From Candidatus Rokuibacteriota bacterium (GTDB taxonomy: Bacteria > Methylomirabilota > Methylomirabilia > Rokubacteriales > CSP1-6): a stretch of DNA of 64,000 bases. The translations under genes and the position numbers were made by a program. Position 1 is the first letter of the stretch. Each line of letters opens with the position of its first letter. Positions 1-64,000 of this stretch are shown here, piece by piece. A model generated the notes under the pieces. That model searched no databases, was not told the DNA's origin, and saw only the letters and a list, made by a program, of their open reading frames with translations. The stretch spans positions 62,001 to 126,000 of the forward strand of contig QHSX01000043.1 in the NCBI GenBank assembly GCA_003221695.1, read 5' to 3'.

Positions 1-384
1 GACCCACGCTTCGCCAGCAACATCGAGCGCGTGCGACACCGGAAGGAGCTGGAGGCGGAGCTCGAGCAGGCGATCGCGACGCACGAGCGGGAGCCGCTGC
101 TCGGGATCCTCGAGGAGGCCGGCGTCCCCGCCACGCCCGTGAACACGGTGGACCAGGTGATGCAGGACCCGCAGACCGCGGCGCGCGAGCTGATCGAGCG
201 GGTCGTGCATCCACGGCTCGGCGCGATCCCCGTCGTCGGCACCCCGGTGAAGTTCTCGGGCATGCGGCCGGGTGTTCGCACGCCGGCTCCGCTCCAGGGC
301 GAGCACACCGACCAGGTGCTCGCCGAGCACGGCTACAGTGCCGGCCGGATCGCCGAGCTCCGCGCCCGGAAAGTCATCCTGTAG
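1..384 (+). CDS. CaiB/BaiF-type CoA-transferase (class III), C-terminal part
   Basis: The reading frame is open from base 1, so the gene begins upstream and only the last 127 residues are visible. The motif GVPATPVNTVDQVMQDPQ and the following segment on removing a CoA-linked group are typical of the C-terminal domain of class III (formyl-CoA/carnitine type) CoA-transferases, which move CoA between organic acids in the cytoplasm. The catalytic Asp region lies outside the window, so the substrate cannot be judged. It is followed after 11 bases by the UGSC selenoprotein gene on the same strand, so the two may be co-transcribed. Confidence 0.85.
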   Translation, partial: DPRFASNIERVRHRKELEAELEQAIATHEREPLLGILEEAGVPATPVNTVDQVMQDPQTAARELIERVVHPRLGAIPVVGTPVKFSGMRPGVRTPAPLQGEHTDQVLAEHGYSAGRIAELRARKVIL

Positions 385-395
385 GAGGGCGGACC

Positions 396-2066
396 ATGGC
401 ACGCCTCGAGATCCTGAACCCCGTGGCGAAGACGGTCGAGCACTCGGTGAAGCCGGCGCCCCGGCTCCCGACGCTCGAGGGCGCCACGATCGGCCTCTAC
501 TGGAACATGAAGGCGGGCGGCGACGCCGCGCTGGACCGGACGGAGGCGCTCCTGCGCGAGAAGTTCGGGGGGACGACGTTCCGGCGGTACACGGGCTCGG
601 TCGGCTGGCTCATGCGCCACTGCACCGCGGAAGACGCCGATCGCATCGCGGCGGAAGTCGACGCGGTGGTCGGCACGACAGCGGACTGAGGGTCGTGCAC
701 GTCGTGGGGGGCCCACGACATGGTCGAGCTGGAGCGGCGGGGGATCCCGACCGTGCTCTTCACCGCGCAGACGTTCGTGCACGACGCGCACCGGAGTGCC
801 GCGAGCTTCGGCCTGGCGGGCCTGCCGCTCGCGGTCGTGCCGCTGCCGTTCACCAACCAGACGCCGCGTGACATCCAGGGGATGGCCGAGCGGGCGTTCG
901 ACCAGGTCCAGGCGGGCCTCACGCGGCCCGTCGAAGCGCCGAAGGCCGTCGAGCGCCCCCCGCTCGACGAGCGACTCCGCTACGACGGCGATGACCTCCT
1001 CGATGCGTGGGGGCGAATGCAGACTGACTTCCTTGCGCGTGGCTGGTCCGACGGATTTCCGCTCGTGCCGCCGACCGAGCGCGCCGTGGCGGCGCTGCTC
1101 CGGTCGACCCGCCGTGGCCCCGCCGACCCCATCGCGACGCTCGAGCCGGGCTTCGGCATCGCCACCGTCGAGAAGCTCGCGATCAATGCAGTGATGGCGG
1201 GTTGCGGTCCCGAGCACCTGCCGCTCTTGATCGCGGCGGTCCGCTGCCTCGCGGAGCCGAAGATGTACATCCGCAACAAGGCGATGTCGACGGGCCCCCA
1301 CGCGCCCCTCGTGCTCGTCAACGGGCCGAAGGGCCGGGCGGCCAACCTGAACTCGGGGATGTGCGCGCTCGGCCCGGGAGCGCCGTCGGCGAGCAACACC
1401 GTCCTGGGCCGCGCCGTGCGGCTCACCATGATGAACGTCGGCCACACCTACGTCGGCGTGTCGGACATGGACACGATCGGCTCGCCGCTCAAGTACAGTC
1501 TTTGCTGTGCGGAGAACGAGGCCGAGAGCCCGTGGGAACCGTATCACGTCTCGCGGGGCTTCGCGCGGGACGCGTCCACGGTCACGGTGCACTTCGTCTA
1601 CGGCATCTGCGAGCTCCACGACTTTCGGTCCACGGCGCCCGACGACCTCGTCCAGGTCTTCGCGACGGCGGCCACCAACGTGGCGCAGGTCGGCACCGGC
1701 CTCTGGCTCATCGGCCGGCGGGCGGACCCCCGGTCGAAGACCGAGGAGAAGGAGCACAACACGCTCTTCATCTGCCCGGAGCACGCGCAGGTCTTCGCCA
1801 AGGCGGGCTGGGGGCGCCGCGAGATCCAGGCGGCGCTCTACCGCGCCGCGCGCCTGCCGTTCAGGACGATGATCCTGAACAAGGAGCCGAAGGCGATGGC
1901 GACGGCCCATCCCGAGCTCGCGTGGCTCGCGGACCACCCGGACCTGCCCGTGCCCGTGGTCGAGGAGCCGACGTGTTTCGACATCGCGGTCGTCGGTGCC
2001 GCGGCTGGCCGCGGCGCGTATTTCTACGGGGCCGGCGAGCCCGTGACGATGCCGGTGGAGGATTGA
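396..2066 (+). CDS. UGSC-family selenoprotein, read through an in-frame TGA at 687-689
   Basis: Two open stretches, 396-686 and 690-2066, lie in the same frame and are separated only by a TGA at 687-689. Read as selenocysteine the site becomes U98-G-S-C, followed by TSWGAHDMVELERRG, the signature of the UGSC selenoprotein family whose motif resembles a thioredoxin CxxC site. A perfect hairpin follows the TGA at 701-719. The full product would be 556 residues: an N-terminal UGSC domain to about residue 190, then a long region beginning near GWSDGFPLVPP (residue 216) with several Cys. An AGGAGGG site precedes the ATG. The exact reaction is unknown; a redox role is inferred. If the TGA were a true stop, the downstream part would lack a ribosome site and the conserved motif would be split. 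Confidence 0.85.
701..719 (+). promoter_or_regulatory. bacterial SECIS-type hairpin for selenocysteine insertion
   Basis: An 8-bp perfect stem (701-708 with 712-719) encloses the three-base loop GGG at 709-711. The loop lies 19 bases after the TGA. This fits the known bacterial SECIS rules: a stem, a short apical loop with G in its first two positions, and a loop about 16-37 bases from the UGA. It would recruit SelB with Sec-tRNA during translation. The selA/selB/selC genes are not in the window. Confidence 0.8.
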
Positions 2067-2070
2067 CGCG

Positions 2071-2652
2071 TTGAGGGTCTGGGCCGCGGCGCTCGCCGTC
2101 TGCCTCACCGTCACGTCGGCGGCGGCCGCCCAGCTCTACCGGTGGACCGATGGCGAGGGGACGGTGCACTACACCGCCGACCTCGACGCGATCCCCTCGG
2201 CCTACCGCGACGCCGCCGAGCTCTTGAGCGCCCCGCAGCCACGCCCCGCGGCGGCGCGCGGGCTCGAGCCCACCGAGCTCCGGGTCGATCCCGGGGCCCC
2301 GATCACCGTGGCCGCGCGCCTCAATGGCGTGCCGCTCACGCTGGTCGTGGACACGGGCGCCGATCGCACGGTCCTCTCGCCATCGGTGATCGAGCGCGCG
2401 GGACTCGACGGCGGGAGCGGACGACCGACCCAGATCGTGGGGGCGACCGGTGTCACGACGGCGACCCTCGTGATCGTGCCGTTGCTCGACATCGCGGGCG
2501 CCCGGATCGGGCCGCTCACCGTCATCGTCCACGCGCTGCCGTCCGTGGGCCACGCCGAGCCCGTCGACGGTCTCCTCGGCCGGGACGCCCTCGACGCGTT
2601 CACCCTGACCGTGGACGCGGCCTCCGGCCGCGCGACCCTCACGCCGCGCTGA
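2071..2652 (+). CDS. secreted retropepsin-like aspartic protease with DUF4124-like N-terminus
   Basis: The 193-residue product starts at a TTG 9 bases after a GGAGG that overlaps the end of the selenoprotein gene. Residues 1-20 form a signal peptide ending in an Ala-rich cleavage site. Next comes a short YRWTDGEGTVHYTADL segment typical of the DUF4124 domain, then a retropepsin-like fold with the single catalytic motif LVVDTGADRTVLSP near residue 92. Proteins of this type act as dimers in the periplasm because each chain brings one catalytic Asp. A late GLLGRDALD motif matches the conserved strand of the fold. The substrate is unknown. Confidence 0.8.
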   Translation: MRVWAAALAVCLTVTSAAAAQLYRWTDGEGTVHYTADLDAIPSAYRDAAELLSAPQPRPAAARGLEPTELRVDPGAPITVAARLNGVPLTLVVDTGADRTVLSPSVIERAGLDGGSGRPTQIVGATGVTTATLVIVPLLDIAGARIGPLTVIVHALPSVGHAEPVDGLLGRDALDAFTLTVDAASGRATLTPR

Positions 2653-2658
2653 CGCGCG

Positions 2659-3549
2659 TCACGCCTTGGCACTCGGCGCGAGCCCGCTCATCGCGGCGAG
2701 CACGTCGAAGACGACGGCGAAGTCGTAGCGCCCGAGCTCCATCCCGCGGGCCGCGGTGAGGAGCTCGTTGGCGACCGCCACGCTCGGCAGCGGCACTCCG
2801 GTCGTGCGGCCGAGGTCGAGCGCGAGCTTGAGGTCCTTCTGCATCATCCCCACGTCGAACCACGCCTCGGCGGGCATGCCGAGCACGAATGGGCCCCGGT
2901 ACTTCACCATGGGCGAAGCCAGGACGCTCTTGAGCAGCGCCTCCACCGCGCGTTCGCGCGCGATCCCCGCCTTCTCGGCGAGCAGCACCGCCTCCGCGAA
3001 GGCGACCATCTGAACAGCGAGCCCCTGGTTGATTGCGACCTTCATCGCCTTCGCGAGCCCGACCGGACCGACGTGCGTGAGGCCCGGGCCGATCGCGGCC
3101 AGGTAGGGCCGCACCCGCTCGAGCGTCGCGGGGTCGCCGCCAACCATGAACGAGAGCTGGCCCGCCTCGAGCGTGGCGGGCGAGCCGGACACCGGCGCGT
3201 CGAGGAGGTGGGCGCCCCGCGTCGCGGCCTCGTCGGCCAGGGTCCGTACCGCCTCCGGGCTCACCGTGCTCATCTCGACGTGCACGGCGTCTCGCCGGAG
3301 CCCCGCGAGGATGCCGTCCGGACCGCGGCAGACCGCGTCGAGGGCCGGCGAGTCGGTCACCATCGTAAAGACGACGTCTGCCTGCGCGGCGACCTCGCGC
3401 GGTGAGTCCGCCAGGCGCAACCCGGCGTCGGCGAGCCAGCGGGCCTTTGCGCGCGTGCGGTTGTAGCCGATCACGCGGTGACCGGCGTCGAGAAGCCGCT
3501 TCGCCATGCGCCCTCCCATTACGCCGAGCCCGACGAAGCCGAGGGTCAT
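2659..3549 (-). CDS. 3-hydroxyisobutyrate dehydrogenase family oxidoreductase
   Basis: This is a 296-residue NAD(P)-dependent beta-hydroxyacid dehydrogenase. The start is set at the Met before LGFVGLGVMGGRMAKRLLDAG, which is the Rossmann GxGxxG dinucleotide site, and it overlaps the stop of the upstream RidA gene by four bases (ATGA). The substrate motif DAPVSGSPATLEAG and the catalytic Lys in LAKAMKVAINQ are present, as in 3-hydroxyisobutyrate, tartronate semialdehyde and glyoxylate/succinic semialdehyde reductases. Length is normal for the family. Coupling with RidA suggests a shared small-acid or amino-acid pathway, but the substrate cannot be read from sequence. Confidence 0.88.
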   Translation of the reverse strand: MTLGFVGLGVMGGRMAKRLLDAGHRVIGYNRTRAKARWLADAGLRLADSPREVAAQADVVFTMVTDSPALDAVCRGPDGILAGLRRDAVHVEMSTVSPEAVRTLADEAATRGAHLLDAPVSGSPATLEAGQLSFMVGGDPATLERVRPYLAAIGPGLTHVGPVGLAKAMKVAINQGLAVQMVAFAEAVLLAEKAGIARERAVEALLKSVLASPMVKYRGPFVLGMPAEAWFDVGMMQKDLKLALDLGRTTGVPLPSVAVANELLTAARGMELGRYDFAVVFDVLAAMSGLAPSAKA

Positions 3550-3986
3550 CGGCGCGCCTCGGTGTCGGCGACCGCGATCGCGCTGATCTCGAGCTTGCAC
3601 CGTGCGTGCGTCGCCAGCCGCGAGACCTCGACGGTCGTCGTGGCGGGCAGATGGCCGCGGAGGTAGCGCGCCCATACCCGGTTCAGGTCATCCTGCTCGC
3701 CGACGTTGGTGAGATACCGCGTGGCCGCGACGAGATCGCCGAGCGTGCAGCCCGCCGCCTCGAGCGTCTTCTTGAGGTTTTCCATCGCGCGCACTGCCTG
3801 CGCCTCCATCGTGGCCGGCAGGTCGAACTCCTCGTCGCGATGGGGGTGGCTGTGGTAGACGGCCGCGGCCGTGACGCCCGAGAGAAAGACCAGGCAGCCG
3901 CGGCGGACGACGATGCCGGGCGCGTACGGCATGACCACGTCGGTGCGCCGGTCCGCGTGGTGCACGATCGAAATCTCTTTCGCCAT
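3546..3986 (-). CDS. RidA/YjgF family enamine/imine deaminase-like protein
   Basis: The 146-residue product has the RidA features: a central hydrophobic strand RGCLVFLSGVTA, the MENLKKTLEAAG helix, the AATRYLTN segment and the C-terminal ARCKLEISAIA strand. RidA proteins are trimers that hydrolyse reactive enamine/imine intermediates. The usual arginine that binds carboxylates (position in the VARCKLEI region) is retained. The start is the Met of AKEISIVHH; a much longer open frame upstream runs through the tandem repeats and is not coding. Its stop overlaps the start of the dehydrogenase gene, so the two form an operon. Confidence 0.85.
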   Translation of the reverse strand: MAKEISIVHHADRRTDVVMPYAPGIVVRRGCLVFLSGVTAAAVYHSHPHRDEEFDLPATMEAQAVRAMENLKKTLEAAGCTLGDLVAATRYLTNVGEQDDLNRVWARYLRGHLPATTTVEVSRLATHARCKLEISAIAVADTEARR

Positions 3987-4035
3987 CGAGCGCCTCCCGG
4001 GAAGTTGCCGGGGCATCCTACCACGTCGCATCGAA

Positions 4036-4318
4036 GCCCCGCGCACCTGGGGCAGGCCACCCACGGGGCGTGTCGGGCTCGCGGCCCTCGGTCCAATCAA
4101 GCCCCGCGCACCTGGGGCAGGCCACCCACGGGGCGTGTCGGGCTCGTGGCCCTCGGTCCAATCAAGCCCCGCGCACCTGGGGCAGGCCACCCACGGGGCG
4201 TGTCGGGCTCGTGGCCCTCGGTCCAATGAAGCCCCGCGCACCTGGGGCAGGCCACCCACGGGGCGTGTCGGGCTCGCGGCCCTCGGTCCAATGAAGCCCC
4301 GCGCACCTGGGGCAGGCC
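4036..4318. repeat. 65-bp tandem repeat, four full copies plus a partial fifth
   Basis: Copies begin at 4036, 4101, 4166, 4231 and 4296, an exact 65-base period; the last stops after about 23 bases. Copies differ at only one or two positions. The unit opens with a small dyad, GCCCC and GGGGC separated by eight bases. Because 65 is not a multiple of three, any reading frame through it shifts at each copy, so it is not coding. It fills the region between the divergent RidA and SDR genes and may hold transcriptional signals for either; no spacers of a CRISPR type are present. Confidence 0.95.
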
Positions 4319-4452
4319 GATTCGCACAGGCTCGCCTCGCGCCCTGCGGCTTCGCACCCCCACCGATCGCCCCGGGCTCGCGGCCCCCGCTACATTGACC
4401 CGGGCGACGCGCGCGGCTACGCTCAGCGTCTGAGCGCAGAGGAGGCGTGGCG

Positions 4453-5259
4453 GTGGACTCACTGAGAGGACGGGTCGGCGTGGTAACGGGCGGTGCCTCC
4501 GGCATCGGCCGCGCGCTGGCGGAGGCGTTCGCGCGCGAAGGCGCCCGCGTGGTGGTCGCCGACCTCGACGAGGCGGGGATGGCGGAGGTCGTGGGGCCGA
4601 TCCGGTCGCGCGGCGGTGAGGCGCTCGCGGTGCGCACCGACGTCACCGACCTCGCCTCGGTCCAGGCCCTCGCCGGGCGCGCCTTCGACGCCTTCGGCCG
4701 GGTCCACGTGCTTTGCAACAATGCGGGGGTCGCGCTCTGGGGCGGGCTCGAGACGGCCACGCACCGGGACTGGCAGTGGGTGCTCGGGGTGAACCTCTGG
4801 GGAGTCATCCACGGGCTCGAGGCGTTCCTGCCGCGCATGATCGCGCAGAAGGAGCCGGGGCACATCGTCAACACGGCGTCGATGGCCGGGCTCGTCGCGA
4901 CGCGCGGGCTCGGCATCTACAATGCCTCGAAGTACGCGGTCGTCGGTCTCTCCGAGACGCTCGCGAAGGACCTCAAGCCCTACGCGATCGGCGTCTCCGT
5001 GCTGTGTCCGATGGGCGTCTCCACTCGTATCCGCGCGAGCGAGCGGAACCGTCCCGCGCACCTCAGGAACGACCGCCCCTCCCAGGCCGAGCCCGTGGAG
5101 CTGATGGGCCGGTCGCTGGCGCCCGAGACGGTGGCCGAGATGGTTCTCCAGGCGATCTTCCGGAACGCGCTCTACGTGATCACCCACGACGAGGGGCTCG
5201 AGCCCCTCCGCCGGCGATTCGAGCGGATGGAGCAGGCGATCCGCCAGCGGAAGCCCTGA
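4453..5259 (+). CDS. short-chain dehydrogenase/reductase (SDR)
   Basis: This is a classical SDR of 268 residues. It has the cofactor motif [17 protein letters not shown] at the N-terminus, an acidic residue after strand 2 (ADLDEAG) suggesting NAD preference, NNAGVALWG, and the catalytic Ser-Tyr-Lys in NTASM and YNASKYAVVG. The start is placed at GTG 4453 because AGGAGG at 4438-4445 is seven bases away; GTG 4447 lies too close. The C-terminus ends in a charged RRRFERMEQAIRQR helix. The substrate is not predictable. Its stop overlaps the proposed CTG start of the RNase D gene. Confidence 0.85.
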   Translation: MDSLRGRVGVVTGGASGIGRALAEAFAREGARVVVADLDEAGMAEVVGPIRSRGGEALAVRTDVTDLASVQALAGRAFDAFGRVHVLCNNAGVALWGGLETATHRDWQWVLGVNLWGVIHGLEAFLPRMIAQKEPGHIVNTASMAGLVATRGLGIYNASKYAVVGLSETLAKDLKPYAIGVSVLCPMGVSTRIRASERNRPAHLRNDRPSQAEPVELMGRSLAPETVAEMVLQAIFRNALYVITHDEGLEPLRRRFERMEQAIRQRKP

Positions 5260-6398
5260 CCACGATCCCCGCGCGCTGGATCCAGACCCCCGCCGACCTC
5301 CGCCGGGCCGCCGAGCGGTTGGCCGGGTCGGCGGAGCTGGCCCTGGACACGGAGGGCGACAGCCTCCACCACTATCCCGAGCGACTCGCGCTGGTCCAGC
5401 TCGCCAGCGCGTCGGGCGACGTCTGGCTCCTCGACCCGCTCGCGGTCGACGACCTCTCGCCACTGGCGAGGGTCTTCGCCGAGCCCGGGATCACGACCGT
5501 GCTCCACGCCGGCGACAACGACCTCACGCACCTCAAGCGCCGGTATGGCTTCCGGTTCGTCTCGCTCTTCGACACCGCCGTCGCGGCGCGCTTCCTGGGT
5601 GCCCCCGCGCTCGGTCTCGACGTCCTCCTCGACCGGTACCTCGGCGCGCGGCTCCCGCCCTCGCGGCAGAAGGACGACTGGTCGGTGCGTCCGCTCACGG
5701 CGGCACAGCTCGACTACGCCGCCGCTGACGTCGTCCACCTGCTTCCACTCAAGAGCCGGCTCGTAGACGAGCTCAAGCGCTCCGGACGGCTCGCCTGGGT
5801 GGACGAGGAATGCGCGACGCTGGCCGCCCAGCCGGTCGCCGAGCGCGTCGAAGACCCGCACGCGTTCGCGAGGCTCAAGGGGGCGCGCGAGCTCCCGCCA
5901 CGCGGTCTCGCGGTGGCCAGGGAGCTCTACGCGCTCCGCGAGCGGTTGGCCCGCGCGCACGACCGTCCGCCGTTCAAGATCCTGTCCGAGGAGACGCTCG
6001 TGCGTCTGGCCGGCGCCGCGCCGGGAGACCGGGAGGCGCTCGCCCAGGTTTCGGGCTGCACTCCGAAGGTGATCGCGCGCTGGGGCGACGCCATCCTCGA
6101 GGCCGTCGCCCGTGCGCTCGTGCGGCCCGCCGACGAGCTGCCACGGATCGAGCCCCGCCCGCGGCCCAGGATCGCGGCCGCCGCGGAGCGGCGCATCGAG
6201 CGGCTCAAGCAGTGGCGCGGCCCGGCGGCTCCGCGCTTCGGCCTCGAGCCCGGACTCCTCCTGCCGAACCGGTTGATCACGGCGATCGCCCTCGCGGGCC
6301 CGCGCGACCTCAGCGAGCTCGCCCGCGTGGACAGCGTGCGGCGCTGGCGCGTCGAGACGTTCGGCGACGAGATCGTTGCAGCGCTCGGGCCGGCGTGA
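5256..6398 (+). CDS. rnd: ribonuclease D
   Basis: The 380-residue product has a DEDD 3'-5' exonuclease domain followed by an HRDC domain. The metal ligands appear as LDTEGDS, LHAGDNDLTHL and the Y-type motif LDYAAADVVHLL. The helical HRDC segment follows from about residue 215 (ELYALRERLARAHDRPPF). RNase D trims the 3' ends of tRNA and small RNAs. The family normally begins just before the WIQTPADL segment, yet no ATG/GTG/TTG is there; the best candidate is CTG 5256, which overlaps the TGA of the SDR gene. The next TTG, at 5319, would remove part of the first conserved region. Confidence 0.85.
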   Translation: MTTIPARWIQTPADLRRAAERLAGSAELALDTEGDSLHHYPERLALVQLASASGDVWLLDPLAVDDLSPLARVFAEPGITTVLHAGDNDLTHLKRRYGFRFVSLFDTAVAARFLGAPALGLDVLLDRYLGARLPPSRQKDDWSVRPLTAAQLDYAAADVVHLLPLKSRLVDELKRSGRLAWVDEECATLAAQPVAERVEDPHAFARLKGARELPPRGLAVARELYALRERLARAHDRPPFKILSEETLVRLAGAAPGDREALAQVSGCTPKVIARWGDAILEAVARALVRPADELPRIEPRPRPRIAAAAERRIERLKQWRGPAAPRFGLEPGLLLPNRLITAIALAGPRDLSELARVDSVRRWRVETFGDEIVAALGPA

Positions 6399-6412
6399 GA
6401 GGCTCGGAATCG

Positions 6413-6859
6413 ATGATTGCCTGGCGAGCGAACCTGATCGACGACGACGCGGGTCTCGCCGCGATTCTCCGGGAGGCGAAGACCGTCGCGGTCCTGGGCG
6501 CCAAGGCGAGCCCCGCGGAGCCCGCGTATTTCGTGCCGGCCTACCTCCGCGCGCGCGGCTACCGCATCCGACCCGTGAACCCGAAGCTCGTCGGGCGCTC
6601 GGTGCACGACGCCACCGCGGTGGCCCGACTCGCCGATCTCGGCGAGCCCGCCGACGTGATCGAGATCTTTCGCCGGCCGGCGTACCTGCCGGACCACGCG
6701 CGCGAGATCCTGGTCCTTCCCTGGCGACCGACGGCGGTGTGGTTCCAGCTCGGCATCCGGCACGACGGTGCGGCCGCGATGCTGGCCCGCGCCGGCATCC
6801 GCGTGGTGCAGGATCGGTGCATGATGCCCGAGCACCGGAGGCTTCTCGGGGTCCAGTAG
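6413..6859 (+). CDS. CoA-binding domain protein (YccU-like)
   Basis: A 148-residue single-domain protein with the Rossmann-like CoA-binding fold found in YccU-type proteins and in succinyl-CoA synthetase. Visible features are AKTVAVLGAKASP near residue 25, the YRIRPVNPK strand, DVIEIFRRPAYLPDHAREIL, and the C-terminal VVQDRCMMPEHRRL with the conserved Cys-Met-Met-x-Glu-His segment. Proteins of this type bind CoA or a nucleotide; the cellular role is unclear. It lies 14 bases after rnd and its stop abuts the ATG of ettA, suggesting one transcript. Confidence 0.85.
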   Translation: MIAWRANLIDDDAGLAAILREAKTVAVLGAKASPAEPAYFVPAYLRARGYRIRPVNPKLVGRSVHDATAVARLADLGEPADVIEIFRRPAYLPDHAREILVLPWRPTAVWFQLGIRHDGAAAMLARAGIRVVQDRCMMPEHRRLLGVQ

Positions 6860-8539
6860 ATGGCGGGCGAGTACGCGTTCGTCATGAAGGACCTGCGCAA
6901 GGTCGTCCCGCCCAAGCGGGAAATCCTGCGCGGCATCTGGCTGTCGTTCTTCCACGGAGCCAAGATCGGCGTCCTCGGCGCAAACGGCGCGGGGAAGTCG
7001 ACGCTGCTGCGGATCATGGCCGGGGTCGACCGGGATTTCCTCGGGGAGGCGTTTCCCGCCGAGGGGCTCAGGATCGGCCACCTCCCGCAGGAGCCCCAGC
7101 TCGATCCGGCGAAGGACGTGCGGGGCAACATCGAGGAGGGCGTGGCCGGGACCCGCGCGCTCCTCACGCGCTTCGAAGCCGTGAGCGCGCGGCTCGGCGA
7201 ACCGCTGGAGGCCGACGAGATGGAGAAGTTGCTCGCCGAGCAGGCGCGGTTACAGGACCAGATCGACGCGACGAACGCGTGGGACCTGGACCGCACGGTC
7301 GAGCTCGCCATGGACGCACTCCGCGTGCCGCCGGGCGACATGGCCGTGACGAAGATCTCGGGCGGCGAGCGTCGGCGGGTCGCGCTCTGCCGGCTCCTCC
7401 TCTCGCGCCCCGACATGCTGCTCCTCGACGAACCGACGAACCACCTCGACGCAGAATCCGTCGCGTGGCTCGAGCGGTTCCTCAAGGAGTATCCCGGGAC
7501 GGTCGTGGCGATCACCCACGACCGGTACTTCCTCGACAACGTCGCTGGGTGGATCCTCGAGCTCGACCGGGGTCACGGGATCCCGTGGGAGGGCAACTAC
7601 TCCTCCTGGCTCGAGCAGAAGCGCCGGCGCCTCGAGCAGGAGGAGAAGGCGGACCTGGCGCGCCGGCGTACCCTCGAGCGCGAGCTCGAGTGGGTCCGGA
7701 TGGCGCCGCGCGCCCGCCAGGCCAAGAGCAAGGCGCGCCTCAGCAACTACGAAGCGCTCCTTGCGGAGTCCTCCGCCGAGCGCGCCGTGGCGCTCGAGAT
7801 CGCGATCCCGCCGGGGCCCCGGCTCGGCGACCTGGTCGTCGAGGCCGACCACGTGACGAAGTCCTACGGCGACCGCGTTCTGATCGACGGCCTCTCGTTC
7901 AAGCTTCCCCGGGGCGGGCTCGTCGGCGTCATCGGTGCGAACGGCGCGGGCAAGACGACGCTCTTCCGCATGATCACCGGTCAGGAGAAGCCCGACGCGG
8001 GCGCGCTCCGGATCGGCGAGACGGTGCGGCTCGCCTACGTGGATCAGAGTCGCGACGCGCTCGATCCCGCGAAGACCGTGTGGGAGGCGATCGCGGGCGG
8101 CGCCGACACGCTGACGCTCGGCGGCCGGACGGTGCCGTCGCGTGCCTACGTCGCCTCGTTCAACTTCAAGGGAAGCGACCAGCAAAAGCGCGTGGCCGAC
8201 CTCTCGGGGGGCGAGCGCAACCGGCTGCACCTGGCCACCGTGCTCCGGAGCGGCGCGAACCTCCTGCTGCTCGACGAGCCGACGAACGACCTCGACGTGG
8301 ACACGCTGCGCGCGCTCGAGGAGGCCCTGCTCGACTTCGCCGGATGCGCCGTGGTGATCAGCCACGACCGCTGGTTCCTCGACCGGATCGCCACGCACAT
8401 GCTGGCCTTCGAGGACGAGGGCCGGGTGGTCTGGGTCGAGGGCGGCTACGCTGACTACGAGGCCGATCGGAGGAAGCGCCTCGGCGCCGAGGCCGACCGC
8501 CCCCACCGCCTCCGGTACAAGCGCCTCAGGCCGGCCTGA
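6860..8539 (+). CDS. ettA: energy-dependent translational throttle protein EttA (ABC-F)
   Basis: The 559-residue product carries two ABC ATPase domains and no membrane segments, the mark of the ABC-F family. Walker A motifs are GANGAGKST (near residue 40) and GANGAGKTT; signature motifs are [11 protein letters not shown] and [11 protein letters not shown]; Walker B/DEPTNHLD and DEPTNDLD follow. Between the domains sits the charged linker [20 protein letters not shown], the P-site tRNA interaction motif expected of EttA. Length agrees with the E. coli protein. EttA binds the ribosomal E site and gates entry into elongation according to ATP level. The last 14 bases overlap the convergent gene on the minus strand. 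Confidence 0.93.
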
Positions 8540-9191
8540 GCGGGCGCCGAGCGCAGATCAGCACGTTCTCTCCTCCGCGCCGTACATGGCGGAGGCGGAC
8601 TTCCCCGAAGCGCGCGCGGAGCACCCGAGCCAGGCCGCGCGCGCCGGCGCGGCGGTGGCGGTTGACCACGAGCGTCCCGCGCGGCGCCACGAGGGGCGCG
8701 AGCCCGAGCGCCAGCCGGGCGGCCCGCTCCGGCGTATCCCCGTACGCGACGTCCTCCATGACGAAGTCGAACCGCCGGCGCTCGCGCGCGAGCCCGCGTA
8801 CCGCCACCATCGCGTCGGCGCAGAGGATCTCCAGCGGCCCCGCCGTGTCGAGGCCGAACCAGTCGCCCGCGACGCGCGCGATCACGTGGTCGCGCTCGAT
8901 CACCGTGATCAGGCGCGGCCGGGTGAGGGAATGCAGCAAGTGGATCTGGGTGCCCCCACCGAGCCCGACCAGCAGCACCGACGGGCGCCGTGGCAGCGCC
9001 GTCACGGCGAGGGCGCGCCACCAGTATTCGCGGCGTACCCGTGACCAGTCGCCGTCCAGCGGGTAGACAGACAGGATCTCACCGTTGACGATGAGCCGGC
9101 GCTCGGCACGGTAGTCGACGACGCGAATCCTCCCCGAGGCGCGGGAGGCCGCCTCGAAGACCGTACGGCCTCGGCGCCGTCTTCGAGCCAT
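8526..9191 (-). CDS. spermidine synthase-like methyltransferase-fold protein
   Basis: The 221-residue product has the Rossmann methyltransferase fold of the spermidine synthase group. The glycine loop is [15 protein letters not shown], followed by ITVIERD (acidic end of strand 2), [12 protein letters not shown] and the [15 protein letters not shown] active-loop region. In true spermidine synthases two Asp residues hold the diamine; here the loop reads EDVAYGD, so polyamine synthesis is not certain. The N-terminal 35 residues form a short beta region as in that family. It converges on ettA with 14 bases of overlap, leaving no room for a separate terminator. Confidence 0.7.
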
Positions 9192-9207
9192 TCGACGGGC
9201 GGCAGGT

Positions 9208-11787
9208 TTAGAGGGCGCGGACGGCGGCGCGGAGCTCGTTCAGATGGAAGGTCTTGATGACGGTCACTCCGGCCACCACGGTGGGATCGGTGTAGGTGGG
9301 GGGAACCCGGCCCGCCGCCTGATACGCCTCGTTCAGCGCCGTTCGCAGCTCCGTCAAATGCAGCGCTTTGGTCAGGGTGCTCCCGGGCGTGGGCGTGGGA
9401 TCGGTCCAGCCGAAGGCCGGCAGCCCGCGCGCGACGCGGACGCTGTCAAGGGCCGCCCGCAGCTCCAGGATGTGCACCGCCCGAACGAGCGTGGTCTGAG
9501 TCGTGAGCGGGTCATCGGTGAACGTGAACGTCTCCGTCGGCGTCACCGTCACCGTCAAGCTGGCGGTTCTGGTGTTGCCGGCGGCGTCTCGCGCCCTGAC
9601 CGTCAGGGCGTTCGTCCCGGGCTGGAGAACGACCCCGCTCGCCACCCAGCTCGTCGTTCCGCTGGCCGTCCCGCCGCCGCCTCGAACGTTCTCCCACGTC
9701 ACCTGCGTCACCCCGACGTTATCCGATGCAGTCCCCGCGAGCGTCAGAGAGGTGGCGCTCGTAGTGTAGCTCGGATCGGACGTGGGCGACGTGATGGTCA
9801 CGGTGGGCGGGGTCGAATCGAGATTGCTGACGGTCACGGTGACCAGGGCGGAGGTGGCGGCGTTGCCGGCTGCATCGTGGGCCATGGCAGCGAGCCGGTG
9901 GGTCCCGTTGGGGACCAGCGTTGTCGGCCAGACGACGGTGTACGGCGGCACGCTGACTTCGGCGCCGAGGTTGGCGCCGTCCAGCTTGAACTGAACTCCC
10001 GCCACGCCCACGTTGTCTGAGGCGCTGGCTGACACGGTGACGTTGCCCGCGACCGTCGCGCCCGCGGTGGGCGCCGTAATCGACACCGTGGGCGGCGTGA
10101 CGTCAGGCGGCGGCGCGCAAGCCCCGCCCACGACACACACCGTGGCGAGGTTGAGGGCGTCGATATCCGCTCCCGGGTCTTTCCCGTCTGTGCCGGCGTT
10201 CTTGTAGGGGCTCGTCGCGCTGAGGCGATAGTCACCACCCGTGCGGTCGACGAACCCCACGGCATCGAGCCCGGCGGGGAAGAAATTATCCACCGGCCAG
10301 TTCGTCGAGCTTCCGCCGCCCGCGAAGACATTCCTTGCGAAGATCGCGCCGGGAAAGTAGGTGCGTAAGGTGAGGTTGGCGTTTCCGGTCGTACCCCTCC
10401 CGCCGATGCCATAGGTGTCGTCCATGACCCCGCTACAACACAGTCCGTAGTTGGCGGTACCGGTGTTGTACGGCGAGATATTGTTGCGGTAGACGAAGCC
10501 GGCATTGGCCGAAACATCCCCATAGACGGCAGGTCCGGTATTCAACAGGGTGTTGTGATCGACAGTGACGTTCGCGGCCCCGGTGTAAAAGTTGAACCCT
10601 GTCCCTGGATATGTGTCGCGTCCCCAGCGGGCCGCTCCGATATCGTCGAACACGTTGTCCTTGACGAGAATTCGCGCGGTCTGGCGCGTGATCGTGGAAT
10701 CGGGATCGGTGCCGTGCGTCAGGATCGCTGCTGGGGCATGCCGCACGATGTTGCGGGTAAACGTCACATCCTGCACTACGGACCACGGCGCGGTGCCTTC
10801 CTGGTTACGGGGTGTAAAGAGGATCGCGAAACCATTCTGCGCAGCCACCCAGTTGTTCTCGAAGACGTTCCCATCGAGCAGAACCCGCTGGGCGTTTTTG
10901 AGTTCGAAGAGATTTTTCACGGCCCAGGGAATGCCGGCGTAGCTCGGATCATCGCTTTTCCAGGAGAGCGGCTTGAAGAAGTGGTTCCCCCTGATCTCGA
11001 TGTCAGAGGGCACGAGATTCGTGATCGCCGGGTCCGCGCCGCCGAACATGATGTTCTCGCCGGCGCCTTCGAGGTAGTTGTTGACGATCTTGAAGGGGCC
11101 GGGCCCGTTCCAGCCCATGATCGCCTGGGTATCAAACGTCCGGTGGTGCGCGTCGGTGATATAGGAGTCGATGACAGCCACGGATGCGCCGTTCAAGGCG
11201 ATGCACCGGCGAAGCGTGACGGCCGGCCTCCCGTGGACGTACACGCGGTCCAGGATGATGTCGTGCGGCACCTGGTCGAGCGTCGTCTGCGGTGCCCACT
11301 CGCCGATCCGGATGAGGCCCCCGACACCCTCGTTGCTGGTGACGCCGGCCCCAACGGTGACTTCGAGCCCGATCAAACGGTAGTGATGGGCGCCAGCCTG
11401 GGTCGCGATCGCCGGGGACGCGTTCGGGCTGATCACTTTGGGGAGCGCCGCGGCGTACGCCGGGGTGATGCGTGTGCCCGGGGGCGGCAGGCTCGCATCG
11501 GGCGCCGACGTGCGGATGATGATCCAGCCCGCCCCGCTCTTGTTCGGCAGCGTGTAGTTGCCTGCGAAGGTCGCGCCCGCCTCGAGCGTGACCACGTCGC
11601 CGGGCTGCGCCGCATTGAGGGCCGCCTGAACGTCCCCGCCGGCATTGACGGTGTGCACAGTGCCTCCGGTGGGCGGCGCGTACGTGGTATCCAGGAAGAC
11701 CCGCGGAAGTTCCGGCGAGGCCGCCAACGCCACAGCGGGGAGAGCGGCCACGACTGCCAAGGCCAGGATGCCACAGCGGGACGACAT
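9208..11787 (-). CDS. large secreted right-handed beta-helix protein with Ig-like domains and a C-terminal repeat module
   Basis: The start is ATG 11787, six bases from a strong AGGAGG; a longer upstream extension is not supported. Residues 1-23 are a signal peptide. Residues about 30-560 resemble a right-handed parallel beta-helix (many short N- and D-rich turns such as NNYLEGAGENIMFGG), the fold of pectate-lyase-like and other polysaccharide-active or adhesive proteins. Two bacterial Ig-like domains follow, each opened by PPTV(S/T)I(T)(A/S)P and containing ASDNVGV. The last 110 residues hold three copies of an H-(I/L)-x-E-L-R-x-A-(L/V) module. Likely exported to the surface; no catalytic function can be assigned. 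Confidence 0.75.
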   Translation of the reverse strand: MSSRCGILALAVVAALPAVALAASPELPRVFLDTTYAPPTGGTVHTVNAGGDVQAALNAAQPGDVVTLEAGATFAGNYTLPNKSGAGWIIIRTSAPDASLPPPGTRITPAYAAALPKVISPNASPAIATQAGAHHYRLIGLEVTVGAGVTSNEGVGGLIRIGEWAPQTTLDQVPHDIILDRVYVHGRPAVTLRRCIALNGASVAVIDSYITDAHHRTFDTQAIMGWNGPGPFKIVNNYLEGAGENIMFGGADPAITNLVPSDIEIRGNHFFKPLSWKSDDPSYAGIPWAVKNLFELKNAQRVLLDGNVFENNWVAAQNGFAILFTPRNQEGTAPWSVVQDVTFTRNIVRHAPAAILTHGTDPDSTITRQTARILVKDNVFDDIGAARWGRDTYPGTGFNFYTGAANVTVDHNTLLNTGPAVYGDVSANAGFVYRNNISPYNTGTANYGLCCSGVMDDTYGIGGRGTTGNANLTLRTYFPGAIFARNVFAGGGSSTNWPVDNFFPAGLDAVGFVDRTGGDYRLSATSPYKNAGTDGKDPGADIDALNLATVCVVGGACAPPPDVTPPTVSITAPTAGATVAGNVTVSASASDNVGVAGVQFKLDGANLGAEVSVPPYTVVWPTTLVPNGTHRLAAMAHDAAGNAATSALVTVTVSNLDSTPPTVTITSPTSDPSYTTSATSLTLAGTASDNVGVTQVTWENVRGGGGTASGTTSWVASGVVLQPGTNALTVRARDAAGNTRTASLTVTVTPTETFTFTDDPLTTQTTLVRAVHILELRAALDSVRVARGLPAFGWTDPTPTPGSTLTKALHLTELRTALNEAYQAAGRVPPTYTDPTVVAGVTVIKTFHLNELRAAVRAL

Positions 11788-12024
11788 GAGGATCCTCCTC
11801 GCGTTGGAAAAGTGCACGGGAGGTGCCAAGCTGTGGTCGTAGCAGGTCGAGGCGCTCGAAACTTTGGAAATTGCTCGGCCGCGAGTCGCTGCCCCGGGGC
11901 CCGATCAGCCGTCCGAGGGGATCGGGCGCGTTGGCACGTAGTGCCATGCTCGACGGTAGGGTCACCCACTCTGACATCCGTGGAGATTCCCTACCCCTGC
12001 TGATTGCGGCCTTGTGCGGCTAAT

Positions 12025-12792
12025 CTAGCGCGGGGCCATGCGGATCGCGCCGTCTAGGCGGATCGTCTCGCCGTTCAGCATCGCGTTCTCGATGATGTGG
12101 CACGCGAGCGCGGCGAACTCGCTCGCCTGCCCGAGACGCTGGGGAAACGGGACCTGCTTGGCGAGTGACTGGCGCACGGGCTCGGGCAGGGTCCCGAGCA
12201 GCGGCGTGTCGAAGATGCCCGGGGCGATCGTCACGACGCGGATCCCGAGCTCGGCGAGGTCGCGCGCAACCGGCAGGGTCATGCCGACGATCCCACCCTT
12301 CGACGCCGAGTAGGCCGCCTGCCCGATCTGGCCGTCGAAGGCGGCGACAGACGCGGTGTTGACGACGACGCCGCGCTCGCCGTCGGGTCCTGGCGCGCCC
12401 TTCGCCATGATCGCGGCTGCGAGACGGATGCAGTTGAACGTCCCGATGAGGTTCACCTGGATGACGCGGGTGAACTCTGCAAGCTTCGCCGGGCCGGCCT
12501 TACCCACGGTCTTCATCGCCGTGCCGATGCCCGCGCAGTTGACGAGGACGTTGAGGGCGCCGAAGCGGCTCACCGCGGTGTTGAGGGCGGCGTCCACTTC
12601 CTCGGCGCTCGTCACGTCGGCCGGCGTGAAGAGGGCGGAGGGGCCGAGCGTCTTCGCGACGTCGGCGCCGGCGGACGCCGGGCGGTCCAGGAGCGCCACG
12701 CGGCCGCCCGCTTGGACGAGGCGCTCGGCGGTGGCGCGCCCGAGCCCGGAGGCGCCGCCGGTCACCACTGCGTTCACGGTGCGAAGTTCCAT
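12025..12792 (-). CDS. SDR family 3-hydroxyacyl-CoA dehydrogenase (type II-like)
   Basis: The start is the Met of [12 protein letters not shown], preceded by a GGGAGGGA ribosome site. The 255-residue protein has [20 protein letters not shown] after strand 2, NCAGIGTA, and the catalytic [10 protein letters not shown] and YSASKGG motifs. The order and the segment [11 protein letters not shown], together with the C-terminal [21 protein letters not shown], are those of the 17-beta-HSD10/3-hydroxy-2-methylbutyryl-CoA dehydrogenase group of SDRs. It probably oxidises a hydroxyacyl-CoA with NAD in fatty or branched-chain acid breakdown. It stands alone, with 237 bases on one side (11788-12024) in which no gene or clear signal was seen. 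Confidence 0.82.
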
Positions 12793-12917
12793 GGGTCCCT
12801 CCCTCGCCTGGCATTCTAGCAGCGGCGTCCGGCCCATGATCTTGGGGGCTCCTTGCCGACATACCCCTACATCTCCGTCTTGCCTGATACTCGTCACGTG
12901 ATTAGTCTTTGCACACC

Positions 12918-13475
12918 ATGGAAGATGTGGCGTGGGTTCGCCGCGGTGAGATCACGGAGATCGTCGGGCGTCGGTCGTCCGGTCGCACGAGCCTCTTTGC
13001 GGCCTGCCTGCGGGGCGTCACACGCCGGGGAGCGATCGCCGCCCTCGTCGACGCCGACCAGACGTTCGATCCCGTCTCCGCCGCGCGAGCCGGAGTGGAT
13101 CTTCGGCGCCTCCTCTGGGTGCGGTGCGGTGGCCGTCCGGACCTGGCGCTCCGCGCCGCCGACCTGCTCGTTCGCTGTCCGGGATTCGCGCTGATCGGGC
13201 TCGATCTTGGCGAAGCGCCGCCGCGCCTGCCGTTGACTCTGGCGTTCCGTCTGAAGTTTGCCGTCGAGCGGACGGAGACGGCGCTGCTGATCGTCAGTCG
13301 CCGGCGCGTCACCGGATCGGGGGCGGCGCTCGTCGTCGAGACCGAGCGGGAGGCGATCGCCTGGGCCGGCCCGGGCCCGGTGCCCACGCGCCTGGCTGCC
13401 GCGCGCACGGCCGCGCGGGTGCTGCGCGCGCGACGGCCGCCCGCGGCGTTGCCGTCCGCATGGTGGAGCGCGTGA
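12918..13475 (+). CDS. imuA: ImuA-like RecA-fold protein of the mutagenesis cassette
   Basis: The 185-residue product is a shortened RecA-like protein placed directly before imuB and dnaE2, as in the imuA-imuB-dnaE2 cassettes that carry out error-prone repair after DNA damage. ATG 12918 is preferred over TTG 12909. The P-loop-like stretch [13 protein letters not shown] has Arg where a Walker A Lys is expected, so ATP binding is doubtful. [11 protein letters not shown] corresponds to the Walker B strand and [18 protein letters not shown] to a later core strand. ImuA proteins bind ImuB and ImuC. No LexA box could be recognised upstream. Confidence 0.75.
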
Positions 13476-15121
13476 GCCGGTTCGCCTGCCTGTGGGTGGA
13501 GTGCTTCGCCGCCGCCGCCGCGGAGCGCTCGGAGCCCGCGCTCCGCGGTGCGCCACTGGCCGTCGTCGCCCCCGCGCCGTCGGTCACGCGGGTGGTCGAC
13601 GCGAACGCGGCCGCGCGCGAGTACGGTGTGCGCGCGGGGGTGACCGAGACGGAAGCGCGCGCGCGCTGCCCGGCGCTGGTGACCCGATCGTTCAGCGAGG
13701 CACACGTGCGGTCGGCGCGCCACGCGCTGCTCGAGGCGGCGCTCGGCGTGTCGCCGCGTGTCGAGGACGCAGGCGCGGGGCTCGTCTACGTCGACGCGGT
13801 CGGGCTCACGTGGCTCCACGGCGATCCCGCCGCGATCGGCCGACGGCTGGTGAGCCAGGCGCGAGCCGTGGGGTTCCCCGGCTGCCGCGTCGCCCTCGCG
13901 GGGAGCCGCGCGGCCGCGCGCGTCGCGGCGGTGAGCGCAGCGGAGCCTCTGACGGTCGTCCCGCCGGGCGCGGAGCGCGCCGCGCTCGCGGGAGCCCGGC
14001 TCGCCGCGCTCGATCTCGCCCCGGATCTCGCGGCGACGCTCGAGGGCTGGGGTGTGCGGACCCTCGGCGAGCTCGCGGCGCTGCCGCGCGACGGCCTCGC
14101 CGTGCGGCTTGGACCCGCCGGCCTCCGCGCCCACGATCTGGCGCTCGGCCACGACCGCGACCCGTTCTGCGCCTGGACGCCGCCCCCGTTCTGGGAAGAG
14201 GCGCAGGGGCTCGAGTGGGAGATCGACTCGCTCGGCGCCCTCGGGGTCGTCCTCGATGCCGTGCTCGGGCGGCTCTGCGCGCGGCTCGTGGCCGCGTCCC
14301 TCGCGGCGGACGCACTCGACATCCGCCTCGAGCTGGCCTCGGGCGGCCATCACGCCCGCACCGTCGCCCTCGCCGTCCCGATGTGCGAGGTGAAGCCGAT
14401 GCTCGCGCTGATTGTCCTCGATCTCGAGGCGCATCCGCCGAACGCCGCGGTCACACGTGTGACGGCGAGCGCCCACCCGGTCCGGGCGCGGGCGGGGCAG
14501 GGCGGGCTGTGGCAGCCGCCTGCGCCGCGCCTGCGCGATCTCGTCGCCGTGCTCGCGCGCCTCGCGGCGCTCGTCGGCCCCGACAACGTCGCCTCGCCGC
14601 GTCTGGACGACTCTCACCGCCCCGACGCCTACACGATGCTCCCGTTCTCACCGCCGGACGAGCCCGGTGGCGCGAACGGGACGGATCCTGGCGCCGGGTC
14701 CGTCCCCCGCGCCAGGGGTCGAAGGGACCCGTTCCCGCCAACTGACAGCGGGCCCCGCGCTCCGAGGTGGAGCCCAGCCGCAACGGAGCAGCGAACGCGT
14801 GCCGCGTGGTCCCGCGACCCCGGGGGCGGGGGGCGGACCCCGGGCCAGGACCAGCCCCTTTCCGACGAGAACCGGCTGATGCTGCGGCGCGTGCGGCCGG
14901 CTAGACGTGTGACCGTCGCAACGGACGACGAGCGTCCGTCGCGGGTGGACGGCCAGCGCGTCGTCGGGTGCGCCGGGCCGTGGCGCGCGTCGGGGGCGTG
15001 GTGGGATGTCGAGGCGTGGGCGCGGGACGAGTGGGACGTGGCGCTCGGCGATGGCACGCTCTGCCGGCTCGCCCGCGATCTCACGACCGGTGAGTGGTGC
15101 GTGGACGGCGTCTATGACTAG
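13460..15121 (+). CDS. imuB: ImuB, catalytically inactive Y-family polymerase-like protein
   Basis: The 553-residue product (GTG 13472 in a GTGA overlap with imuA is an alternative start) has the Y-family palm and little-finger layout but lacks the catalytic acids: the usual DMDxFFA motif is replaced by LWVECFAAAA. The segment AREYGVRAGVTETEARARCP matches the fingers of DinB-type enzymes. A C-terminal region rich in Trp (GAWWDVEAWARDEWDVAL) is typical of ImuB. ImuB links ImuA, the beta clamp and DnaE2. Between MLPFSPP and LMLRRVRP lie about 70 low-complexity residues encoded by a dispersed repeat at 14715-14819 and a neighbouring palindrome, which homologues are not expected to have. Confidence 0.85.
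   Translation: MVERVSRFACLWVECFAAAAAERSEPALRGAPLAVVAPAPSVTRVVDANAAAREYGVRAGVTETEARARCPALVTRSFSEAHVRSARHALLEAALGVSPRVEDAGAGLVYVDAVGLTWLHGDPAAIGRRLVSQARAVGFPGCRVALAGSRAAARVAAVSAAEPLTVVPPGAERAALAGARLAALDLAPDLAATLEGWGVRTLGELAALPRDGLAVRLGPAGLRAHDLALGHDRDPFCAWTPPPFWEEAQGLEWEIDSLGALGVVLDAVLGRLCARLVAASLAADALDIRLELASGGHHARTVALAVPMCEVKPMLALIVLDLEAHPPNAAVTRVTASAHPVRARAGQGGLWQPPAPRLRDLVAVLARLAALVGPDNVASPRLDDSHRPDAYTMLPFSPPDEPGGANGTDPGAGSVPRARGRRDPFPPTDSGPRAPRWSPAATEQRTRAAWSRDPGGGGRTPGQDQPLSDENRLMLRRVRPARRVTVATDDERPSRVDGQRVVGCAGPWRASGAWWDVEAWARDEWDVALGDGTLCRLARDLTTGEWCVDGVYD
14715..14819. repeat. dispersed ~105-bp repeat, copy inside imuB
   Basis: Reverse-complemented, this stretch matches 43701-43806. 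The outer 25 bases (14715-14739 against 43782-43806) agree at 23 positions, the opposite outer 19 bases (14801-14819 against 43701-43719) agree at 18, and the spacing is equal to within one base; the middle is more diverged. A palindrome lies just before it (14660-14714). The copy keeps the imuB frame open and is read as a linker. Confidence 0.7.
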
Positions 15122-15177
15122 CGCGGTGCGGGACTCTGATCGGGCGAATGGCGAGTCGCCAAACTGAGATTGCGGCG

Positions 15178-15214
15178 GGGCACGGGCGTGGCGCAAGCCC
15201 GGGTGCCCGTGCCC
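15178..15214 (+). promoter_or_regulatory. strong stem-loop just upstream of dnaE2
   Basis: Two perfect 10-base arms (15178-15187 and 15205-15214) enclose a 17-base loop. The stem ends 11 bases before the dnaE2 ATG, and no Shine-Dalgarno sequence is seen in the gap. It may be an attenuator, a translational control element or a terminator of imuAB transcripts. It is not followed by a T-run long enough to call a terminator with confidence. Confidence 0.5.
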
Positions 15215-15225
15215 TGTTCAAATAA

Positions 15226-18200
15226 ATGTTCATCGAGCTTCACGCCCAGTCCGCGTTCTCGTTCCTCGAAGGCGCCGAGCCGCCCGAGGCCTACGCGGCC
15301 GCGGCGGCGCGCCTGGAGATGCCCGCCGTGGCGCTCTGCGACCGGGACGGGGTGTACGGAGCCCCCCGGTTCACCCGCGCGGCCCTCAACGCGGGCGTGA
15401 AGCCCATCGTCGGCAGCGAGCTGACGCTCGCCGACGGCTCGCGCCTGCCGCTGCTCGTGGAGGATCGGGAGGGCTATCAGAACCTCTGCCGCTTGATCAC
15501 GCGGATGAAGCTCGGCGCGGCCAAGGGCGCGGCGGCGGCGACGCTCGACGATCTCACCCCCTACGCCGCCGGCCTCGTGTGTCTCACCGGCGGCGCGCGC
15601 GGGCCGCTCGCGCGGCGGGTCGGCGCCGGCGACGTGGAAGGCGCCCGGGGTGTCCTGGAGCGGCTCGTTACGATCTTCGGCAGGTCGAACTGCTACGTGG
15701 AGATCCAGCGCCATCTCGAGCGCGAGCAGGAGCGGGTGCTCCAGGGCCTCGTGGCCCTCGCGCGCGCGGCCGAGGTCCCGCTCGTCGCCACGAGCCAACC
15801 GCTCCATGCGCGGCCGGAAGGGAGGCTGCTCGCGGATGTCTTCACGTGCGTCCGTGAGAAGACCGACCTCGATCACGCCGGCCGGCTCCTCACCGTGAAC
15901 GGCGAGCGCCGGTTTCGGAGCGGCCGGGAGATGACGCGGCTCTTCCACGATCTCCCCGACGCGCTCGCCAACACCGGCGAGCTCGCCCTGCGGCTCGGCT
16001 TCACGCTGAAGGACCTCGGGTACCGCTTCCCGGAGTTCCCGCTCCCGCCCGGCGAGACGCCGCTCGCGCATCTGCGTGAGCTGGTGACGCGCGGCGTGCG
16101 CGCGCGGTACGGCACGGGACCGCTCGCCGCCCGCGCGCGCAGCCAGGTGGCCCACGAGCTCGACGTCATCGGGCGCCTCGACCTGGCGGGTTACTTCCTG
16201 ATCGTGTGGGACATCGTCGAGTACTGTCACGCGAACGACATCCTCGTGCAGGGGCGCGGCTCGGCGGCGAACAGCGCGGTCTGCTACGCGCTCGGCATCA
16301 CGGCGGTCGATCCCGTCGGCATGGAGCTCCTCTTCGAGCGGTTCCTCAGCGAAGCGCGGGGAGAGTGGCCTGATATCGACATTGATCTTCCGAGTGGTGA
16401 CCGCAGGGAGTCAGTCATTCAATACGTGTACCGTCGGTACGGCCGCCTCGGCGCCGGGATGACCGCCAACGTGATTACGTATCGAGGCCGGAGCGCGGCG
16501 CGCGAGGTCGGGAAGGCGCTGGGGCTGCCCCGCGACATGCAGGACCGGCTCGCCCGGCTCGTGTCCAACTGGGGCTACCAGGATGCCGCCGACCAACTGA
16601 CGAAGCATCTCGCCGAGGCGGGCTGCGACACGCGCCACCCGCGCATCCGCCACTTCGCCGCGCTCTGGATGCGGATCCAGGACCTGCCGCGCCACCTGGG
16701 GCAGCACTCGGGGGGGATGGTGATCGCCGCGGGCCGTCTCGACGACGTCGTGCCTCTCGAGCCCGCGACGATGCCGGGGCGTGTCGTCGCCCAGTGGGAC
16801 AAAGACGACTGCGCGGCGCTCGGCATCATCAAGATCGACCTGCTCGGGCTCGGGATGATGGCGGTGCTCCAGGACTCGCTCACGCTCGTCCGTGAGACCG
16901 GCCGCGAGGTGGACCTGGCCCACTTGCCGCCCGACGATCACGCCGTCTACCGGAGCCTCCAGCAGGCGGACACGATCGGCGTGTTCCAGGTGGAGAGCCG
17001 CGCCCAGATGGCGACGCTTCCGCGCATCCTCCCCGAGCGGTTCTACGACCTCGTCGTGCAGGTCGCGATCATCCGCCCGGGGCCGATCGTGGGCGAGATG
17101 GTCCACCCCTACGTCCGGCGCCGGCGCGGGCGTGAGCCCGTCACCTATCCCCACCCGAGCCTCGAGCCCATCCTCAAGCGCACGCTCGGGGTGCCGCTCT
17201 TCCAGGAGCAGCTCTTGCGGGTGGCGATGGTGGCGGCGGGCTTCACCGCCACCGAGGCCGAGGAGCTCCGGCGCGCGTTCGGCTTCAAGCGCAGCGAGCG
17301 CCTCATGGCCGACGTGGAGACGAAGCTTCGCGCAGGCATGGCGCGCCAGGGCATCCACGGCGCCGCCGCCGAGGAGATCGTGCACGCGATCACCGCGTTC
17401 GCGCTGTACGGATTTCCTGAAAGTCACGCGAGTAGCTTCGCGCTGCTCGCCTACGCGAGCGCCTATCTGAAGGTCCACCACCCGGCGGCGTTCTACGCGG
17501 CGCTCCTCAACAACCAGCCGATGGGGTTCTATCATCCCGCGACGATCGTCAAGGATGCGCAGCGCCACGGCCTGCGTATCGTTCCCGTCGACGTCACCAG
17601 ATCCCAGTGGCTCTGCGCGATCGAGCCCGACGGGCGCGGTGGTCATGCGGTCAGGCTGGGACTCAGGTACGTCAGGGGGCTGCGCGAGTCGGCGGCGCGA
17701 GCGATTGTCGCGGCGAGGGAGGAACGGTCGTTCGCCGCGATCCACGACCTCGCGCGCCGGGCGGGGCTCGCGCGAGACGAGCTCACGACGCTCGCAGCCA
17801 TCGGGGCGCTGGCGCCGCTCGGCAGGACGCGGCGCGCGAGCCTCTGGGAGGCCGCCCTTCAGGACCCTGGAGAGCTCTTCGCGCCGCCGCGCGGCTCGGG
17901 GAGCCCGCTCGCCGAGATGACCGAAGGCGAGCGGCTCGTCGCCGACTACGCGGGGACGGGCGTGACGCTCGGCCGCCACCCCATGGCGATGCGCCGCGCC
18001 GAGCTGCGGCGCCGCGGCGTGCTGAGCGCGCGCGAGCTCGCGGGAGCGGAGAACGAGACGCGCGTCCGCGTGGCGGGCAGCGTCATCGTCCGCCAGCGGC
18101 CGGGGACCGCCAAGGGGTTCGTCTTCCTCTCCCTGGAGGACGAGACGGGCATCGCCAACGTGATCGTGACGCCGCAGCGGTTCGCGCGCCATCGCCTGAC

Positions 18201-18333
18201 GCTCGTGACCGCGCCGTTCCTCCTCGTAGAGGGAATCGTGCAGCAGCAGGACGGCGTCGTCTCGGTCCGTGCGCTCCGGGTGGAAGACCTCGCGCCCCTC
18301 GCCCACAACGTGCCGTCCCACGACTTCGGATGA
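15226..18333 (+). CDS. dnaE2: error-prone DNA polymerase III alpha subunit DnaE2 (ImuC)
   Basis: The 1035-residue product has the DnaE2 layout: an N-terminal PHP domain ([27 protein letters not shown]), the polymerase palm with [17 protein letters not shown] and the catalytic acids in [14 protein letters not shown], helix-hairpin-helix segments, and a C-terminal OB fold ([20 protein letters not shown]). It lacks the long tail of replicative DnaE1, and the length fits the DnaE2 class. With ImuA and ImuB it performs error-prone translesion synthesis in the SOS response. ATG 15226 is right for the family's MxxELHxxS start. The 104-base gap to imuB contains only the stem-loop. Confidence 0.93.
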
Positions 18334-18389
18334 TCGTCTTGCGCCACGCACGCCCCCTCGCTTACGCTCCAGAGAACAGAGAACTGACG

Positions 18390-19166
18390 ATGGTTGCCAC
18401 CCGGCCTCTCGCCACCCTTCGGTATGCGGCCGTATCCTCCAGTGCACCGCGACGGTGGCTCGCCCGCGAAGCCGGCCCGCCGACGCCGCCGAAGCCCCGC
18501 CTTCTCGACCGCGTGCGCGCCGCCGTGCGCGCTCGCCACGGGAGCCGCCGCACCGAGGAGGCGTACGTCGCGTGCCCCGCGGAGATGGGCGCGCCTGAGA
18601 TCACGCGCTTCCTCACCGCGCTTGCGGTCGAGGGAAGGGTGGCGGCGTCGACCCAGACCCAGGCGCTAAGCGCCCTCCTGTTTCTCTACCGCCACGTGCT
18701 CGAGTTGGACCTGCCCTGGCTCGAGGGCGTCGTGCGCGCGAAGCGTCCGCAGCGTCTGCCCATCGTCCTGACTCGCGAGGAGATCCGTGCCGTGCTCTTG
18801 CCGAGCGCTCTGGCGCGAAAGTATCCGCACGCCGGGCGGGAGTGGGCCTGGCAGTGGGTATTCCCCGCCACGCGGATGTATGTGGACCGGCTCACCGGCC
18901 AAGGCCGCCGGCATCACCTGCACGAGTCGGTCCTGCAGCGTGCCCTGAAGGACGCCGTCCGACAGGTCGGTGTGGCCAAGCGGGCCAGCCCACACACGCT
19001 CCGGCACTCATTTGCGACACACCTGCTGGAGGACCGCCACGACATCCGTACCGTCCAGGAGCTGCTCGGCCACCGGGACGTCAGCACGACGATGATCTAC
19101 ACCCACGCCCTGAACCGGGGACCGGCCGCCGTCCGGAGTCCGGCCGACCGGATGTTCGATCCATGA
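18390..19166 (+). pseudogene. integron integrase (IntI) remnant with internal deletions
   Basis: The translated remnant (about 258 residues) follows integron integrases closely: [23 protein letters not shown], then [35 protein letters not shown], the IntI-specific patch [46 protein letters not shown]. Compared with the family from memory, some 15 residues are missing after AYV and about 75-90 after IRAVL. The second gap removes the catalytic Arg box and the active-site Lys. The reading frame is intact, but the protein cannot catalyse strand exchange. It is transcribed toward the cassette array to its right, not away from it as in class 1 integrons. Confidence 0.85.
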
Positions 19167-19521
19167 CCGACCAGGTCAACCGCACACGGGATATGCTGCC
19201 GCGCCAGGCAGCCTATCTTGGAGACTGGGCACGTCACTCTCCCGCGGGCAAGTGGGCGAGGATAAAGGGCGGAGGATCAGCGTGACGATCCAGACCGAGA
19301 ACCGCATACGCTGCGGAGGGCTGCAGGATTTGCTGTCATACGCAGGTCGGCCCATTTCACGTTGAACTAAACCGCTGACGCGGTAGGATCGATCCCACTC
19401 ATCGTGATCGGCGCGCGCTCGCTTGAGCGCCGCACTGTCTCCCGCTCCCTCCAGTCGCGACGTCGCTCCTGAGCACGGCTCACAATCGCCTCCGTCCCAA
19501 CTTTCCGGACGGAGGTGGCTC
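19167..19521. other. non-coding stretch between intI and the IS91-type genes, candidate attI remnant
   Basis: No gene is seen. The heptamer GTTGAAC at 19361-19367 fits the GTTRRRY core of an integron recombination site and ends in GAAC, the tetranucleotide favoured by IS91-type insertions. The left end of the IS91-type element may therefore lie at about 19368, directly on the old attI/cassette junction. An inverted repeat pair TCCGTCC/GGACGGA at about 19485-19515 frames the ribosome site of the next gene. Confidence 0.35.
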
Positions 19522-20367
19522 ATGAGTGAACTGCGAGCCCGCATGCTGCGCGACATGACGGTGCGAGGATTCTCCCCACGGACCCACGAGGCGTACATCC
19601 GACAGGTGGTGGGCCTGGCCCGCCATTATCGGCGCGCGCCCGATCAGCTCTCGGCCGACGAGGTGCAGGCGTACATTGCGCTGTTGTTCCGGGAGCGGAA
19701 GCGCTCGTGGAGCACGTGCGCCCAGGCCGCGCACGCGTTCCGGTTTCTCTACCACGTGACGCTCGGGCGCGAGCAGACAGCGTTCCACGTCCCGGCGCCG
19801 AAACAACCTCAGAAGCTGCCTGACATCCTGAGCCGGGAGGAGGTGTGGCGTCTCCTGCGCGCCTGCCCCCATCCCTGGCACCGGCTCTTGCTGGCGACCA
19901 CGTACGCCGGCGGCCTGCGTGTGAGCGAGGTCGTCGCCCTCAGGGTCGCGGATCTCGATGCCGACCGCATGACCATCCACATCAACCAGGGCAAGGGTGG
20001 TAAGGATCGCTACGTCCCGCTCTCTCCGCGGCTGCTCCAGGACTGGCGCGCGTACTGGCGCATCCGGCCCCCACACGTCTGGCTCTTCGCTAACCGCCAG
20101 GGCACACGCCCGATTGACATCACCGTCGCTCAGAAGCTCTACACGATGGCCAAGCTCCGCGCCGGCATCAGCAAGCAGGGCGGGATCCACGCGCTCCGCC
20201 ACGCGTTCGCCACCCATTTGCTCGAGGCCGGCCGCAATCTGCCGACCGTCCAAGAGCTCCTCGGCCACCGCCACCTGTCCACCACCGCGCGGTATTTGCA
20301 CGTCACGCCGGGCCGGGTGCTGGCCACCGGCTCGCCCCTGGACCTGCCCGAGCCCCCAGGCGCCTGA
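19522..20367 (+). CDS. tyrosine recombinase associated with the IS91-type element
   Basis: The 281-residue protein begins at ATG 19522 behind a GGAGGTGG site. An N-terminal SAM-like domain (RMLRDMTVRGFSPRTHEAYI) precedes the catalytic domain with all active-site residues: Arg in AGGLRVSEVVAL, Lys in GKGGKDRYVPL, HALRHAFATH, GHRHLS and the nucleophile Tyr in TARYLHV. It is therefore intact, unlike the neighbouring IntI remnant, and lacks the IntI-specific patch. Its partner transposase follows after three bases. It may assist transposition or resolve intermediates. Confidence 0.88.
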   Translation: MSELRARMLRDMTVRGFSPRTHEAYIRQVVGLARHYRRAPDQLSADEVQAYIALLFRERKRSWSTCAQAAHAFRFLYHVTLGREQTAFHVPAPKQPQKLPDILSREEVWRLLRACPHPWHRLLLATTYAGGLRVSEVVALRVADLDADRMTIHINQGKGGKDRYVPLSPRLLQDWRAYWRIRPPHVWLFANRQGTRPIDITVAQKLYTMAKLRAGISKQGGIHALRHAFATHLLEAGRNLPTVQELLGHRHLSTTARYLHVTPGRVLATGSPLDLPEPPGA

Positions 20368-20370
20368 GGC

Positions 20371-21585
20371 ATGGCCCCGCCGCCAGCCGCCCCCGCGGGC
20401 GTCGGCGCGGCGCGCATGGCCCGGGTCGAGCTCGCCGACATCGTCCGCGCTCACGGCGCGGCGTATCAGCGTGCTCACCCGCTGTGTCGCGCTCAATGCC
20501 GCGCCCTGCGGGCGATCGCGCGCTGCCGCACCGCCGCGCTTGGGGGCCATCGCGCGGTCTGCACCGCCTGTGGCGCCGAGCGGATCACGTACAACTCGTG
20601 TCGGAACCGTCACTGTCCGAAATGCCAGCGGGTGGCCACCGAGCGCTGGCTCGCCGCGCGCCGCCGCGAGGTCCTGCCGATTCCCTACTTCCACGTGGTC
20701 TTCACGCTCCCTCACACCCTCAACCCGCTCGCGCAGAGTCACCCGCGCCTGATCTACCAGTTGCTGTTTCAGGCCGCGGCCTCCACGCTTACGCGCTTCG
20801 GCCGCGATCGCCGTCAGCTCGGCGGTGACCTCGGGGGGACCGCCGTGCTCCACACCTGGGGCCAAACCCTCACGCAGCATGTGCACGTCCACTGCGTCGT
20901 CACCGGCGGCGCGCTCGCCCCAGCGGGGGCACGGTGGATTCCCGCCCGGCCGGGCTTCCTCTTCCCCGTCCGCGCCCTGACGAAGGTCTTCCGCGGCCGG
21001 TATCTCGCCGGCCTGCGGCGGGCCTTCGACCGGGGCGAGCTGCACTGCACCGGCGGGCTGGCCGCGCTGGCCGAGCCCGCCGCGGTGGCGGCGTGGCTCG
21101 ATGAGCTACGCCAGCAGGCCTGGGTCGTCTACTGCAAGCCGCCGTTCGCCGGCCCCGAACACGTGCTCGCCTACCTGGGCCGCTACACCCACCGCGTCGC
21201 GCTCTCCAACGACCGGCTGCTCGCCGTCCTCGACGGCCGCGTCCGCTTTCGCTGGCGCGACTACGCGGACGGGGACCGCGTGAAGGTCATGGAGCTTGAG
21301 GTCGACGAATTTCTCCGCCGCTTCCTGCTCCACGTGGTCCCCGACGGCTTCGTCCGCATCCGCCACTTCGGCCTGCTCGCCAATCGCCGGCGGGCGGCGG
21401 CGCTCGCTCAGTGCCGCGTCCTCTTGAGGCAACCGCCGCCGCCCGTGGAACTGCCGGAGACCGTTCGAGACCTCATGCTGCGCGTCACCGGCCTTGACAT
21501 CGAGCGCTGCCCCGTTTGTCAGCAGGGCCTCCTGCGGCAGGTCGAGCGGCTGGCCCCGGCGCCCGCCGCCTGGGACACCTCATGA
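20371..21585 (+). CDS. IS91-family HUH transposase
   Basis: The 404-residue protein has an N-terminal zinc-binding region (CTACGAERITYNSCRNRHCP, six Cys/His ligands), the metal-binding HUH motif in TQHVHVHCVVTGG, and paired tyrosines four residues apart in AYLGRYTHR, matching the two nucleophilic tyrosines of IS91. A C-terminal Cys pair (CPVCQQG) ends the protein. It nicks single-stranded DNA and transposes by rolling circle. All catalytic features are present, so the element may be active or only recently silenced. Confidence 0.92.
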   Translation: MAPPPAAPAGVGAARMARVELADIVRAHGAAYQRAHPLCRAQCRALRAIARCRTAALGGHRAVCTACGAERITYNSCRNRHCPKCQRVATERWLAARRREVLPIPYFHVVFTLPHTLNPLAQSHPRLIYQLLFQAAASTLTRFGRDRRQLGGDLGGTAVLHTWGQTLTQHVHVHCVVTGGALAPAGARWIPARPGFLFPVRALTKVFRGRYLAGLRRAFDRGELHCTGGLAALAEPAAVAAWLDELRQQAWVVYCKPPFAGPEHVLAYLGRYTHRVALSNDRLLAVLDGRVRFRWRDYADGDRVKVMELEVDEFLRRFLLHVVPDGFVRIRHFGLLANRRRAAALAQCRVLLRQPPPPVELPETVRDLMLRVTGLDIERCPVCQQGLLRQVERLAPAPAAWDTS

Positions 21586-21839
21586 GCCGCGGCTCACCGC
21601 GATGCCGCGCCCGGCGCCGGCAGCTCCGCATCCCACTGCGACGCCCTTCCTCTATGCCCTCATCGATATCGGCCCCGGGGACGCGTTGGCCCGCCGCCGG
21701 CCACCTCATCCCCGGGTGCGCCCGTCTCGCGAACCACGGTCGACGGCCCCGGGGGCCGCCTGCACCACCTACCGTTCCCGCTTCGAGCCACGCCGTCCCC
21801 ACGATAGAATCTCCGTACGCCATGCACGCGAGGGGTTTC
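21586..21839. other. non-coding stretch between the IS91-type transposase and attC1
   Basis: No convincing gene is present; open frames here are shadows. The stretch should contain the right end (oriIS) of the IS91-type element and possibly the tail of a cassette whose 5' part was lost. A GTTC at 21773-21776 is one possible right boundary. Confidence 0.4.
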
Positions 21840-21899
21840 GTCCAACTGGTTTTATCCGCCATGCTCGACGCACGACGGATAAAAGCCTGAACGTTAGAC
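21840..21899 (+). repeat. attC site 1
   Basis: GTCCAAC at 21840-21846 and GTTAGAC at 21893-21899 fit the R'' and R' cores of integron attC sites. Between them the arms TTTTATCCG and CGGATAAAA pair around a short loop. Orientation is the same as the other sites, placing the recombination point at the left edge of the toxin-antitoxin cassette. Confidence 0.8.
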
Positions 21900-21913
21900 C
21901 GCAGCGGTCGGAT

Positions 21914-21942
21914 TTGACCTTGGTGTCGAATCTGGCTATATT
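21914..21942 (+). promoter_or_regulatory. sigma70-type promoter of the toxin-antitoxin cassette
   Basis: TTGACC at 21914-21919 and TATATT at 21937-21942 are separated by 17 bases, an optimal spacing. Transcription would start about 3 bases before the toxin ATG at 21952, so the message is nearly leaderless. The cassette therefore carries its own promoter rather than relying on an integron promoter. Confidence 0.7.
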
Positions 21943-21950
21943 CTAGCCAG
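21932..21950 (+). promoter_or_regulatory. palindromic operator overlapping the toxin-antitoxin promoter
   Basis: Seven-base perfect arms CTGGCTA and TAGCCAG are separated by five bases and cover the -10 box and the start site. Toxin-antitoxin operons are normally repressed by the antitoxin or the complex at such a site. The binding protein is inferred to be the product of 22220-22486. Confidence 0.6.
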
Positions 21951-21951
21951 A

Positions 21952-22263
21952 ATGCGGTATGAGGTCGTCCTGGCCCCCGAGGCGGCTAGGGCCTACAGGT
22001 CCCTGCCGGCCTACCGCCGGGCCGAAGTGCGGGACGCCCTCGAACGGCACTTGCGTCACGAGCCCACCCGGGTAAGCAAGAGCCGGATCAAACGCCTGCG
22101 GGGCTTGAGCCAGCCGCAGTATCGCCTCCGGGTTGGGGAAGTGAGGGTGTTCTATGACGTCACGCGCGAAGGTGTCGAGGTCCTCGCAATCGTCACGAAA
22201 GCCGAAGCGGCCAACTGGCTTGCCGAGCACGGGACGCCCGGTACGCAAGGCGGCGCTGGCTGA
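21952..22263 (+). CDS. RelE/ParE-superfamily toxin
   Basis: A 103-residue basic protein with the RelE/ParE fold: YEVVLAPEAARAYRSLP at the N-terminus, a central Arg/Lys-rich helix with SRIKRLRGL, and the strands YRLRVGEVRVFYDV and VEVLAIVTKAEA. RelE members cleave mRNA on the ribosome and ParE members poison gyrase; the sequence alone does not decide. It is the first gene of its cassette, an order opposite to classic relBE, and overlaps the antitoxin gene by 44 bases. Toxin-antitoxin pairs are frequent in integron arrays and are thought to stabilise them. Confidence 0.85.
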   Translation: MRYEVVLAPEAARAYRSLPAYRRAEVRDALERHLRHEPTRVSKSRIKRLRGLSQPQYRLRVGEVRVFYDVTREGVEVLAIVTKAEAANWLAEHGTPGTQGGAG

Positions 22264-22486
22264 GGTCAAGGACGACCTGTCGCGATTCCTGCGCTTGGCC
22301 GAGTCCGAGGAAATCCTTATCACGCGGCACGGGAAGCCGGCTGGCGTGCTGATCGGCTTCGAAAGCGAGGACGACTGGTTCGACTATCGGTTGGAGCACC
22401 ATCCCGAGTTTCTGCGGCGAGTAGCGCAGGCGCGAGAAGCTCTCAGGAGCGGTCGCGGTGTCCGACTCGAGGATCTGCCGTCATGA
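22220..22486 (+). CDS. Phd/YefM-like antitoxin
   Basis: An 88-residue protein read from TTG 22220 inside the toxin gene (no ATG/GTG fits the family start). The N-terminal part, VRKAALAEVKDDLSRFLRLAE then EILITRHGKPAGVLIGF, is the DNA-binding Phd/YefM fold. The acidic C-terminal half (ESEDDWFDYRLEHHPEFLRR) would wrap and neutralise the basic toxin. It ends seven bases before attC2. The Phd/YefM antitoxin is likely the repressor that binds the palindrome at 21932-21950. Confidence 0.78.
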   Translation: MPSTGRPVRKAALAEVKDDLSRFLRLAESEEILITRHGKPAGVLIGFESEDDWFDYRLEHHPEFLRRVAQAREALRSGRGVRLEDLPS

Positions 22487-22492
22487 CGAGCG

Positions 22493-22552
22493 GTCTAACA
22501 GCAGGCTTGAGCGGGCCGGCTCGACGCCGGCCGCTCAGCCTGATCGTTAGCC
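22493..22552 (+). repeat. attC site 2
   Basis: GTCTAAC (22493-22499) and GTTAGCC (22546-22552) form the outer cores. The arms GGCTTGAGCGGGCCGGC and GCCGGCCGCTCAGCC pair with single extrahelical bases, the hallmark of folded attC sites. It separates the toxin-antitoxin and KOW cassettes. Confidence 0.9.
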
Positions 22553-22623
22553 CGATCGCTGGCGAGTGCTGATGCGACTCTGCTGAAATAGGCAAGAGGC
22601 GAGTCTTCTTTGAGGTGATGCCA

Positions 22624-22794
22624 ATGAGTGTGCAGTCGGGCGATAAGGTTCGAGTCATCGGTGGCCCGTACAGAGGCTGGGAGGGCGAAGTCTTGAGAGT
22701 CGAGGAGGACCGAGAACGGGTAACCGTCGTGATCCCCGTCTTCGCGAAGCCCACTGCCATCGAACTCCGGCCGTCGCAGATCGAGCCAATCTAG
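22624..22794 (+). CDS. free-standing KOW-domain protein (NusG C-terminal-like)
   Basis: A 56-residue product that is little more than one KOW domain: SGDKVRVIGGPYRGWEGEV, an alternating strand region, then IPVFAKPTAIELRPSQIEPI. The order and spacing are those of the C-terminal domain of the transcription factor NusG, which contacts ribosomal protein S10 or Rho. There is no NGN domain, so it cannot bind RNA polymerase as NusG does. ATG 22624 lies eight bases after GAGG; ATG 22618 is also possible. It is the only gene in its cassette between attC2 and attC3. Its function is unknown. Confidence 0.75.
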   Translation: MSVQSGDKVRVIGGPYRGWEGEVLRVEEDRERVTVVIPVFAKPTAIELRPSQIEPI

Positions 22795-22839
22795 TGACGC
22801 CTCGCCGCCAACGACAGACATCGTCGCAACCTGTGAACG

Positions 22840-22899
22840 GGCTAACAACAGGATGAACCTGGCGGCGCTGCGCGCCGCACGTTATCCTGACCGTTAGGC
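22840..22899 (+). repeat. attC site 3
   Basis: GGCTAAC (22840-22846) and GTTAGGC (22893-22899) are the outer cores; the second is the canonical form. Inner arms AGGATGAAC and GTTATCCT and the GC-rich centre pair with one bulge. It ends 11 bases before the PhzF start codon. Confidence 0.88.
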
Positions 22900-22910
22900 G
22901 CCACGAACTT

Positions 22911-23744
22911 ATGGCCACGTTTCAGTTCACACAAGTCAACGTTTTTTCGGCTGATCCACTCGGGGGAAACCCGCTTGCAGTCGTGCATGCTGCAGACGGA
23001 TTGAGCGAAGCACAGATGGCCGCGCTCGCACGATGGACCAACCTCTCGGAGACGACGTTCCTCCTACAGCCAACGAATGCCGGTGCCGATTACTACGTAC
23101 GCATTTTCACGCCCAGCAGCGAACTGCCCTTCGCCGGACATCCAACGCTCGGCTCATGTCACGCATGGCTCGCGTCGGGCGGGAAGCCGCGCGAGCCGCG
23201 TGTTGTCATCCAGCAATGCGGCGTGGGTCTCGTAAGCGTGCGCTGCGACGCTCCGCGCCTGGAGTTCGCCGCGCCACCTTTGCGCCGGACCGGCGTGCTC
23301 GAGTCCGACGTGCTAGCGAAAATTACGAGGGCGCTCGCCCTGGCGCCATCGGACATCGTTCACCACCAGTGGGTCGACAATGGGCCGGGCTGGTGCGCGG
23401 TGATGCTTCGCTCCGCGCGACAGGTGCTTTCGCTCAAGCCGGACTGGACCTCGCTACATCCGCTAAAGCTAGGCGTGGTCGGTCCGCATGACGTCGGCCG
23501 CGACGCGGCCTTCGAGGTGCGGGCGTTCATTGGCACCGGCGGATACGAAGATCCGGTCACCGGCAGCCTCAACGCGAGCCTCGCACAGTGGCTCATCGGC
23601 GCAGGACTTGCCAAATCTCCGTATGTCGCGACCCAAGGCACCGCCCTCCAGCGCGCCGGCCGCGTCCATCTGCGCACGGAAGGCGGAGAGGTCTGGGTCG
23701 GGGGCGACGTCGTGAGCGTTATACACGGTGAGCTCAATCTCTAG
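22911..23744 (+). CDS. PhzF-family isomerase/epimerase
   Basis: A 277-residue member of the PhzF family (diaminopimelate epimerase-like fold, two similar lobes). Diagnostic segments are FSADPLGGNPLAVV, WTNLSETTFLL with the catalytic Glu, the RIFTPSSELPFAGHPTLGS active-site strand, and DPVTGSLNASLAQWLI in the second lobe. PhzF itself isomerises a phenazine precursor, but most family members act on unknown small acids. It is a single-gene cassette, and base composition is lower in GC than the flanking chromosome, consistent with lateral acquisition. Confidence 0.9.
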   Translation: MATFQFTQVNVFSADPLGGNPLAVVHAADGLSEAQMAALARWTNLSETTFLLQPTNAGADYYVRIFTPSSELPFAGHPTLGSCHAWLASGGKPREPRVVIQQCGVGLVSVRCDAPRLEFAAPPLRRTGVLESDVLAKITRALALAPSDIVHHQWVDNGPGWCAVMLRSARQVLSLKPDWTSLHPLKLGVVGPHDVGRDAAFEVRAFIGTGGYEDPVTGSLNASLAQWLIGAGLAKSPYVATQGTALQRAGRVHLRTEGGEVWVGGDVVSVIHGELNL

Positions 23745-23835
23745 ATGAAACAACCAACCCACGATGATCGAACGCCTAACAGCGCATTCCACCTGACGGC
23801 CGGGCTCGCGTTCGCTCGCCCGCCCGCAGGTGAAT

Positions 23836-25147
23836 TGAACGGTCGGGGAGATAGGTAACAAAAGAGTCCGGGGACATGGGTTACACATGTCGATGACGAT
23901 AGAGTCTCCCGTACGCGTCCTCAATCCTCATGCGCCGCTCGTGCAAGCGGCCCAGCTTGAGCGGCCCGAAGTACACGTTCCAGATCCCGTCGTCGATTTC
24001 CTCCAGCCCGACGTACTCGCCGACGCAGACGATCGACACGTTCACCCAGCGACTATTCCACCGGATCCCCCCGTTGGCGCTGACGTACCGGACCTCGAAG
24101 CGATCCGGGTACTCGAGCGGCGGCAGCCGGGCAGGCATCGGCCGCGGCGAGGGCGTGTAACACGAGGCTGGCGTCTGCTGGTCGAGCGCCTCGTGCGGGC
24201 GCTCGTGATTGAACTCCTGGCGAAAGACGTTGAACTTGCGCTGCTGCGCCGCAAGACTCCCGGCCGCCGGCCGGGTCGTCTCTGCCTTCAGCGTGCGATG
24301 CATTCGTTCATGGCGCCCGTTCTGCGCCGGCCGGCCAGGCTCGATCAGCTCGGGGAGAATGCCCAGGCGCACCCACCACGCCGACAGCGTCGACAAGCGG
24401 GCCAACGTGTTCGTCGCGAACGGCACGCCGTTGTCGGAGCGAATCCGTTTCGGCAGTCCGTACTCCTGGAACAGCCGCGTGAAGATCGGCTTGGCCCCCT
24501 CGCCGGCCGTCGACACCAGCGCCTGGCAGCCCAGGAGATAGCGGCTGAAGCCGTCCGCCACCGTCAGCGGATAGCAGTACCGCTCGTCGCCGGTGCGGAA
24601 CGGCCCTTTGTAGTCCGCACTCCAGACATCGTTGGGAGCGAGGATCTCGCTCGTCGGCTTGCCGGGATGGCCGATGCGGCGTCGGTAACGTTTGATCGGC
24701 ACCATCCCATGCCGCTTGAGGATGTCGCACGCCGTCGAACGGCCGGGCAGCGGCCATCGCGGCTGGCGCTTGTGCAACAGCGCCAGCAGCTTTTTGCCGC
24801 CCCAGGTCGGATGCCGGCGCCGGGCGGCCAAGATCGCGCTCACGATCTCGTCGGACGTCTGATTCGGCGAGCGGCGCGGCCGCCGCGAGCGCTCCTCCAA
24901 GCCCGCCGGCCCGTGGCGCAGGTAGCGGTCAATCCACTTGTAGCCGGTCTTGCGGGCGACGCCGTACAGCGCGCACAGCTCCGTGAGCGACAGCGCGTCG
25001 CGAAGGAAGTCGGCGATGAACTGCGTTCGCTGGTCCATGGGTGATGCAGCCCTCCACGGCATCGGCACCTCCTTGGTGCCTTGCCAGTGTTTTGGATGTC
25101 ACCCATGTCCCTGGACTAAATTGTTACCGATGTCCCTGGACCGTACC
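23836..25147 (-). mobile_element. IS481-family insertion sequence
   Basis: The 1312-bp element has imperfect inverted ends of about 45 bases. The left end from 23836 contains GGTCGGGGAGATAGGTAACA and a second block GTCCGGGGACATGGGT; the right end read inward contains GGTCCAGGGACATCGGTAACA and GTCCAGGGACATGGGT. The flanking AAT at 23833-23835 and 25148-25150 looks like a short target duplication. One transposase gene fills it on the minus strand. Confidence 0.82.
23881..25062 (-). CDS. IS481-family DDE transposase
   Basis: The 393-residue protein starts at the Met of PWRAASPMDQRTQF, placed just after an AAGGAGGT site. An N-terminal helix-turn-helix (LTELCALYGVARKTGYKWIDRY) precedes the rve integrase core with the catalytic triad Asp in WSADYKGPF, Asp in RSDNGVPF and Glu in GRHERMHRTLK. 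The C-terminal region (FEVRYVSANGGIRW) is typical of IS481 members. No frameshift or stop interrupts it, so the IS may still be mobile. Confidence 0.92.
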   Translation of the reverse strand: MPWRAASPMDQRTQFIADFLRDALSLTELCALYGVARKTGYKWIDRYLRHGPAGLEERSRRPRRSPNQTSDEIVSAILAARRRHPTWGGKKLLALLHKRQPRWPLPGRSTACDILKRHGMVPIKRYRRRIGHPGKPTSEILAPNDVWSADYKGPFRTGDERYCYPLTVADGFSRYLLGCQALVSTAGEGAKPIFTRLFQEYGLPKRIRSDNGVPFATNTLARLSTLSAWWVRLGILPELIEPGRPAQNGRHERMHRTLKAETTRPAAGSLAAQQRKFNVFRQEFNHERPHEALDQQTPASCYTPSPRPMPARLPPLEYPDRFEVRYVSANGGIRWNSRWVNVSIVCVGEYVGLEEIDDGIWNVYFGPLKLGRLHERRMRIEDAYGRLYRHRHV

Positions 25148-25241
25148 AATGCGGACGTTATGCGCACCGCGAAAGGTCGATGGTGGAGGGCTGTGACGTT
25201 CGGCTGGGTGATGGGTTCTCACCCGGCAGGTGGAGGTCTCT

Positions 25242-26261
25242 ATGAGTGACCCACGCGCGAGCTGGAGCCGACGGAAGTTTGTGAATCGGTTGACGCTTGC
25301 CGGAACGGCGGGGCTCGTCGGGCTGCGACCAGAACCCGTCGTCGCAGAGCCGCCGCCCGAGACGACCCGAATCCGGCTCGTTCGGAGCCCGGCCATCTGC
25401 ATCTCTCCGCTCTACTTGGCGGAGGATCTGTTCCGACTCGAAGGGTTCACCGAGGTCGAGTACGTTCAGGTCAAGAGCGGGAACCTCTTCACGCAGGCGG
25501 TGGCCTCGGGGCAGGTGGACTTCGCCCTGAACTTCATTGGGCCCCTCGTGATCAGCGTGGATCAGCAAGCCCCGGTTGTGATTCTGGCCGGGATCCATGC
25601 CGGCTGCTTCGAGCTGTTCGGATCCGAGCGTATCCGCGCGATCCGGGATCTGAAAGGCAAGACCGTTGCGATTCCGGGCAAGGGGGAGCCGCAACATGTC
25701 TTCCTGGCCAGCATGCTGTCGTACGTCGGTGTCGATCCGAGCACGGACATTTCCTGGGTGACTCAACCGTTCGCCGAGTCGACCCGCCTCCTCTCTGAGG
25801 GCAAGGTCGATGGGTATCTCGGCATTGCGCCCGAGCCCCAGCAACTGCGCGCCCAGAAGATCGGTCGGCTGATGGTCGATAGCGCCGTGGACCGACCGTG
25901 GTCGCAGTACTTCTGCTGCATGGCGTACGCGAACCGCGACTTCGTGCGCCGGCACCCTGCGGCGACGAAGCGAGCCCTGCGAGCCATCCTCAAGGCGGCC
26001 GACCTCTGCGCGACGGCCCCAGCCGTGGCCGCGCAGACCGTCGTCACCAAGGGCTACACGCGCGAGTACGACTACGCGTTTGAGTTGATCAAGAAGCTCC
26101 CGTACAACCTGTGGCGCACGCAGAATCACGAGGACTCGCTGCGCTTCTACGCGCTCCGCCTTCACGAAGCGGGGATGATCAAGTCGAGCCCTCAGAAGAT
26201 CCTCGGCCAGGGCACCGACTGGCGGTTCCTCGACGAGCTGAAGAAGGAGCTGAAGGGCTAG
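25242..26261 (+). CDS. Tat-exported NMT1/SsuA-type substrate-binding protein
   Basis: A 339-residue periplasmic binding protein of the NMT1/THI5-like class, relatives of which bind pyrimidines, sulfonates or nitrate. ATG 25242 follows a GGAGG; the N-terminus has the twin-arginine signal SRRKFVNRLTLAGTAGLVG. Ligand-domain motifs include SPLYLAEDLFRLEGF, SGQVDFALNFIGP and LKGKTVAIPGKGEPQHVF. In chromosomal operons such proteins come with a permease and an ATPase; here it stands alone in a cassette, so it must borrow a transporter or act as a sensor. Ligand unknown. Confidence 0.85.
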   Translation: MSDPRASWSRRKFVNRLTLAGTAGLVGLRPEPVVAEPPPETTRIRLVRSPAICISPLYLAEDLFRLEGFTEVEYVQVKSGNLFTQAVASGQVDFALNFIGPLVISVDQQAPVVILAGIHAGCFELFGSERIRAIRDLKGKTVAIPGKGEPQHVFLASMLSYVGVDPSTDISWVTQPFAESTRLLSEGKVDGYLGIAPEPQQLRAQKIGRLMVDSAVDRPWSQYFCCMAYANRDFVRRHPAATKRALRAILKAADLCATAPAVAAQTVVTKGYTREYDYAFELIKKLPYNLWRTQNHEDSLRFYALRLHEAGMIKSSPQKILGQGTDWRFLDELKKELKG

Positions 26262-26303
26262 CGAGGGACAGAGGTCTGGAGCTCGGAAGCGGGCCAATGC
26301 GGC

Positions 26304-26368
26304 CCATAACGCTTCAACGGGCCGAGGCTCGCGCTGCTCGCCTCGGCCGCTGAGCGTGAGCGTTCGGC
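26304..26368 (+). repeat. attC site 5
   Basis: Outer cores are CCATAAC (26304-26310) and GTTCGGC (26362-26368), both one or two changes from consensus. Between them CGCTTCAACGGGCCGAGGC and GCCTCGGCCGCTGAGCG form a long stem with one bulge. Confidence 0.8.
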
Positions 26369-26377
26369 GGCTTCCAA

Positions 26378-26986
26378 ATGACCACAGTACGCGACCGAGT
26401 TGCGATGCCACAGAAGGGTACCGTCAGTTCACGAACCGTCGTGCTCATCGGCCTCGGCTGGCTCGTCCTCGCCACCGGCGTCGGGGCCTTCGGCATCGTG
26501 AGCACCCTACGGCCGCCAGCGCTGCCTCTGGTGTTGTTCGGGCTGACGGCGGTCGTCCTGGGGGCTGGGCGGTTTTCCACAGGATTCCGCGCGTGGCTGT
26601 TGGCAATCGATGTGCGGTGGCTCGTTGGGCTGCACCTGACTCGCTTCGTCGGGGCCTACTTCCTGTACCTTTACGGGCGCGGACAGTTACCGTACGCGTT
26701 CGCAGTCCCAGGCGGGTGGGGCGACATCGCGGTGGCGAGCCTGGCGGCGCTGCTGCTGCTGTCGGGATCGCCAGCGCGGGCCGGGCGCCGCGGGGCTTAC
26801 ATACTGTGGAACGTGTTAGGATTGGCGGACATCCTGTTCGTGGTGGTGACGGCGGCTCGCCTGGGGGTGGCGGATCCGGAGTCAATGGCGGCGCTGCTGC
26901 AATTGCCACTGAGCCTGCTGCCGACGTTCCTCGTGCCGTTGATCATCGCGAGCCACGTGATCCTGGGGGTGCGGCTTGCTCGCTGA
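26378..26986 (+). CDS. unknown integral membrane protein
   Basis: The 202-residue product has about six hydrophobic segments: near residues 20-40 (VVLIGLGWLVLATGVGAFGI), 48-64, 72-98, 115-130, 140-160 and 178-200. No catalytic motif is seen, and I do not recognise the family. A polar loop GRGQLPYAFAVPGGWGD lies between segments 3 and 4 and could be a functional site. It begins nine bases after attC5 and ends 36 bases before attC6, so it is a complete one-gene cassette. ATG 26405 is an alternative start. Confidence 0.7.
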   Translation: MTTVRDRVAMPQKGTVSSRTVVLIGLGWLVLATGVGAFGIVSTLRPPALPLVLFGLTAVVLGAGRFSTGFRAWLLAIDVRWLVGLHLTRFVGAYFLYLYGRGQLPYAFAVPGGWGDIAVASLAALLLLSGSPARAGRRGAYILWNVLGLADILFVVVTAARLGVADPESMAALLQLPLSLLPTFLVPLIIASHVILGVRLAR

Positions 26987-27022
26987 AGCGGTGTGCACGA
27001 GGTCTCAGTTCAGGTGTCGGCT

Positions 27023-27088
27023 GGCTAACAGGCCGTTAGAGCCGCCGGTCAGCTTCGCCGCCCGCGGCTCAACGCCTTTGCGGTCGGC
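27023..27088 (+). repeat. attC site 6 (degenerate right core)
   Basis: GGCTAAC (27023-27029) is the left core; the right core GGTCGGC (27082-27088) has drifted from GTTRGGC. The arms AGGCCGTTAGAGCCGC and GCGGCTCAACGCCT pair well with bulges. Recombination at this right core would be poor. Confidence 0.7.
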
Positions 27089-27114
27089 GCCACAACCTAT
27101 CAGAGGAAGACCGG

Positions 27115-27879
27115 ATGCAGATTACGGTGTGTGAGTTTCCCAATGAGGCCAGCCGCCATGAATCCGCCTGGACCGAGTTGGTCCGCTTTCTTCAGGCACG
27201 CCCGACAGACGTAGTCGTGCTGCCCGAGATGCCTTTCTGTGACTGGCGCATGTTCATGACCAAGACCATTGATCCCGCCGTGTGGGAAGCGGCCCTCGAC
27301 GCCCATGACGCCACCATCGCCCGGTTCGCGGCACTCCAGACAACACTTGTCCTGGCCTCGCGCCCGGTGCAAATCCACGGGAAGCGCCTCAATCAAGCCT
27401 TTTGCTGGACGCCGGACGGGGGCTATCGGGGTGCGCACGCCAAGTACTATCTCCCGGATGAACCCGATGGCTGGGAGGCCACTTGGTTTGCGCAAGGGGA
27501 CCGCCAGTTTGCCCCCATCGCTGTAGGGCCGCTGACCGTGGGCTTTCAACTCTGTACGGAATTGCTGTTCACCGAACCAGCGCGGGAGATTGGCCGGAGC
27601 GGTGCGCATCTCATTGCGGCGCCGCGGGCAACCAGCGGACACCGGCGTTGGCCTATGGCTGCGTGCATGGCGGCGGTGATGTCCGGGTGCTTTGTTGCCT
27701 CCGCCAATCGCCGGTCCTACGATAGTGAGACGTTTGCCGGTCGCAGCTGGCTGGTGTCGCCGGAAGGCGAAATGTTGGGCGAGACCAGCGCGGACATGCC
27801 TTTTCTGACCGTGGAAATTGCCCTAGAAGAGGCGACGCGTGCGAAGTCCACGTACCCGCGGAATCTTCCAGTCCCATGA
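27115..27879 (+). CDS. carbon-nitrogen hydrolase (nitrilase superfamily)
   Basis: A 254-residue nitrilase-superfamily protein. The catalytic triad is visible: Glu in DVVVLPEMPF (near residue 39), Lys in RGAHAKYYLP (near 106) and Cys in VGFQLCTELLF (near 148). A second glutamate follows the Cys, as in amidases of the family. These enzymes hydrolyse or condense amide or nitrile bonds through a thioester. The sequence does not match a named branch well enough for a substrate. It is a single-gene cassette between attC6 and attC7. Confidence 0.87.
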   Translation: MQITVCEFPNEASRHESAWTELVRFLQARPTDVVVLPEMPFCDWRMFMTKTIDPAVWEAALDAHDATIARFAALQTTLVLASRPVQIHGKRLNQAFCWTPDGGYRGAHAKYYLPDEPDGWEATWFAQGDRQFAPIAVGPLTVGFQLCTELLFTEPAREIGRSGAHLIAAPRATSGHRRWPMAACMAAVMSGCFVASANRRSYDSETFAGRSWLVSPEGEMLGETSADMPFLTVEIALEEATRAKSTYPRNLPVP

Positions 27880-27912
27880 AGGCGCGGGAGCAACGGCGCA
27901 GCGACCGCGCCG

Positions 27913-27967
27913 AACAAACGCATGGAGCCGACGCGCAGGGGCGCGCGGCTCATGCCTGGCGTCAGGC
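27913..27967 (+). repeat. attC site 7 (degenerate)
   Basis: The arms GCATGGAGCCGACGCGC and GCGCGCGGCTCATGC pair with bulges, and the right core GTCAGGC (27961-27967) is one change from GTTAGGC. The left core around 27913-27919 is poorly conserved (AACAAAC). The position, between two cassette genes in the right orientation, supports the call. Confidence 0.55.
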
Positions 27968-28004
27968 AGAAGAGGAGCCGAGTGCTCTGTGCCGGGAATG
28001 CTGA

Positions 28005-28502
28005 ATGACCCCTGAGCATCGCGCGATCCTCCAACGGATTCGGTCGTCGGCCGGCGTCGTGCGGCGCGCCGTTGAGGCTGCGTCGCCTGGCCGGTTTGGC
28101 CAGCCGCCCCGGGAAGGAGAGTGGTCGGCGCTGGAGACGTTGACCCACCTGCGCGATGTCGTCGTCCACGTCTACGGGCTCCGGATCCGGCGGCTCCTCT
28201 ACGAGGACGCTCCCGTCTTCGCCGACTTCGACGAGGAGGGCTACCGCCACGCCTGCCTTGCCCGCGGCGAGGTGATCGGAGACCTCCTGGACATGGTCGT
28301 CGCCGAGCACGAGCAGCTCGCACGGCTGCTCCAGAGACTGCCCGACGCGGACTGGTTGCGCGAAGGTCGCCACCCGTCGCTCGGCGTCATGTCCATCGAG
28401 TTACTCGCCCGACGGGTGGGCGAGCACGCCGAGGAGCACGCGGCGCAGATCGCAGAGGCAACCGATACCGGCCGAGCGGGAGGAACCCGGGCTGGCACCT
28501 AA
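28005..28502 (+). CDS. DinB-like four-helix-bundle protein
   Basis: A 165-residue protein of the DinB/YfiT-like metalloenzyme superfamily. The putative metal-binding histidines are in SALETLTHLRDVV (near residue 46) and RVGEHAEEHAAQIAEA at the C-terminus, where the family carries its HxxxH pair. Members act as thiol-dependent transferases for small thiols or as damage-induced proteins of unknown role. It shares a cassette with the ModA-like gene that begins 25 bases later, since no folded attC separates them. Confidence 0.75.
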   Translation: MTPEHRAILQRIRSSAGVVRRAVEAASPGRFGQPPREGEWSALETLTHLRDVVVHVYGLRIRRLLYEDAPVFADFDEEGYRHACLARGEVIGDLLDMVVAEHEQLARLLQRLPDADWLREGRHPSLGVMSIELLARRVGEHAEEHAAQIAEATDTGRAGGTRAGT

Positions 28503-28527
28503 CGCGACAAGTGACGGTGAAGGAACC

Positions 28528-29307
28528 ATGGGGAAGCATTCAATGCTGGCCGTCGTAGCAAGCCTTGGAGGCCTGATCCTCCTGGGACAGGGCGGCGGTG
28601 TAGAGGCGAGCGAGATCAAAGTATTGAGCGCCGTGGCCATGAGGGCGGCACTCGACGAGCTTGCCCCGGAGTTCGAACGCCAGACCGGTCAGAAGGTCGC
28701 GATCACCTACGCCACGGCCGGTGTCCTGAGAGACCGGATCCAGGGCGGCGAGATGGTGGACCTGACGATTCTGCCGAGGCCTGCGATGGACCCGCTGGTG
28801 ATGCAGGGCAAGATCGCTCCGGGCACGGTAACTATTTTCGCCCGCTCGGCTAATTCGGTCGCGGTTCGGGCCGGCGCGCCCAAGCCCGACATCAGCACGG
28901 TGGAGGCATTCAAGCGCGCAATGTTGGCCGCCAAGTCGGTTGCCTACGCTGATCCGGCGAGGGGCGGTGGGAGCGGTATTCATTTTGCGAGCGTCCTTGC
29001 CCGCCTGGGGATTGTCGAGGAGATGAAGCCCAAGACCAAGCTGACGCCGGGTGACGAATCGGTCCAACTCGTAGCCAAGGGAGAGGCCGAGATCGCGGTC
29101 GTGAATACACCGGTCATCCTCCGCGAGCCTGGTGTCGAGCTCGTAGGGCCGCTCCCCGCGGAGTTGCAGAACACGACGGACTTTGTGTTCTTCGCAGGGG
29201 TGGGCGCCACGGCCAAGGAGCCGGAGGCGGCCAAGGCGTTGATCAACTATCTCGTGGCGCCGGCCGCCGCGCGCGTGATCAAAGCGAAAGGTCTGGAGCC
29301 ACGCTGA
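28528..29307 (+). CDS. ModA-like periplasmic substrate-binding protein
   Basis: A 259-residue secreted protein; residues 1-27 are a signal peptide ending in VEASE. The fold matches molybdate-binding ModA and related proteins: EIKVLSAVAMRAALDELAPEFE, ITYATAGVLRDRIQGGE, VDLTILPRPAMDPL, and YADPARGGGSGIHFASVLARLG. The strictly conserved Ser that binds molybdate in the first loop is present as LSAVAM, but other ligands differ, so another oxyanion or ligand is possible. No modB/modC genes accompany it. It follows the DinB-like gene closely. Confidence 0.78.
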   Translation: MGKHSMLAVVASLGGLILLGQGGGVEASEIKVLSAVAMRAALDELAPEFERQTGQKVAITYATAGVLRDRIQGGEMVDLTILPRPAMDPLVMQGKIAPGTVTIFARSANSVAVRAGAPKPDISTVEAFKRAMLAAKSVAYADPARGGGSGIHFASVLARLGIVEEMKPKTKLTPGDESVQLVAKGEAEIAVVNTPVILREPGVELVGPLPAELQNTTDFVFFAGVGATAKEPEAAKALINYLVAPAAARVIKAKGLEPR

Positions 29308-29315
29308 GCGAGGCA

Positions 29316-29362
29316 GGCAACGTGCTGGCCGCGCGCCGCGGCTGAGCCAAACCGCTAGATAG
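29316..29362 (+). repeat. possible decayed attC between ModA-like and hydrolase genes
   Basis: GCTGGCCGCG and CGCGGCTGAGC can pair around CGC, and GCTAGAT (29353-29359) is one change from a GTTRRRY core. The left core is not recognisable. Position and orientation fit a cassette boundary, but the evidence is weak. Confidence 0.3.
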
Positions 29363-29385
29363 CCCTTGGGCTCGGAGCTTTTGCA

Positions 29386-30342
29386 ATGATGGATGACTTC
29401 GAGACTACTGAGATCCAGACGGGCGAGACCAGTATCTTTGCGCGCTGGTCCGGCTCCGGGTCGCCGATCCTCTTGTTGCACGGTTTTCCGCAGACACACC
29501 TCATGTGGCGCAGCGTCGCGCCGATGCTTGCCCGTAACTTTACGGTAGTCTGCCCCGATCTGCGTGGCTATGGGCGCAGCGGTTGCCCGGCCTCTACCCA
29601 GGACCATGCACCATATGCGAAGCGCGCCATGGCGCAGGACATGGTGATCGTCATGGAGCGGCTTGGCTTTGCGCGCTTCTCTGTCGCCGGGCATGACCGT
29701 GGCGGTCGCGTTGCTTATCGCATGGCTCTTGACCATCCGAATCGCGTCGACCGCCTCGCCGTCCTCGACATACTACCGACGGCGACGGTATGGGATCGAG
29801 CCGATGCGAGGTTCGCGTTGGCCTACTGGCCCTGGTCGCTGCTCGCTCAACCTGAGCCGCTTCCGGAACGCATCTTGACGGTGGCATCTGACGCTATCGT
29901 CGACAATGCCCTCGGAGGATGGGGTTCTCCCGCGGCTGTATTCCCCCCGGAGGTGCGTGCGGCCTATGCCCAGGCGATCAGGGATCCCGCGCACGCCCAT
30001 GCGATCTGTGAGGAATATCGAGCCGCCGCGACGCTCGATCGCGAGCATGATAAGGCGGATAGCATGGAGGGGCGACGCATCGCCGGCCCTCTACTCGCCC
30101 TCTGGAGCGCTCGCGGGGCGCTTGATACTTGGTATGCGGCGGCCGGTGGACCAGTCGCGCTTTGGCAGGCCTGGAGCGATGATGTTCAAGGCCACGCGCT
30201 CGACGCGGGCCATTTTTTCCCGGAAGAATCTCCCCAACACACGGCCGAAGCGTTGAACCGCTTCTTCGCTTCTGACTCGCGCGGGCAATCGAACACCCTG
30301 TTACAGCCGGCCGGCCAACAGCAGCCGGCGGCTGAATGCTGA
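29386..30342 (+). CDS. alpha/beta hydrolase, haloacetate dehalogenase-like
   Basis: A 318-residue alpha/beta hydrolase. The oxyanion motif is LLLHGFPQTHLMW, the nucleophile elbow is VAGHDRGGRVAYRMAL with Asp (not Ser) as nucleophile, and the catalytic His is in LDAGHFFPEESP. CPDLRGYGRSG gives the usual Asp-Arg-Gly-x-Gly. An Asp nucleophile with the RGGRVAYR context is the pattern of fluoroacetate/haloacetate dehalogenases and some epoxide hydrolases. GC content is clearly lower than in the chromosomal flanks. The last 20 residues are Gln/Pro/Ala-rich and lie over a GC-rich hairpin at 30305-30335 that may be a decayed attC. Confidence 0.85.
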   Translation: MMDDFETTEIQTGETSIFARWSGSGSPILLLHGFPQTHLMWRSVAPMLARNFTVVCPDLRGYGRSGCPASTQDHAPYAKRAMAQDMVIVMERLGFARFSVAGHDRGGRVAYRMALDHPNRVDRLAVLDILPTATVWDRADARFALAYWPWSLLAQPEPLPERILTVASDAIVDNALGGWGSPAAVFPPEVRAAYAQAIRDPAHAHAICEEYRAAATLDREHDKADSMEGRRIAGPLLALWSARGALDTWYAAAGGPVALWQAWSDDVQGHALDAGHFFPEESPQHTAEALNRFFASDSRGQSNTLLQPAGQQQPAAEC

Positions 30343-30359
30343 ATAGGGGAGCATCTCAA

Positions 30360-30794
30360 TTAGCCGGCGCTCGACGGCCGCAGGCGCTTGTAGAACAGGA
30401 GCTCGCGGTAGCCTTGGGGGAGGTTGTCGATGTAGCCGGAGGGGGCGAAGCCGAGCGCCGTGTGCATCTTGATCGAGACCGCGTTGGTCTCCTCCGTCGA
30501 CGAGAACAGTCGGGGGCTCGGCGAAATCTCTTCGACCATCCGGTAGAGCGCCCGTGCGACGCCGCGCCGGCGGAGGTTCGCGTCCACGGCGACCAGCCCG
30601 ACGAGCGTGCACTGAAACCAGTCGGTCCGGAACGCGAGGACGCCGGCGATCTCGCCGTCCTCCTCGGCCACGAGCAGGTGGTGGCGCTCGGCGTGTGAGC
30701 GGACGAACGTGCTCGCGCGCTCGGCGCCGACGACCTCCGCCGCCAGCGCGATGACGCGCCCCAGGTCGGCCGGCTCCGCGTGCCGGACCCTCAC
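30360..30794 (-). CDS. GNAT family N-acetyltransferase
   Basis: A 144-residue GNAT acetyltransferase starting at GTG 30794, which overlaps the stop of the upstream hydrolase gene as GTGA. The acetyl-CoA motif is VGLVAVDANLRRRGVARALYRM (R-R-x-G-x-A), preceded by LLVAEEDGEIAGVLAFRTD and followed by FSSTEETNAVSIKMHTALGF, the conserved Asn and Tyr/Phe end of the fold. The acceptor is unknown. It is the last gene of a minus-strand run that begins at ligA. Confidence 0.87.
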   Translation of the reverse strand: MRVRHAEPADLGRVIALAAEVVGAERASTFVRSHAERHHLLVAEEDGEIAGVLAFRTDWFQCTLVGLVAVDANLRRRGVARALYRMVEEISPSPRLFSSTEETNAVSIKMHTALGFAPSGYIDNLPQGYRELLFYKRLRPSSAG

Positions 30795-31624
30795 GCCGTG
30801 AGGAAGTCCGCGAGCTCGCGCCGGACCGCGGGGTGGTCGCCGAGCACGACCGTGTAGTGGTTGGTGTTCGGGACGACGACCAGGCGGCAGTTCGGGATCG
30901 CGCGGGCCATCGCCTCCGCCTCCTCCTGGGTCATCAGGCAGTCGTCGGCCCGCAGCAAGCCGTCGGGCGCACGGAACAAGAGGGTGGGCGCCTGGATCTG
31001 GTGGTGCCAGACCCAGAGACGTGTGCGCTGGAGGTTCGCCACCTCCTCCTCGATCGCGTGCCGGGCGATCTTCGACCGAACGCCGCCGCCCGGTCCGGGC
31101 TCGACGTCGTACGTGTAGTGCCGGACCAGATGGTCGTTCCACCGCCCCTCGAACATCGGCAGGTTTCGGAGCATCTCGAGGAACTTTGGAAGCGACGGGA
31201 ACTCGATGCCGAGCCGGCCGATCGCCGGCGCCAGCGAGTCCAGAATCTCGGCGCGCACGTCGAGCCCGCCGTCGAAGAGGACGAGCTTGGCGACGCGCTC
31301 GGGATGGAGGGTGGCGAAGCGCACGCCGATGTGGGCGCCGAGCGAATGCCCCATGACGATGGCGCGGTCGAGGCGGAGGCGGTCGAGCAGCGCCCCGAGG
31401 TCGGCCGCGTGGTGGGCGAGGCTGTAGCCGGCCGGGGGCTTGTCGCTGTCTCCCCGGCCGCGGAGGTCGTAGGCGATGAGGCGGTGGCTCCCGCCGAGCG
31501 CGTCGGCGATCGGGTACCAGACCGTGTGGTTCGATGTGAGCCCGTGGATCGCGACGATGGCCGGGCCGCGACCCGGCCACTCGTGCGTGGCGAGCGTGAT
31601 GGAGTCGACCGGCACTTGTTGCAC
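30791..31624 (-). CDS. alpha/beta hydrolase
   Basis: A 277-residue serine hydrolase. IVAIHGLTSNHTVWY carries the oxyanion HG, LIAYDLRGRGDSDKP the conserved loop, VMGHSLGAHIGVRFA the Ser nucleophile, LLFRAPDGLLRADD the acid region and NTNHYTVVLGDHP the catalytic His. The cap region between residues 135 and 200 is helical. Such enzymes include esterases, lactonases and C-C hydrolases; the substrate is not evident. It sits between the RraA-like gene and the acetyltransferase gene, with which it overlaps by four bases. Confidence 0.87.
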   Translation of the reverse strand: MQQVPVDSITLATHEWPGRGPAIVAIHGLTSNHTVWYPIADALGGSHRLIAYDLRGRGDSDKPPAGYSLAHHAADLGALLDRLRLDRAIVMGHSLGAHIGVRFATLHPERVAKLVLFDGGLDVRAEILDSLAPAIGRLGIEFPSLPKFLEMLRNLPMFEGRWNDHLVRHYTYDVEPGPGGGVRSKIARHAIEEEVANLQRTRLWVWHHQIQAPTLLFRAPDGLLRADDCLMTQEEAEAMARAIPNCRLVVVPNTNHYTVVLGDHPAVRRELADFLTA

Positions 31625-31634
31625 GCGGCGCCCC

Positions 31635-32318
31635 CTAGTAGGTGCCCGGGCGGATCTGCTTGTAGAGGTCCTTCAGCCCCTCGGCGGAGAACCCCGCCGA
31701 CTGGCAGTACGAGATGATCTTCCGCTCGTCCGCCTCGATCTTGGCGACCGCCTCGGGGAGGCGGTCGGCGATCTCGGGCGGGACCGTGAGCGCGCCGTGG
31801 TGGTCGGCGTGGATCAGGTCGCCCGGCTTGACCCAGAGACCGCCGACCTTGACGGGCAGGCCGAAGTCGACCATGTGCACGTAGGCGTGCGACACCGAGA
31901 CGTGGGCGGCGGCGAATTGGAAGCCGAGCGTGCGCACCTCGTCGAGATCCCGGACCGAGCCGTCCGTGAGGACGCCGGCACAGCCGAGCGCCTTGTGGAT
32001 GTTCGCCTGGACCTCGCCCCACTGGGCGCCCTGGCCGCGCGGCTCGTCGAGGTCGTGCACGACGACGACGCGCGGCGCCGGGATGGAGCGGACGTAGTCC
32101 CACCACGCGAACGTGGACGCCCGGTGCCCCTCGAGGGGCGCGGGCTCGGCGCGGATGAGCGCGGTGACCGCGTAGCCGACAAGCGGCCCCAACTCGGGGA
32201 AGAGCGCGCGGATCTCGGAGGACATGAACCCCTGGCTCCGCGGGCGGACGTTGAACGTTTCGATCCCGTTCGCGAGGCTCGGGCTCGAGATCTTCTTGAG
32301 GGCGTGGATCGCATCCAT
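31635..32318 (-). CDS. RraA-like aldolase/regulator family protein
   Basis: A 227-residue member of the RraA/4-hydroxy-4-methyl-2-oxoglutarate aldolase fold. Typical elements are the N-terminal SSPSLANGIETF, the central VVVVHDLDEPRGQGAQWGE, GCAGVLTDGSVRDLDEVR with the Asp-Gly-x-x-Arg-Asp metal/pyruvate site, and GDLIHADHHGALTVP. The DGSVRD motif suggests a metal-dependent lyase rather than a pure RNase E inhibitor. Its ATG shares one base with the stop of the TPR gene upstream. Confidence 0.85.
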   Translation of the reverse strand: MDAIHALKKISSPSLANGIETFNVRPRSQGFMSSEIRALFPELGPLVGYAVTALIRAEPAPLEGHRASTFAWWDYVRSIPAPRVVVVHDLDEPRGQGAQWGEVQANIHKALGCAGVLTDGSVRDLDEVRTLGFQFAAAHVSVSHAYVHMVDFGLPVKVGGLWVKPGDLIHADHHGALTVPPEIADRLPEAVAKIEADERKIISYCQSAGFSAEGLKDLYKQIRPGTY

Positions 32319-32967
32319 CAGATCGAGTCCTTTCGCCGTCGGATCAGCAGGGCCTTCAGCTTGTCCGCGGCCTCCTGCACGGAGGACAGGTTCGGGTTCA
32401 CGGCGAGCGCGCGCTCGAAGTACTCGAGCGCCCGCGTGGGCTGATCGAGCTGGAGGTAGATCATGCCGTAGCCGGAGAGCGCGCCGAAGTGGTACGGATT
32501 GCGCTTGAGCACCTCGTCGCAGTCGGCGAGCGACTTCGCGTACTCGCCCAGAAGGTAGTACACGGTGGCGCGCTTGTTCCACCCCTCGGCGAACTCGGGG
32601 CGTCGCGCGATCACCCGCGCGAAGGTCTCGACCGCCGCCTCACCGTCGTGCGCCTGCATCTGTTCGACGCCGAGTGCCAGGAGGCGGTCGGCCTCCGCGT
32701 CGCCCGAGCGGCTCCACACCTGCCACAAGGCGCTCTCGGCCGACGCCCGGACGAGCGGGTCGGCGTCGCGGAGCGCCCGGGCGAGCGCGGGGACGTCCTC
32801 CATCGCGCCCCGCTCGCCAAGCGCGTGGGCCGCTCGTCGCCGCGCCTCGGCGTCGGGGGCGCCCGTGAGCGTCCGGAGCGCCTCCTCGCGCGTCGGCTCA
32901 CCGGCCCGGGCCACGGGCGTGACGGAAGCCGCGAGCAGGAGGACGAACGCCAGCGCGCGCCCGGGCG

Positions 32968-32971
<4 letters not shown>
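32318..32971 (-). CDS. secreted HEAT/TPR-repeat protein
   Basis: A 217-residue protein starting at GTG 32971 (GTGA overlap with the Kelch gene). Residues 1-22 are a signal peptide (ALAFVLLLAASVTPVARA). Residues about 25-80 look like a HEAT pair (LRTLTGAPDAEARRRAAHAL, LARALRDADPLVRASAESAL). Residues 85-205 form three TPR units, for example AEGWNKRATVYYLLGEYAKS and PTRALEYFERALAVNPN. It is probably a periplasmic scaffold. Its partner is unknown; the neighbouring Kelch lipoprotein is a candidate. Confidence 0.78.
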
Positions 32972-36738
<3,767 letters not shown>

Positions 36739-36742
<4 letters not shown>

Positions 36743-37092
36743 AGGTCACCTTCTGGCTCTTCGTCGCGCTGGGCTTCGTCTACGCGTTCTACGTGGGCGC
36801 CGTCGGCGTCTACTCCTATTACCAGGTCACGGACATCGTGAGGGAGAGCGTCAAGGAGCGCGCCGCGGTGGACCGCTCCGAGCGCGCCGACCGGATCAAG
36901 CAGGACATCCTCACGAAGGCGCCGGAGAGCGGCGTTCCCCTCAGCGAGCGCGACGTGCGCGTCATCGAGGAGAACCGAACGCTGCGCGTGCTCATCCGCT
37001 GGTCGTACCCGGCGATCTTCTACAAAGGCGACGCCGTCCTGTCGATCCCGCTTTCCTACGAAAAATCCTTCGAGCTGCCGAACAGCCGCTGA
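36739..37092 (+). CDS. unknown membrane-anchored protein
   Basis: A 117-residue protein with one N-terminal hydrophobic segment (FWLFVALGFVYAFYVGAVGVY) followed by a soluble domain with charged helix (DIVRESVKERAAVDRSERAD) and strands (VRVIEENRTLRVLIRWSYPAI). I do not recognise the family; the layout resembles small anchored proteins with a DUF4845-like domain. GTG 36739 overlaps the stop of the regulator gene, so it is co-translated with it. Confidence 0.6.
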
Positions 37093-37097
37093 GCCGG

Positions 37098-38003
37098 TCA
37101 GCGGCGTGCCCTGGCCTCGGCGATCAGCTTTTCCACGCGGGCGCGGTCTTCACCAGGGGGCGCCACGGCCAGAAATTTCTCCCAGGCGCGGATCGCGCCG
37201 GCCGTGTCCTGCTTCGACTCGTAGAGCACCTGGCCGCGGTAGAGCAGGGCGGGCGGGTAATTGGGGTCGATCGCCAGCGCGCGGTCCAGCGTCTCGAGCG
37301 CGGTGTCGGCGTGGCCGCCGAGCGCGACAATGAGGCCGAGATGGGTCAACGCGTCCACGTTCTTCGGGTCGCGCTTGAGGACCGCCTGATACGCGGCGAT
37401 CGCCTCGCCGTACCGTCCCTCGAAGAGACTCGCGCGCGCGGCCCGGAGCATGCCCTGGAGCACCTCGGGCGTGACGGCTCGCCCGGCCCCGGGGGGACCA
37501 CCGCCGCCAGGCGTGGGAACCGGCGGCGCGAGCGGCGCGGCCCCGACCCTCGGCGCGGCGGCGGGCCGGTCGGGCTCGGTGTAGCGAACGACGCCAGCGC
37601 CGATCGCGATCCCGAAAAGGACGAGCAGGATGGCGCCGGTCGCGAGCGCGGCCGGATGGCGCCAGGCGGAGCGCGATTCCGCGACGCCCGTCGGTGGGCG
37701 GGACGGCGCAGGCGCCGCGGGGCCGAGGCGGTCGAGCTCTGTGAGGACCGCCGCGGCCTCGCCCTCGTAGCGGGCGGAGAGCTCGGCATAGTCGGCGTCG
37801 CCGATGTGGCCCGCGTCGTGCTCGAAGCTGAGCTCGCGGAGCGCCCGAAGCGTTGCGGCCTTTCGCTCGGCGAGCTCGCCGCGCCGATCGGGCGGGAGCC
37901 TCAGGAGCACCTGCGACCGGCCGCGCGCCCCCAGGAGGGGCCACAGCGCGAACGCGAGGGCCGGGACGCCGAGGACCAGGGCCGCGACGAGGATCCCCGT
38001 CAC
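37098..38003 (-). CDS. ccmI: cytochrome c maturation protein CcmI (TPR)
   Basis: A 301-residue protein, the last gene of the ccm operon. It has an N-terminal membrane segment (ILVAALVLGVPALAFALWPLL), a cytoplasmic coil (ERKAATLRALRELSFEHDAGHIGDADYAEL) typical of CcmI/CycH, a second membrane segment (AALATGAILLVLFGIAIGAGVV) and periplasmic TPR units (GRYGEAIAAYQAVLKRDPKN and the next two). CcmI delivers apocytochrome to the haem lyase CcmFH. GTG 38003 overlaps the ccmH stop as GTGA. Confidence 0.85.
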   Translation of the reverse strand: MTGILVAALVLGVPALAFALWPLLGARGRSQVLLRLPPDRRGELAERKAATLRALRELSFEHDAGHIGDADYAELSARYEGEAAAVLTELDRLGPAAPAPSRPPTGVAESRSAWRHPAALATGAILLVLFGIAIGAGVVRYTEPDRPAAAPRVGAAPLAPPVPTPGGGGPPGAGRAVTPEVLQGMLRAARASLFEGRYGEAIAAYQAVLKRDPKNVDALTHLGLIVALGGHADTALETLDRALAIDPNYPPALLYRGQVLYESKQDTAGAIRAWEKFLAVAPPGEDRARVEKLIAEARARR

Positions 38004-38473
38004 CGCTCGGCCTCCGTCTCGCGCCGGATCCGCTCGCGCATCGCGGGATCGACGGGCAGCGCGGTCCCCGACGACGCGGGCGCTCGCGCCCACCGCCGGA
38101 CGAGCACGCTCACGATCGCGAGGCCGACGGCGACGGCGACGAGCGGTGCCGCCCAGACGAGGAGGTTGAACCCGCTTCGTCGTGGTGAGAGGAGGATCCA
38201 CTCGCCGTAGCGGTCGACGAAGTACTGGACGACCTCCCCCGGACTCTCGCCGGCCTCGAGCCGCTCGCGGACGATCGCGCGCATCTGACGCGCCATCTCC
38301 GAGGGGGAGTCGGCCACCGAGAGGTTCTGGCAGACGACGCAGCGGAGTCCTCCGGCGACCTCGTGGACTTCGGACTCGGACACGACGCGCGCGGGCGCCG
38401 GGGCGCCGCGGGCGGCGCCGGCGAGGAGCGCGGCGAGGACCAACGCGGTCAGGCGGGTGCGCCGTCCCGTCAT
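38000..38473 (-). CDS. ccmH: cytochrome c maturation protein CcmH
   Basis: A 157-residue protein with a signal peptide, the thiol-redox motif LRCVVCQNLSVADSPSEMA (CxxC with QN) and a C-terminal membrane anchor (LVWAAPLVAVAVGLAIVSVLV). YFVDRYGEWILLSPR is also conserved. CcmH reduces or holds the CxxCH cysteines of apocytochromes in the periplasm. The ATG overlaps the stop of the ccmG gene. This short form carries no TPR part, which is supplied separately by ccmI. Confidence 0.93.
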   Translation of the reverse strand: MTGRRTRLTALVLAALLAGAARGAPAPARVVSESEVHEVAGGLRCVVCQNLSVADSPSEMARQMRAIVRERLEAGESPGEVVQYFVDRYGEWILLSPRRSGFNLLVWAAPLVAVAVGLAIVSVLVRRWARAPASSGTALPVDPAMRERIRRETEAER

Positions 38474-39006
38474 GACGCGGGCTCCGCGAGCAGCCGCTCG
38501 ACGTGAGTCCGGACGACCTCGTCCGTGAGCGCGCCGACGTGCTTGGCGCGGATCCGCCCGCGCCGGTCGAGGAAGAAGGTCTCCGGCACGCCATAGGTGC
38601 CGTAATCCACGGAGACCTTGCCGGTCGGGTCGGGCGCGTTCGGGAAGCTCAGGCCGAAATCCCTCATGAACTTGCGCGCCGCCTCCACGGTGTCCTGGAT
38701 GTCGACGCCGACCACGAGGACGCCCCGGTCGCGGTACGCGCGCCAGCTTCGCTCGAGGACGGGGGCCTCCTCGTAGCACGCGGGGTAGCACCACGACGCC
38801 CAGAAGTTCAGGACGACGACGCGGCCGCGTTGGGCTTCGAGCCCGAGCGGGGTGCCGTCGAACGCGGTGAGCGTGAAGCCGGGAGCGGGCCGGCCGACGA
38901 GCGGCGAGGGAATCGCGCGCGGATCCACGCGGAAGCCGTAGGCGAGCAGCGCCAGCACGGGAAGCGCGGCGAGGGGGATGAGCCAGCGCCACGGCCGACG
39001 GCTCAC
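38470..39006 (-). CDS. ccmG: CcmG/DsbE-type thioredoxin-like protein with an unusual CxxxC site
   Basis: A 178-residue membrane-anchored thioredoxin-fold protein (anchor WLIPLAALPVLALLAYGF). It lies in ccm order between ccmF and ccmH, where CcmG/DsbE belongs. GRPAPGFTLTAFDG, VVLNFWASWCYPAC and GVPETFFLDRRGRI are the fold markers, including the cis-Pro after GV. The active site reads C-Y-P-A-C, three residues between the cysteines instead of the normal two (codons TGC TAC CCC GCG TGC). If both cysteines act, geometry must differ. GTG 39006 overlaps the ccmF stop. Confidence 0.88.
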   Translation of the reverse strand: MSRRPWRWLIPLAALPVLALLAYGFRVDPRAIPSPLVGRPAPGFTLTAFDGTPLGLEAQRGRVVVLNFWASWCYPACYEEAPVLERSWRAYRDRGVLVVGVDIQDTVEAARKFMRDFGLSFPNAPDPTGKVSVDYGTYGVPETFFLDRRGRIRAKHVGALTDEVVRTHVERLLAEPAS

Positions 39007-40946
39007 GCGGTCCTCTTCGTCTCCGGCAGGATCGCGAGCCCGGCCCCGGCCGTGAGGACGAGGCCGCCGATCCAGATCCAGCTCACGAGGCGGTTCACCT
39101 GGAACTTGACCGTCGCCCGCGAGCCGTCGCGGGCGAAGTCGCCGAGGACGAGGTAGATGTCCTCGCGGAGCCCGAGCCGGTAGTCCACGTAGGCGATCGG
39201 CGACTGCTCCTGGGGGTAGAACTTCTTCGCGGGTCGCAGGACGCCGAGGACGCGACCGTCCGAGACGGTGAAGGTGCCCGCGACCTTGAAGTGGTTCGAC
39301 TCCTCGGAGGCCGTGAGGTCTTCGAAGCGCACGCGGTAGCCGGCGAGCGCCGCGGACTGGCCGCGGTCGAGCGTCGTCTCGGTCTGCACCGACCACGCCT
39401 GCGAGCCCGTGACGCCGACCGCGATGATCAGGATGCCGAGATGGACGACGAAGCCGCCGTAGCGGCGGTTGTGGCGACGGAGGAGCCCGCCCATCGCCGG
39501 GAGGAGCGGTTCGCCCAGGCGCGCTCGCGCTCGCGTGGCCCGTGCGAAGTCCAGTGCGATCGTGGCCGCGACGAAGACGGTGAGGGCGAGCGTCAGCACG
39601 GCCAGCGCCGATCGCACGCCGAGGGCGAAGAAGAACGTCGCCGCCGCGACCCCCGTCAGCACGGGTCCGAGGAAGTTCCGCCGGAGATTGTCCACGGTCG
39701 CGCGCCGCCAGGCGATCAGCGGCCCGACACCCATGAGGAAGATGAGGCCGAGGAAGAGCGGCACGTTCACCTGGTTGAAGAAGGGCGCCCCGACCGACAC
39801 CTTGACGCCGCGCAACGCCTCGGACAAGAGCGGGAAGACCGTGCCGAAGAAGACCGTGAAGGCGGCCGCGACGAGCATGACGTTGTTCAGCAGGAACACG
39901 GACTCGCGCGACACGACGGAGTCGAGCGCGCCCTGGGCGGAGAGCGCCTCCCAGCGCCACGCGAGCAGGCCGAGCGCGCTCAGCATCACGAGGGCGAGGA
40001 AGCTCAGGAAAAAGGCACCGATCGTGCCCTGGGTGAAGGCGTGCACGGAGGCGATCACTCCAGAGCGCGTGAGGAACGTGCCGAAGAGGGTGAGACCGAA
40101 CGTCAGGATCACGAGCGCGAGGTTCCAGAGCTTCAGCATCCGTCGGCGCTCCTGGATCATGACCGAGTGCAGGAACGCGGTCGCGGTGAGCCACGGCATG
40201 AACGCCGCGTTCTCCACCGGGTCCCACGCCCAGTACCCGCCCCAGCCGAGGACGTGGTAGCTCCACCAGCCGCCGATGAGGAGCCCGAGCGAGAGGAAGT
40301 ACCAGGCGACGATCGTCCACCGCCGCGTCATCGTGATCCACGCGTCGCCGACGCGTCCGGTGCAGAGCGCCGCCATCGCGAAGGCGAAGGGGACGGTGAG
40401 ACCGGTGAAGCCGAGGTAGAGCGCGACGGGGTGCGTGATCATCCCGGTGTCCTCGAGCAGGGGGTTGAGCCCGCGGCCGTCCGCGGGCACCGGGGAGAGG
40501 CGCGCGAACGGCGGCGCCGCCACCGTGATCACCAGCAGGAAGAAGGCGAGCACCCCCAGCATGACCGTGAGGACCCACGGATAGAGCTCCCGGGCGCTCT
40601 CGCGGTGCCGGAGGATGACGATCAGCGTGTAGAGCGCGAGCATCCACGTCCAGAGGATGATCGAGCCCTCGAGGGCTCCCCAGACCCCGGTGATCCGATA
40701 GTAGAAGGGCGTTCCGAGGTTCGTGTTGGTCGCGACATAGCGCACGGAGAAGTCGAAGGTGAGGAAGGCGTACGTCAGGAGCGCGAAGCACGCGGTGACC
40801 AGGACGAAGACGCCGACCGCCGCGTGCTGGGCCGACAAGAGGAGCGCCGGACGCCCGGTGCGCTCGCCGAGCGCCGCGGCGACGGCCCCCCACAGGGCGA
40901 GGCCGAGCGCGACGATCGCCGCACCGTACCCGAGCTCGGGGATCAC
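39003..40946 (-). CDS. ccmF: cytochrome c haem lyase subunit CcmF
   Basis: A 647-residue polytopic membrane protein with about 15 membrane segments. Markers are the WWD-type motif GWGGYWAWDPVENAAFMPWL, flanking histidines (ALYLGF region and SVMIQERRRMLKLWN), and LTRSGVIASVHAFT. It docks haem from CcmE onto apocytochromes together with CcmH. A periplasmic soluble domain near the C-terminus (YRVRFEDLTASEESNHFKV) is usual. GTG 40946 overlaps the ccmE stop. Confidence 0.95.
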   Translation of the reverse strand: MIPELGYGAAIVALGLALWGAVAAALGERTGRPALLLSAQHAAVGVFVLVTACFALLTYAFLTFDFSVRYVATNTNLGTPFYYRITGVWGALEGSIILWTWMLALYTLIVILRHRESARELYPWVLTVMLGVLAFFLLVITVAAPPFARLSPVPADGRGLNPLLEDTGMITHPVALYLGFTGLTVPFAFAMAALCTGRVGDAWITMTRRWTIVAWYFLSLGLLIGGWWSYHVLGWGGYWAWDPVENAAFMPWLTATAFLHSVMIQERRRMLKLWNLALVILTFGLTLFGTFLTRSGVIASVHAFTQGTIGAFFLSFLALVMLSALGLLAWRWEALSAQGALDSVVSRESVFLLNNVMLVAAAFTVFFGTVFPLLSEALRGVKVSVGAPFFNQVNVPLFLGLIFLMGVGPLIAWRRATVDNLRRNFLGPVLTGVAAATFFFALGVRSALAVLTLALTVFVAATIALDFARATRARARLGEPLLPAMGGLLRRHNRRYGGFVVHLGILIIAVGVTGSQAWSVQTETTLDRGQSAALAGYRVRFEDLTASEESNHFKVAGTFTVSDGRVLGVLRPAKKFYPQEQSPIAYVDYRLGLREDIYLVLGDFARDGSRATVKFQVNRLVSWIWIGGLVLTAGAGLAILPETKRTA

Positions 40947-41377
40947 CGCCCGTCTCCTTTGAGCGTCCGGATCAGCTCCTTGTAGCCGGCCTGACTCGGG
41001 CCGTGCGGCGCCTTGTACTCTTCGGAGTGCTTGGCCAAGATGAGGCTGGCCCTGAAGTAGCCGTCGGCGCTCCACGTGCCCTCGACGACGGCGCCGCGGC
41101 CCTCGCCGAAGAGATCGGGCGGCGTCCCCTTGTGGCGGACGGGTACCGTCGCGGTGCCGTCGCCGAGGGTGAAGGAGAGGTCGAGCGCGCGCGGCTCCCA
41201 CCGGAGCGAGCCGGGCTGGACCATGCCACCGAGGCGGTAGGCCTTGCCCGCGACGGCCGCGGCGCGGAGCTCGGCGGGCGTCACGAAGTAGACGGCGGAC
41301 TGCGTGACGCCCGCGTAGATCATGTAGGCGAGCGCCGCGGCGATGACGGCGCCGCCAACGACGAACTTGGGCCTCAT
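40943..41377 (-). CDS. ccmE: haem chaperone CcmE
   Basis: A 144-residue periplasmic protein with an N-terminal anchor (FVVGGAVIAAALAYMIYAG), an OB-fold barrel (YRLGGMVQPGSLRW, LSFTLGDGTATVPVRHKGTPPDLF, GAVVEGTWSADG) and the haem-binding segment LILAKHSEEYKAP. The His forms the covalent bond to the haem vinyl group, and the Tyr two turns later is an axial ligand. The variant with Cys at this place found in some archaea and sulfate reducers is not used here. CcmE carries haem from CcmABCD to CcmF. Confidence 0.95.
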   Translation of the reverse strand: MRPKFVVGGAVIAAALAYMIYAGVTQSAVYFVTPAELRAAAVAGKAYRLGGMVQPGSLRWEPRALDLSFTLGDGTATVPVRHKGTPPDLFGEGRGAVVEGTWSADGYFRASLILAKHSEEYKAPHGPSQAGYKELIRTLKGDGR

Positions 41378-41387
41378 GGCAGCCGGG

Positions 41388-41573
41388 TCATCGTCGCGGG
41401 ATCGGCGGTCCCGGAGGCGCATGGGCCGGCCGGGGCTCGTCGCGCGCGGCCCCGCGCCGCCGCTCGCGCGCCGCCAGCTCACGCTCTCGACGGAGGAGCC
41501 GTCGCCAGTAGCCGCCGAGGACGAGCGCCGCGAGCCCGTAGGCGGCGAGGACGAAGGACCAGTTGTCGGGCAT
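41388..41573 (-). CDS. ccmD: CcmD-like small haem exporter subunit
   Basis: A 61-residue protein with one membrane helix (FVLAAYGLAALVLGGYW) followed by RRLLRRERELAARE, a basic cytoplasmic helix. This is the standard make-up of CcmD, which helps release holo-CcmE from the CcmABC complex. It lies in the expected place between ccmC and ccmE. The Pro/Arg-rich tail is variable. The ATG shares one base with the ccmC stop. Confidence 0.85.
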   Translation of the reverse strand: MPDNWSFVLAAYGLAALVLGGYWRRLLRRERELAARERRRGAARDEPRPAHAPPGPPIPRR

Positions 41574-42229
41574 CAGGCGAGGACCTCCTGCTCCTGCCTC
41601 AACAGGCGCACGCGCTTGGCCACGAAGTAGCCATAGAGGAGCACGAACGCGACGAGGTTGACGATGAGGGCGAGGACGAACGGTGGGTCCATCGGGGTGC
41701 TGCCGGGCCGCAGCAACGTGGCGGGCTGGTGGAGCGTCCGCCACCAGTACACCGAGAAGTGGACGAGCGGGATGTCGAGCGCGGCGACGATGCCGAGCAC
41801 CGCGGCGAACCGCGCCGCCCGCTCGCGATCCTCGATCATCGCCCGCAGCAGCAGGTAGGCGAGGTAGATGACGAACATGATCGAGACGCTCGTGAGGCGC
41901 GCATCCCACGTCCACCACGTGCCCCAGGTCGGCTTGCCCCAGATCGCACCGGTGGCAATGTTGATGGAGGTGAAGACGACGCCGACCTCGGCCGAGGCGT
42001 GCGCGAGCCGGTCCGCGCCGGCCGCGCGTCCCCAGAGGTAGATCACGGAAGCGACCAGCACCACGCCGAACGCCAGGTAGGCGACGAGGATGGCGGGCAC
42101 GTGCAGGTACATGATGCGCTGGACGTTGCCCTGCGTCGCCTCGCGCGGGGCGACGCCAAACGCCATCACGAACCCCGCGGTGAGGCCGAGCCCCGCCACC
42201 CATCCGAGCACGCGCTCTCGGCTCGTCAT
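41573..42229 (-). CDS. ccmC: haem exporter/handling protein CcmC
   Basis: A 218-residue polytopic protein with six membrane segments. The tryptophan-rich haem-binding motif is KPTWGTWWTWDARLTS, flanked by the essential histidines in MYLHVPAILVAY and IPLVHFSVYWWRTLHQP. CcmC loads haem onto CcmE. The start ATG overlaps the ccmB stop by four bases. The length is typical. Confidence 0.95.
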   Translation of the reverse strand: MTSRERVLGWVAGLGLTAGFVMAFGVAPREATQGNVQRIMYLHVPAILVAYLAFGVVLVASVIYLWGRAAGADRLAHASAEVGVVFTSINIATGAIWGKPTWGTWWTWDARLTSVSIMFVIYLAYLLLRAMIEDRERAARFAAVLGIVAALDIPLVHFSVYWWRTLHQPATLLRPGSTPMDPPFVLALIVNLVAFVLLYGYFVAKRVRLLRQEQEVLA

Positions 42230-42903
42230 GCTTCCAGGATGGCGTCGAAGGTCAGGATGCCCACGGTGAGGTAGATCGCGTCGGCGGCGGCGAGGAGTCC
42301 GAGCCAGTGCCCGACGGCGCCGAGCGGCTCGCCCAGCAGTACGGCCTCGGTCGCCTCCACCGCGCCCAGGAGCAGGGGCACCTGCACCGGCAGCAGGAGG
42401 ACGGGAAAGAGCACCTCGCGGGCCCGCACGTGCGCCGTCATCGCCGCGAAGAGCGTGCCGACGGCGGCGAAGCCAAGAGTGCCCAACCCGATGACGACGG
42501 TCAGCCGGAGCGGATGGGCGCCGAGGTCGACGTCGAAGAAGACGGCGAAGAGAACGAGCAGGACCGCCTCGACGAACAGCATCAGCACCAGATTGCCCGC
42601 GACCTTGCCGAGGTAGATCGCCGACTTGTCGCCGGGGGCCAGCAGCAGGCCCTCCCAGCAGTCGTTCTCGCGCTCGGCCAGGAACGCCCGGCCGAGCCCG
42701 ACGAGTCCGCTCAGGATGAAGCCGAGCCAGAGGAGACCCGGCATCGCCGCCGTGAGACGCTCGCGGTCGGCGCCGAGCGCGAACTGGAAGAGGAAGAGGA
42801 GCAGCAGCGCGAAAAAGAAGAGCGCGTTCAGCGTCTCCTTGGAACGCCGCTCGCTGAGGAGATCCTTCCACAGCACGATCCAGCTGCGACGCGCGTAGGT
42901 CAT
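42226..42903 (-). CDS. ccmB: ABC-type exporter membrane subunit CcmB
   Basis: A 225-residue membrane protein with six predicted segments. The N-terminal WIVLWKDLLSERRSKETLNALFFF and the AERENDCWEGLLLAPGD loop are characteristic of CcmB. It pairs with the CcmA ATPase; the complex uses ATP to free CcmE from CcmC rather than simply exporting haem. It overlaps ccmA and ccmC by four bases on each side. Confidence 0.94.
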   Translation of the reverse strand: MTYARRSWIVLWKDLLSERRSKETLNALFFFALLLLFLFQFALGADRERLTAAMPGLLWLGFILSGLVGLGRAFLAERENDCWEGLLLAPGDKSAIYLGKVAGNLVLMLFVEAVLLVLFAVFFDVDLGAHPLRLTVVIGLGTLGFAAVGTLFAAMTAHVRAREVLFPVLLLPVQVPLLLGAVEATEAVLLGEPLGAVGHWLGLLAAADAIYLTVGILTFDAILEA

Positions 42904-43619
42904 ACCCCGTCCTCCACGGAGGCCTCGTAGAGCCGCCGCACGTCGTCGGGCGTGAGGCCACCGAGGGGAGCGTCGAGCGCGAGGCGACCGGCCGCCAGGA
43001 TCGCGATCCGGTCGGCCACGCCCAGTCCGCGACCGAAGCTGTGCGTGGTCATGAGGATCGCGCCGCCGGCCGCCTTGAATCCGCCGAGATGCGCGTCGAG
43101 CCACTTGCCCGCACGCTGGTCGAGGCCCGCGTGGGGCTCGTCGAGCAGCAGAACGGACGGGCGGGCCAGGACGACGCGCGCGAGCGCGAGCCGACGCTTC
43201 ATGCCGAGCGAGAAGGTCCGCACCCGCTCGTCGGCGACGCGGTCCAGCTCGACGGCCGCGAGGGCTCCGCTGAGCGCGTCCCGGCCGTGTGGGAGCCCGC
43301 CGAGCGTCGCCCAGAATCGCAGATTTTCGACCGGGGTGAGGTCCTCGTACACCCAGGCCCCGTGCGCCAGCAGCCCCACGTGCGCGCGGACGCGCTCGGC
43401 CTCCCGCGCACAATCGTAGCCCGCTACCCGGGCCATGCCGCGCGAGGGCCTGAGGAGCGTCGCCAGGATCCGGAGCAGCGTCGTCTTGCCCGCGCCGTTC
43501 GGCCCGACGAGAGCGACCGCCTCACCGGGACGGACCTCGAGGCTCACGTCGTCCAGCACGACGTGGGCTCCAAACGCTTTGCGGAGGCCGATCACCCGGA
43601 TGGGTGGATGAAGCGCCAT
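42900..43619 (-). CDS. ccmA: ABC transporter ATPase CcmA
   Basis: A 239-residue ATPase, the first gene of the ccmABCDEFGHI operon. Walker A is [16 protein letters not shown], the signature FSLGMKRRLALARVVLARP, Walker B VLLLDEPHAGLD and the switch His in MTTHSFGRG. CcmA drives release of haem-loaded CcmE with CcmB. Upstream of the ATG lies an inverted repeat (43623-43662) that may control the operon. Confidence 0.94.
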   Translation of the reverse strand: MALHPPIRVIGLRKAFGAHVVLDDVSLEVRPGEAVALVGPNGAGKTTLLRILATLLRPSRGMARVAGYDCAREAERVRAHVGLLAHGAWVYEDLTPVENLRFWATLGGLPHGRDALSGALAAVELDRVADERVRTFSLGMKRRLALARVVLARPSVLLLDEPHAGLDQRAGKWLDAHLGGFKAAGGAILMTTHSFGRGLGVADRIAILAAGRLALDAPLGGLTPDDVRRLYEASVEDGV

Positions 43620-43622
43620 GCG

Positions 43623-43662
43623 TTGACCGGCTCATTCTCACGTAGCGCCGGGAGCCGGTCAA
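43623..43662 (-). promoter_or_regulatory. inverted repeat directly upstream of ccmA
   Basis: TTGACCGGCT (43623-43632) and AGCCGGTCAA (43653-43662) are perfect 10-base arms with a 20-base spacer. The inner arm is three bases from the ccmA ATG. It could be an operator, or an RNA hairpin at the ribosome site. Confidence 0.5.
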
Positions 43663-43700
43663 GGAACCCGGGCGCGGTAGTGGGCCAGGCCGCCGGGCGG

Positions 43701-43806
43701 GGTCGCGCGACCACGCGGCTCGCGCCCGCATAACTCGTCGCGGGTGGCGCTCCCCCGAACGCGTTGCGCCCGCAATCGCACGGCGGGAACGGGTCTCGTC
43801 GACCCC
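43701..43806. repeat. dispersed ~106-bp repeat, copy between ccmA and ctaG
   Basis: This is the partner of the imuB insert at 14715-14819, in opposite orientation. Its two ends match that copy at 18 of 19 and 23 of 25 positions. It lies inside a longer inverted arrangement: GGCGCGGTAGTGG at 43671-43683 recurs inverted at 43822-43834, just over the ctaG stop. No gene is present in 43620-43824. Confidence 0.7.
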
Positions 43807-43824
43807 GCCCGACAGCCCAGGCCA

Positions 43825-44652
43825 CTACCGCGCCGCGTCGCTCGTGAAGACCTGGTAGAGGAGGAGGATCACCGCCAGCATGTCGACCGCGCCTCCGACC
43901 GCCCACATGACGACGCCACCCAGGGCCTGGTCCTCCAGCGGGGAGAGCGTCCCGGGCTCGCGCGGGGCCGCGTAGGTGGGATAGAGCACGACGGGGCTCG
44001 CCGCGAGCAGGAGCCCGAGGGCCGCGCCCTGGAGCGCACCGGTGACGAGGTAGACGACGCGGAGCGCCGGATGGACAGGCCGGCCGAAATGGGGCGCCGG
44101 GCTGACGACGGGCCACCAGAACAGGATGGCGCTGCCGAAGAACACGAGGTGCTCGAGGTCGTGGAGGAGACGATCGCCGAGCGCCGACTCGTAGGGCCAC
44201 GGCAGATGCCAGGCCCAGAGGACCCCGGCGTGGGCGATCCACGCGACGGGCATCCGCGTCAGGGCCTGCCAGAGCCGCCGCACGGGTGCCCCACGCACGA
44301 GGAGCCGCCCGGCCCGGATCCGAGCCCGCGCCGGCAGGGTCCAGAGGAGCGCCGCGAACGGGTCGGCGAGGAGCAGGGCCGGCGCGGCGACGGCGACGAG
44401 CAGCATGTGCTGGACCATGTGGGCCGCGAACCGGCGATGCGCATGGGCGTCGAGGGGGGAGACGAGCGCCAGGGCGAGGCTGCCGAGGCCCACCAGGGTC
44501 AGCGCCGGGCGCCACCACGAGACGCGCCGCCGCGCCCGCCGTGCGAGGCGCCACCACCCGGTAGCGTAGGCAGTCCCCAGGAGCAGGAGGACGACGAGGA
44601 GTGCGGGCCGGTGCGTCCCCGTCAGCGGCGGCGGGCCAGGATCGCGACCCAC
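43825..44652 (-). CDS. CtaG-like (caa3-type) oxidase assembly membrane protein
   Basis: A protein of up to 275 residues with about seven membrane segments. It matches the caa3_CtaG family through SPLDAHAHRRFAAHMVQHMLLV, PVAWIAHAGVLWAWHLPW, LHDLEHLVFFGSAILFWWPV and the final LEDQALGGVVMWAVGG. The many His residues in membrane segments suit copper or haem handling during oxidase assembly. The GTG at 44652 overlaps the tiny gene upstream by 31 bases, so the true start may be somewhat later. It closes the oxidase gene run. Confidence 0.85.
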   Translation of the reverse strand: MGRDPGPPPLTGTHRPALLVVLLLLGTAYATGWWRLARRARRRVSWWRPALTLVGLGSLALALVSPLDAHAHRRFAAHMVQHMLLVAVAAPALLLADPFAALLWTLPARARIRAGRLLVRGAPVRRLWQALTRMPVAWIAHAGVLWAWHLPWPYESALGDRLLHDLEHLVFFGSAILFWWPVVSPAPHFGRPVHPALRVVYLVTGALQGAALGLLLAASPVVLYPTYAAPREPGTLSPLEDQALGGVVMWAVGGAVDMLAVILLLYQVFTSDAAR

Positions 44653-44714
44653 ACGAAGAAGGTGATGGTGCCCACGAGGAACAGGCCGAACGCGAGCTTT
44701 TCGACGGCGCTCAC
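44622..44714 (-). CDS. 30-residue single-span membrane protein
   Basis: GTG 44714 opens a 30-residue frame: a short polar start (SAVEKL), one hydrophobic helix (AFGLFLVGTITFFVWVAIL) and a basic end ARRR. The inside-positive end predicts the C-terminus in the cytoplasm. It is nine bases from the next small gene and lies inside an oxidase operon, which suggests an accessory subunit similar in kind to CcoM or CydX. I cannot name it. Confidence 0.55.
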   Translation of the reverse strand: MSAVEKLAFGLFLVGTITFFVWVAILARRR

Positions 44715-44723
44715 AGGCTCACC

Positions 44724-44828
44724 CTACAACAGCGCCGCCAGACCCGACAGCGCGTTGAAGAGGACCTCGAACGCCAGGACGATCAGATTCAGAATCGCCA
44801 ACGGGATCAGGATGCGCTCGGCGCTCAT
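44724..44828 (-). CDS. 34-residue single-span membrane protein
   Basis: ATG 44828 opens a 34-residue frame with one long hydrophobic helix (ILIPLAILNLIVLAFEVLF) starting six residues from the N-terminus. It is eight bases downstream of the CcoP-anchor gene. Like its 30-residue neighbour it could be a small oxidase subunit. No database family comes to mind. Confidence 0.55.
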   Translation of the reverse strand: MSAERILIPLAILNLIVLAFEVLFNALSGLAALL

Positions 44829-44836
44829 CACCCGCC

Positions 44837-45031
44837 CTACCGGCCCACGGCGAGGCCGGGCCCGAGCCCTCCCCAGTACTTGAAGAGATAATAAATCCCC
44901 CAGACGGCGAGCGCGGCGTAGACGACGAGCAGCCACTTGTTCACGATGCCGTGGTACGCGCGGATCTCCCCGCGGGCGTACTCTTCGACGGCGCCGTACT
45001 TCGGATCGGGCTCAGGCGCGCTGTCGCTCAT
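44837..45031 (-). CDS. separate CcoP/FixP N-terminal membrane anchor
   Basis: A 64-residue protein made of a polar start (DPKYGAVEEYARGEI), then HGIVNKWLLVVYAALAVWGIYY and KYWGGLGPG. This is the pattern of the second membrane helix region of CcoP (family FixP_N), normally joined to two haem c domains. Here the frame stops after the helix, and the dihaem part is found fused to CcoO instead. It overlaps the ccoS stop by 20 bases. It probably tethers or stabilises the oxidase. Confidence 0.72.
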   Translation of the reverse strand: MSDSAPEPDPKYGAVEEYARGEIRAYHGIVNKWLLVVYAALAVWGIYYLFKYWGGLGPGLAVGR

Positions 45032-45185
45032 GATCGTCGTCGGCCTCCACGTCGAGCACCTGGTACTTGATCGCTTCAACGTCTCGAAACGCGCCGCTCA
45101 CCGCCCCCCAGACGAAGGCGCTGAGGGCGGCGAGCCCCATGAGCAGCGCGACGACGAACTCGCCCAGGGTCAGGTGCTCGAGCAT
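45012..45185 (-). CDS. ccoS: CcoS-like cbb3 oxidase assembly protein
   Basis: A 57-residue protein with one N-terminal membrane helix (FVVALLMGLAALSAFVWGAV) followed by SGAFRDVEAIKYQVLDVEADDD. CcoS proteins have exactly this arrangement: a helix, an SGxFxD turn and an acidic tail. They are needed for insertion of cofactors into cbb3 oxidase. The ATG is 11 bases from the end of the fused ccoO gene. Confidence 0.8.
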   Translation of the reverse strand: MLEHLTLGEFVVALLMGLAALSAFVWGAVSGAFRDVEAIKYQVLDVEADDDHERQRA

Positions 45186-45196
45186 CCGGGGTCTCC

Positions 45197-46852
45197 TTAC
45201 TCCTGGATTCCGGGGTAGTACACGCGCGGTTTACGGTCGCTGACCCGAGCGACGCCAGTCGACTCACCCGCGGGGTCGAGCGCCAGCCGCGGATGGTCGG
45301 CGCGGACGCCGGGCGAGTTGAGCGACGCCTTGGTCTCGGGGGAGAGCCGGAGCTTCTGCCCGGTCAGCGGATCTGCCCAGGCGGAGAACGAGAGCACGAA
45401 GTAGGAGATCGCCCAACGCTCCTCGTTGTTCATGGAGTCGGCGAACGAGGGCATGGGCGTGCCGTCCAGTCCGAGCGTCATCGTGCGGTAGATGTCGGTG
45501 ACGTGGGAACCGCCCTTGAACTGTCCCTTCGTGAAGTCCGCGGGGCGGATCGGAAACTTGAGGTCATCCTTGAGCTGATCGGCCGACGGTCCGTCGCCCC
45601 GCCCGGTATCGCCGTGGCACTCCCAGCACTTGGCCTTCACGTAGAGCTCCTTGCCGCGGGCGAGGAGCGCCGGTGTGGCGGGCGGCGGCGTCGGGAGGAC
45701 GATCGGCGGCTCCGGCTTCTCGTCCTTCCACCGCTGGGACAAGGTCTTGATGTACGTGATGACCGCGAGCCGATCCTTGTCGGGGATCTCATGCCACGTC
45801 GGCATCGCGGTCCAGCGGACGCCGCGCGTGATCGTGCGGAAGAGGTCGCCGTCGGTCGGCAGCGACCCGGACGGCGTCGAGCGGAACTTGAACACGCCGA
45901 GGGTGAAGTCGCGCGGCCGGGGGAAGAGGAAGGTAGCGGCGAGCCCGTTCCCGTCGCCCTTCGCCCCGTGGCAGCCGATGCAGTGCTCCGCGAAGACCTC
46001 CTCGCCGTGGGCGACAAGGTCGGCGCTCTGAGGGATGCCCATCACGGAGAGCGCCACGTTCTGCGGCTCGAAGACCTCCCGCCATGCCCCGCGATTCGTG
46101 CCCAGCTTCTGAACGTACCGCACGAGCCCGACCAGCTCTTTCGTCGGGACGACGAGGAGGACGGACGTGAGGACGGGCGGTTTGTCGGCGAAGGGCGTCA
46201 GGTCGAGGACCGGCGTGCCGTCGATCGGGAGCTCGCCGTCGGGGCGCGGGCGGACGGACACGAGCCCGGTCTCGTTAGGGAAGAGCAGCACCGGCTTGTC
46301 CTTGTTCATCGTGAAGTACCGCGCGACGGCCGGCGTCCTCTCGAGCTCGAGCCCCTCGCTCGTCTTGCGCACGGGGACCCGGGCCTGCTCGAAGAGCCAC
46401 TTGAAGCTGGGCATGATCGACTCGGGCACCACCAGGCGCGGATCCCAGTGATGGGCGTAGTGCCAGTCGTCGGCGTACTTGAGCCCCACGCGCGTCAGGT
46501 CCGGCCCGATGCGCCGGGTGGAGAAGAGGTGGGGCAAGTCGAAGGCGTACTCGCCAGCCTCGGAGACCGGGCCCCACCTGAGCTCCTCGCCGGCGACCGG
46601 CCGCACGTACTGGCTGTGGCAGTACCAGCACCCCTCGCGGATATACACGGCGCGGCCGAGCGACTCGAGGGGGGAGTAATCACTCGACTCGTACCGCACC
46701 CATTTGACGTCGCCGAGATCCGTCCGCACCGCGCGGCTGACCTGCTTCGTGCGGGACTCGGGCAAGATGGCCGGGAGAAAACCCTGGACGAACATCGCGA
46801 GCGTCACGAAGCAGAACCCGGCCCCGACCGCCAGGGATTTGATCGATCTCAT
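45197..46852 (-). CDS. ccoO: CcoO fused to a dihaem cytochrome c region (trihaem subunit)
   Basis: A 551-residue membrane-anchored cytochrome. The start is ATG 46852, followed by the anchor (LAVGAGFCFVTLAMFVQGFL). The first part is CcoO-like: EGCWYCHSQYVRPVAGEELRW carries haem 1, with RRIGPDLTRVGLKYADDWH and MPSFKWLFE as further markers. After residue 320 two more haem sites follow, EHCIGCHGAKGDGNG and AKCWECHGDTGRGDG, like the two domains of CcoP; each is followed by a likely Met ligand (TAMPTW, TPMPSF). The single chain would pass electrons from a soluble donor to CcoN. Confidence 0.88.
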   Translation of the reverse strand: MRSIKSLAVGAGFCFVTLAMFVQGFLPAILPESRTKQVSRAVRTDLGDVKWVRYESSDYSPLESLGRAVYIREGCWYCHSQYVRPVAGEELRWGPVSEAGEYAFDLPHLFSTRRIGPDLTRVGLKYADDWHYAHHWDPRLVVPESIMPSFKWLFEQARVPVRKTSEGLELERTPAVARYFTMNKDKPVLLFPNETGLVSVRPRPDGELPIDGTPVLDLTPFADKPPVLTSVLLVVPTKELVGLVRYVQKLGTNRGAWREVFEPQNVALSVMGIPQSADLVAHGEEVFAEHCIGCHGAKGDGNGLAATFLFPRPRDFTLGVFKFRSTPSGSLPTDGDLFRTITRGVRWTAMPTWHEIPDKDRLAVITYIKTLSQRWKDEKPEPPIVLPTPPPATPALLARGKELYVKAKCWECHGDTGRGDGPSADQLKDDLKFPIRPADFTKGQFKGGSHVTDIYRTMTLGLDGTPMPSFADSMNNEERWAISYFVLSFSAWADPLTGQKLRLSPETKASLNSPGVRADHPRLALDPAGESTGVARVSDRKPRVYYPGIQE

Positions 46853-46866
46853 CGCCGCCGTCGCCC

Positions 46867-48228
46867 CTAGGCCGCCCGTCGCGCGAGTGAGCCCTTCAGC
46901 AGGGTGTACACCACGAGCGACATGCCGGTATCCATCGAGATCCCGGTGAAGGTTCGGACCCACCAGTACGGGCGGATCGCGGTGACCGTGTCCAGAAACT
47001 CGCTCTGGGCCATCAGCATAAAGCCCTGTTGCAGCCCCTGCGCGCTCAGCACGAGGCCCATCGCCCCAATGCCGAGCGTGACGAGCCAGAATCCCCAGTT
47101 GGCGAGCGTGAAGCTCCAGAGCGCCGACTCCGTGATCCGCGGCCAGACGTAGATGCTACCGGCGATCGCCCAGACGACGAAGGTGCCGAACACGGTGAGG
47201 TGAGAATGGGAAATGACAAAGTCCGTGAAATGAGTCGGCTGCTGCAGCGCGCGCAAGGCCTCGAGCGAGCCCTGAAAGCAGCCGAGCAGATACATGATCG
47301 ATCCAACAATCAGGAACTTGGCCGGGAGGTTCCGGCCGAACTCCTGCCACCTGCCGATCATGGTGCCGAAGAAGTTCTGGAGCACCGTCCAGACGGGGAT
47401 GATCAGCATCATCGAGGAGACGATGGCGATCGTCTCGGCCCAGTCGGCGATCGGAGAGTAGAGGTAGTGGTGGATCCCGACGAAGGGGTAGAAGAACGCG
47501 AGCGACCAGAAGCCGATCAGTGACAGCTTGTGGCTGTAGATGGGGTTCCGAACGCTCGCCGGGAGAAAGTAATAGATGAGGACATATCCCGCCGGCGTGA
47601 TCCACAGCCCCACCACATAGTGGATGAACAGGCCGTGCCAGGCCGCATTGTTGATTCCCGGGATGTTGTACGGGCCCAGCATCAGGAGAACCAGGTTCAC
47701 GTCGGTCCAGATGAACGCGGCGATGAGGTACCAGAGCGAGACGTAGAGCGGCGTCTCCCGGCGGTTCTTGATCGTCATCAGGAACTGAAGGGTCAGCACG
47801 AGCATCGCCAGGAAGAGGACGATCACGTTGACCAGGGCGAACTCCCCCGCTTCCCAGCCGCGGTTCCAGCCGGCGGCGAGGAGGATGACGGCCACGGCCA
47901 GGTTCGCGTTCCACACCCACAAGAGCCCGTGGCTCCAGCGCCCGTTCCAGAGCCGCACTCCGCAGAGGCGCGGCACGATGTAGTGGCAGAGGCCGATGAA
48001 CAGCGTCGAGAACGCGCCCCAGATCACGCCGTTGACGTGGATGGGACGGATCCGGCCGAAGGTGAGCCAGGAACTGTTGCCGAGGAACTCGGGGTAGGTG
48101 AACTTGGTGGACAGGACGACGCCCACGGTCGGAAAGACGAGCAGCCAGAAAAACCCGCAGGCGAGCCACCTGCGGATCACCTCCCGGTCGATGACCTCGT
48201 CGTTGAGGCGCCGCGCGTCTACATTCAC
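46867..48228 (-). CDS. ccoN: cbb3-type cytochrome c oxidase subunit I (CcoN)
   Basis: A 453-residue protein with 12 membrane segments. Histidine ligands appear in RPIHVNGVIWGAF (low-spin haem), WHGLFIHYVVGLWITPAG (copper ligand and the Tyr used in the His-Tyr link of cbb3 enzymes), GIHHYLYSP (copper) and ISHSHLTVFGTFVVW (haems). It reduces oxygen to water at the membrane. It starts at GTG 48228 within the 44-bp repeat and lies 14 bases before the fused ccoO gene. It is a little shorter than proteobacterial CcoN. Confidence 0.93.
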   Translation of the reverse strand: MNVDARRLNDEVIDREVIRRWLACGFFWLLVFPTVGVVLSTKFTYPEFLGNSSWLTFGRIRPIHVNGVIWGAFSTLFIGLCHYIVPRLCGVRLWNGRWSHGLLWVWNANLAVAVILLAAGWNRGWEAGEFALVNVIVLFLAMLVLTLQFLMTIKNRRETPLYVSLWYLIAAFIWTDVNLVLLMLGPYNIPGINNAAWHGLFIHYVVGLWITPAGYVLIYYFLPASVRNPIYSHKLSLIGFWSLAFFYPFVGIHHYLYSPIADWAETIAIVSSMMLIIPVWTVLQNFFGTMIGRWQEFGRNLPAKFLIVGSIMYLLGCFQGSLEALRALQQPTHFTDFVISHSHLTVFGTFVVWAIAGSIYVWPRITESALWSFTLANWGFWLVTLGIGAMGLVLSAQGLQQGFMLMAQSEFLDTVTAIRPYWWVRTFTGISMDTGMSLVVYTLLKGSLARRAA

Positions 48229-48310
48229 AGACTCGCCTCGCCTCCGGCTGCGGCTCGCACTACCAGATTCACAGACTCGCCTCGCCTCCGGCTGCGGCTC
48301 GCGCTACCAC
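48223..48310. repeat. 44-bp tandem repeat at the ccoN start
   Basis: Two copies begin at 48223 and 48267 and a third start (ATTCAC) is seen at 48311. They differ at two positions. The first copy contains the ccoN GTG start. A similar single stretch occurs at 4319-4358. The repeat fills most of the gap between soxYZ and ccoN. Confidence 0.85.
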
Positions 48311-48332
48311 ATTCACGGCTACCGTTGCCATA

Positions 48333-49190
48333 TCACGAGAAGCGAATGGAGTGCGAGGCCTCGAATCGCCGCCCGAGGTTGTTCGTCAGGACGACCCGGA
48401 GCGGGCCCTCGGCGCGGGCGCGAAGTCTGAACGTGATGAAGGGATGATCGCTGAGGGCGGAGGTCAGCGTGAACCGACTGACCGGCGCGTCCCCGTAGAA
48501 GACGTTCAGCTCCTTCAGATAGAGGGGCTCCCCGGTCTGGACGAACTTCCCCTCCCGGAGCTCCAGCCCCGTTCGGCTCGGGTGCTTGATCTTGACCTGG
48601 ACGTCGATGATCTCGCCGGGCCCGATCCGGCCATCGGCGATGAGTTGCGGGATCCGGATCGCGGGCGGGCCGAACTCGTCGGGGCCCGTCTGGCCCGGCG
48701 GCGGCGCGGTCCCGGCGCACCCACCCGCACCCTCGGGGATCGTGATCGACCGCGAGGCCCACCAGCGGGCGTGGCGACTGCACTCGGCCGTCGCCGCGAC
48801 CTCGGAGACCCCATGATCGAGCCGCATCTGGAAGGCCACGTAGACCTGACCATTCAGCGGCGTGAAGTGGAACACGCCCTTGAGGGGAACGGGATCGCGC
48901 TCGTTCACGACGCTGACACTCGTGACGTAGTGGGCGGGATCCATCGGGTGGGACATCTCGACGGCGACCGGCACCTTGGCCCCGTTGCTGGTGAACGCGG
49001 GCAGCTTGAGCGTCGGCGAACGCAGGCCCTCGGAGGACGGGCGGGCAGCCGGATCGCCGTCGGGCGAGGATTCGGAGCGTCCGAAGACGCTCCGAACCCC
49101 ACCCACCGCCACCAGCCCCACGGCCGTCGGCACCACGCCCAGGACGTTACGCCTGGACAGCCGCGACCGTGAGGCGCTTTGCGGGTTCAT
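48333..49190 (-). CDS. fused SoxYZ-like sulfur carrier protein, Tat-exported
   Basis: A 285-residue protein with twin-arginine signal LSRRNVLGVVPTAVG. A SoxY-like domain (about 65-165; MSHPMDPAHYVTSVSVVNE) ends in EGAGGCAG, where SoxY carries its substrate on the Cys of GGCGG. A SoxZ-like domain follows (about 185-285; IRIPQLIADGRIGPGEIIDV, FYGDAPVSRFTL). In the Sox pathway the Cys arm holds thiosulfate. Related fused carriers also occur beside quinoprotein dehydrogenases, so a different cargo is possible. It is the last gene before ccoN. Confidence 0.85.
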   Translation of the reverse strand: MNPQSASRSRLSRRNVLGVVPTAVGLVAVGGVRSVFGRSESSPDGDPAARPSSEGLRSPTLKLPAFTSNGAKVPVAVEMSHPMDPAHYVTSVSVVNERDPVPLKGVFHFTPLNGQVYVAFQMRLDHGVSEVAATAECSRHARWWASRSITIPEGAGGCAGTAPPPGQTGPDEFGPPAIRIPQLIADGRIGPGEIIDVQVKIKHPSRTGLELREGKFVQTGEPLYLKELNVFYGDAPVSRFTLTSALSDHPFITFRLRARAEGPLRVVLTNNLGRRFEASHSIRFS

Positions 49191-49210
49191 TGGTGAAGCG
49201 AACGTCGTTT

Positions 49211-49666
49211 CTAGTGTCGCCCGGGGTCGAGCTTGGAGCCCTTGTTGGACCAGTAGATGTAGGTCTCCAGCGCCTTCATGGCGTCCCCGTCGGGATCGAT
49301 CTTCACCCCCTCGTTGGGCTTCTCGATGCACCAGTTGATCATGTCCCGGAGCGTCGCGAACTTGTTGATCTGCTCCTGGAACTTGGGGAATTCGTAGGGA
49401 TGGTTGTCCGAGCCGAACGGATGGCACATGGCGCAGGCCATCCCGGTCTTGGAGAGCGTGACGCGAAGCTTCTTCTCGGTGGCGCCATCGCCGTGGAAGA
49501 GCAGATCACCGATCTTGACCTGCTCCATGAACACGTCTTCGAAGGCCTTGAGCTGGTCGGGCGTGTGCTTCTCCTTGTGGGCCAACGCCTGGTCCGTCCC
49601 CGAGCTGGCGAGCATGACCAGCAGGCCGAGGAAGACACCCGTCAGTACGTATCGAGTCCCTTTCAT
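49211..49666 (-). CDS. monohaem c-type cytochrome, SoxA-like
   Basis: A 151-residue exported protein (signal YVLTGVFLGLLVMLASSG). It has one haem site, MACAMCHPFGSDNHP, and the flanking pattern GDLLFHGDGATEKKL, FPKFQEQINKFATLRDMINWCIE. The DMIN-x-C segment and KALETYIYWSNKG end resemble SoxA/TsdA-type cytochromes, in which a nearby Cys can ligate haem. It is 20 bases upstream of soxYZ in the same run. An electron carrier or thiosulfate-handling role is inferred. Confidence 0.75.
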   Translation of the reverse strand: MKGTRYVLTGVFLGLLVMLASSGTDQALAHKEKHTPDQLKAFEDVFMEQVKIGDLLFHGDGATEKKLRVTLSKTGMACAMCHPFGSDNHPYEFPKFQEQINKFATLRDMINWCIEKPNEGVKIDPDGDAMKALETYIYWSNKGSKLDPGRH

Positions 49667-49704
49667 CGCCCTCCCCCCTCCGTGGGCGTGTGCTCCGCCG
49701 GTGG

Positions 49705-50931
49705 TCACTTGTAGGCACCGTAGTACGGCCACTCGCGGTCCGCGATGCGCGGCTGCAGTATCTGATTGATGTTGTCGGCGCACCCGGAGTCCCATGGGGC
49801 GTCGGCGAAGATGTCCTTGTCTTTCCGCCACATCACATACTGGTTTTCGATCTTCCCGGCCGCGGTCATGGTGAGCCTGGACCATCCCACGCCGTCGAAG
49901 TGGTCTCCTGGATCGACCCGCACCTTGCACCGGGTCAGCACGGGCACGCCCTCCGGCGGGTAGGGCCACGTCCACGAGGTGGCGAGCATGCCGATCGACC
50001 GCATCTTCCCGATCTCGTTATAGAGCACCTGGTGGGTGTGACCGTGGACGTTGGTGACGTTGCTGTAAGGCTTGAGGACCTCGTGGACCTCGCGCCAGTC
50101 CCGCACCCAGAAGTTCCAGGGTGGGTAGTACTCGTAGAGCGGGTTGTGGGTGAAGATGACGATGGGATTGGCCTTGGGCCAGTTGGACAGCGTGCGATTG
50201 AGCCATTCGAGCTGATCGCGGCCCACGCCGGCCCACGCCCCGGCCACCGAGCCGTCCAGCGTCGCCATGTGGCCCATCCGCTCCTTGGGCGTCATCTTCT
50301 TGGCGGTCCAGTAGTCTGGGCCGCGGCTCACCGTGTCGACCCCGACGAAGCGCACGCCTTTGTGGTCGAAGGTCCAGTTCGGCGGCCCGAAGAGCTGCTG
50401 CCACTTGGCGCCCATGTCCAGGTACCAGTCGTGCTCGCCCGGGATGAAGACCTTCCGGATCTTCACCTCCTTGAGAATGTCGCTGCCGAGATCGAGCTCG
50501 ACAGGATCGCCGAGCTGGGCGAGGTCGCCCCCGTGGATCAGGAAGTCGGCCGGCGGCGACATCGCCTGGACCTCCTTGACCGCGCGGGTGGCCTTCTCGA
50601 CGAAGCGCGTGTTGACGTTCTTCGGGTAGAGGTGGTTGTCGGAGACCCAGGCGAACTTGAAGGCCTCGGCCCCGAACGCGAGGTCCAGGGTGTTGACGAG
50701 GGGGAACCACCCGTACGTCGCCGCGCCCGCGGTCGCCCCCGCCAGGAGCGATTTGTGCAAGAAGATGCGACGGGTGATCGCGAGCGAGGGATCCGGGCGC
50801 TCGCCCGGTCGCCTCAATTCCTGGTCCATCTCTTGCCGCGTGCGCCGGATCTCGGAGGACGCGCGGGCCTTCCGCCACCACGCCCTCCTGGCTTTGTCTC
50901 TCGCGAGCTCGAGTCGATCATGATCGTCCAC
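49705..50931 (-). CDS. Tat-exported calcineurin-like metallophosphoesterase
   Basis: A 408-residue protein starting at GTG 50931 with an AGGAGG about ten bases away. A twin-arginine signal, ITRRIFLHKSLLAGATAG, lies unusually far in (near residue 45) behind a charged region. The dinuclear metal site is complete: SDNHLY, GGDLAQLGDP, GEHDWYLD (Glu in place of Asn), FTHNPLY and VHGHTH. This superfamily includes phosphatases and the thiosulfohydrolase SoxB, but length and the C-terminal half do not match SoxB. Its place beside soxYZ suggests a periplasmic hydrolytic step. Confidence 0.8.
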   Translation of the reverse strand: MDDHDRLELARDKARRAWWRKARASSEIRRTRQEMDQELRRPGERPDPSLAITRRIFLHKSLLAGATAGAATYGWFPLVNTLDLAFGAEAFKFAWVSDNHLYPKNVNTRFVEKATRAVKEVQAMSPPADFLIHGGDLAQLGDPVELDLGSDILKEVKIRKVFIPGEHDWYLDMGAKWQQLFGPPNWTFDHKGVRFVGVDTVSRGPDYWTAKKMTPKERMGHMATLDGSVAGAWAGVGRDQLEWLNRTLSNWPKANPIVIFTHNPLYEYYPPWNFWVRDWREVHEVLKPYSNVTNVHGHTHQVLYNEIGKMRSIGMLATSWTWPYPPEGVPVLTRCKVRVDPGDHFDGVGWSRLTMTAAGKIENQYVMWRKDKDIFADAPWDSGCADNINQILQPRIADREWPYYGAYK

Positions 50932-50987
50932 TGCGGTCGCCTCCTTCCCACCGCGTCCAGTCGTGTCGGACGGAACCGAGTGACGCG

Positions 50988-51713
50988 CTACTTCTTGAGC
51001 TCCACCGTAACGGGCACCACCTCCTTGGCCTTGACGCTGACGGGGGTCTCGGCCTCCCCCGCGTACTCCTGCCACGTCACGAGCGTGTAGGAGCCCGGCG
51101 GGACGTTGGCGAGCGTGAAGGTCCCGTCGGTTGCGGTCACCGCATAATAGGGGTTGTCCGCGACGTAGACCCAGCCGAGCATCCAGCCGTGGGCGTCGCA
51201 CTCCACGCGGACGAGCCCCGACTTCTTGAGCTGCCGCTTGATCCGCTGGTTCTGGTTCGGCAGGGCCACGTTGAACGCGGTCAGCTTCCCGTAAAACCCG
51301 TGCGTGTTGTGCAGCACGGGATCCGAGTTGACGATCTCGAAGTCGCCGGCCGGGACGACCTGCACGTGCGGCTTGAAATCGCATTTGACGTTGTCGATGT
51401 GCGGGGTGCCCGCTGGCTTTTCCCAGGCCTTTCCTTTCTCGACGTTCTTGAGATACACCACCGCGTCCTGGACCGCCTTGTCAGGTCCGACCAGGATCAG
51501 TTCCACCTCGCGCACGCCGCTGCCGCACGTCTCTCGATCCTTGGTGGGGATGACCTTCCGCTTGTCGGGAGGGCTCCCCTGGAAGAGCACCTTGCCCTTG
51601 ATGGTGCCCCCGTCGCTCACGGCCACGACCTCGTAGGGCTCTCCCGGGACCGGCCACCCGGCCGCCAGGGCGGCGACCGCGAGCGCCAGGGTTGTCACTC
51701 GAGCACGCGTCAT
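50988..51713 (-). CDS. secreted cupredoxin-like protein with carboxypeptidase-regulatory-like end
   Basis: A 241-residue exported protein (signal VTTLALAVAALAAG). After GGTIKGKVLFQGSPP, a cupredoxin-like region spans about residues 75-180. The potential copper ligands are His in PVLHNTHGFYG, Cys and His in VECDAHGWMLGW and the following Met. Its closest look-alikes are described as plastocyanin/azurin-domain or methylamine-utilisation proteins. Residues 180-241 form a small CarboxypepD_reg-like beta sandwich (GTFTLANVPPGSYTLVTW). It may pass electrons to the cytochromes nearby. Confidence 0.7.
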   Translation of the reverse strand: MTRARVTTLALAVAALAAGWPVPGEPYEVVAVSDGGTIKGKVLFQGSPPDKRKVIPTKDRETCGSGVREVELILVGPDKAVQDAVVYLKNVEKGKAWEKPAGTPHIDNVKCDFKPHVQVVPAGDFEIVNSDPVLHNTHGFYGKLTAFNVALPNQNQRIKRQLKKSGLVRVECDAHGWMLGWVYVADNPYYAVTATDGTFTLANVPPGSYTLVTWQEYAGEAETPVSVKAKEVVPVTVELKK

Positions 51714-51757
51714 GACCTTCCTCACCTTCCTCTCCTTCTCGAGAGACGCCAGGGTCA

Positions 51758-52576
51758 TCAGAGGTGAGCCGACGGACGCGGCAGGGGCTCGAGCTTCTCT
51801 TCTGGCGCGTGGCACATCAGGCACGCCCGATCCCCGATCTCCGAGACGAGCGTGTATCCGGCGCCCTGGGACCGCCAGATCACGACGTCGTAGCCGCGGT
51901 GGCTGACCACCTTGAACCGCGGCTTGTCATTCAACCGCAGCTGGCGGTAGGCCTCCTCCGGGATGATGAAGAGCGAGACGTTGTTCCCGTCGACTCGATA
52001 CTCGAGGGCCGCCACTTCAATCTCCCGCAGGTGGGAGATCCGCCCGCCGAGGAAGTGGAGACGCTCGGTCTTCAGCTCCGGCAGGCTCACGTTGAAGGCG
52101 AGCCGTTTCTTGAACCACTCCTCGGCGACCTTCGGCGACACGTCCTTGATATCGGGCGGCAGGAGGTCTCGGACGAGCTTCTGATGCTGCTCCACGGCGG
52201 CATCCGCCAGCTCGGCGAGCGTGGTTCTGGTTCCGACGTAGGACTGCAGGGCGATACCGACGCCCAGTCCGAGGGCGAGAAGGAGCACGCCGGCCGCGCC
52301 GACAGCGAGTCGCTCGATCCGGCGCCGTCCGCGACCGGGGCGTCGCCCCTCGCCGAGCCCGCGCAGGAGCGTGGCGACGCGCTCGCGCACGGCCTCCGGC
52401 GCCGGGTCCGGTGAGAACCGCTCGACGTAGGTCTCCCGGAACGCGACCTCGAGGTCGGCGAGTCGACGGCACGCGCCACACCGCGCCAGGTGCGCCTCGA
52501 GCTGGTCCCGGACCTCCGGGGGGAGCTCCGCGTCGACATAGGGGAACAGTTTCGACTTCGCCGTACTACAGTCCAT
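51758..52576 (-). CDS. membrane anti-sigma factor with a C-terminal CxxCH haem motif
   Basis: A 272-residue protein whose gene overlaps the ECF sigma gene by 11 bases. The N-terminus is a zinc anti-sigma domain with EAHLARCGACRRL (HxxxCxxC). A single membrane helix (AVGAAGVLLLALGLGVGIAL, near residue 100) follows, then a periplasmic domain of about 150 residues. The last 20 residues contain GDRACLMCHAPEEKL, a CxxCH motif for covalent haem. The haem site is on the periplasmic side, where the Ccm system works. This suggests that release of the sigma factor depends on haem or redox state; that is inference. Confidence 0.8.
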   Translation of the reverse strand: MDCSTAKSKLFPYVDAELPPEVRDQLEAHLARCGACRRLADLEVAFRETYVERFSPDPAPEAVRERVATLLRGLGEGRRPGRGRRRIERLAVGAAGVLLLALGLGVGIALQSYVGTRTTLAELADAAVEQHQKLVRDLLPPDIKDVSPKVAEEWFKKRLAFNVSLPELKTERLHFLGGRISHLREIEVAALEYRVDGNNVSLFIIPEEAYRQLRLNDKPRFKVVSHRGYDVVIWRSQGAGYTLVSEIGDRACLMCHAPEEKLEPLPRPSAHL

Positions 52577-53141
52577 CATTCCGCACGCCGATCTCCGTCT
52601 CACCGGGCCGCTGCGGCGACTCGATGAGGTAGGTTCGGAGCAGGTTCCGGCCGCGATAGAGTCGTGACATCACGGTGCCCACCGGGCGGCTGACGATCGT
52701 CGCGATCTCTCGGTACGAGAGACCCTCGATGTCGCGGAGCTCGACGATCTCCCTGAGCAGCGGGGGCAGGTGACGGATCGCTTCCCGCACCTGCTCGACC
52801 GTCTCACGACGGAGGAGGATGTCCTCGGGGGCGAGGGGAATGGCGCACAGTGGACTCTCCATCGACACCACCGGCTCCCTTTCCTTCTCGCTCCCCAGAG
52901 GTTCGTCCGCGGGGTGGGTCCGCCGCCGCCGCTGCCGATCGATCTGGGCGTTCCGCATGATCGTGAAGATCCAGGGCTTGAAGCTCTGCGACCGGTCGAA
53001 CGCGTGGAAGGCTTCGTAGGAGCGGACCAGACTCTCCTGGAGGAGGTCCTCGGCATCCTGCCGTGCGAGCACGAGCGCGTAGTTGTACAGGGAATTGAGG
53101 TACTTATCGACCAAATCCTGGAACTCGGATCTGTTGTCCAC
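52566..53141 (-). CDS. ECF (RpoE-type) sigma factor
   Basis: A 191-residue sigma factor, with region 2 (DKYLNSLYNYALVLARQDAEDLLQESL, SFKPWIFTIMRNAQID split across the core- and -10-binding helices) and region 4 (LPPLLREIVELRDIEGLSYREIA, then RPVGTVMSRLYRGRNLLR). GTG 53141 gives the usual family start; GTG 53174 would add 11 residues. The anti-sigma gene follows directly. As the first gene of the block that holds the Sox-like and oxidase genes, it is the likely regulator of these. Confidence 0.88.
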   Translation of the reverse strand: MDNRSEFQDLVDKYLNSLYNYALVLARQDAEDLLQESLVRSYEAFHAFDRSQSFKPWIFTIMRNAQIDRQRRRRTHPADEPLGSEKEREPVVSMESPLCAIPLAPEDILLRRETVEQVREAIRHLPPLLREIVELRDIEGLSYREIATIVSRPVGTVMSRLYRGRNLLRTYLIESPQRPGETEIGVRNDGL

Positions 53142-53180
53142 AGCTCCCCCGGAGCGTGCCCGGCCACCACTCACTAGTAC

Positions 53181-53206
53181 TACGTGCGCGCGGCCAGCTT
53201 ATTCCC
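53181..53206 (-). promoter_or_regulatory. candidate ECF-type promoter upstream of the sigma factor gene
   Basis: Read on the minus strand, GGGAATAA (53206-53199) is followed after 14 bases by CGTA (53184-53181). GGAAT-type -35 and CGTA-type -10 elements are common for ECF sigma factors, which usually activate their own genes. Spacing is slightly short. Confidence 0.4.
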
Positions 53207-53269
53207 TGAACCGCGACTCTGGAAGGTGGGAGGAGGATGCTGCCAAGGGGGCGAGGCCCCCCGAGGCGC

Positions 53270-54121
53270 CTAGAACCGCATCGTCCGGAGGCGTGCGATC
53301 CGCTCCTCGAGGGGTGGGTGTGTCGAGAAGAGCCGCATCAGGACATCGCCGCGGAGCGGATTCACGATGAAGAGGTGCGCGGTCGACGGGTTGGCCGCCA
53401 TCGGCGCGACCTCGTTGGCACGCTCGAGCTTCTCGAGGGCGCTGGCGAGCCCCAGCGGCCGGCCCGCCACACGCGCGCCGGTCGCATCGGCCTGGAACTC
53501 CCGCGCGCGCGAGACGGCGAGCTGGACGAGCATCGCCGCCAGTGGTGCCAGGACGGCCATCAGGATCAGCCCGAGCGGGTTGCCGCCCCGATCCTCGTCG
53601 TCGCTCGCGCGCCCGCCGCCGAACATGGCCGCCCACTGCGCCATGTGGGCCAGGTAGGTGATCGCGCCGGCGAGCGTGGCCGCGATCGTGGAGATCAGCA
53701 CGTCGCGGTTCTTCACGTGCGCCAGCTCGTGCGCGAGGACGCCCTCGAGCTCGTCGTCGTTGAGGAGGCGCATGATGCCCTCGGTCACGGCCACCGCCGC
53801 GTGGTGCGGGTCGCGCCCCGTCGCGAACGCGTTGGGCGTGTCCGTCGGGATCAGGTAGACGCGGGGCATCGGCAGGCTGGCGCGGGTCGTGAGTCGTCGG
53901 ACGATCGCGTAGAGACCGGGCGCCTGCGCTTCGTCGACGGGCTGGGCGCGGTACATGGCGAGCACGATCTTGTCGGAGAACCAATAGCTCCCGAGGTTCA
54001 TCAGGAGCGCCAGGACGAAGGCGACGAGCATGCCCTGGCGGCCGCCGAACGCGCCGCCGATCAGCACGAGCATGGCCGTGAGGACGGCCAGCAGCATTGC
54101 GGTCTTGAAAATGTTCGACAT
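53270..54121 (-). CDS. htpX: membrane zinc metalloprotease HtpX
   Basis: A 283-residue M48 protease. Two N-terminal membrane helices ([36 protein letters not shown]) come before the zinc site [13 protein letters not shown] and the third ligand in [13 protein letters not shown]; two further hydrophobic segments flank it. HtpX degrades misfolded membrane proteins. It stands alone, 95 bases from the sigma factor gene and divergent from the yceD operon. The C-terminal [13 protein letters not shown] is conserved. Confidence 0.95.
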
Positions 54122-54164
54122 CCCGGTGTGAGGGTAGCAAACGGGTCAAGGAGGGTCAAATACC

Positions 54165-54193
54165 TTGACTTGCCCGATTCGCGCACATATACT
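54165..54193 (+). promoter_or_regulatory. sigma70-type promoter of the yceD-rpmF-fab operon
   Basis: TTGACT (54165-54170) and TATACT (54188-54193) are separated by 17 bases. It lies in an AT-rich gap that stands out from the GC-rich surroundings. Transcription would begin near 54200, about 40 bases before the yceD ATG. Confidence 0.78.
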
Positions 54194-54240
54194 GGCCCAA
54201 GTTAGTGAAAAAATCTTTAGTTGACTGAGACTTAGCGCCC

Positions 54241-54765
54241 ATGATCATCCGTCCAATGATCATCAAAGTCTCCGACATCCCCGACGAGGGTCTAACGATC
54301 GAGCGAGCGGCCCTCGCAGACGCCCCGTTCTCGGACCCCGCCTGGCGGCTCGACGGCCTGTCGCTCCGACTCGAGCGCGACCGGCTGGACGTCCTCGCCC
54401 AGGGCGAGATCCGCGCGACCGTGCCCCAGATGTGCGGCCGCTGCCTCGAGCCGTTTGGAGCGCGCGTGACCGCGGGCGTGGATGTTCGGGTGGTGCCGCG
54501 CCCGGCCACCGGGGACATCGTCGAGCTCGCCCCCGACGACCTCGACGTGGAGTTCTACGAGAAGGACGAGCTCGACCTCAACGTGCTGGTCGAAACGGAG
54601 ACAACGCTCGCGCTCCCGATGAAGCCACTCTGCCGCGAGGACTGTCTGGGCTTGTGCCCCGTCTGCGGCGGCAACCGGAACGTGGTGACCTGCGGCTGCC
54701 GGGATCGCGCGCCCGACCCGCGGCTGGCCGTGCTCAAAGACCTGGCGGCGCGACGCTCTCGCTAG
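54241..54765 (+). CDS. yceD: YceD family (DUF177) protein
   Basis: A 174-residue protein of the YceD/DUF177 family, almost always found before rpmF. It has IKVSDIPDEGLTIE at the N-terminus, the Cys pair MCGRCLEPF, the acidic EFYEKDELDLNVLV, and the C-terminal Cys cluster LCREDCLGLCPVCGGNRN, which could bind zinc. The family is linked to 23S rRNA maturation or 50S assembly. ATG 54256 is an alternative start, and the two starts share the octamer ATGATCAT. Confidence 0.88.
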   Translation: MIIRPMIIKVSDIPDEGLTIERAALADAPFSDPAWRLDGLSLRLERDRLDVLAQGEIRATVPQMCGRCLEPFGARVTAGVDVRVVPRPATGDIVELAPDDLDVEFYEKDELDLNVLVETETTLALPMKPLCREDCLGLCPVCGGNRNVVTCGCRDRAPDPRLAVLKDLAARRSR

Positions 54766-54777
54766 GGAGGCACCTCC

Positions 54778-54960
54778 ATGCCGCTGCCGAAACGACGCCA
54801 CTCGAAGACGCGCGGGCGCAAACGCCGCACGCATTACAAGCTCGCGGCGCCGCCGCGCTCGCTCTGTCCGCAGTGCCGCGAGGTCAAGCTGCCGCACAGA
54901 GTCTGCCCGCACTGCGGTTACTACAAGGGCCGGGAGATCGTCGCCGTCGAAGGGGCCTAG
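54778..54960 (+). CDS. rpmF: 50S ribosomal protein L32
   Basis: A 60-residue basic protein: [18 protein letters not shown], then the zinc ribbon [20 protein letters not shown] with four Cys. This is the Cys-containing form of L32. A GGGAGGCACC site precedes the ATG. Its stop is one base before the proposed CTG start of plsX. Confidence 0.96.
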
Positions 54961-54961
54961 C

Positions 54962-55981
54962 CTGAAGGTTGCCGTCGACGCCATGGGGGGCGACCACGGC
55001 CCCGCCGTCGTCGTCGCGGGCGCGGTGGCGGCGGTCCGAGAGTTCGGCGCTTCCGTCATTCTCGTGGGCGACCGCCCCGCCATCGAGCGCGAGACGACGC
55101 GCCTGGGCGCGCAGAGCCTCGGGCTCGAGGTCCACCACGCCTCCCAGGTGGTGGGCATGGGGGAGAGCCCGTCGCACGCGCTCCGGCACAAGCGGGACTC
55201 GTCGCTCCGGGTCGCCGCCGGGCTCGTGAAGGAGGGCAAGGCGGCCGCCCTCATCTCGGCCGGGAACACGGGCGCCGCGATGGCGATCTCCATGTTCGTG
55301 ATCGGGGTGCTTCCGGGTGTGGACCGGCCGGCGATCGCCGCCGTCCTCCCCAACCTCAGGAAGTTCACGATCCTCCTCGACGCAGGCGCCAACGTGGACC
55401 CGAAGCCGTGGCACCTCCTGCAGTTCGCCGTCATGGGCCACGTCTATGCGCGCGACATCCTCGGGCTCGACAACCCGCGCGTCGGCCTCCTCTCGGTCGG
55501 CCAGGAGGAGGGCAAGGGCAACGAGCTCACCAAGGAGGCGTACGAGGAGCTCAAGGCCTCGTCGCTGAACTTCGTGGGCAACGTCGAGGGGCGCGACATC
55601 TACAACGGGAGCTGCGACGTCGTCGTGACCGACGGGTTCACGGGCAACGTCGCGCTCAAGATCTCGGAGAGTCTCGCGGAGATGCTCACCGGAATGATCA
55701 AAGAAGAGCTGACGCGCGACACGCGCTCGAAGGTCGGCGCCCTGCTCGCGCTGCCCGCATTCGAGCGCCTCCGTCGGCGGATCGACTACACGGAAGTGGG
55801 CGGCGCGCCGCTCCTCGGGATTGACGGCGCGGCCATCATCTGTCACGGTGCTTCACCGGTGAAGGCGATCAAGAACGCGGTGCGCGTGGCCCAGGAGTGG
55901 ACGACCGCCGGCCTCAACGAGCACATCAAGGCCGCGATCGAGGCCGAGGTGGCGCGCAACGGCCAAGGGGAACGCGAATGA
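54962..55981 (+). CDS. plsX: phosphate acyltransferase PlsX
   Basis: A 339-residue enzyme making acyl-phosphate from acyl-ACP for phospholipid synthesis. Conserved blocks are KVAVDAMGGDHGP, ALISAGNTGAAMA, LDAGANVDPKPWHLLQFA and VVVTDGFTGNVALK. The universal KVAVDAMGGD start lies upstream of the first ATG (54983). The codon before the Lys is CTG at 54962, so CTG is the probable start. Its end overlaps fabH by four bases. Confidence 0.9.
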   Translation: MKVAVDAMGGDHGPAVVVAGAVAAVREFGASVILVGDRPAIERETTRLGAQSLGLEVHHASQVVGMGESPSHALRHKRDSSLRVAAGLVKEGKAAALISAGNTGAAMAISMFVIGVLPGVDRPAIAAVLPNLRKFTILLDAGANVDPKPWHLLQFAVMGHVYARDILGLDNPRVGLLSVGQEEGKGNELTKEAYEELKASSLNFVGNVEGRDIYNGSCDVVVTDGFTGNVALKISESLAEMLTGMIKEELTRDTRSKVGALLALPAFERLRRRIDYTEVGGAPLLGIDGAAIICHGASPVKAIKNAVRVAQEWTTAGLNEHIKAAIEAEVARNGQGERE

Positions 55982-56958
55982 CGCGGGCGAGGATCATCGG
56001 CGTCGGGTCGTACGCACCCAAGCGGATCTTGACCAACGCCGACCTCGAGAAGATGGTGGAGACCAGCGACGAGTGGATCTTCCAGCGCAGTGGCATCCGC
56101 GAGCGCCGGATCGCCGACGAGAGCGAGGCCACCTCGGACCTGGCTCTCAGGGCCGCCCAGCAGGCCCTCGAGCGCGCGAACCTCGTCCCCGAGGACGTCG
56201 AGTTCATCGCGGTGGGGACGACGACGCCGGACATGTTCTTCCCGACCGTCGGCAACATCGTCCAGCACCGGCTCGGCTGCAAGAACGTCGGCTCCGTGGA
56301 CCTGCTCGCGGCGTGCGCGGGCTCGGTCTACAGCCTCGTGTTCGGTTGCCAGCTCGTCCAGACGGGTAAGTACCGGCGGGTCCTCTGCATCGGCGCCGAG
56401 ACGCTCTCGCGGATCACCGACTTCACCGACCGGGGCACGTGCGTGCTGCTCGCCGACGCCGCCGGCGCGGCGGTGCTCGAGGCGCACGACGGCGACCGCG
56501 GCATCATCGACTTCGATCTCTACTCCGACGGCCGGTACGCGGACCTGCTGTACATGCCGGCCGGCGGCTCACGGCATCCCGCCACGCGCGAGACCGTCGA
56601 CGCCCGCATGCACTACGCGAAGATGAAGGGGAGCGAGGTCTTCAAGGTCGCCGTCCGGATGTTCGCCGACTGCGCGGAGCGGATCCTCTCGCGGAACGGC
56701 GTCACCGTCGCCGACGTGAGCCTGTTCATCCCGCATCAGGCGAATCTCCGCATCATCGAGGCCGCGGTGAAGCGGGTGGGCCTCCCGATGGAGCGGGTGT
56801 TCGTCAACGTCGACCGCTACGGCAATACCGGGGCGGCGTCCGTCTACGTCGCGCTCGAGGAGGCCATCGCAGCCGGTCGTGTGAGGCCGGGCGACCTCGT
56901 GCTCCTCGCCGCCTTCGGGGGCGGCTTCGCCTGGGGCGCCGTCCTGATCCGCTGGTGA
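55978..56958 (+). CDS. fabH: 3-oxoacyl-ACP synthase III FabH
   Basis: A 326-residue condensing enzyme that starts fatty acid chains from acetyl-CoA and malonyl-ACP. The catalytic Cys is in LLAACAGSVYSLVFG, the His in LFIPHQANLRIIEA and the Asn in DRYGNTGAASVYVAL. The N-terminal TSDEWIFQRSGIRERRI is typical. ATG 55978 overlaps the plsX stop (ATGA). Confidence 0.96.
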   Translation: MTRARIIGVGSYAPKRILTNADLEKMVETSDEWIFQRSGIRERRIADESEATSDLALRAAQQALERANLVPEDVEFIAVGTTTPDMFFPTVGNIVQHRLGCKNVGSVDLLAACAGSVYSLVFGCQLVQTGKYRRVLCIGAETLSRITDFTDRGTCVLLADAAGAAVLEAHDGDRGIIDFDLYSDGRYADLLYMPAGGSRHPATRETVDARMHYAKMKGSEVFKVAVRMFADCAERILSRNGVTVADVSLFIPHQANLRIIEAAVKRVGLPMERVFVNVDRYGNTGAASVYVALEEAIAAGRVRPGDLVLLAAFGGGFAWGAVLIRW

Positions 56959-57902
56959 CCCGCATCGCGTTCCTCTTCCCCGGCCAGGGTTCGCAAGCGG
57001 TCGGGATGGGCAAGGGGTTCTACACGACGTCCGCGAGCGCCAAGGCGGTCTTCGAGGAGGCGAACGACGCGCTCGGCTTCGACCTCGCGCGGCTCATGTT
57101 CGAGGGGCCGGAGGCGGACCTTGCGCTGACGGCCAACACCCAGCCCGCGGTCCTCACGGCGTCCGTTGCGGCCTCCGCCGCGTGCGCCGAGCGCGGGCTC
57201 GAGCCCACGCTCGCCGCGGGCCACAGTCTCGGCGAATACTCCGCGCTCGCCGTGGCCCGTGCCCTGCGGTTCGCCGACGCCGTACGCATCGTGCGCAAGC
57301 GCGGCGAGCTGATGCAGCATGCCGTGCCCGTCGGGACGGGCGCGATGGCGGCGATCATGGGGCTCGACCTGACCGAGGTCGAGCGGGTGTGCGCGGAGGC
57401 GGCGCAGGGGGACATCGTCGGGGTCGCGAACGTGAACTCGCCCCAGCAGATCGTCGTCGCGGGCCATCGGGCTGCGGTGGAGCGCGCGGTCGCGCTCGCC
57501 AGCGACCGGGGCGGCAAGAAGAGCGTCCTGCTTCCGGTGAGCGCGCCCTTCCACTGCGCCCTCATGACGCCCGCCACCGCGGGGCTCGCCCGCGAGCTCG
57601 ACGGGGTCTCGGTCGCCGATCCGGTGTTCCCGGTGGTGCGCAACGTCGACGCGGGTGTGACCCGCACCGCGGCGGAGGTCAAGCCCTTCCTCCTCAAGCA
57701 GGTCGCGAGCCCCGTCCGGTGGACCGACTGTGTCGGCCGCCTCGCCGCCGAGGGCGCTTCGACCTTCGTCGAGGTGGGGTCTGGACGCATCCTGACCGGG
57801 CTCCTCCGGCGGATCGTCGACGGCGTCCGTGGACTCTCGGTCGAGGACCCGGCGGGACTCGAGAAGGCGCTCGCCGCGATAGAGGGCAAGGCGAGTCTAT
57901 GA
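56955..57902 (+). CDS. fabD: malonyl-CoA:ACP transacylase FabD
   Basis: A 315-residue acyltransferase. [14 protein letters not shown], the Ser nucleophile in [27 protein letters not shown] and the catalytic His in [12 protein letters not shown] identify it. It loads malonate onto ACP. GTG 56955 overlaps the fabH stop (GTGA). Confidence 0.96.
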
Positions 57903-58663
57903 CCCTCGCCGTGCGGAAGGGCCCCCTCGACGGCCGCGTGGCGATCGTCACCGGCGGGAGCCGCGGGATCGGCGGCGCGATCGCGACGTTGCTGGCCGAA
58001 GACGGCGCCGCCGTGGTAGTCTCGGGCCGCGATGCGGACCGGCTCCAGCGCACGGCGAAGGAGCTGGAGGCGCAGGGCGGCGCGGTCCTCGGCGTCGTGG
58101 CGGACGTCGCGATCCGGGAGGACGCCGAGCGATTGGTCGACGCGGCCAAGCAGCGATTCGGACGCGTGGACATCCTCGTCAACAACGCCGGCGTCATCCG
58201 CGACGGCCTCCTCGTACGCATGAAGGACGAGGACTGGGACCACGTCATGAACGTCAACCTCCGCGGCGCGTTCCTCCTGACGCGTGCGGCGACGAAGCTG
58301 ATGATCCGGCAGAAGAGCGGCGGCCGGGTGATCAACATTGCATCGACGGCGGGCGCCATGGGCAACGCGGGACAGGCGAACTACTCCGCGGCCAAGGCGG
58401 GGCTCATCGGGTTCACGAAGGCGACGGCGCGCGAGCTGGCACACTGGTCCATCCTGGTCAACGCGGTGGCGCCGGGGCTCATCGAGACGGATATGACGGC
58501 GGGGATCTCCCCGGAGGCACGCGCGGAGCTGCTCGCGGAGGTCCCGCTCAAGCGTATCGGGACGCCTCGCGACGTGGCCGAGGTGGTACGATTCCTCGCC
58601 GGCGACGGGGCGGCGTACATCACGGGCCAGGTGGTCCACGTCAACGGCGGACTGTACATGTAG
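57899..58663 (+). CDS. fabG: 3-oxoacyl-ACP reductase FabG
   Basis: A 254-residue SDR that reduces 3-oxoacyl-ACP with [20 protein letters not shown] with SGRD after strand 2 (Arg for NADPH), [30 protein letters not shown] and [13 protein letters not shown] are the FabG hallmarks, together with the C-terminal [17 protein letters not shown] 57899 overlaps the fabD stop. Confidence 0.95.
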
Positions 58664-58692
58664 CGCATCTCTACCGTGGAGGTGACGGGTTC

Positions 58693-58929
58693 ATGGCGAA
58701 GTCGGTGGAGGAGAAGGTGAAGGAGATCATCGTCGAGCAGCTCGGAGTGGAGGAAGACGAGGTCACCCCGAACGCGAAGTTCATCGAAGACCTGGGCGCT
58801 GACTCGCTCGACACGGTTGAGCTCGTCATGGCTCTCGAGGAGCATTTCGACATCCAGATTCCGGACGAGGACGCCGAGAAGATCGTGACGGTCGGCGACG
58901 CGGTCCAGTACATCAAGGACAACTCCTAG
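58693..58929 (+). CDS. acpP: acyl carrier protein
   Basis: A 78-residue acidic four-helix protein. The phosphopantetheine Ser is in [18 protein letters not shown], and [11 protein letters not shown] ends helix 4. It carries the growing chain in fatty acid synthesis. A GGAGGTG precedes the ATG. It has a few residues more than one family average but nothing unusual. Confidence 0.97.
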
Positions 58930-58932
58930 GTC

Positions 58933-60201
58933 GTGGACGCGCGGCGCGTCGTCGTCACGGGGCTCGGAGCGCTCACGCCGGTGGGGAACACCGCCGACGA
59001 GTTCTGGTCCGCGCTCCTCGGGGCACGGTCGGGCATCGGCCCCATCACGAAGTTCGACGCCCTCGTCAAGAACGCCCAGGGCGAGTTCCTCTACCCGACG
59101 CGGATCGCGGGCGAGGTGCGGAACTTCGACCCGCTCCAGTACGTGGACAAGAAGGAGGCGCGGCGCCTCGACCCGTTCCTCCAGTACGCGATGGCCTGCA
59201 GCGTGATGGCCGTCGAGGACGCGGGCCTCGACACCACGAGGGTGGACGGCGACCGCTTCGGGGTGCTGATCGGCTCGGGGATCGGCGGCATCCAGACCCT
59301 GCTCGCGAACCACGAGACCCTGCGCGAGAAGGGGCCGGACCGCGTGTCGCCGTTCTTCATCCCGATGATGATCGTGAACATGGCGTCGGGGCTCGTGTCG
59401 ATGCGCTTCGGCGCGAAGGGGCCGAACTCCGCGGTCATCACCGCCTGCGCGACCGGCAACCACGCGATCGGCGACGCCCTCCGGCTCATCCAGCGGGGCG
59501 ACGCGGACGTCATGATCGCGGGCGGCGCCGAGGCCATCATCATCCCGCTGACGATCGCGGGCTTCTGCTCGATGAAGGCGATGTCCACGCGCAACGACGC
59601 GCCGACGAAGGCCTCGCGGCCCTTCGACGCCGGACGCGACGGGTTCGTCTGCGGCGAGGGGGGTGGGGTCGTCGTGCTCGAGGCGCTCGAGCACGCCGTC
59701 CGCCGCGACGCGCGGATCTACGCGGAGGTCGTCGGCTACGGGCTGACGGGCGACGCGCACCACATGACCGCGCCCGACCCCGAGGGGGACGGCGCCGCGC
59801 GCGCGATGGCGGCCGCCCTGCGCGACGCGCGGCTCGACGCCTCCGAGGTCGGCTACATCAACGCGCACGGGACGTCCACGCCGTACAACGACAGATTCGA
59901 GACGCTCGCGATCAAGCGCGTCTTCGGCGAGCACGCCCGGCGCCTCGCCGTCTCGTCCACGAAGTCCATGACCGGCCACCTCCTGGGCGCCGCCGGCGGC
60001 GTGGAGGTGATCGCGACCGTGCTCGCGCTGCACCACGGCGTCCTGCCACCAACGATCAACTACGAGACGCCGGATCCGGACTGCGACCTCGACTACGTGC
60101 CGAACCAGGCGCGCAAGCAGGACGTCGAGGTCGCGATGTCGAACGCGTTCGGCTTCGGTGGCACGAACGCGACGCTCGTCGTCCGCAAGTACCTCAAGTA
60201 G
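58933..60201 (+). CDS. fabF: 3-oxoacyl-ACP synthase II FabF
   Basis: A 422-residue elongating condensing enzyme. The catalytic Cys is in [17 protein letters not shown] and the two His in [12 protein letters not shown] and [26 protein letters not shown] ends the protein. It starts at GTG 58933, three bases after the acpP stop. The segment [24 protein letters not shown] is slightly longer than in E. coli. Confidence 0.95.
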
Positions 60202-60644
60202 TGGACGTCGTCCGCGTGGCGGAGCTCGAGCGCCGGCTCGACCACCGCTTCCGCGACAGGCACCTCCTGGAGCGGGTGTTCACCCACGCCTCGTACGCGA
60301 ACGAGCACGCCCCGACGCCCGACCACGAGCCGCTCGCCCTGCTCGGCGACGCCGCGCTCGGGCTCGTCGTCGCGGAGCACCTGCTCGCCGCCGACCCCGG
60401 CGCACCCGTCGGGGTCCTCACGCCCCGGCGCGCCGAGCTCGTGTCAGGCGAGCGCCTCGCCCGCTGGGCGGCCGAGCTCGACCTCGGCACGCTCGTGCGT
60501 CTGGGTCGGGGCGAGGAGCAGACGGGCGGGCGGACGCGCGGGTCGATCCTCGGGACGACGCTCGAGGCACTGCTCGGCGCGATCTACCTCGAGGGCGGCC
60601 TCGAGGCGGTGCGGCGCGTGGTCGGCCGTCTGGCGCTGTGGTAG
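60201..60644 (+). CDS. RNase III-domain protein, lacking the RNA-binding domain and two catalytic acids
   Basis: A 147-residue protein in the place where rnc often follows fabF. The RNase III fold is clear (LDHRFRDRHLLERVFTHASYANE, LGDAALGLVVAEHL, LEALLGAIYLEGGLEAVRRV). The signature ERLEFLGD is changed to EPLALLGD, so the second Glu (E40 of the Aquifex enzyme) is Ala, and the GDxxE site reads GTTLE, so the Asp (D107) is Thr. The dsRNA-binding domain of about 75 residues is absent; the frame stops ten bases before the next gene. Either a decayed rnc or a non-catalytic RNA-binding or dimerising protein. Confidence 0.8.
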   Translation: MDVVRVAELERRLDHRFRDRHLLERVFTHASYANEHAPTPDHEPLALLGDAALGLVVAEHLLAADPGAPVGVLTPRRAELVSGERLARWAAELDLGTLVRLGRGEEQTGGRTRGSILGTTLEALLGAIYLEGGLEAVRRVVGRLALW

Positions 60645-60653
60645 GCTGAGCCC

Positions 60654-61802
60654 ATGCGGTTCTGGCCGTTTCGCGGCCGCCCGGCCGCCGCGCCACCCCC
60701 AACCAACGACCTGCTCGCCACCGAGGAGCTGCTGCGAAAGAACGTCGAGGACCTCCTCGTCGTGCGCGAGCGCCAGATCCGGGGCGGCGTCATCGTCTTT
60801 CGCGGTGAGCTGCTCCTCTCGCCGTCGCGGGCGGTAGACGCCCTCCTCGAGCGCTTCCGCGTCTTCGGCTACACCCCCTTCGTCCACGCGGACGGCGATG
60901 GCGTCGTCGTCCAGGCGTGGCCGCTGGCGGAGGTCGTCGAGCGGCCCCGTGTGGCCGTCAACGTCGTCCTGTTTGTCTTGACGGGCGCGTCCACGCTCGT
61001 CGCGGGCACGATGTTCTCGGGCTCGCCGACCTTCGACGCGTTTCGCTCGGCGTCCGGACCCGCGTGGCTCCTCTCCGGCGTCCCGTTCGCCTGCACGCTC
61101 CTCGCGATCCTCGGCGTGCACGAGTTCGGCCACTACTTCACGGCGCGCCACTACGGCGCGCAGGTGAGCCTGCCGTTCTTCATCCCGGCGCCGCCTCCGC
61201 TCTTCCTCTTCGGCACGATGGGCGCGATCATCCGGATGCGATCGCCGGCGCGCGACCGGAACTCGCTCTTCGACATCGCCGCCGCCGGGCCGCTCGCCGG
61301 CCTCGCCGTCGCGCTGCCGGCGGTGATCATCGGCCTCGCCTGGTCCACGGTGATGCCGACGCCGCCCGGAGGCTACCTCGCGTTCGGCGATTCGCTCCTC
61401 ATCCGCTGGCTCGTCCACCTCCGCTTCGGATCGATCCCCGGCGGGGCGATGGTCTTCACGCACCCGGTCGCCGACGCCGCGTGGGCGGGGTTCCTCGTGA
61501 CCGCGCTCAACCTGTTCCCGGTGGGACAGCTCGACGGCGGGCGGATCGCGTACGCGCTCTTCGGCCGCCACCACCGCGCGGTCGGAGTCCTCACCGTCGC
61601 CGGCCTGATCTTGATGGGGGTGCTGACGTGGTCGCCCAACTGGTTCGTCTGGGCGGCGCTCCTCTTGCTCCTGATCGGCTTCCATCACGGCGCGATCCTC
61701 GACGACGTGACGCCGCTCTCACCCGGCCGGCGCGTCGTCGGCCTCGCGTGCTTCGTCCTGATGGTCCTGCTCGTGCCGCCCGTGCCGATCCAGTTCGGCT
61801 AG
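60654..61802 (+). CDS. site-2 protease family (M50) membrane metalloprotease
   Basis: A 382-residue protein. A soluble N-terminal part of about 95 residues precedes six to seven membrane segments. The zinc motif is ILGVHEFGHYFTARHYG and the third ligand is in LNLFPVGQLDGGRIAYALFG. It resembles the bacterial relatives of plant EGY proteases more than RseP, since no PDZ domain is seen. Targets may be anti-sigma factors or other membrane proteins. It is followed by a probable shared terminator. Confidence 0.88.
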   Translation: MRFWPFRGRPAAAPPPTNDLLATEELLRKNVEDLLVVRERQIRGGVIVFRGELLLSPSRAVDALLERFRVFGYTPFVHADGDGVVVQAWPLAEVVERPRVAVNVVLFVLTGASTLVAGTMFSGSPTFDAFRSASGPAWLLSGVPFACTLLAILGVHEFGHYFTARHYGAQVSLPFFIPAPPPLFLFGTMGAIIRMRSPARDRNSLFDIAAAGPLAGLAVALPAVIIGLAWSTVMPTPPGGYLAFGDSLLIRWLVHLRFGSIPGGAMVFTHPVADAAWAGFLVTALNLFPVGQLDGGRIAYALFGRHHRAVGVLTVAGLILMGVLTWSPNWFVWAALLLLLIGFHHGAILDDVTPLSPGRRVVGLACFVLMVLLVPPVPIQFG

Positions 61803-61808
61803 CTGACT

Positions 61809-61833
61809 CGGAGGGGGCTTCGCCTCCCTTCCG
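61809..61833. terminator. probable hairpin terminator between convergent genes
   Basis: CGGAGGGGGC and CCTCCCTTCCG can pair around TTCG. A second hairpin (GCGCG/CGCGC) follows at about 61842-61860. There is no T-run, so a factor-independent stop is uncertain, but the site sits between two convergent genes. Confidence 0.5.
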
Positions 61834-61862
61834 ACAGTCGTCGCGCGCCTCTCGGCGCGCTC

Positions 61863-63179
61863 TCAGAGCGTGGCGGGGGGCTCGTTGCCCGCCTCGACGA
61901 CCGCGCGTCTCACGTCCACGCGCGCGAGCACGGCGAGGCCGAGCAAGAAGAAGACCGCGAGCGAGAGGATCGCGATCCGGTAGCTCCCCGTGAGCTGCAG
62001 CGCCAGGCCGAAGGCGAACGGCCCGAGCCAGCTCGTTCCCCGCTCGCTCACCTCGTAGAGGCTGAAGTACTCCGACTCCTGTCCCTTCGGGATCATGTGC
62101 GAGTAGAGCGCGCGGCTGAGCGCCTGGCTGCCGCCGAGCACGATCGCGATCACCGCGGCGAGGACGACGAACTGCGCGCCCGTCCGGAGCCAGCCGTACG
62201 CGTAGCTGACCGTGGCGACCCAGATCACCAGGCTCACCATGATCGCGCGCTTGGTGCCGACGGCCGCCGCCACCCGGTTGAAGAGGAGCGCGCCGACGAA
62301 CGCCACGAACTGCACCATGAGGATCACCGCGGTGAGCGTGGCGATGGGCAGCCCGAGCTCCTCCTGACCGAACTGCGCAGCGAGCGCGATGACCGTCTGG
62401 ATGCCGTCGTTGTAGAGGAGATAGGCGACGAGGAACGCGACCGTGTGCGGATAGGCTCGCACGCGACCGAGCGTGCGGCGGAGCTGGCGGAACCCGACCG
62501 TCAGGTAGCTCTCGCCGGGCGCGAGCCCGCGCGCGGGCGTGCGGTTCCTGAGGGTGTAGAGCGGGATCAGCGTGAAGGCACCCCACCACACGCCCGCCGA
62601 CGCGAGGTTCAGCCGCACGACGACGCCCGTGGAGAGCCCGAGCGACACCGCCTGCGACAACAGCGCGAGGTTCAGGGCGAGCAGGAGCCCGCCGCCGAGG
62701 TAGCCGAGCGCCCAGCCGTAGGAGGACACAGCGTTGCGCTGCGCCGGCGGGGCGATGTCGGGCAGGAACGCGTTGTAGAAGACGACCGATGCGCCGAAGC
62801 TCACGTTGGCGATCAGAAAGAGGAGGCCGCCCGCCAGATAGCGGGTCCCGCCGACGCTCCAGAGGGCGAGCGTGGCGCCGGCGCCCAGGTAGGCGAACAG
62901 TGCAAGCATTTCCTTCTTGCGGTGGGAGGAGTCGGCGACGGCGCCGAGGATGGGGAGCAGCACGACCTGGCCCAGCACCGACAGCGACACCACGTACGGG
63001 AAGAAGGATCCCGCGTGGACCTTGACGCCGAGCGGGTAGACGAACCCGTCGGCGTCGGCGGCGGCCCTGGTCACGGTGGTCAGCCAGGGCCCGAGAAACA
63101 CCGTGACCACCGTCGTGGGGAACGCGGAGTTCGCCCAGTCGTAGAAGTACCAGCCGATCCGCTCTCGCCGCTCGCTCAC
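61863..63179 (-). CDS. MFS transporter, UMF1/Atg22-like
   Basis: A 438-residue membrane protein with about 12 membrane segments. The N-terminal RRERIGWYFYDWANSAFPTTV is the signature of the UMF1 (Atg22-like) branch of the major facilitator family. LLYNDGIQTVIALAAQFG and GGSQALSRALYSHMIPKGQE are also conserved. The branch is thought to export amino acids or related solutes; the substrate here is unknown. It converges with the M50 protease gene and diverges from the glutamine synthetase gene. Confidence 0.88.
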   Translation of the reverse strand: MSERRERIGWYFYDWANSAFPTTVVTVFLGPWLTTVTRAAADADGFVYPLGVKVHAGSFFPYVVSLSVLGQVVLLPILGAVADSSHRKKEMLALFAYLGAGATLALWSVGGTRYLAGGLLFLIANVSFGASVVFYNAFLPDIAPPAQRNAVSSYGWALGYLGGGLLLALNLALLSQAVSLGLSTGVVVRLNLASAGVWWGAFTLIPLYTLRNRTPARGLAPGESYLTVGFRQLRRTLGRVRAYPHTVAFLVAYLLYNDGIQTVIALAAQFGQEELGLPIATLTAVILMVQFVAFVGALLFNRVAAAVGTKRAIMVSLVIWVATVSYAYGWLRTGAQFVVLAAVIAIVLGGSQALSRALYSHMIPKGQESEYFSLYEVSERGTSWLGPFAFGLALQLTGSYRIAILSLAVFFLLGLAVLARVDVRRAVVEAGNEPPATL

Positions 63180-63244
63180 GGGTCGCGCACCAGGCGCGCC
63201 GACGAGGATGACACGGGCGGCTGCCGTGCGCTACTATCCGCGTC

Positions 63245-64000
63245 ATGCCGGGCCGTCTCGCGCTCAAGCAGCTCGATGCGCTCGTCCGGCGCGGCGAGAT
63301 CGACACGGTGCTCACCGTCTTTCCCGACACGTTCGGCCGCCTGATGGGCAAGCGCGTCGTCGGGAGCTACTTCCTCGACCACGTCGCCGACGAGGGTGCG
63401 CACGCCTGCATCTATCTCTTCACCGTCGACATGGAGATGGAGCCCCTGCCCGGGTTCAAGCTCACGTCCTGGGAACGCGGCTACGGTGACATGAAGGTGG
63501 TCCCGGACCTCGGGACGCTCCGCGTCGTCCCGTGGCTGGCCAAGACCGCGCTCGTCTTCTGTGACGTCTACACGGAAGAGGGCGAGCCGATCGAGGAGGC
63601 GCCGCGGTGGGTGCTCAAGCGGCAGGTCGCGCGAGCCGCGGCGCAGGGCTTCGTCGTCAAGACCGCCGCCGAGCTCGAGCTCTACTGCTTCAGGGAGTCG
63701 TTCGAGGAGGCGCGCGCGAAGCGCTATCACGCCTTGACCCCCGTCGCCGGCTATCTCGAGGACTATCATATTTTGCAGACGACGAAAGAGGAGCCGCTGA
63801 TCCGCGCGATCCGGAACGGGATGGAAGCGGCCGACGTGCCGGTCGAGACCTCGAAGGGCGAGTGGGGGCGCGGCCAGGAGGAGATCAACCTGCGATTCGC
63901 CGAGGCGCTCGAGATGGCCGATCGCACGGCCCTCTACAAGCACGGGGCCAAGGAGATCGCGCATCTCATGGGCGCCGCGGTCACCTTCATGGCGAAGTAC
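63245..64000 (+). CDS. glutamine synthetase family protein, N-terminal part
   Basis: The first 252 residues are visible; the frame runs off the window. TVLTVFPDTFGRLMGKRVVG, DLGTLRVVPWLAKTALVFCDV, FVVKTAAELELYCFRES (metal-binding Glu) and GQEEINLRFAEALEMAD match the beta-grasp and the start of the catalytic domain of the glutamine synthetase family. The spacing recalls GlnT/PuuA-type members, which join glutamate to ammonia or amines, more than the main GlnA. The remaining active site lies outside the window. Confidence 0.85.
   Translation, partial: MPGRLALKQLDALVRRGEIDTVLTVFPDTFGRLMGKRVVGSYFLDHVADEGAHACIYLFTVDMEMEPLPGFKLTSWERGYGDMKVVPDLGTLRVVPWLAKTALVFCDVYTEEGEPIEEAPRWVLKRQVARAAAQGFVVKTAAELELYCFRESFEEARAKRYHALTPVAGYLEDYHILQTTKEEPLIRAIRNGMEAADVPVETSKGEWGRGQEEINLRFAEALEMADRTALYKHGAKEIAHLMGAAVTFMAKY

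Follow-up and report, generated by a model that had tools for sequence, protein, structure and literature searches.

A zinc anti-sigma factor with a putative haem c site, paired with an ECF sigma factor ahead of a redox operon in Rokubacteria

Related sensors and anti-sigma factors

Sensors that carry c-type haem have been described for kinases, chemoreceptors and cyclic-di-GMP enzymes; anti-sigma factors, for their part, occur with many kinds of periplasmic sensor. To our knowledge, none of the ZAS-type anti-sigma factors described so far bears a CxxCH motif on its periplasmic domain. Membrane anti-sigma factors of this type (RsiW and other zf-HC2 proteins) share an N-terminal zinc domain and a gene that overlaps the upstream ECF gene, and both features are found in the protein considered here, which is encoded in the window (the whole stretch of 64,000 nucleotides that was analysed).

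A precedent for a periplasmic sensor acquiring CxxCH and binding NO is provided by sCache_heme: periplasmic Cache sensors apparently acquired the motif on a scaffold that had lacked it, and the versions joined to signalling modules have NO-sensor properties (PMC12889525, a 2026 preprint). The sCache_heme/DUF3365 proteins, such as Tll0287, GSU0582 and GSU0935, resemble the present system in combining a periplasmic CxxCH domain with different signalling outputs (PMC12889525). They also differ from it: in sCache_heme the motif is placed in a loop that precedes the last strand, whereas here it is found at the domain's C-terminal end, and here the output is an anti-sigma factor, while the word “sigma” is absent from that paper (PMC12889525). 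The sCache_heme profile PF11845 (DUF3365/Tll0287) gave no match to the anti-sigma factor at E<=0.1.

From the side of regulation, RpoE4 of Sinorhizobium and SigE of Starkeya belong to local, sulphite-responsive ECF/anti-sigma pairs with an adjacent sulphur-redox operon, and azurin and cytochrome c are among the genes shown in a figure of the same paper (PMC6527743). Their operon is that of a sulphite oxidase, whereas here it contains SoxYZ and a cbb3-like oxidase, and the portions of PMC6527743 drawn on here report no haem motif in the anti-sigma factors. No published haem c anti-sigma factor was found in text searches of open-access papers, in keeping with the original prediction, for which no described example of this exact build was known, and haem goes unmentioned in one anti-sigma survey. 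Given its conserved motif in three bacterial lineages and its apparent control of its own operon, the protein probably senses through haem, and no description of such a sensor was found in these papers.

The gene pair, its promoter and the build of the anti-sigma factor

The ECF gene (52566..53141, minus strand; GTG start at 53141, stop TAG at 52566-52568) encodes 191 residues with Pfam matches above cut-off to Sigma70_r2 (2.9e-14) and Sigma70_r4_2 (4.3e-17). The same search gave no match to region 1 or region 3, so that the protein has the make-up of an ECF sigma factor, namely sigma-70 regions 2 and 4 only in about 190 residues. The gene overlaps by 14 bp that of the anti-sigma factor, a 273-residue transmembrane zinc protein with a C-terminal CxxCH (51758..52579, minus strand; start ATGATGGAC at 52579, stop ending at 51758). 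The ECF gene adjoins the anti-sigma gene upstream in 14/14 Rokubacteria loci, and also in G191, G388 and G457. At one of the Rokubacteria loci, that of G041 (L051:11837-12360, minus strand), it is seemingly split, with two tblastn segments in different frames, which may reflect decay or an assembly error; the promoter motif and the CxxCH anti-sigma factor are intact there despite the split.

Upstream of the pair lies a putative ECF-type promoter, GGAATAAGCTGGCCGCGCGCACGTAG (53180..53205, minus strand), with a -35 box GGAATAA, a gap of 14 nt and a -10 box CGTAG. When the upstream DNA was aligned, each of the 14 Rokubacteria loci showed GGAATAA-N14/15-CGTA 5' of its ECF gene. A strict pattern, GGAATAA-N13-15-CGTAS, was used for genome-wide counts, and 13 of the 14 genomes bearing the pair gave a single match, each at the position of the ECF promoter, the exception being G066, where CGTAA differs at a single base. 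Among the remaining 81 genomes there were 13 scattered matches, no more than the reversed-pattern control gave across the set. Since the pattern occurs just once in those 13 genomes, at its own locus, the sigma factor appears to have one strong target, which would be its own operon. Outside the phylum, a GGGAATAA box adjoins the pair in G457 and G388, followed by a -10 box different from that of Rokubacteria, and these boxes are only suggestive of promoters of the same kind. In G457, a divergent region (L124:10501-10960) carries GGGAATAA toward a beta-propeller/oxidase operon and GGGAATAG toward the ECF gene, which suggests that one sigma factor may serve both directions.

The anti-sigma factor begins with a zf-HC2 zinc domain (residues 4-38; 52466..52570, minus strand; PF13490, 5.7e-9), in which C4, H30, C34 and C37 form the C/H...HxxxCxxC arrangement of ZAS proteins. 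A single transmembrane helix follows at residues ~91-111 (52247..52309, minus strand), as judged by hydropathy and by a positive-inside count; seven Lys or Arg residues flank it on the cytoplasmic side and one on the other, and the C-terminus is therefore predicted to be periplasmic. The motif CLMCH (residues 253-257; 51809..51823, minus strand) is thus placed in a predicted extracytoplasmic segment, where a c-type haem site is expected, and its CxxCH is invariant in 19/19 members. Zinc domain, single membrane helix and periplasmic domain with a haem c motif had all been read from this DNA before, and the PF13490 match, the hydropathy and the conservation of the motif bear that reading out. 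That the protein “ends in” the motif was loosely put: it is present, but 16 residues follow it, so that it falls within the last 21 residues. The family profile matched chains of RsrA, RsiW and ChrR in the PDB, and for the periplasmic part no convincing match was obtained among solved PDB chains; an AlphaFold2 model built from six sequences had a mean pLDDT of 42 and was unusable for assigning a fold.

Outside the motif, His132 (52184..52186, minus strand) is the only invariant His or Met, which leaves it as the sole strong candidate for distal haem ligation. However, it is invariant in the CxxCH-less paralogues as well and therefore need not bind haem. Such paralogues, encoded in the same genomes (e.g. 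L002, G000:C67), share the domain order and H132, S202 and W235, but differ in their low identity (24-33%) and in a C-terminus of the LVSDLDxxEL type. Across the wider CxxCH-less anti-sigma family, whose periplasmic domain has no Pfam model, His132, Ser202 and Trp235 are likewise invariant.

Conservation of the motif and of its genomic surroundings

The anti-sigma protein was searched for in 95 genomes of the phylum and in a wider sample outside it, so that the spread described here is a lower bound. Within the phylum, a tight group of 16 proteins from 15 genomes was recovered (domain profile E 1e-79 or better, against 6e-23 for the next best). CxxCH is present in all 16 Rokubacteria copies, which are 44-92% identical, with LM, LV, HV, VV or RV as middle residues. 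Three more members were found outside the phylum, in G191 and G388 (CVVCH) and in G457 (CIVCH), that of G191 at 28% identity; the placing of G191/G388 and of G457 in different phyla rests on two distinct genome sets, one per phylum, of 4 and 5 genomes. Poor conservation of the motif would have spoken against the original prediction; instead, it is kept in 19/19 members from three lineages in all, with the variable middle residues extended by IV. None of the 42 collected related sequences (about 40 of them distinct) contains CxxCH anywhere. A chance occurrence was ruled out, because the motif is conserved in every member while its middle residues vary, and is missing from the relatives. A search of plasmids for relatives gave five weak matches, and the two examined (Gemmatirosa and Cupriavidus) lack CxxCH. 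As to the origin of the motif, the best tree needs two changes, and a single clade is not rejected (p-AU 0.116), the G457 row in this tree being cut short.

The domain is also found with a different partner. In G040 and G041, one open reading frame joins a membrane helix and the CxxCH domain to a CheY-like receiver (PF00072, 1.1e-24 and 1.8e-23, respectively), which replaces the zinc domain (L055:11010-12086, minus strand, and L056:8383-9411, plus strand). G041 encodes both forms, one receiver version and one anti-sigma version. As the domain is shared by receiver fusions and anti-sigma factors, it can be argued that it behaves as a portable sensor module for more than one output. The fusions occupy a conserved locus that lacks a neighbouring ECF gene and have the unusual layout of a receiver-first membrane protein.

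In the window, the pair is followed on the minus strand by genes for an exported cupredoxin-like protein with a C-terminal carboxypeptidase-regulatory-like domain (50988..51713; PF13620/PF14686), whose copper-type motif CDAHGWM was read from the sequence; an exported metallophosphatase (Metallophos, 49705..51090; PF00149, 7e-11; start codon provisional); a single-haem SoxA/TsdA-type cytochrome c (49211..49678; PF21342, 5.8e-8); and a fused SoxY-SoxZ-like carrier (48333..49250; PF13501, 5.9e-20, and PF08770, 3.9e-14). Next come a CcoN-like subunit I of a cbb3-type oxidase (46867..48228; PF00115, 2.8e-71), CcoO fused to two cytochrome c domains (45197..46852; PF02433, 2.2e-46, with PF00034 and PF13442), small membrane proteins and a CtaG-type oxidase assembly factor (43825..44652; PF09678, 3.8e-57). 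The System I Ccm genes (CcmA, B, C, E, F, G, H and a CcmI-like gene; 37098..43619, minus strand) adjoin the operon. The exported redox proteins, cbb3-like oxidase and Ccm set named as neighbours at the outset are thus all present. Against the PDB, the CcoN-like protein matched cbb3 CcoN (2.3e-47) far better than NorB (2.7e-8) and its helix-VII tyrosine aligns, on which grounds a nitric oxide reductase was set aside.

Within the limits of the contigs, the operon order after the pair is kept in 12/14 Rokubacteria loci; of the other two, one is cut off by the end of its contig and that of G041 consists of the pair alone. For this count, L050 stops after the cytochrome, L042 breaks off inside CcoO, and L053 and L054 gave no match for the cupredoxin. 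In G457, the same respiratory/SoxYZ cluster is divergent from the pair, behind the beta-propeller gene, and in G191 and G388 the pair faces genes for cytochrome c peroxidase, glutaredoxin, CcdA and Ccm proteins. In the g22 genomes, the CcoN-like and CcoO-cytochrome genes occur a second time, between the ECF pair and HtpX (L045:13779-16714, L046:7645-10580).

A candidate haem switch and its alternatives

The invariant Cys, Cys and His, their periplasmic side and the occurrence of Ccm in every genome encoding the protein argue for c-type haem. Indeed, CcmE, taken as a marker of the System I machinery, is present in 18/18 genomes with the CxxCH protein vs 5/14 control genomes. We therefore favour, with a probability of roughly 0.6, an autoregulated ECF sigma/anti-sigma switch in which the periplasmic sensor domain of the anti-sigma factor would carry c-type haem. 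In the resting state, the sigma factor would stay bound to the zinc domain at the inner membrane. Ccm would join haem to C253 and C256, with H257 as the proximal ligand and H132 as the likeliest distal one. A change at the haem, whether of oxidation state or through a small ligand (e.g. NO or another redox-active compound), would alter the periplasmic domain, and the sigma factor would be released, by conformational change or by proteolysis. Once free, it would drive transcription from essentially one promoter, its own, giving more cupredoxin, metallophosphatase, cytochrome c, SoxYZ carrier and cbb3-like oxidase. However, the genes around the pair would suit more than one signal, be it O2, NO, redox poise, sulphur species or copper.

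The operon, with its cupredoxin, copper oxidase and SoxYZ carrier, would also suit an alternative in which CxxCH serves as a thiol or metal switch, forming a disulphide or binding copper, zinc or persulphide, so that the signal would be thiol redox, copper or the sulphur species borne by SoxYZ. Cysteine occupies the second-Cys column in 9/18 aligned paralogues, and the sulphite-responsive pairs that run sulphite oxidase operons in Sinorhizobium and Starkeya, as presented in the portions of PMC6527743 drawn on here, point the same way. However, a plain CxxC needs no histidine, and yet one follows the second cysteine in 19/19 members, while that column holds alanine in all 18 aligned paralogues, which lack CxxCH; the Ccm machinery in every genome with the protein also tells against this explanation, which we consider unlikely.

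Less probable still is that a haemylated switch reports Ccm capacity, an anti-sigma factor left without haem being unstable and so freeing the sigma factor to raise expression of the oxidase genes and of linked Ccm genes. In the window the Ccm genes come downstream of the pair; they also adjoin the operon in its nearest relatives and in a second lineage, and G001, G045, G086, G191 and G388 have them close to the pair on one contig. Furthermore, no terminator-like site was found from the oxidase genes to CcmA. Nevertheless, a sigma-70-like site stands directly before CcmA, so that Ccm may be transcribed on its own, and the pair-bearing genomes hold no second promoter match for an unlinked Ccm operon. 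Ccm is, moreover, unlinked in most of the deeper orthologues: CcmE is on a different contig in G039, G040, G041, G054, G066, G067, G072, G085, G087 and G457. Ccm linkage was accordingly rejected as a conserved part of the system, and these ten genomes weaken the original prediction that the anti-sigma factor reports Ccm capacity. Of the arrangement first proposed, with the pair preceding both a redox operon and Ccm, the operon linkage and the promoter are conserved, but the adjacency of Ccm is not.

That the protein is an ordinary envelope-stress membrane anti-sigma factor, in which CxxCH is a lineage feature with no signalling role, would agree with its otherwise standard zf-HC2 make-up and its many CxxCH-less paralogues, but is very improbable given strict conservation of the motif at 28-92% identity, its persistence in the receiver fusions, where there is no zinc domain, and the recurrent linkage to haem proteins.

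The favoured haem switch, if correct, would provide a one-step path from periplasmic redox state to transcription, and the apparently dedicated, nearly single-site promoter would lend itself to an easy reporter test; the receiver fusions would mean that the module moves between output types. A broader proposal, which we put forward only tentatively and hold to be rather doubtful, is that a small c-haem module, portable between anti-sigma and receiver outputs, sits on a covalently haemylated anti-sigma factor and directly links the freeing of the sigma factor to electron flow in the periplasm or to the maturation of haem c itself.

Just upstream of the ECF promoter, the window encodes an HtpX (M48) membrane protease (53270..54121, minus strand; NCBIfam HtpX, 1.7e-119), found in this position in the nearest relatives only. 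A further protein, with an HEFGH motif like that of site-2 proteases, is encoded at 60654-61802 of the window, 7 kb beyond HtpX, and both proteins are possible candidates for partners in sigma release.
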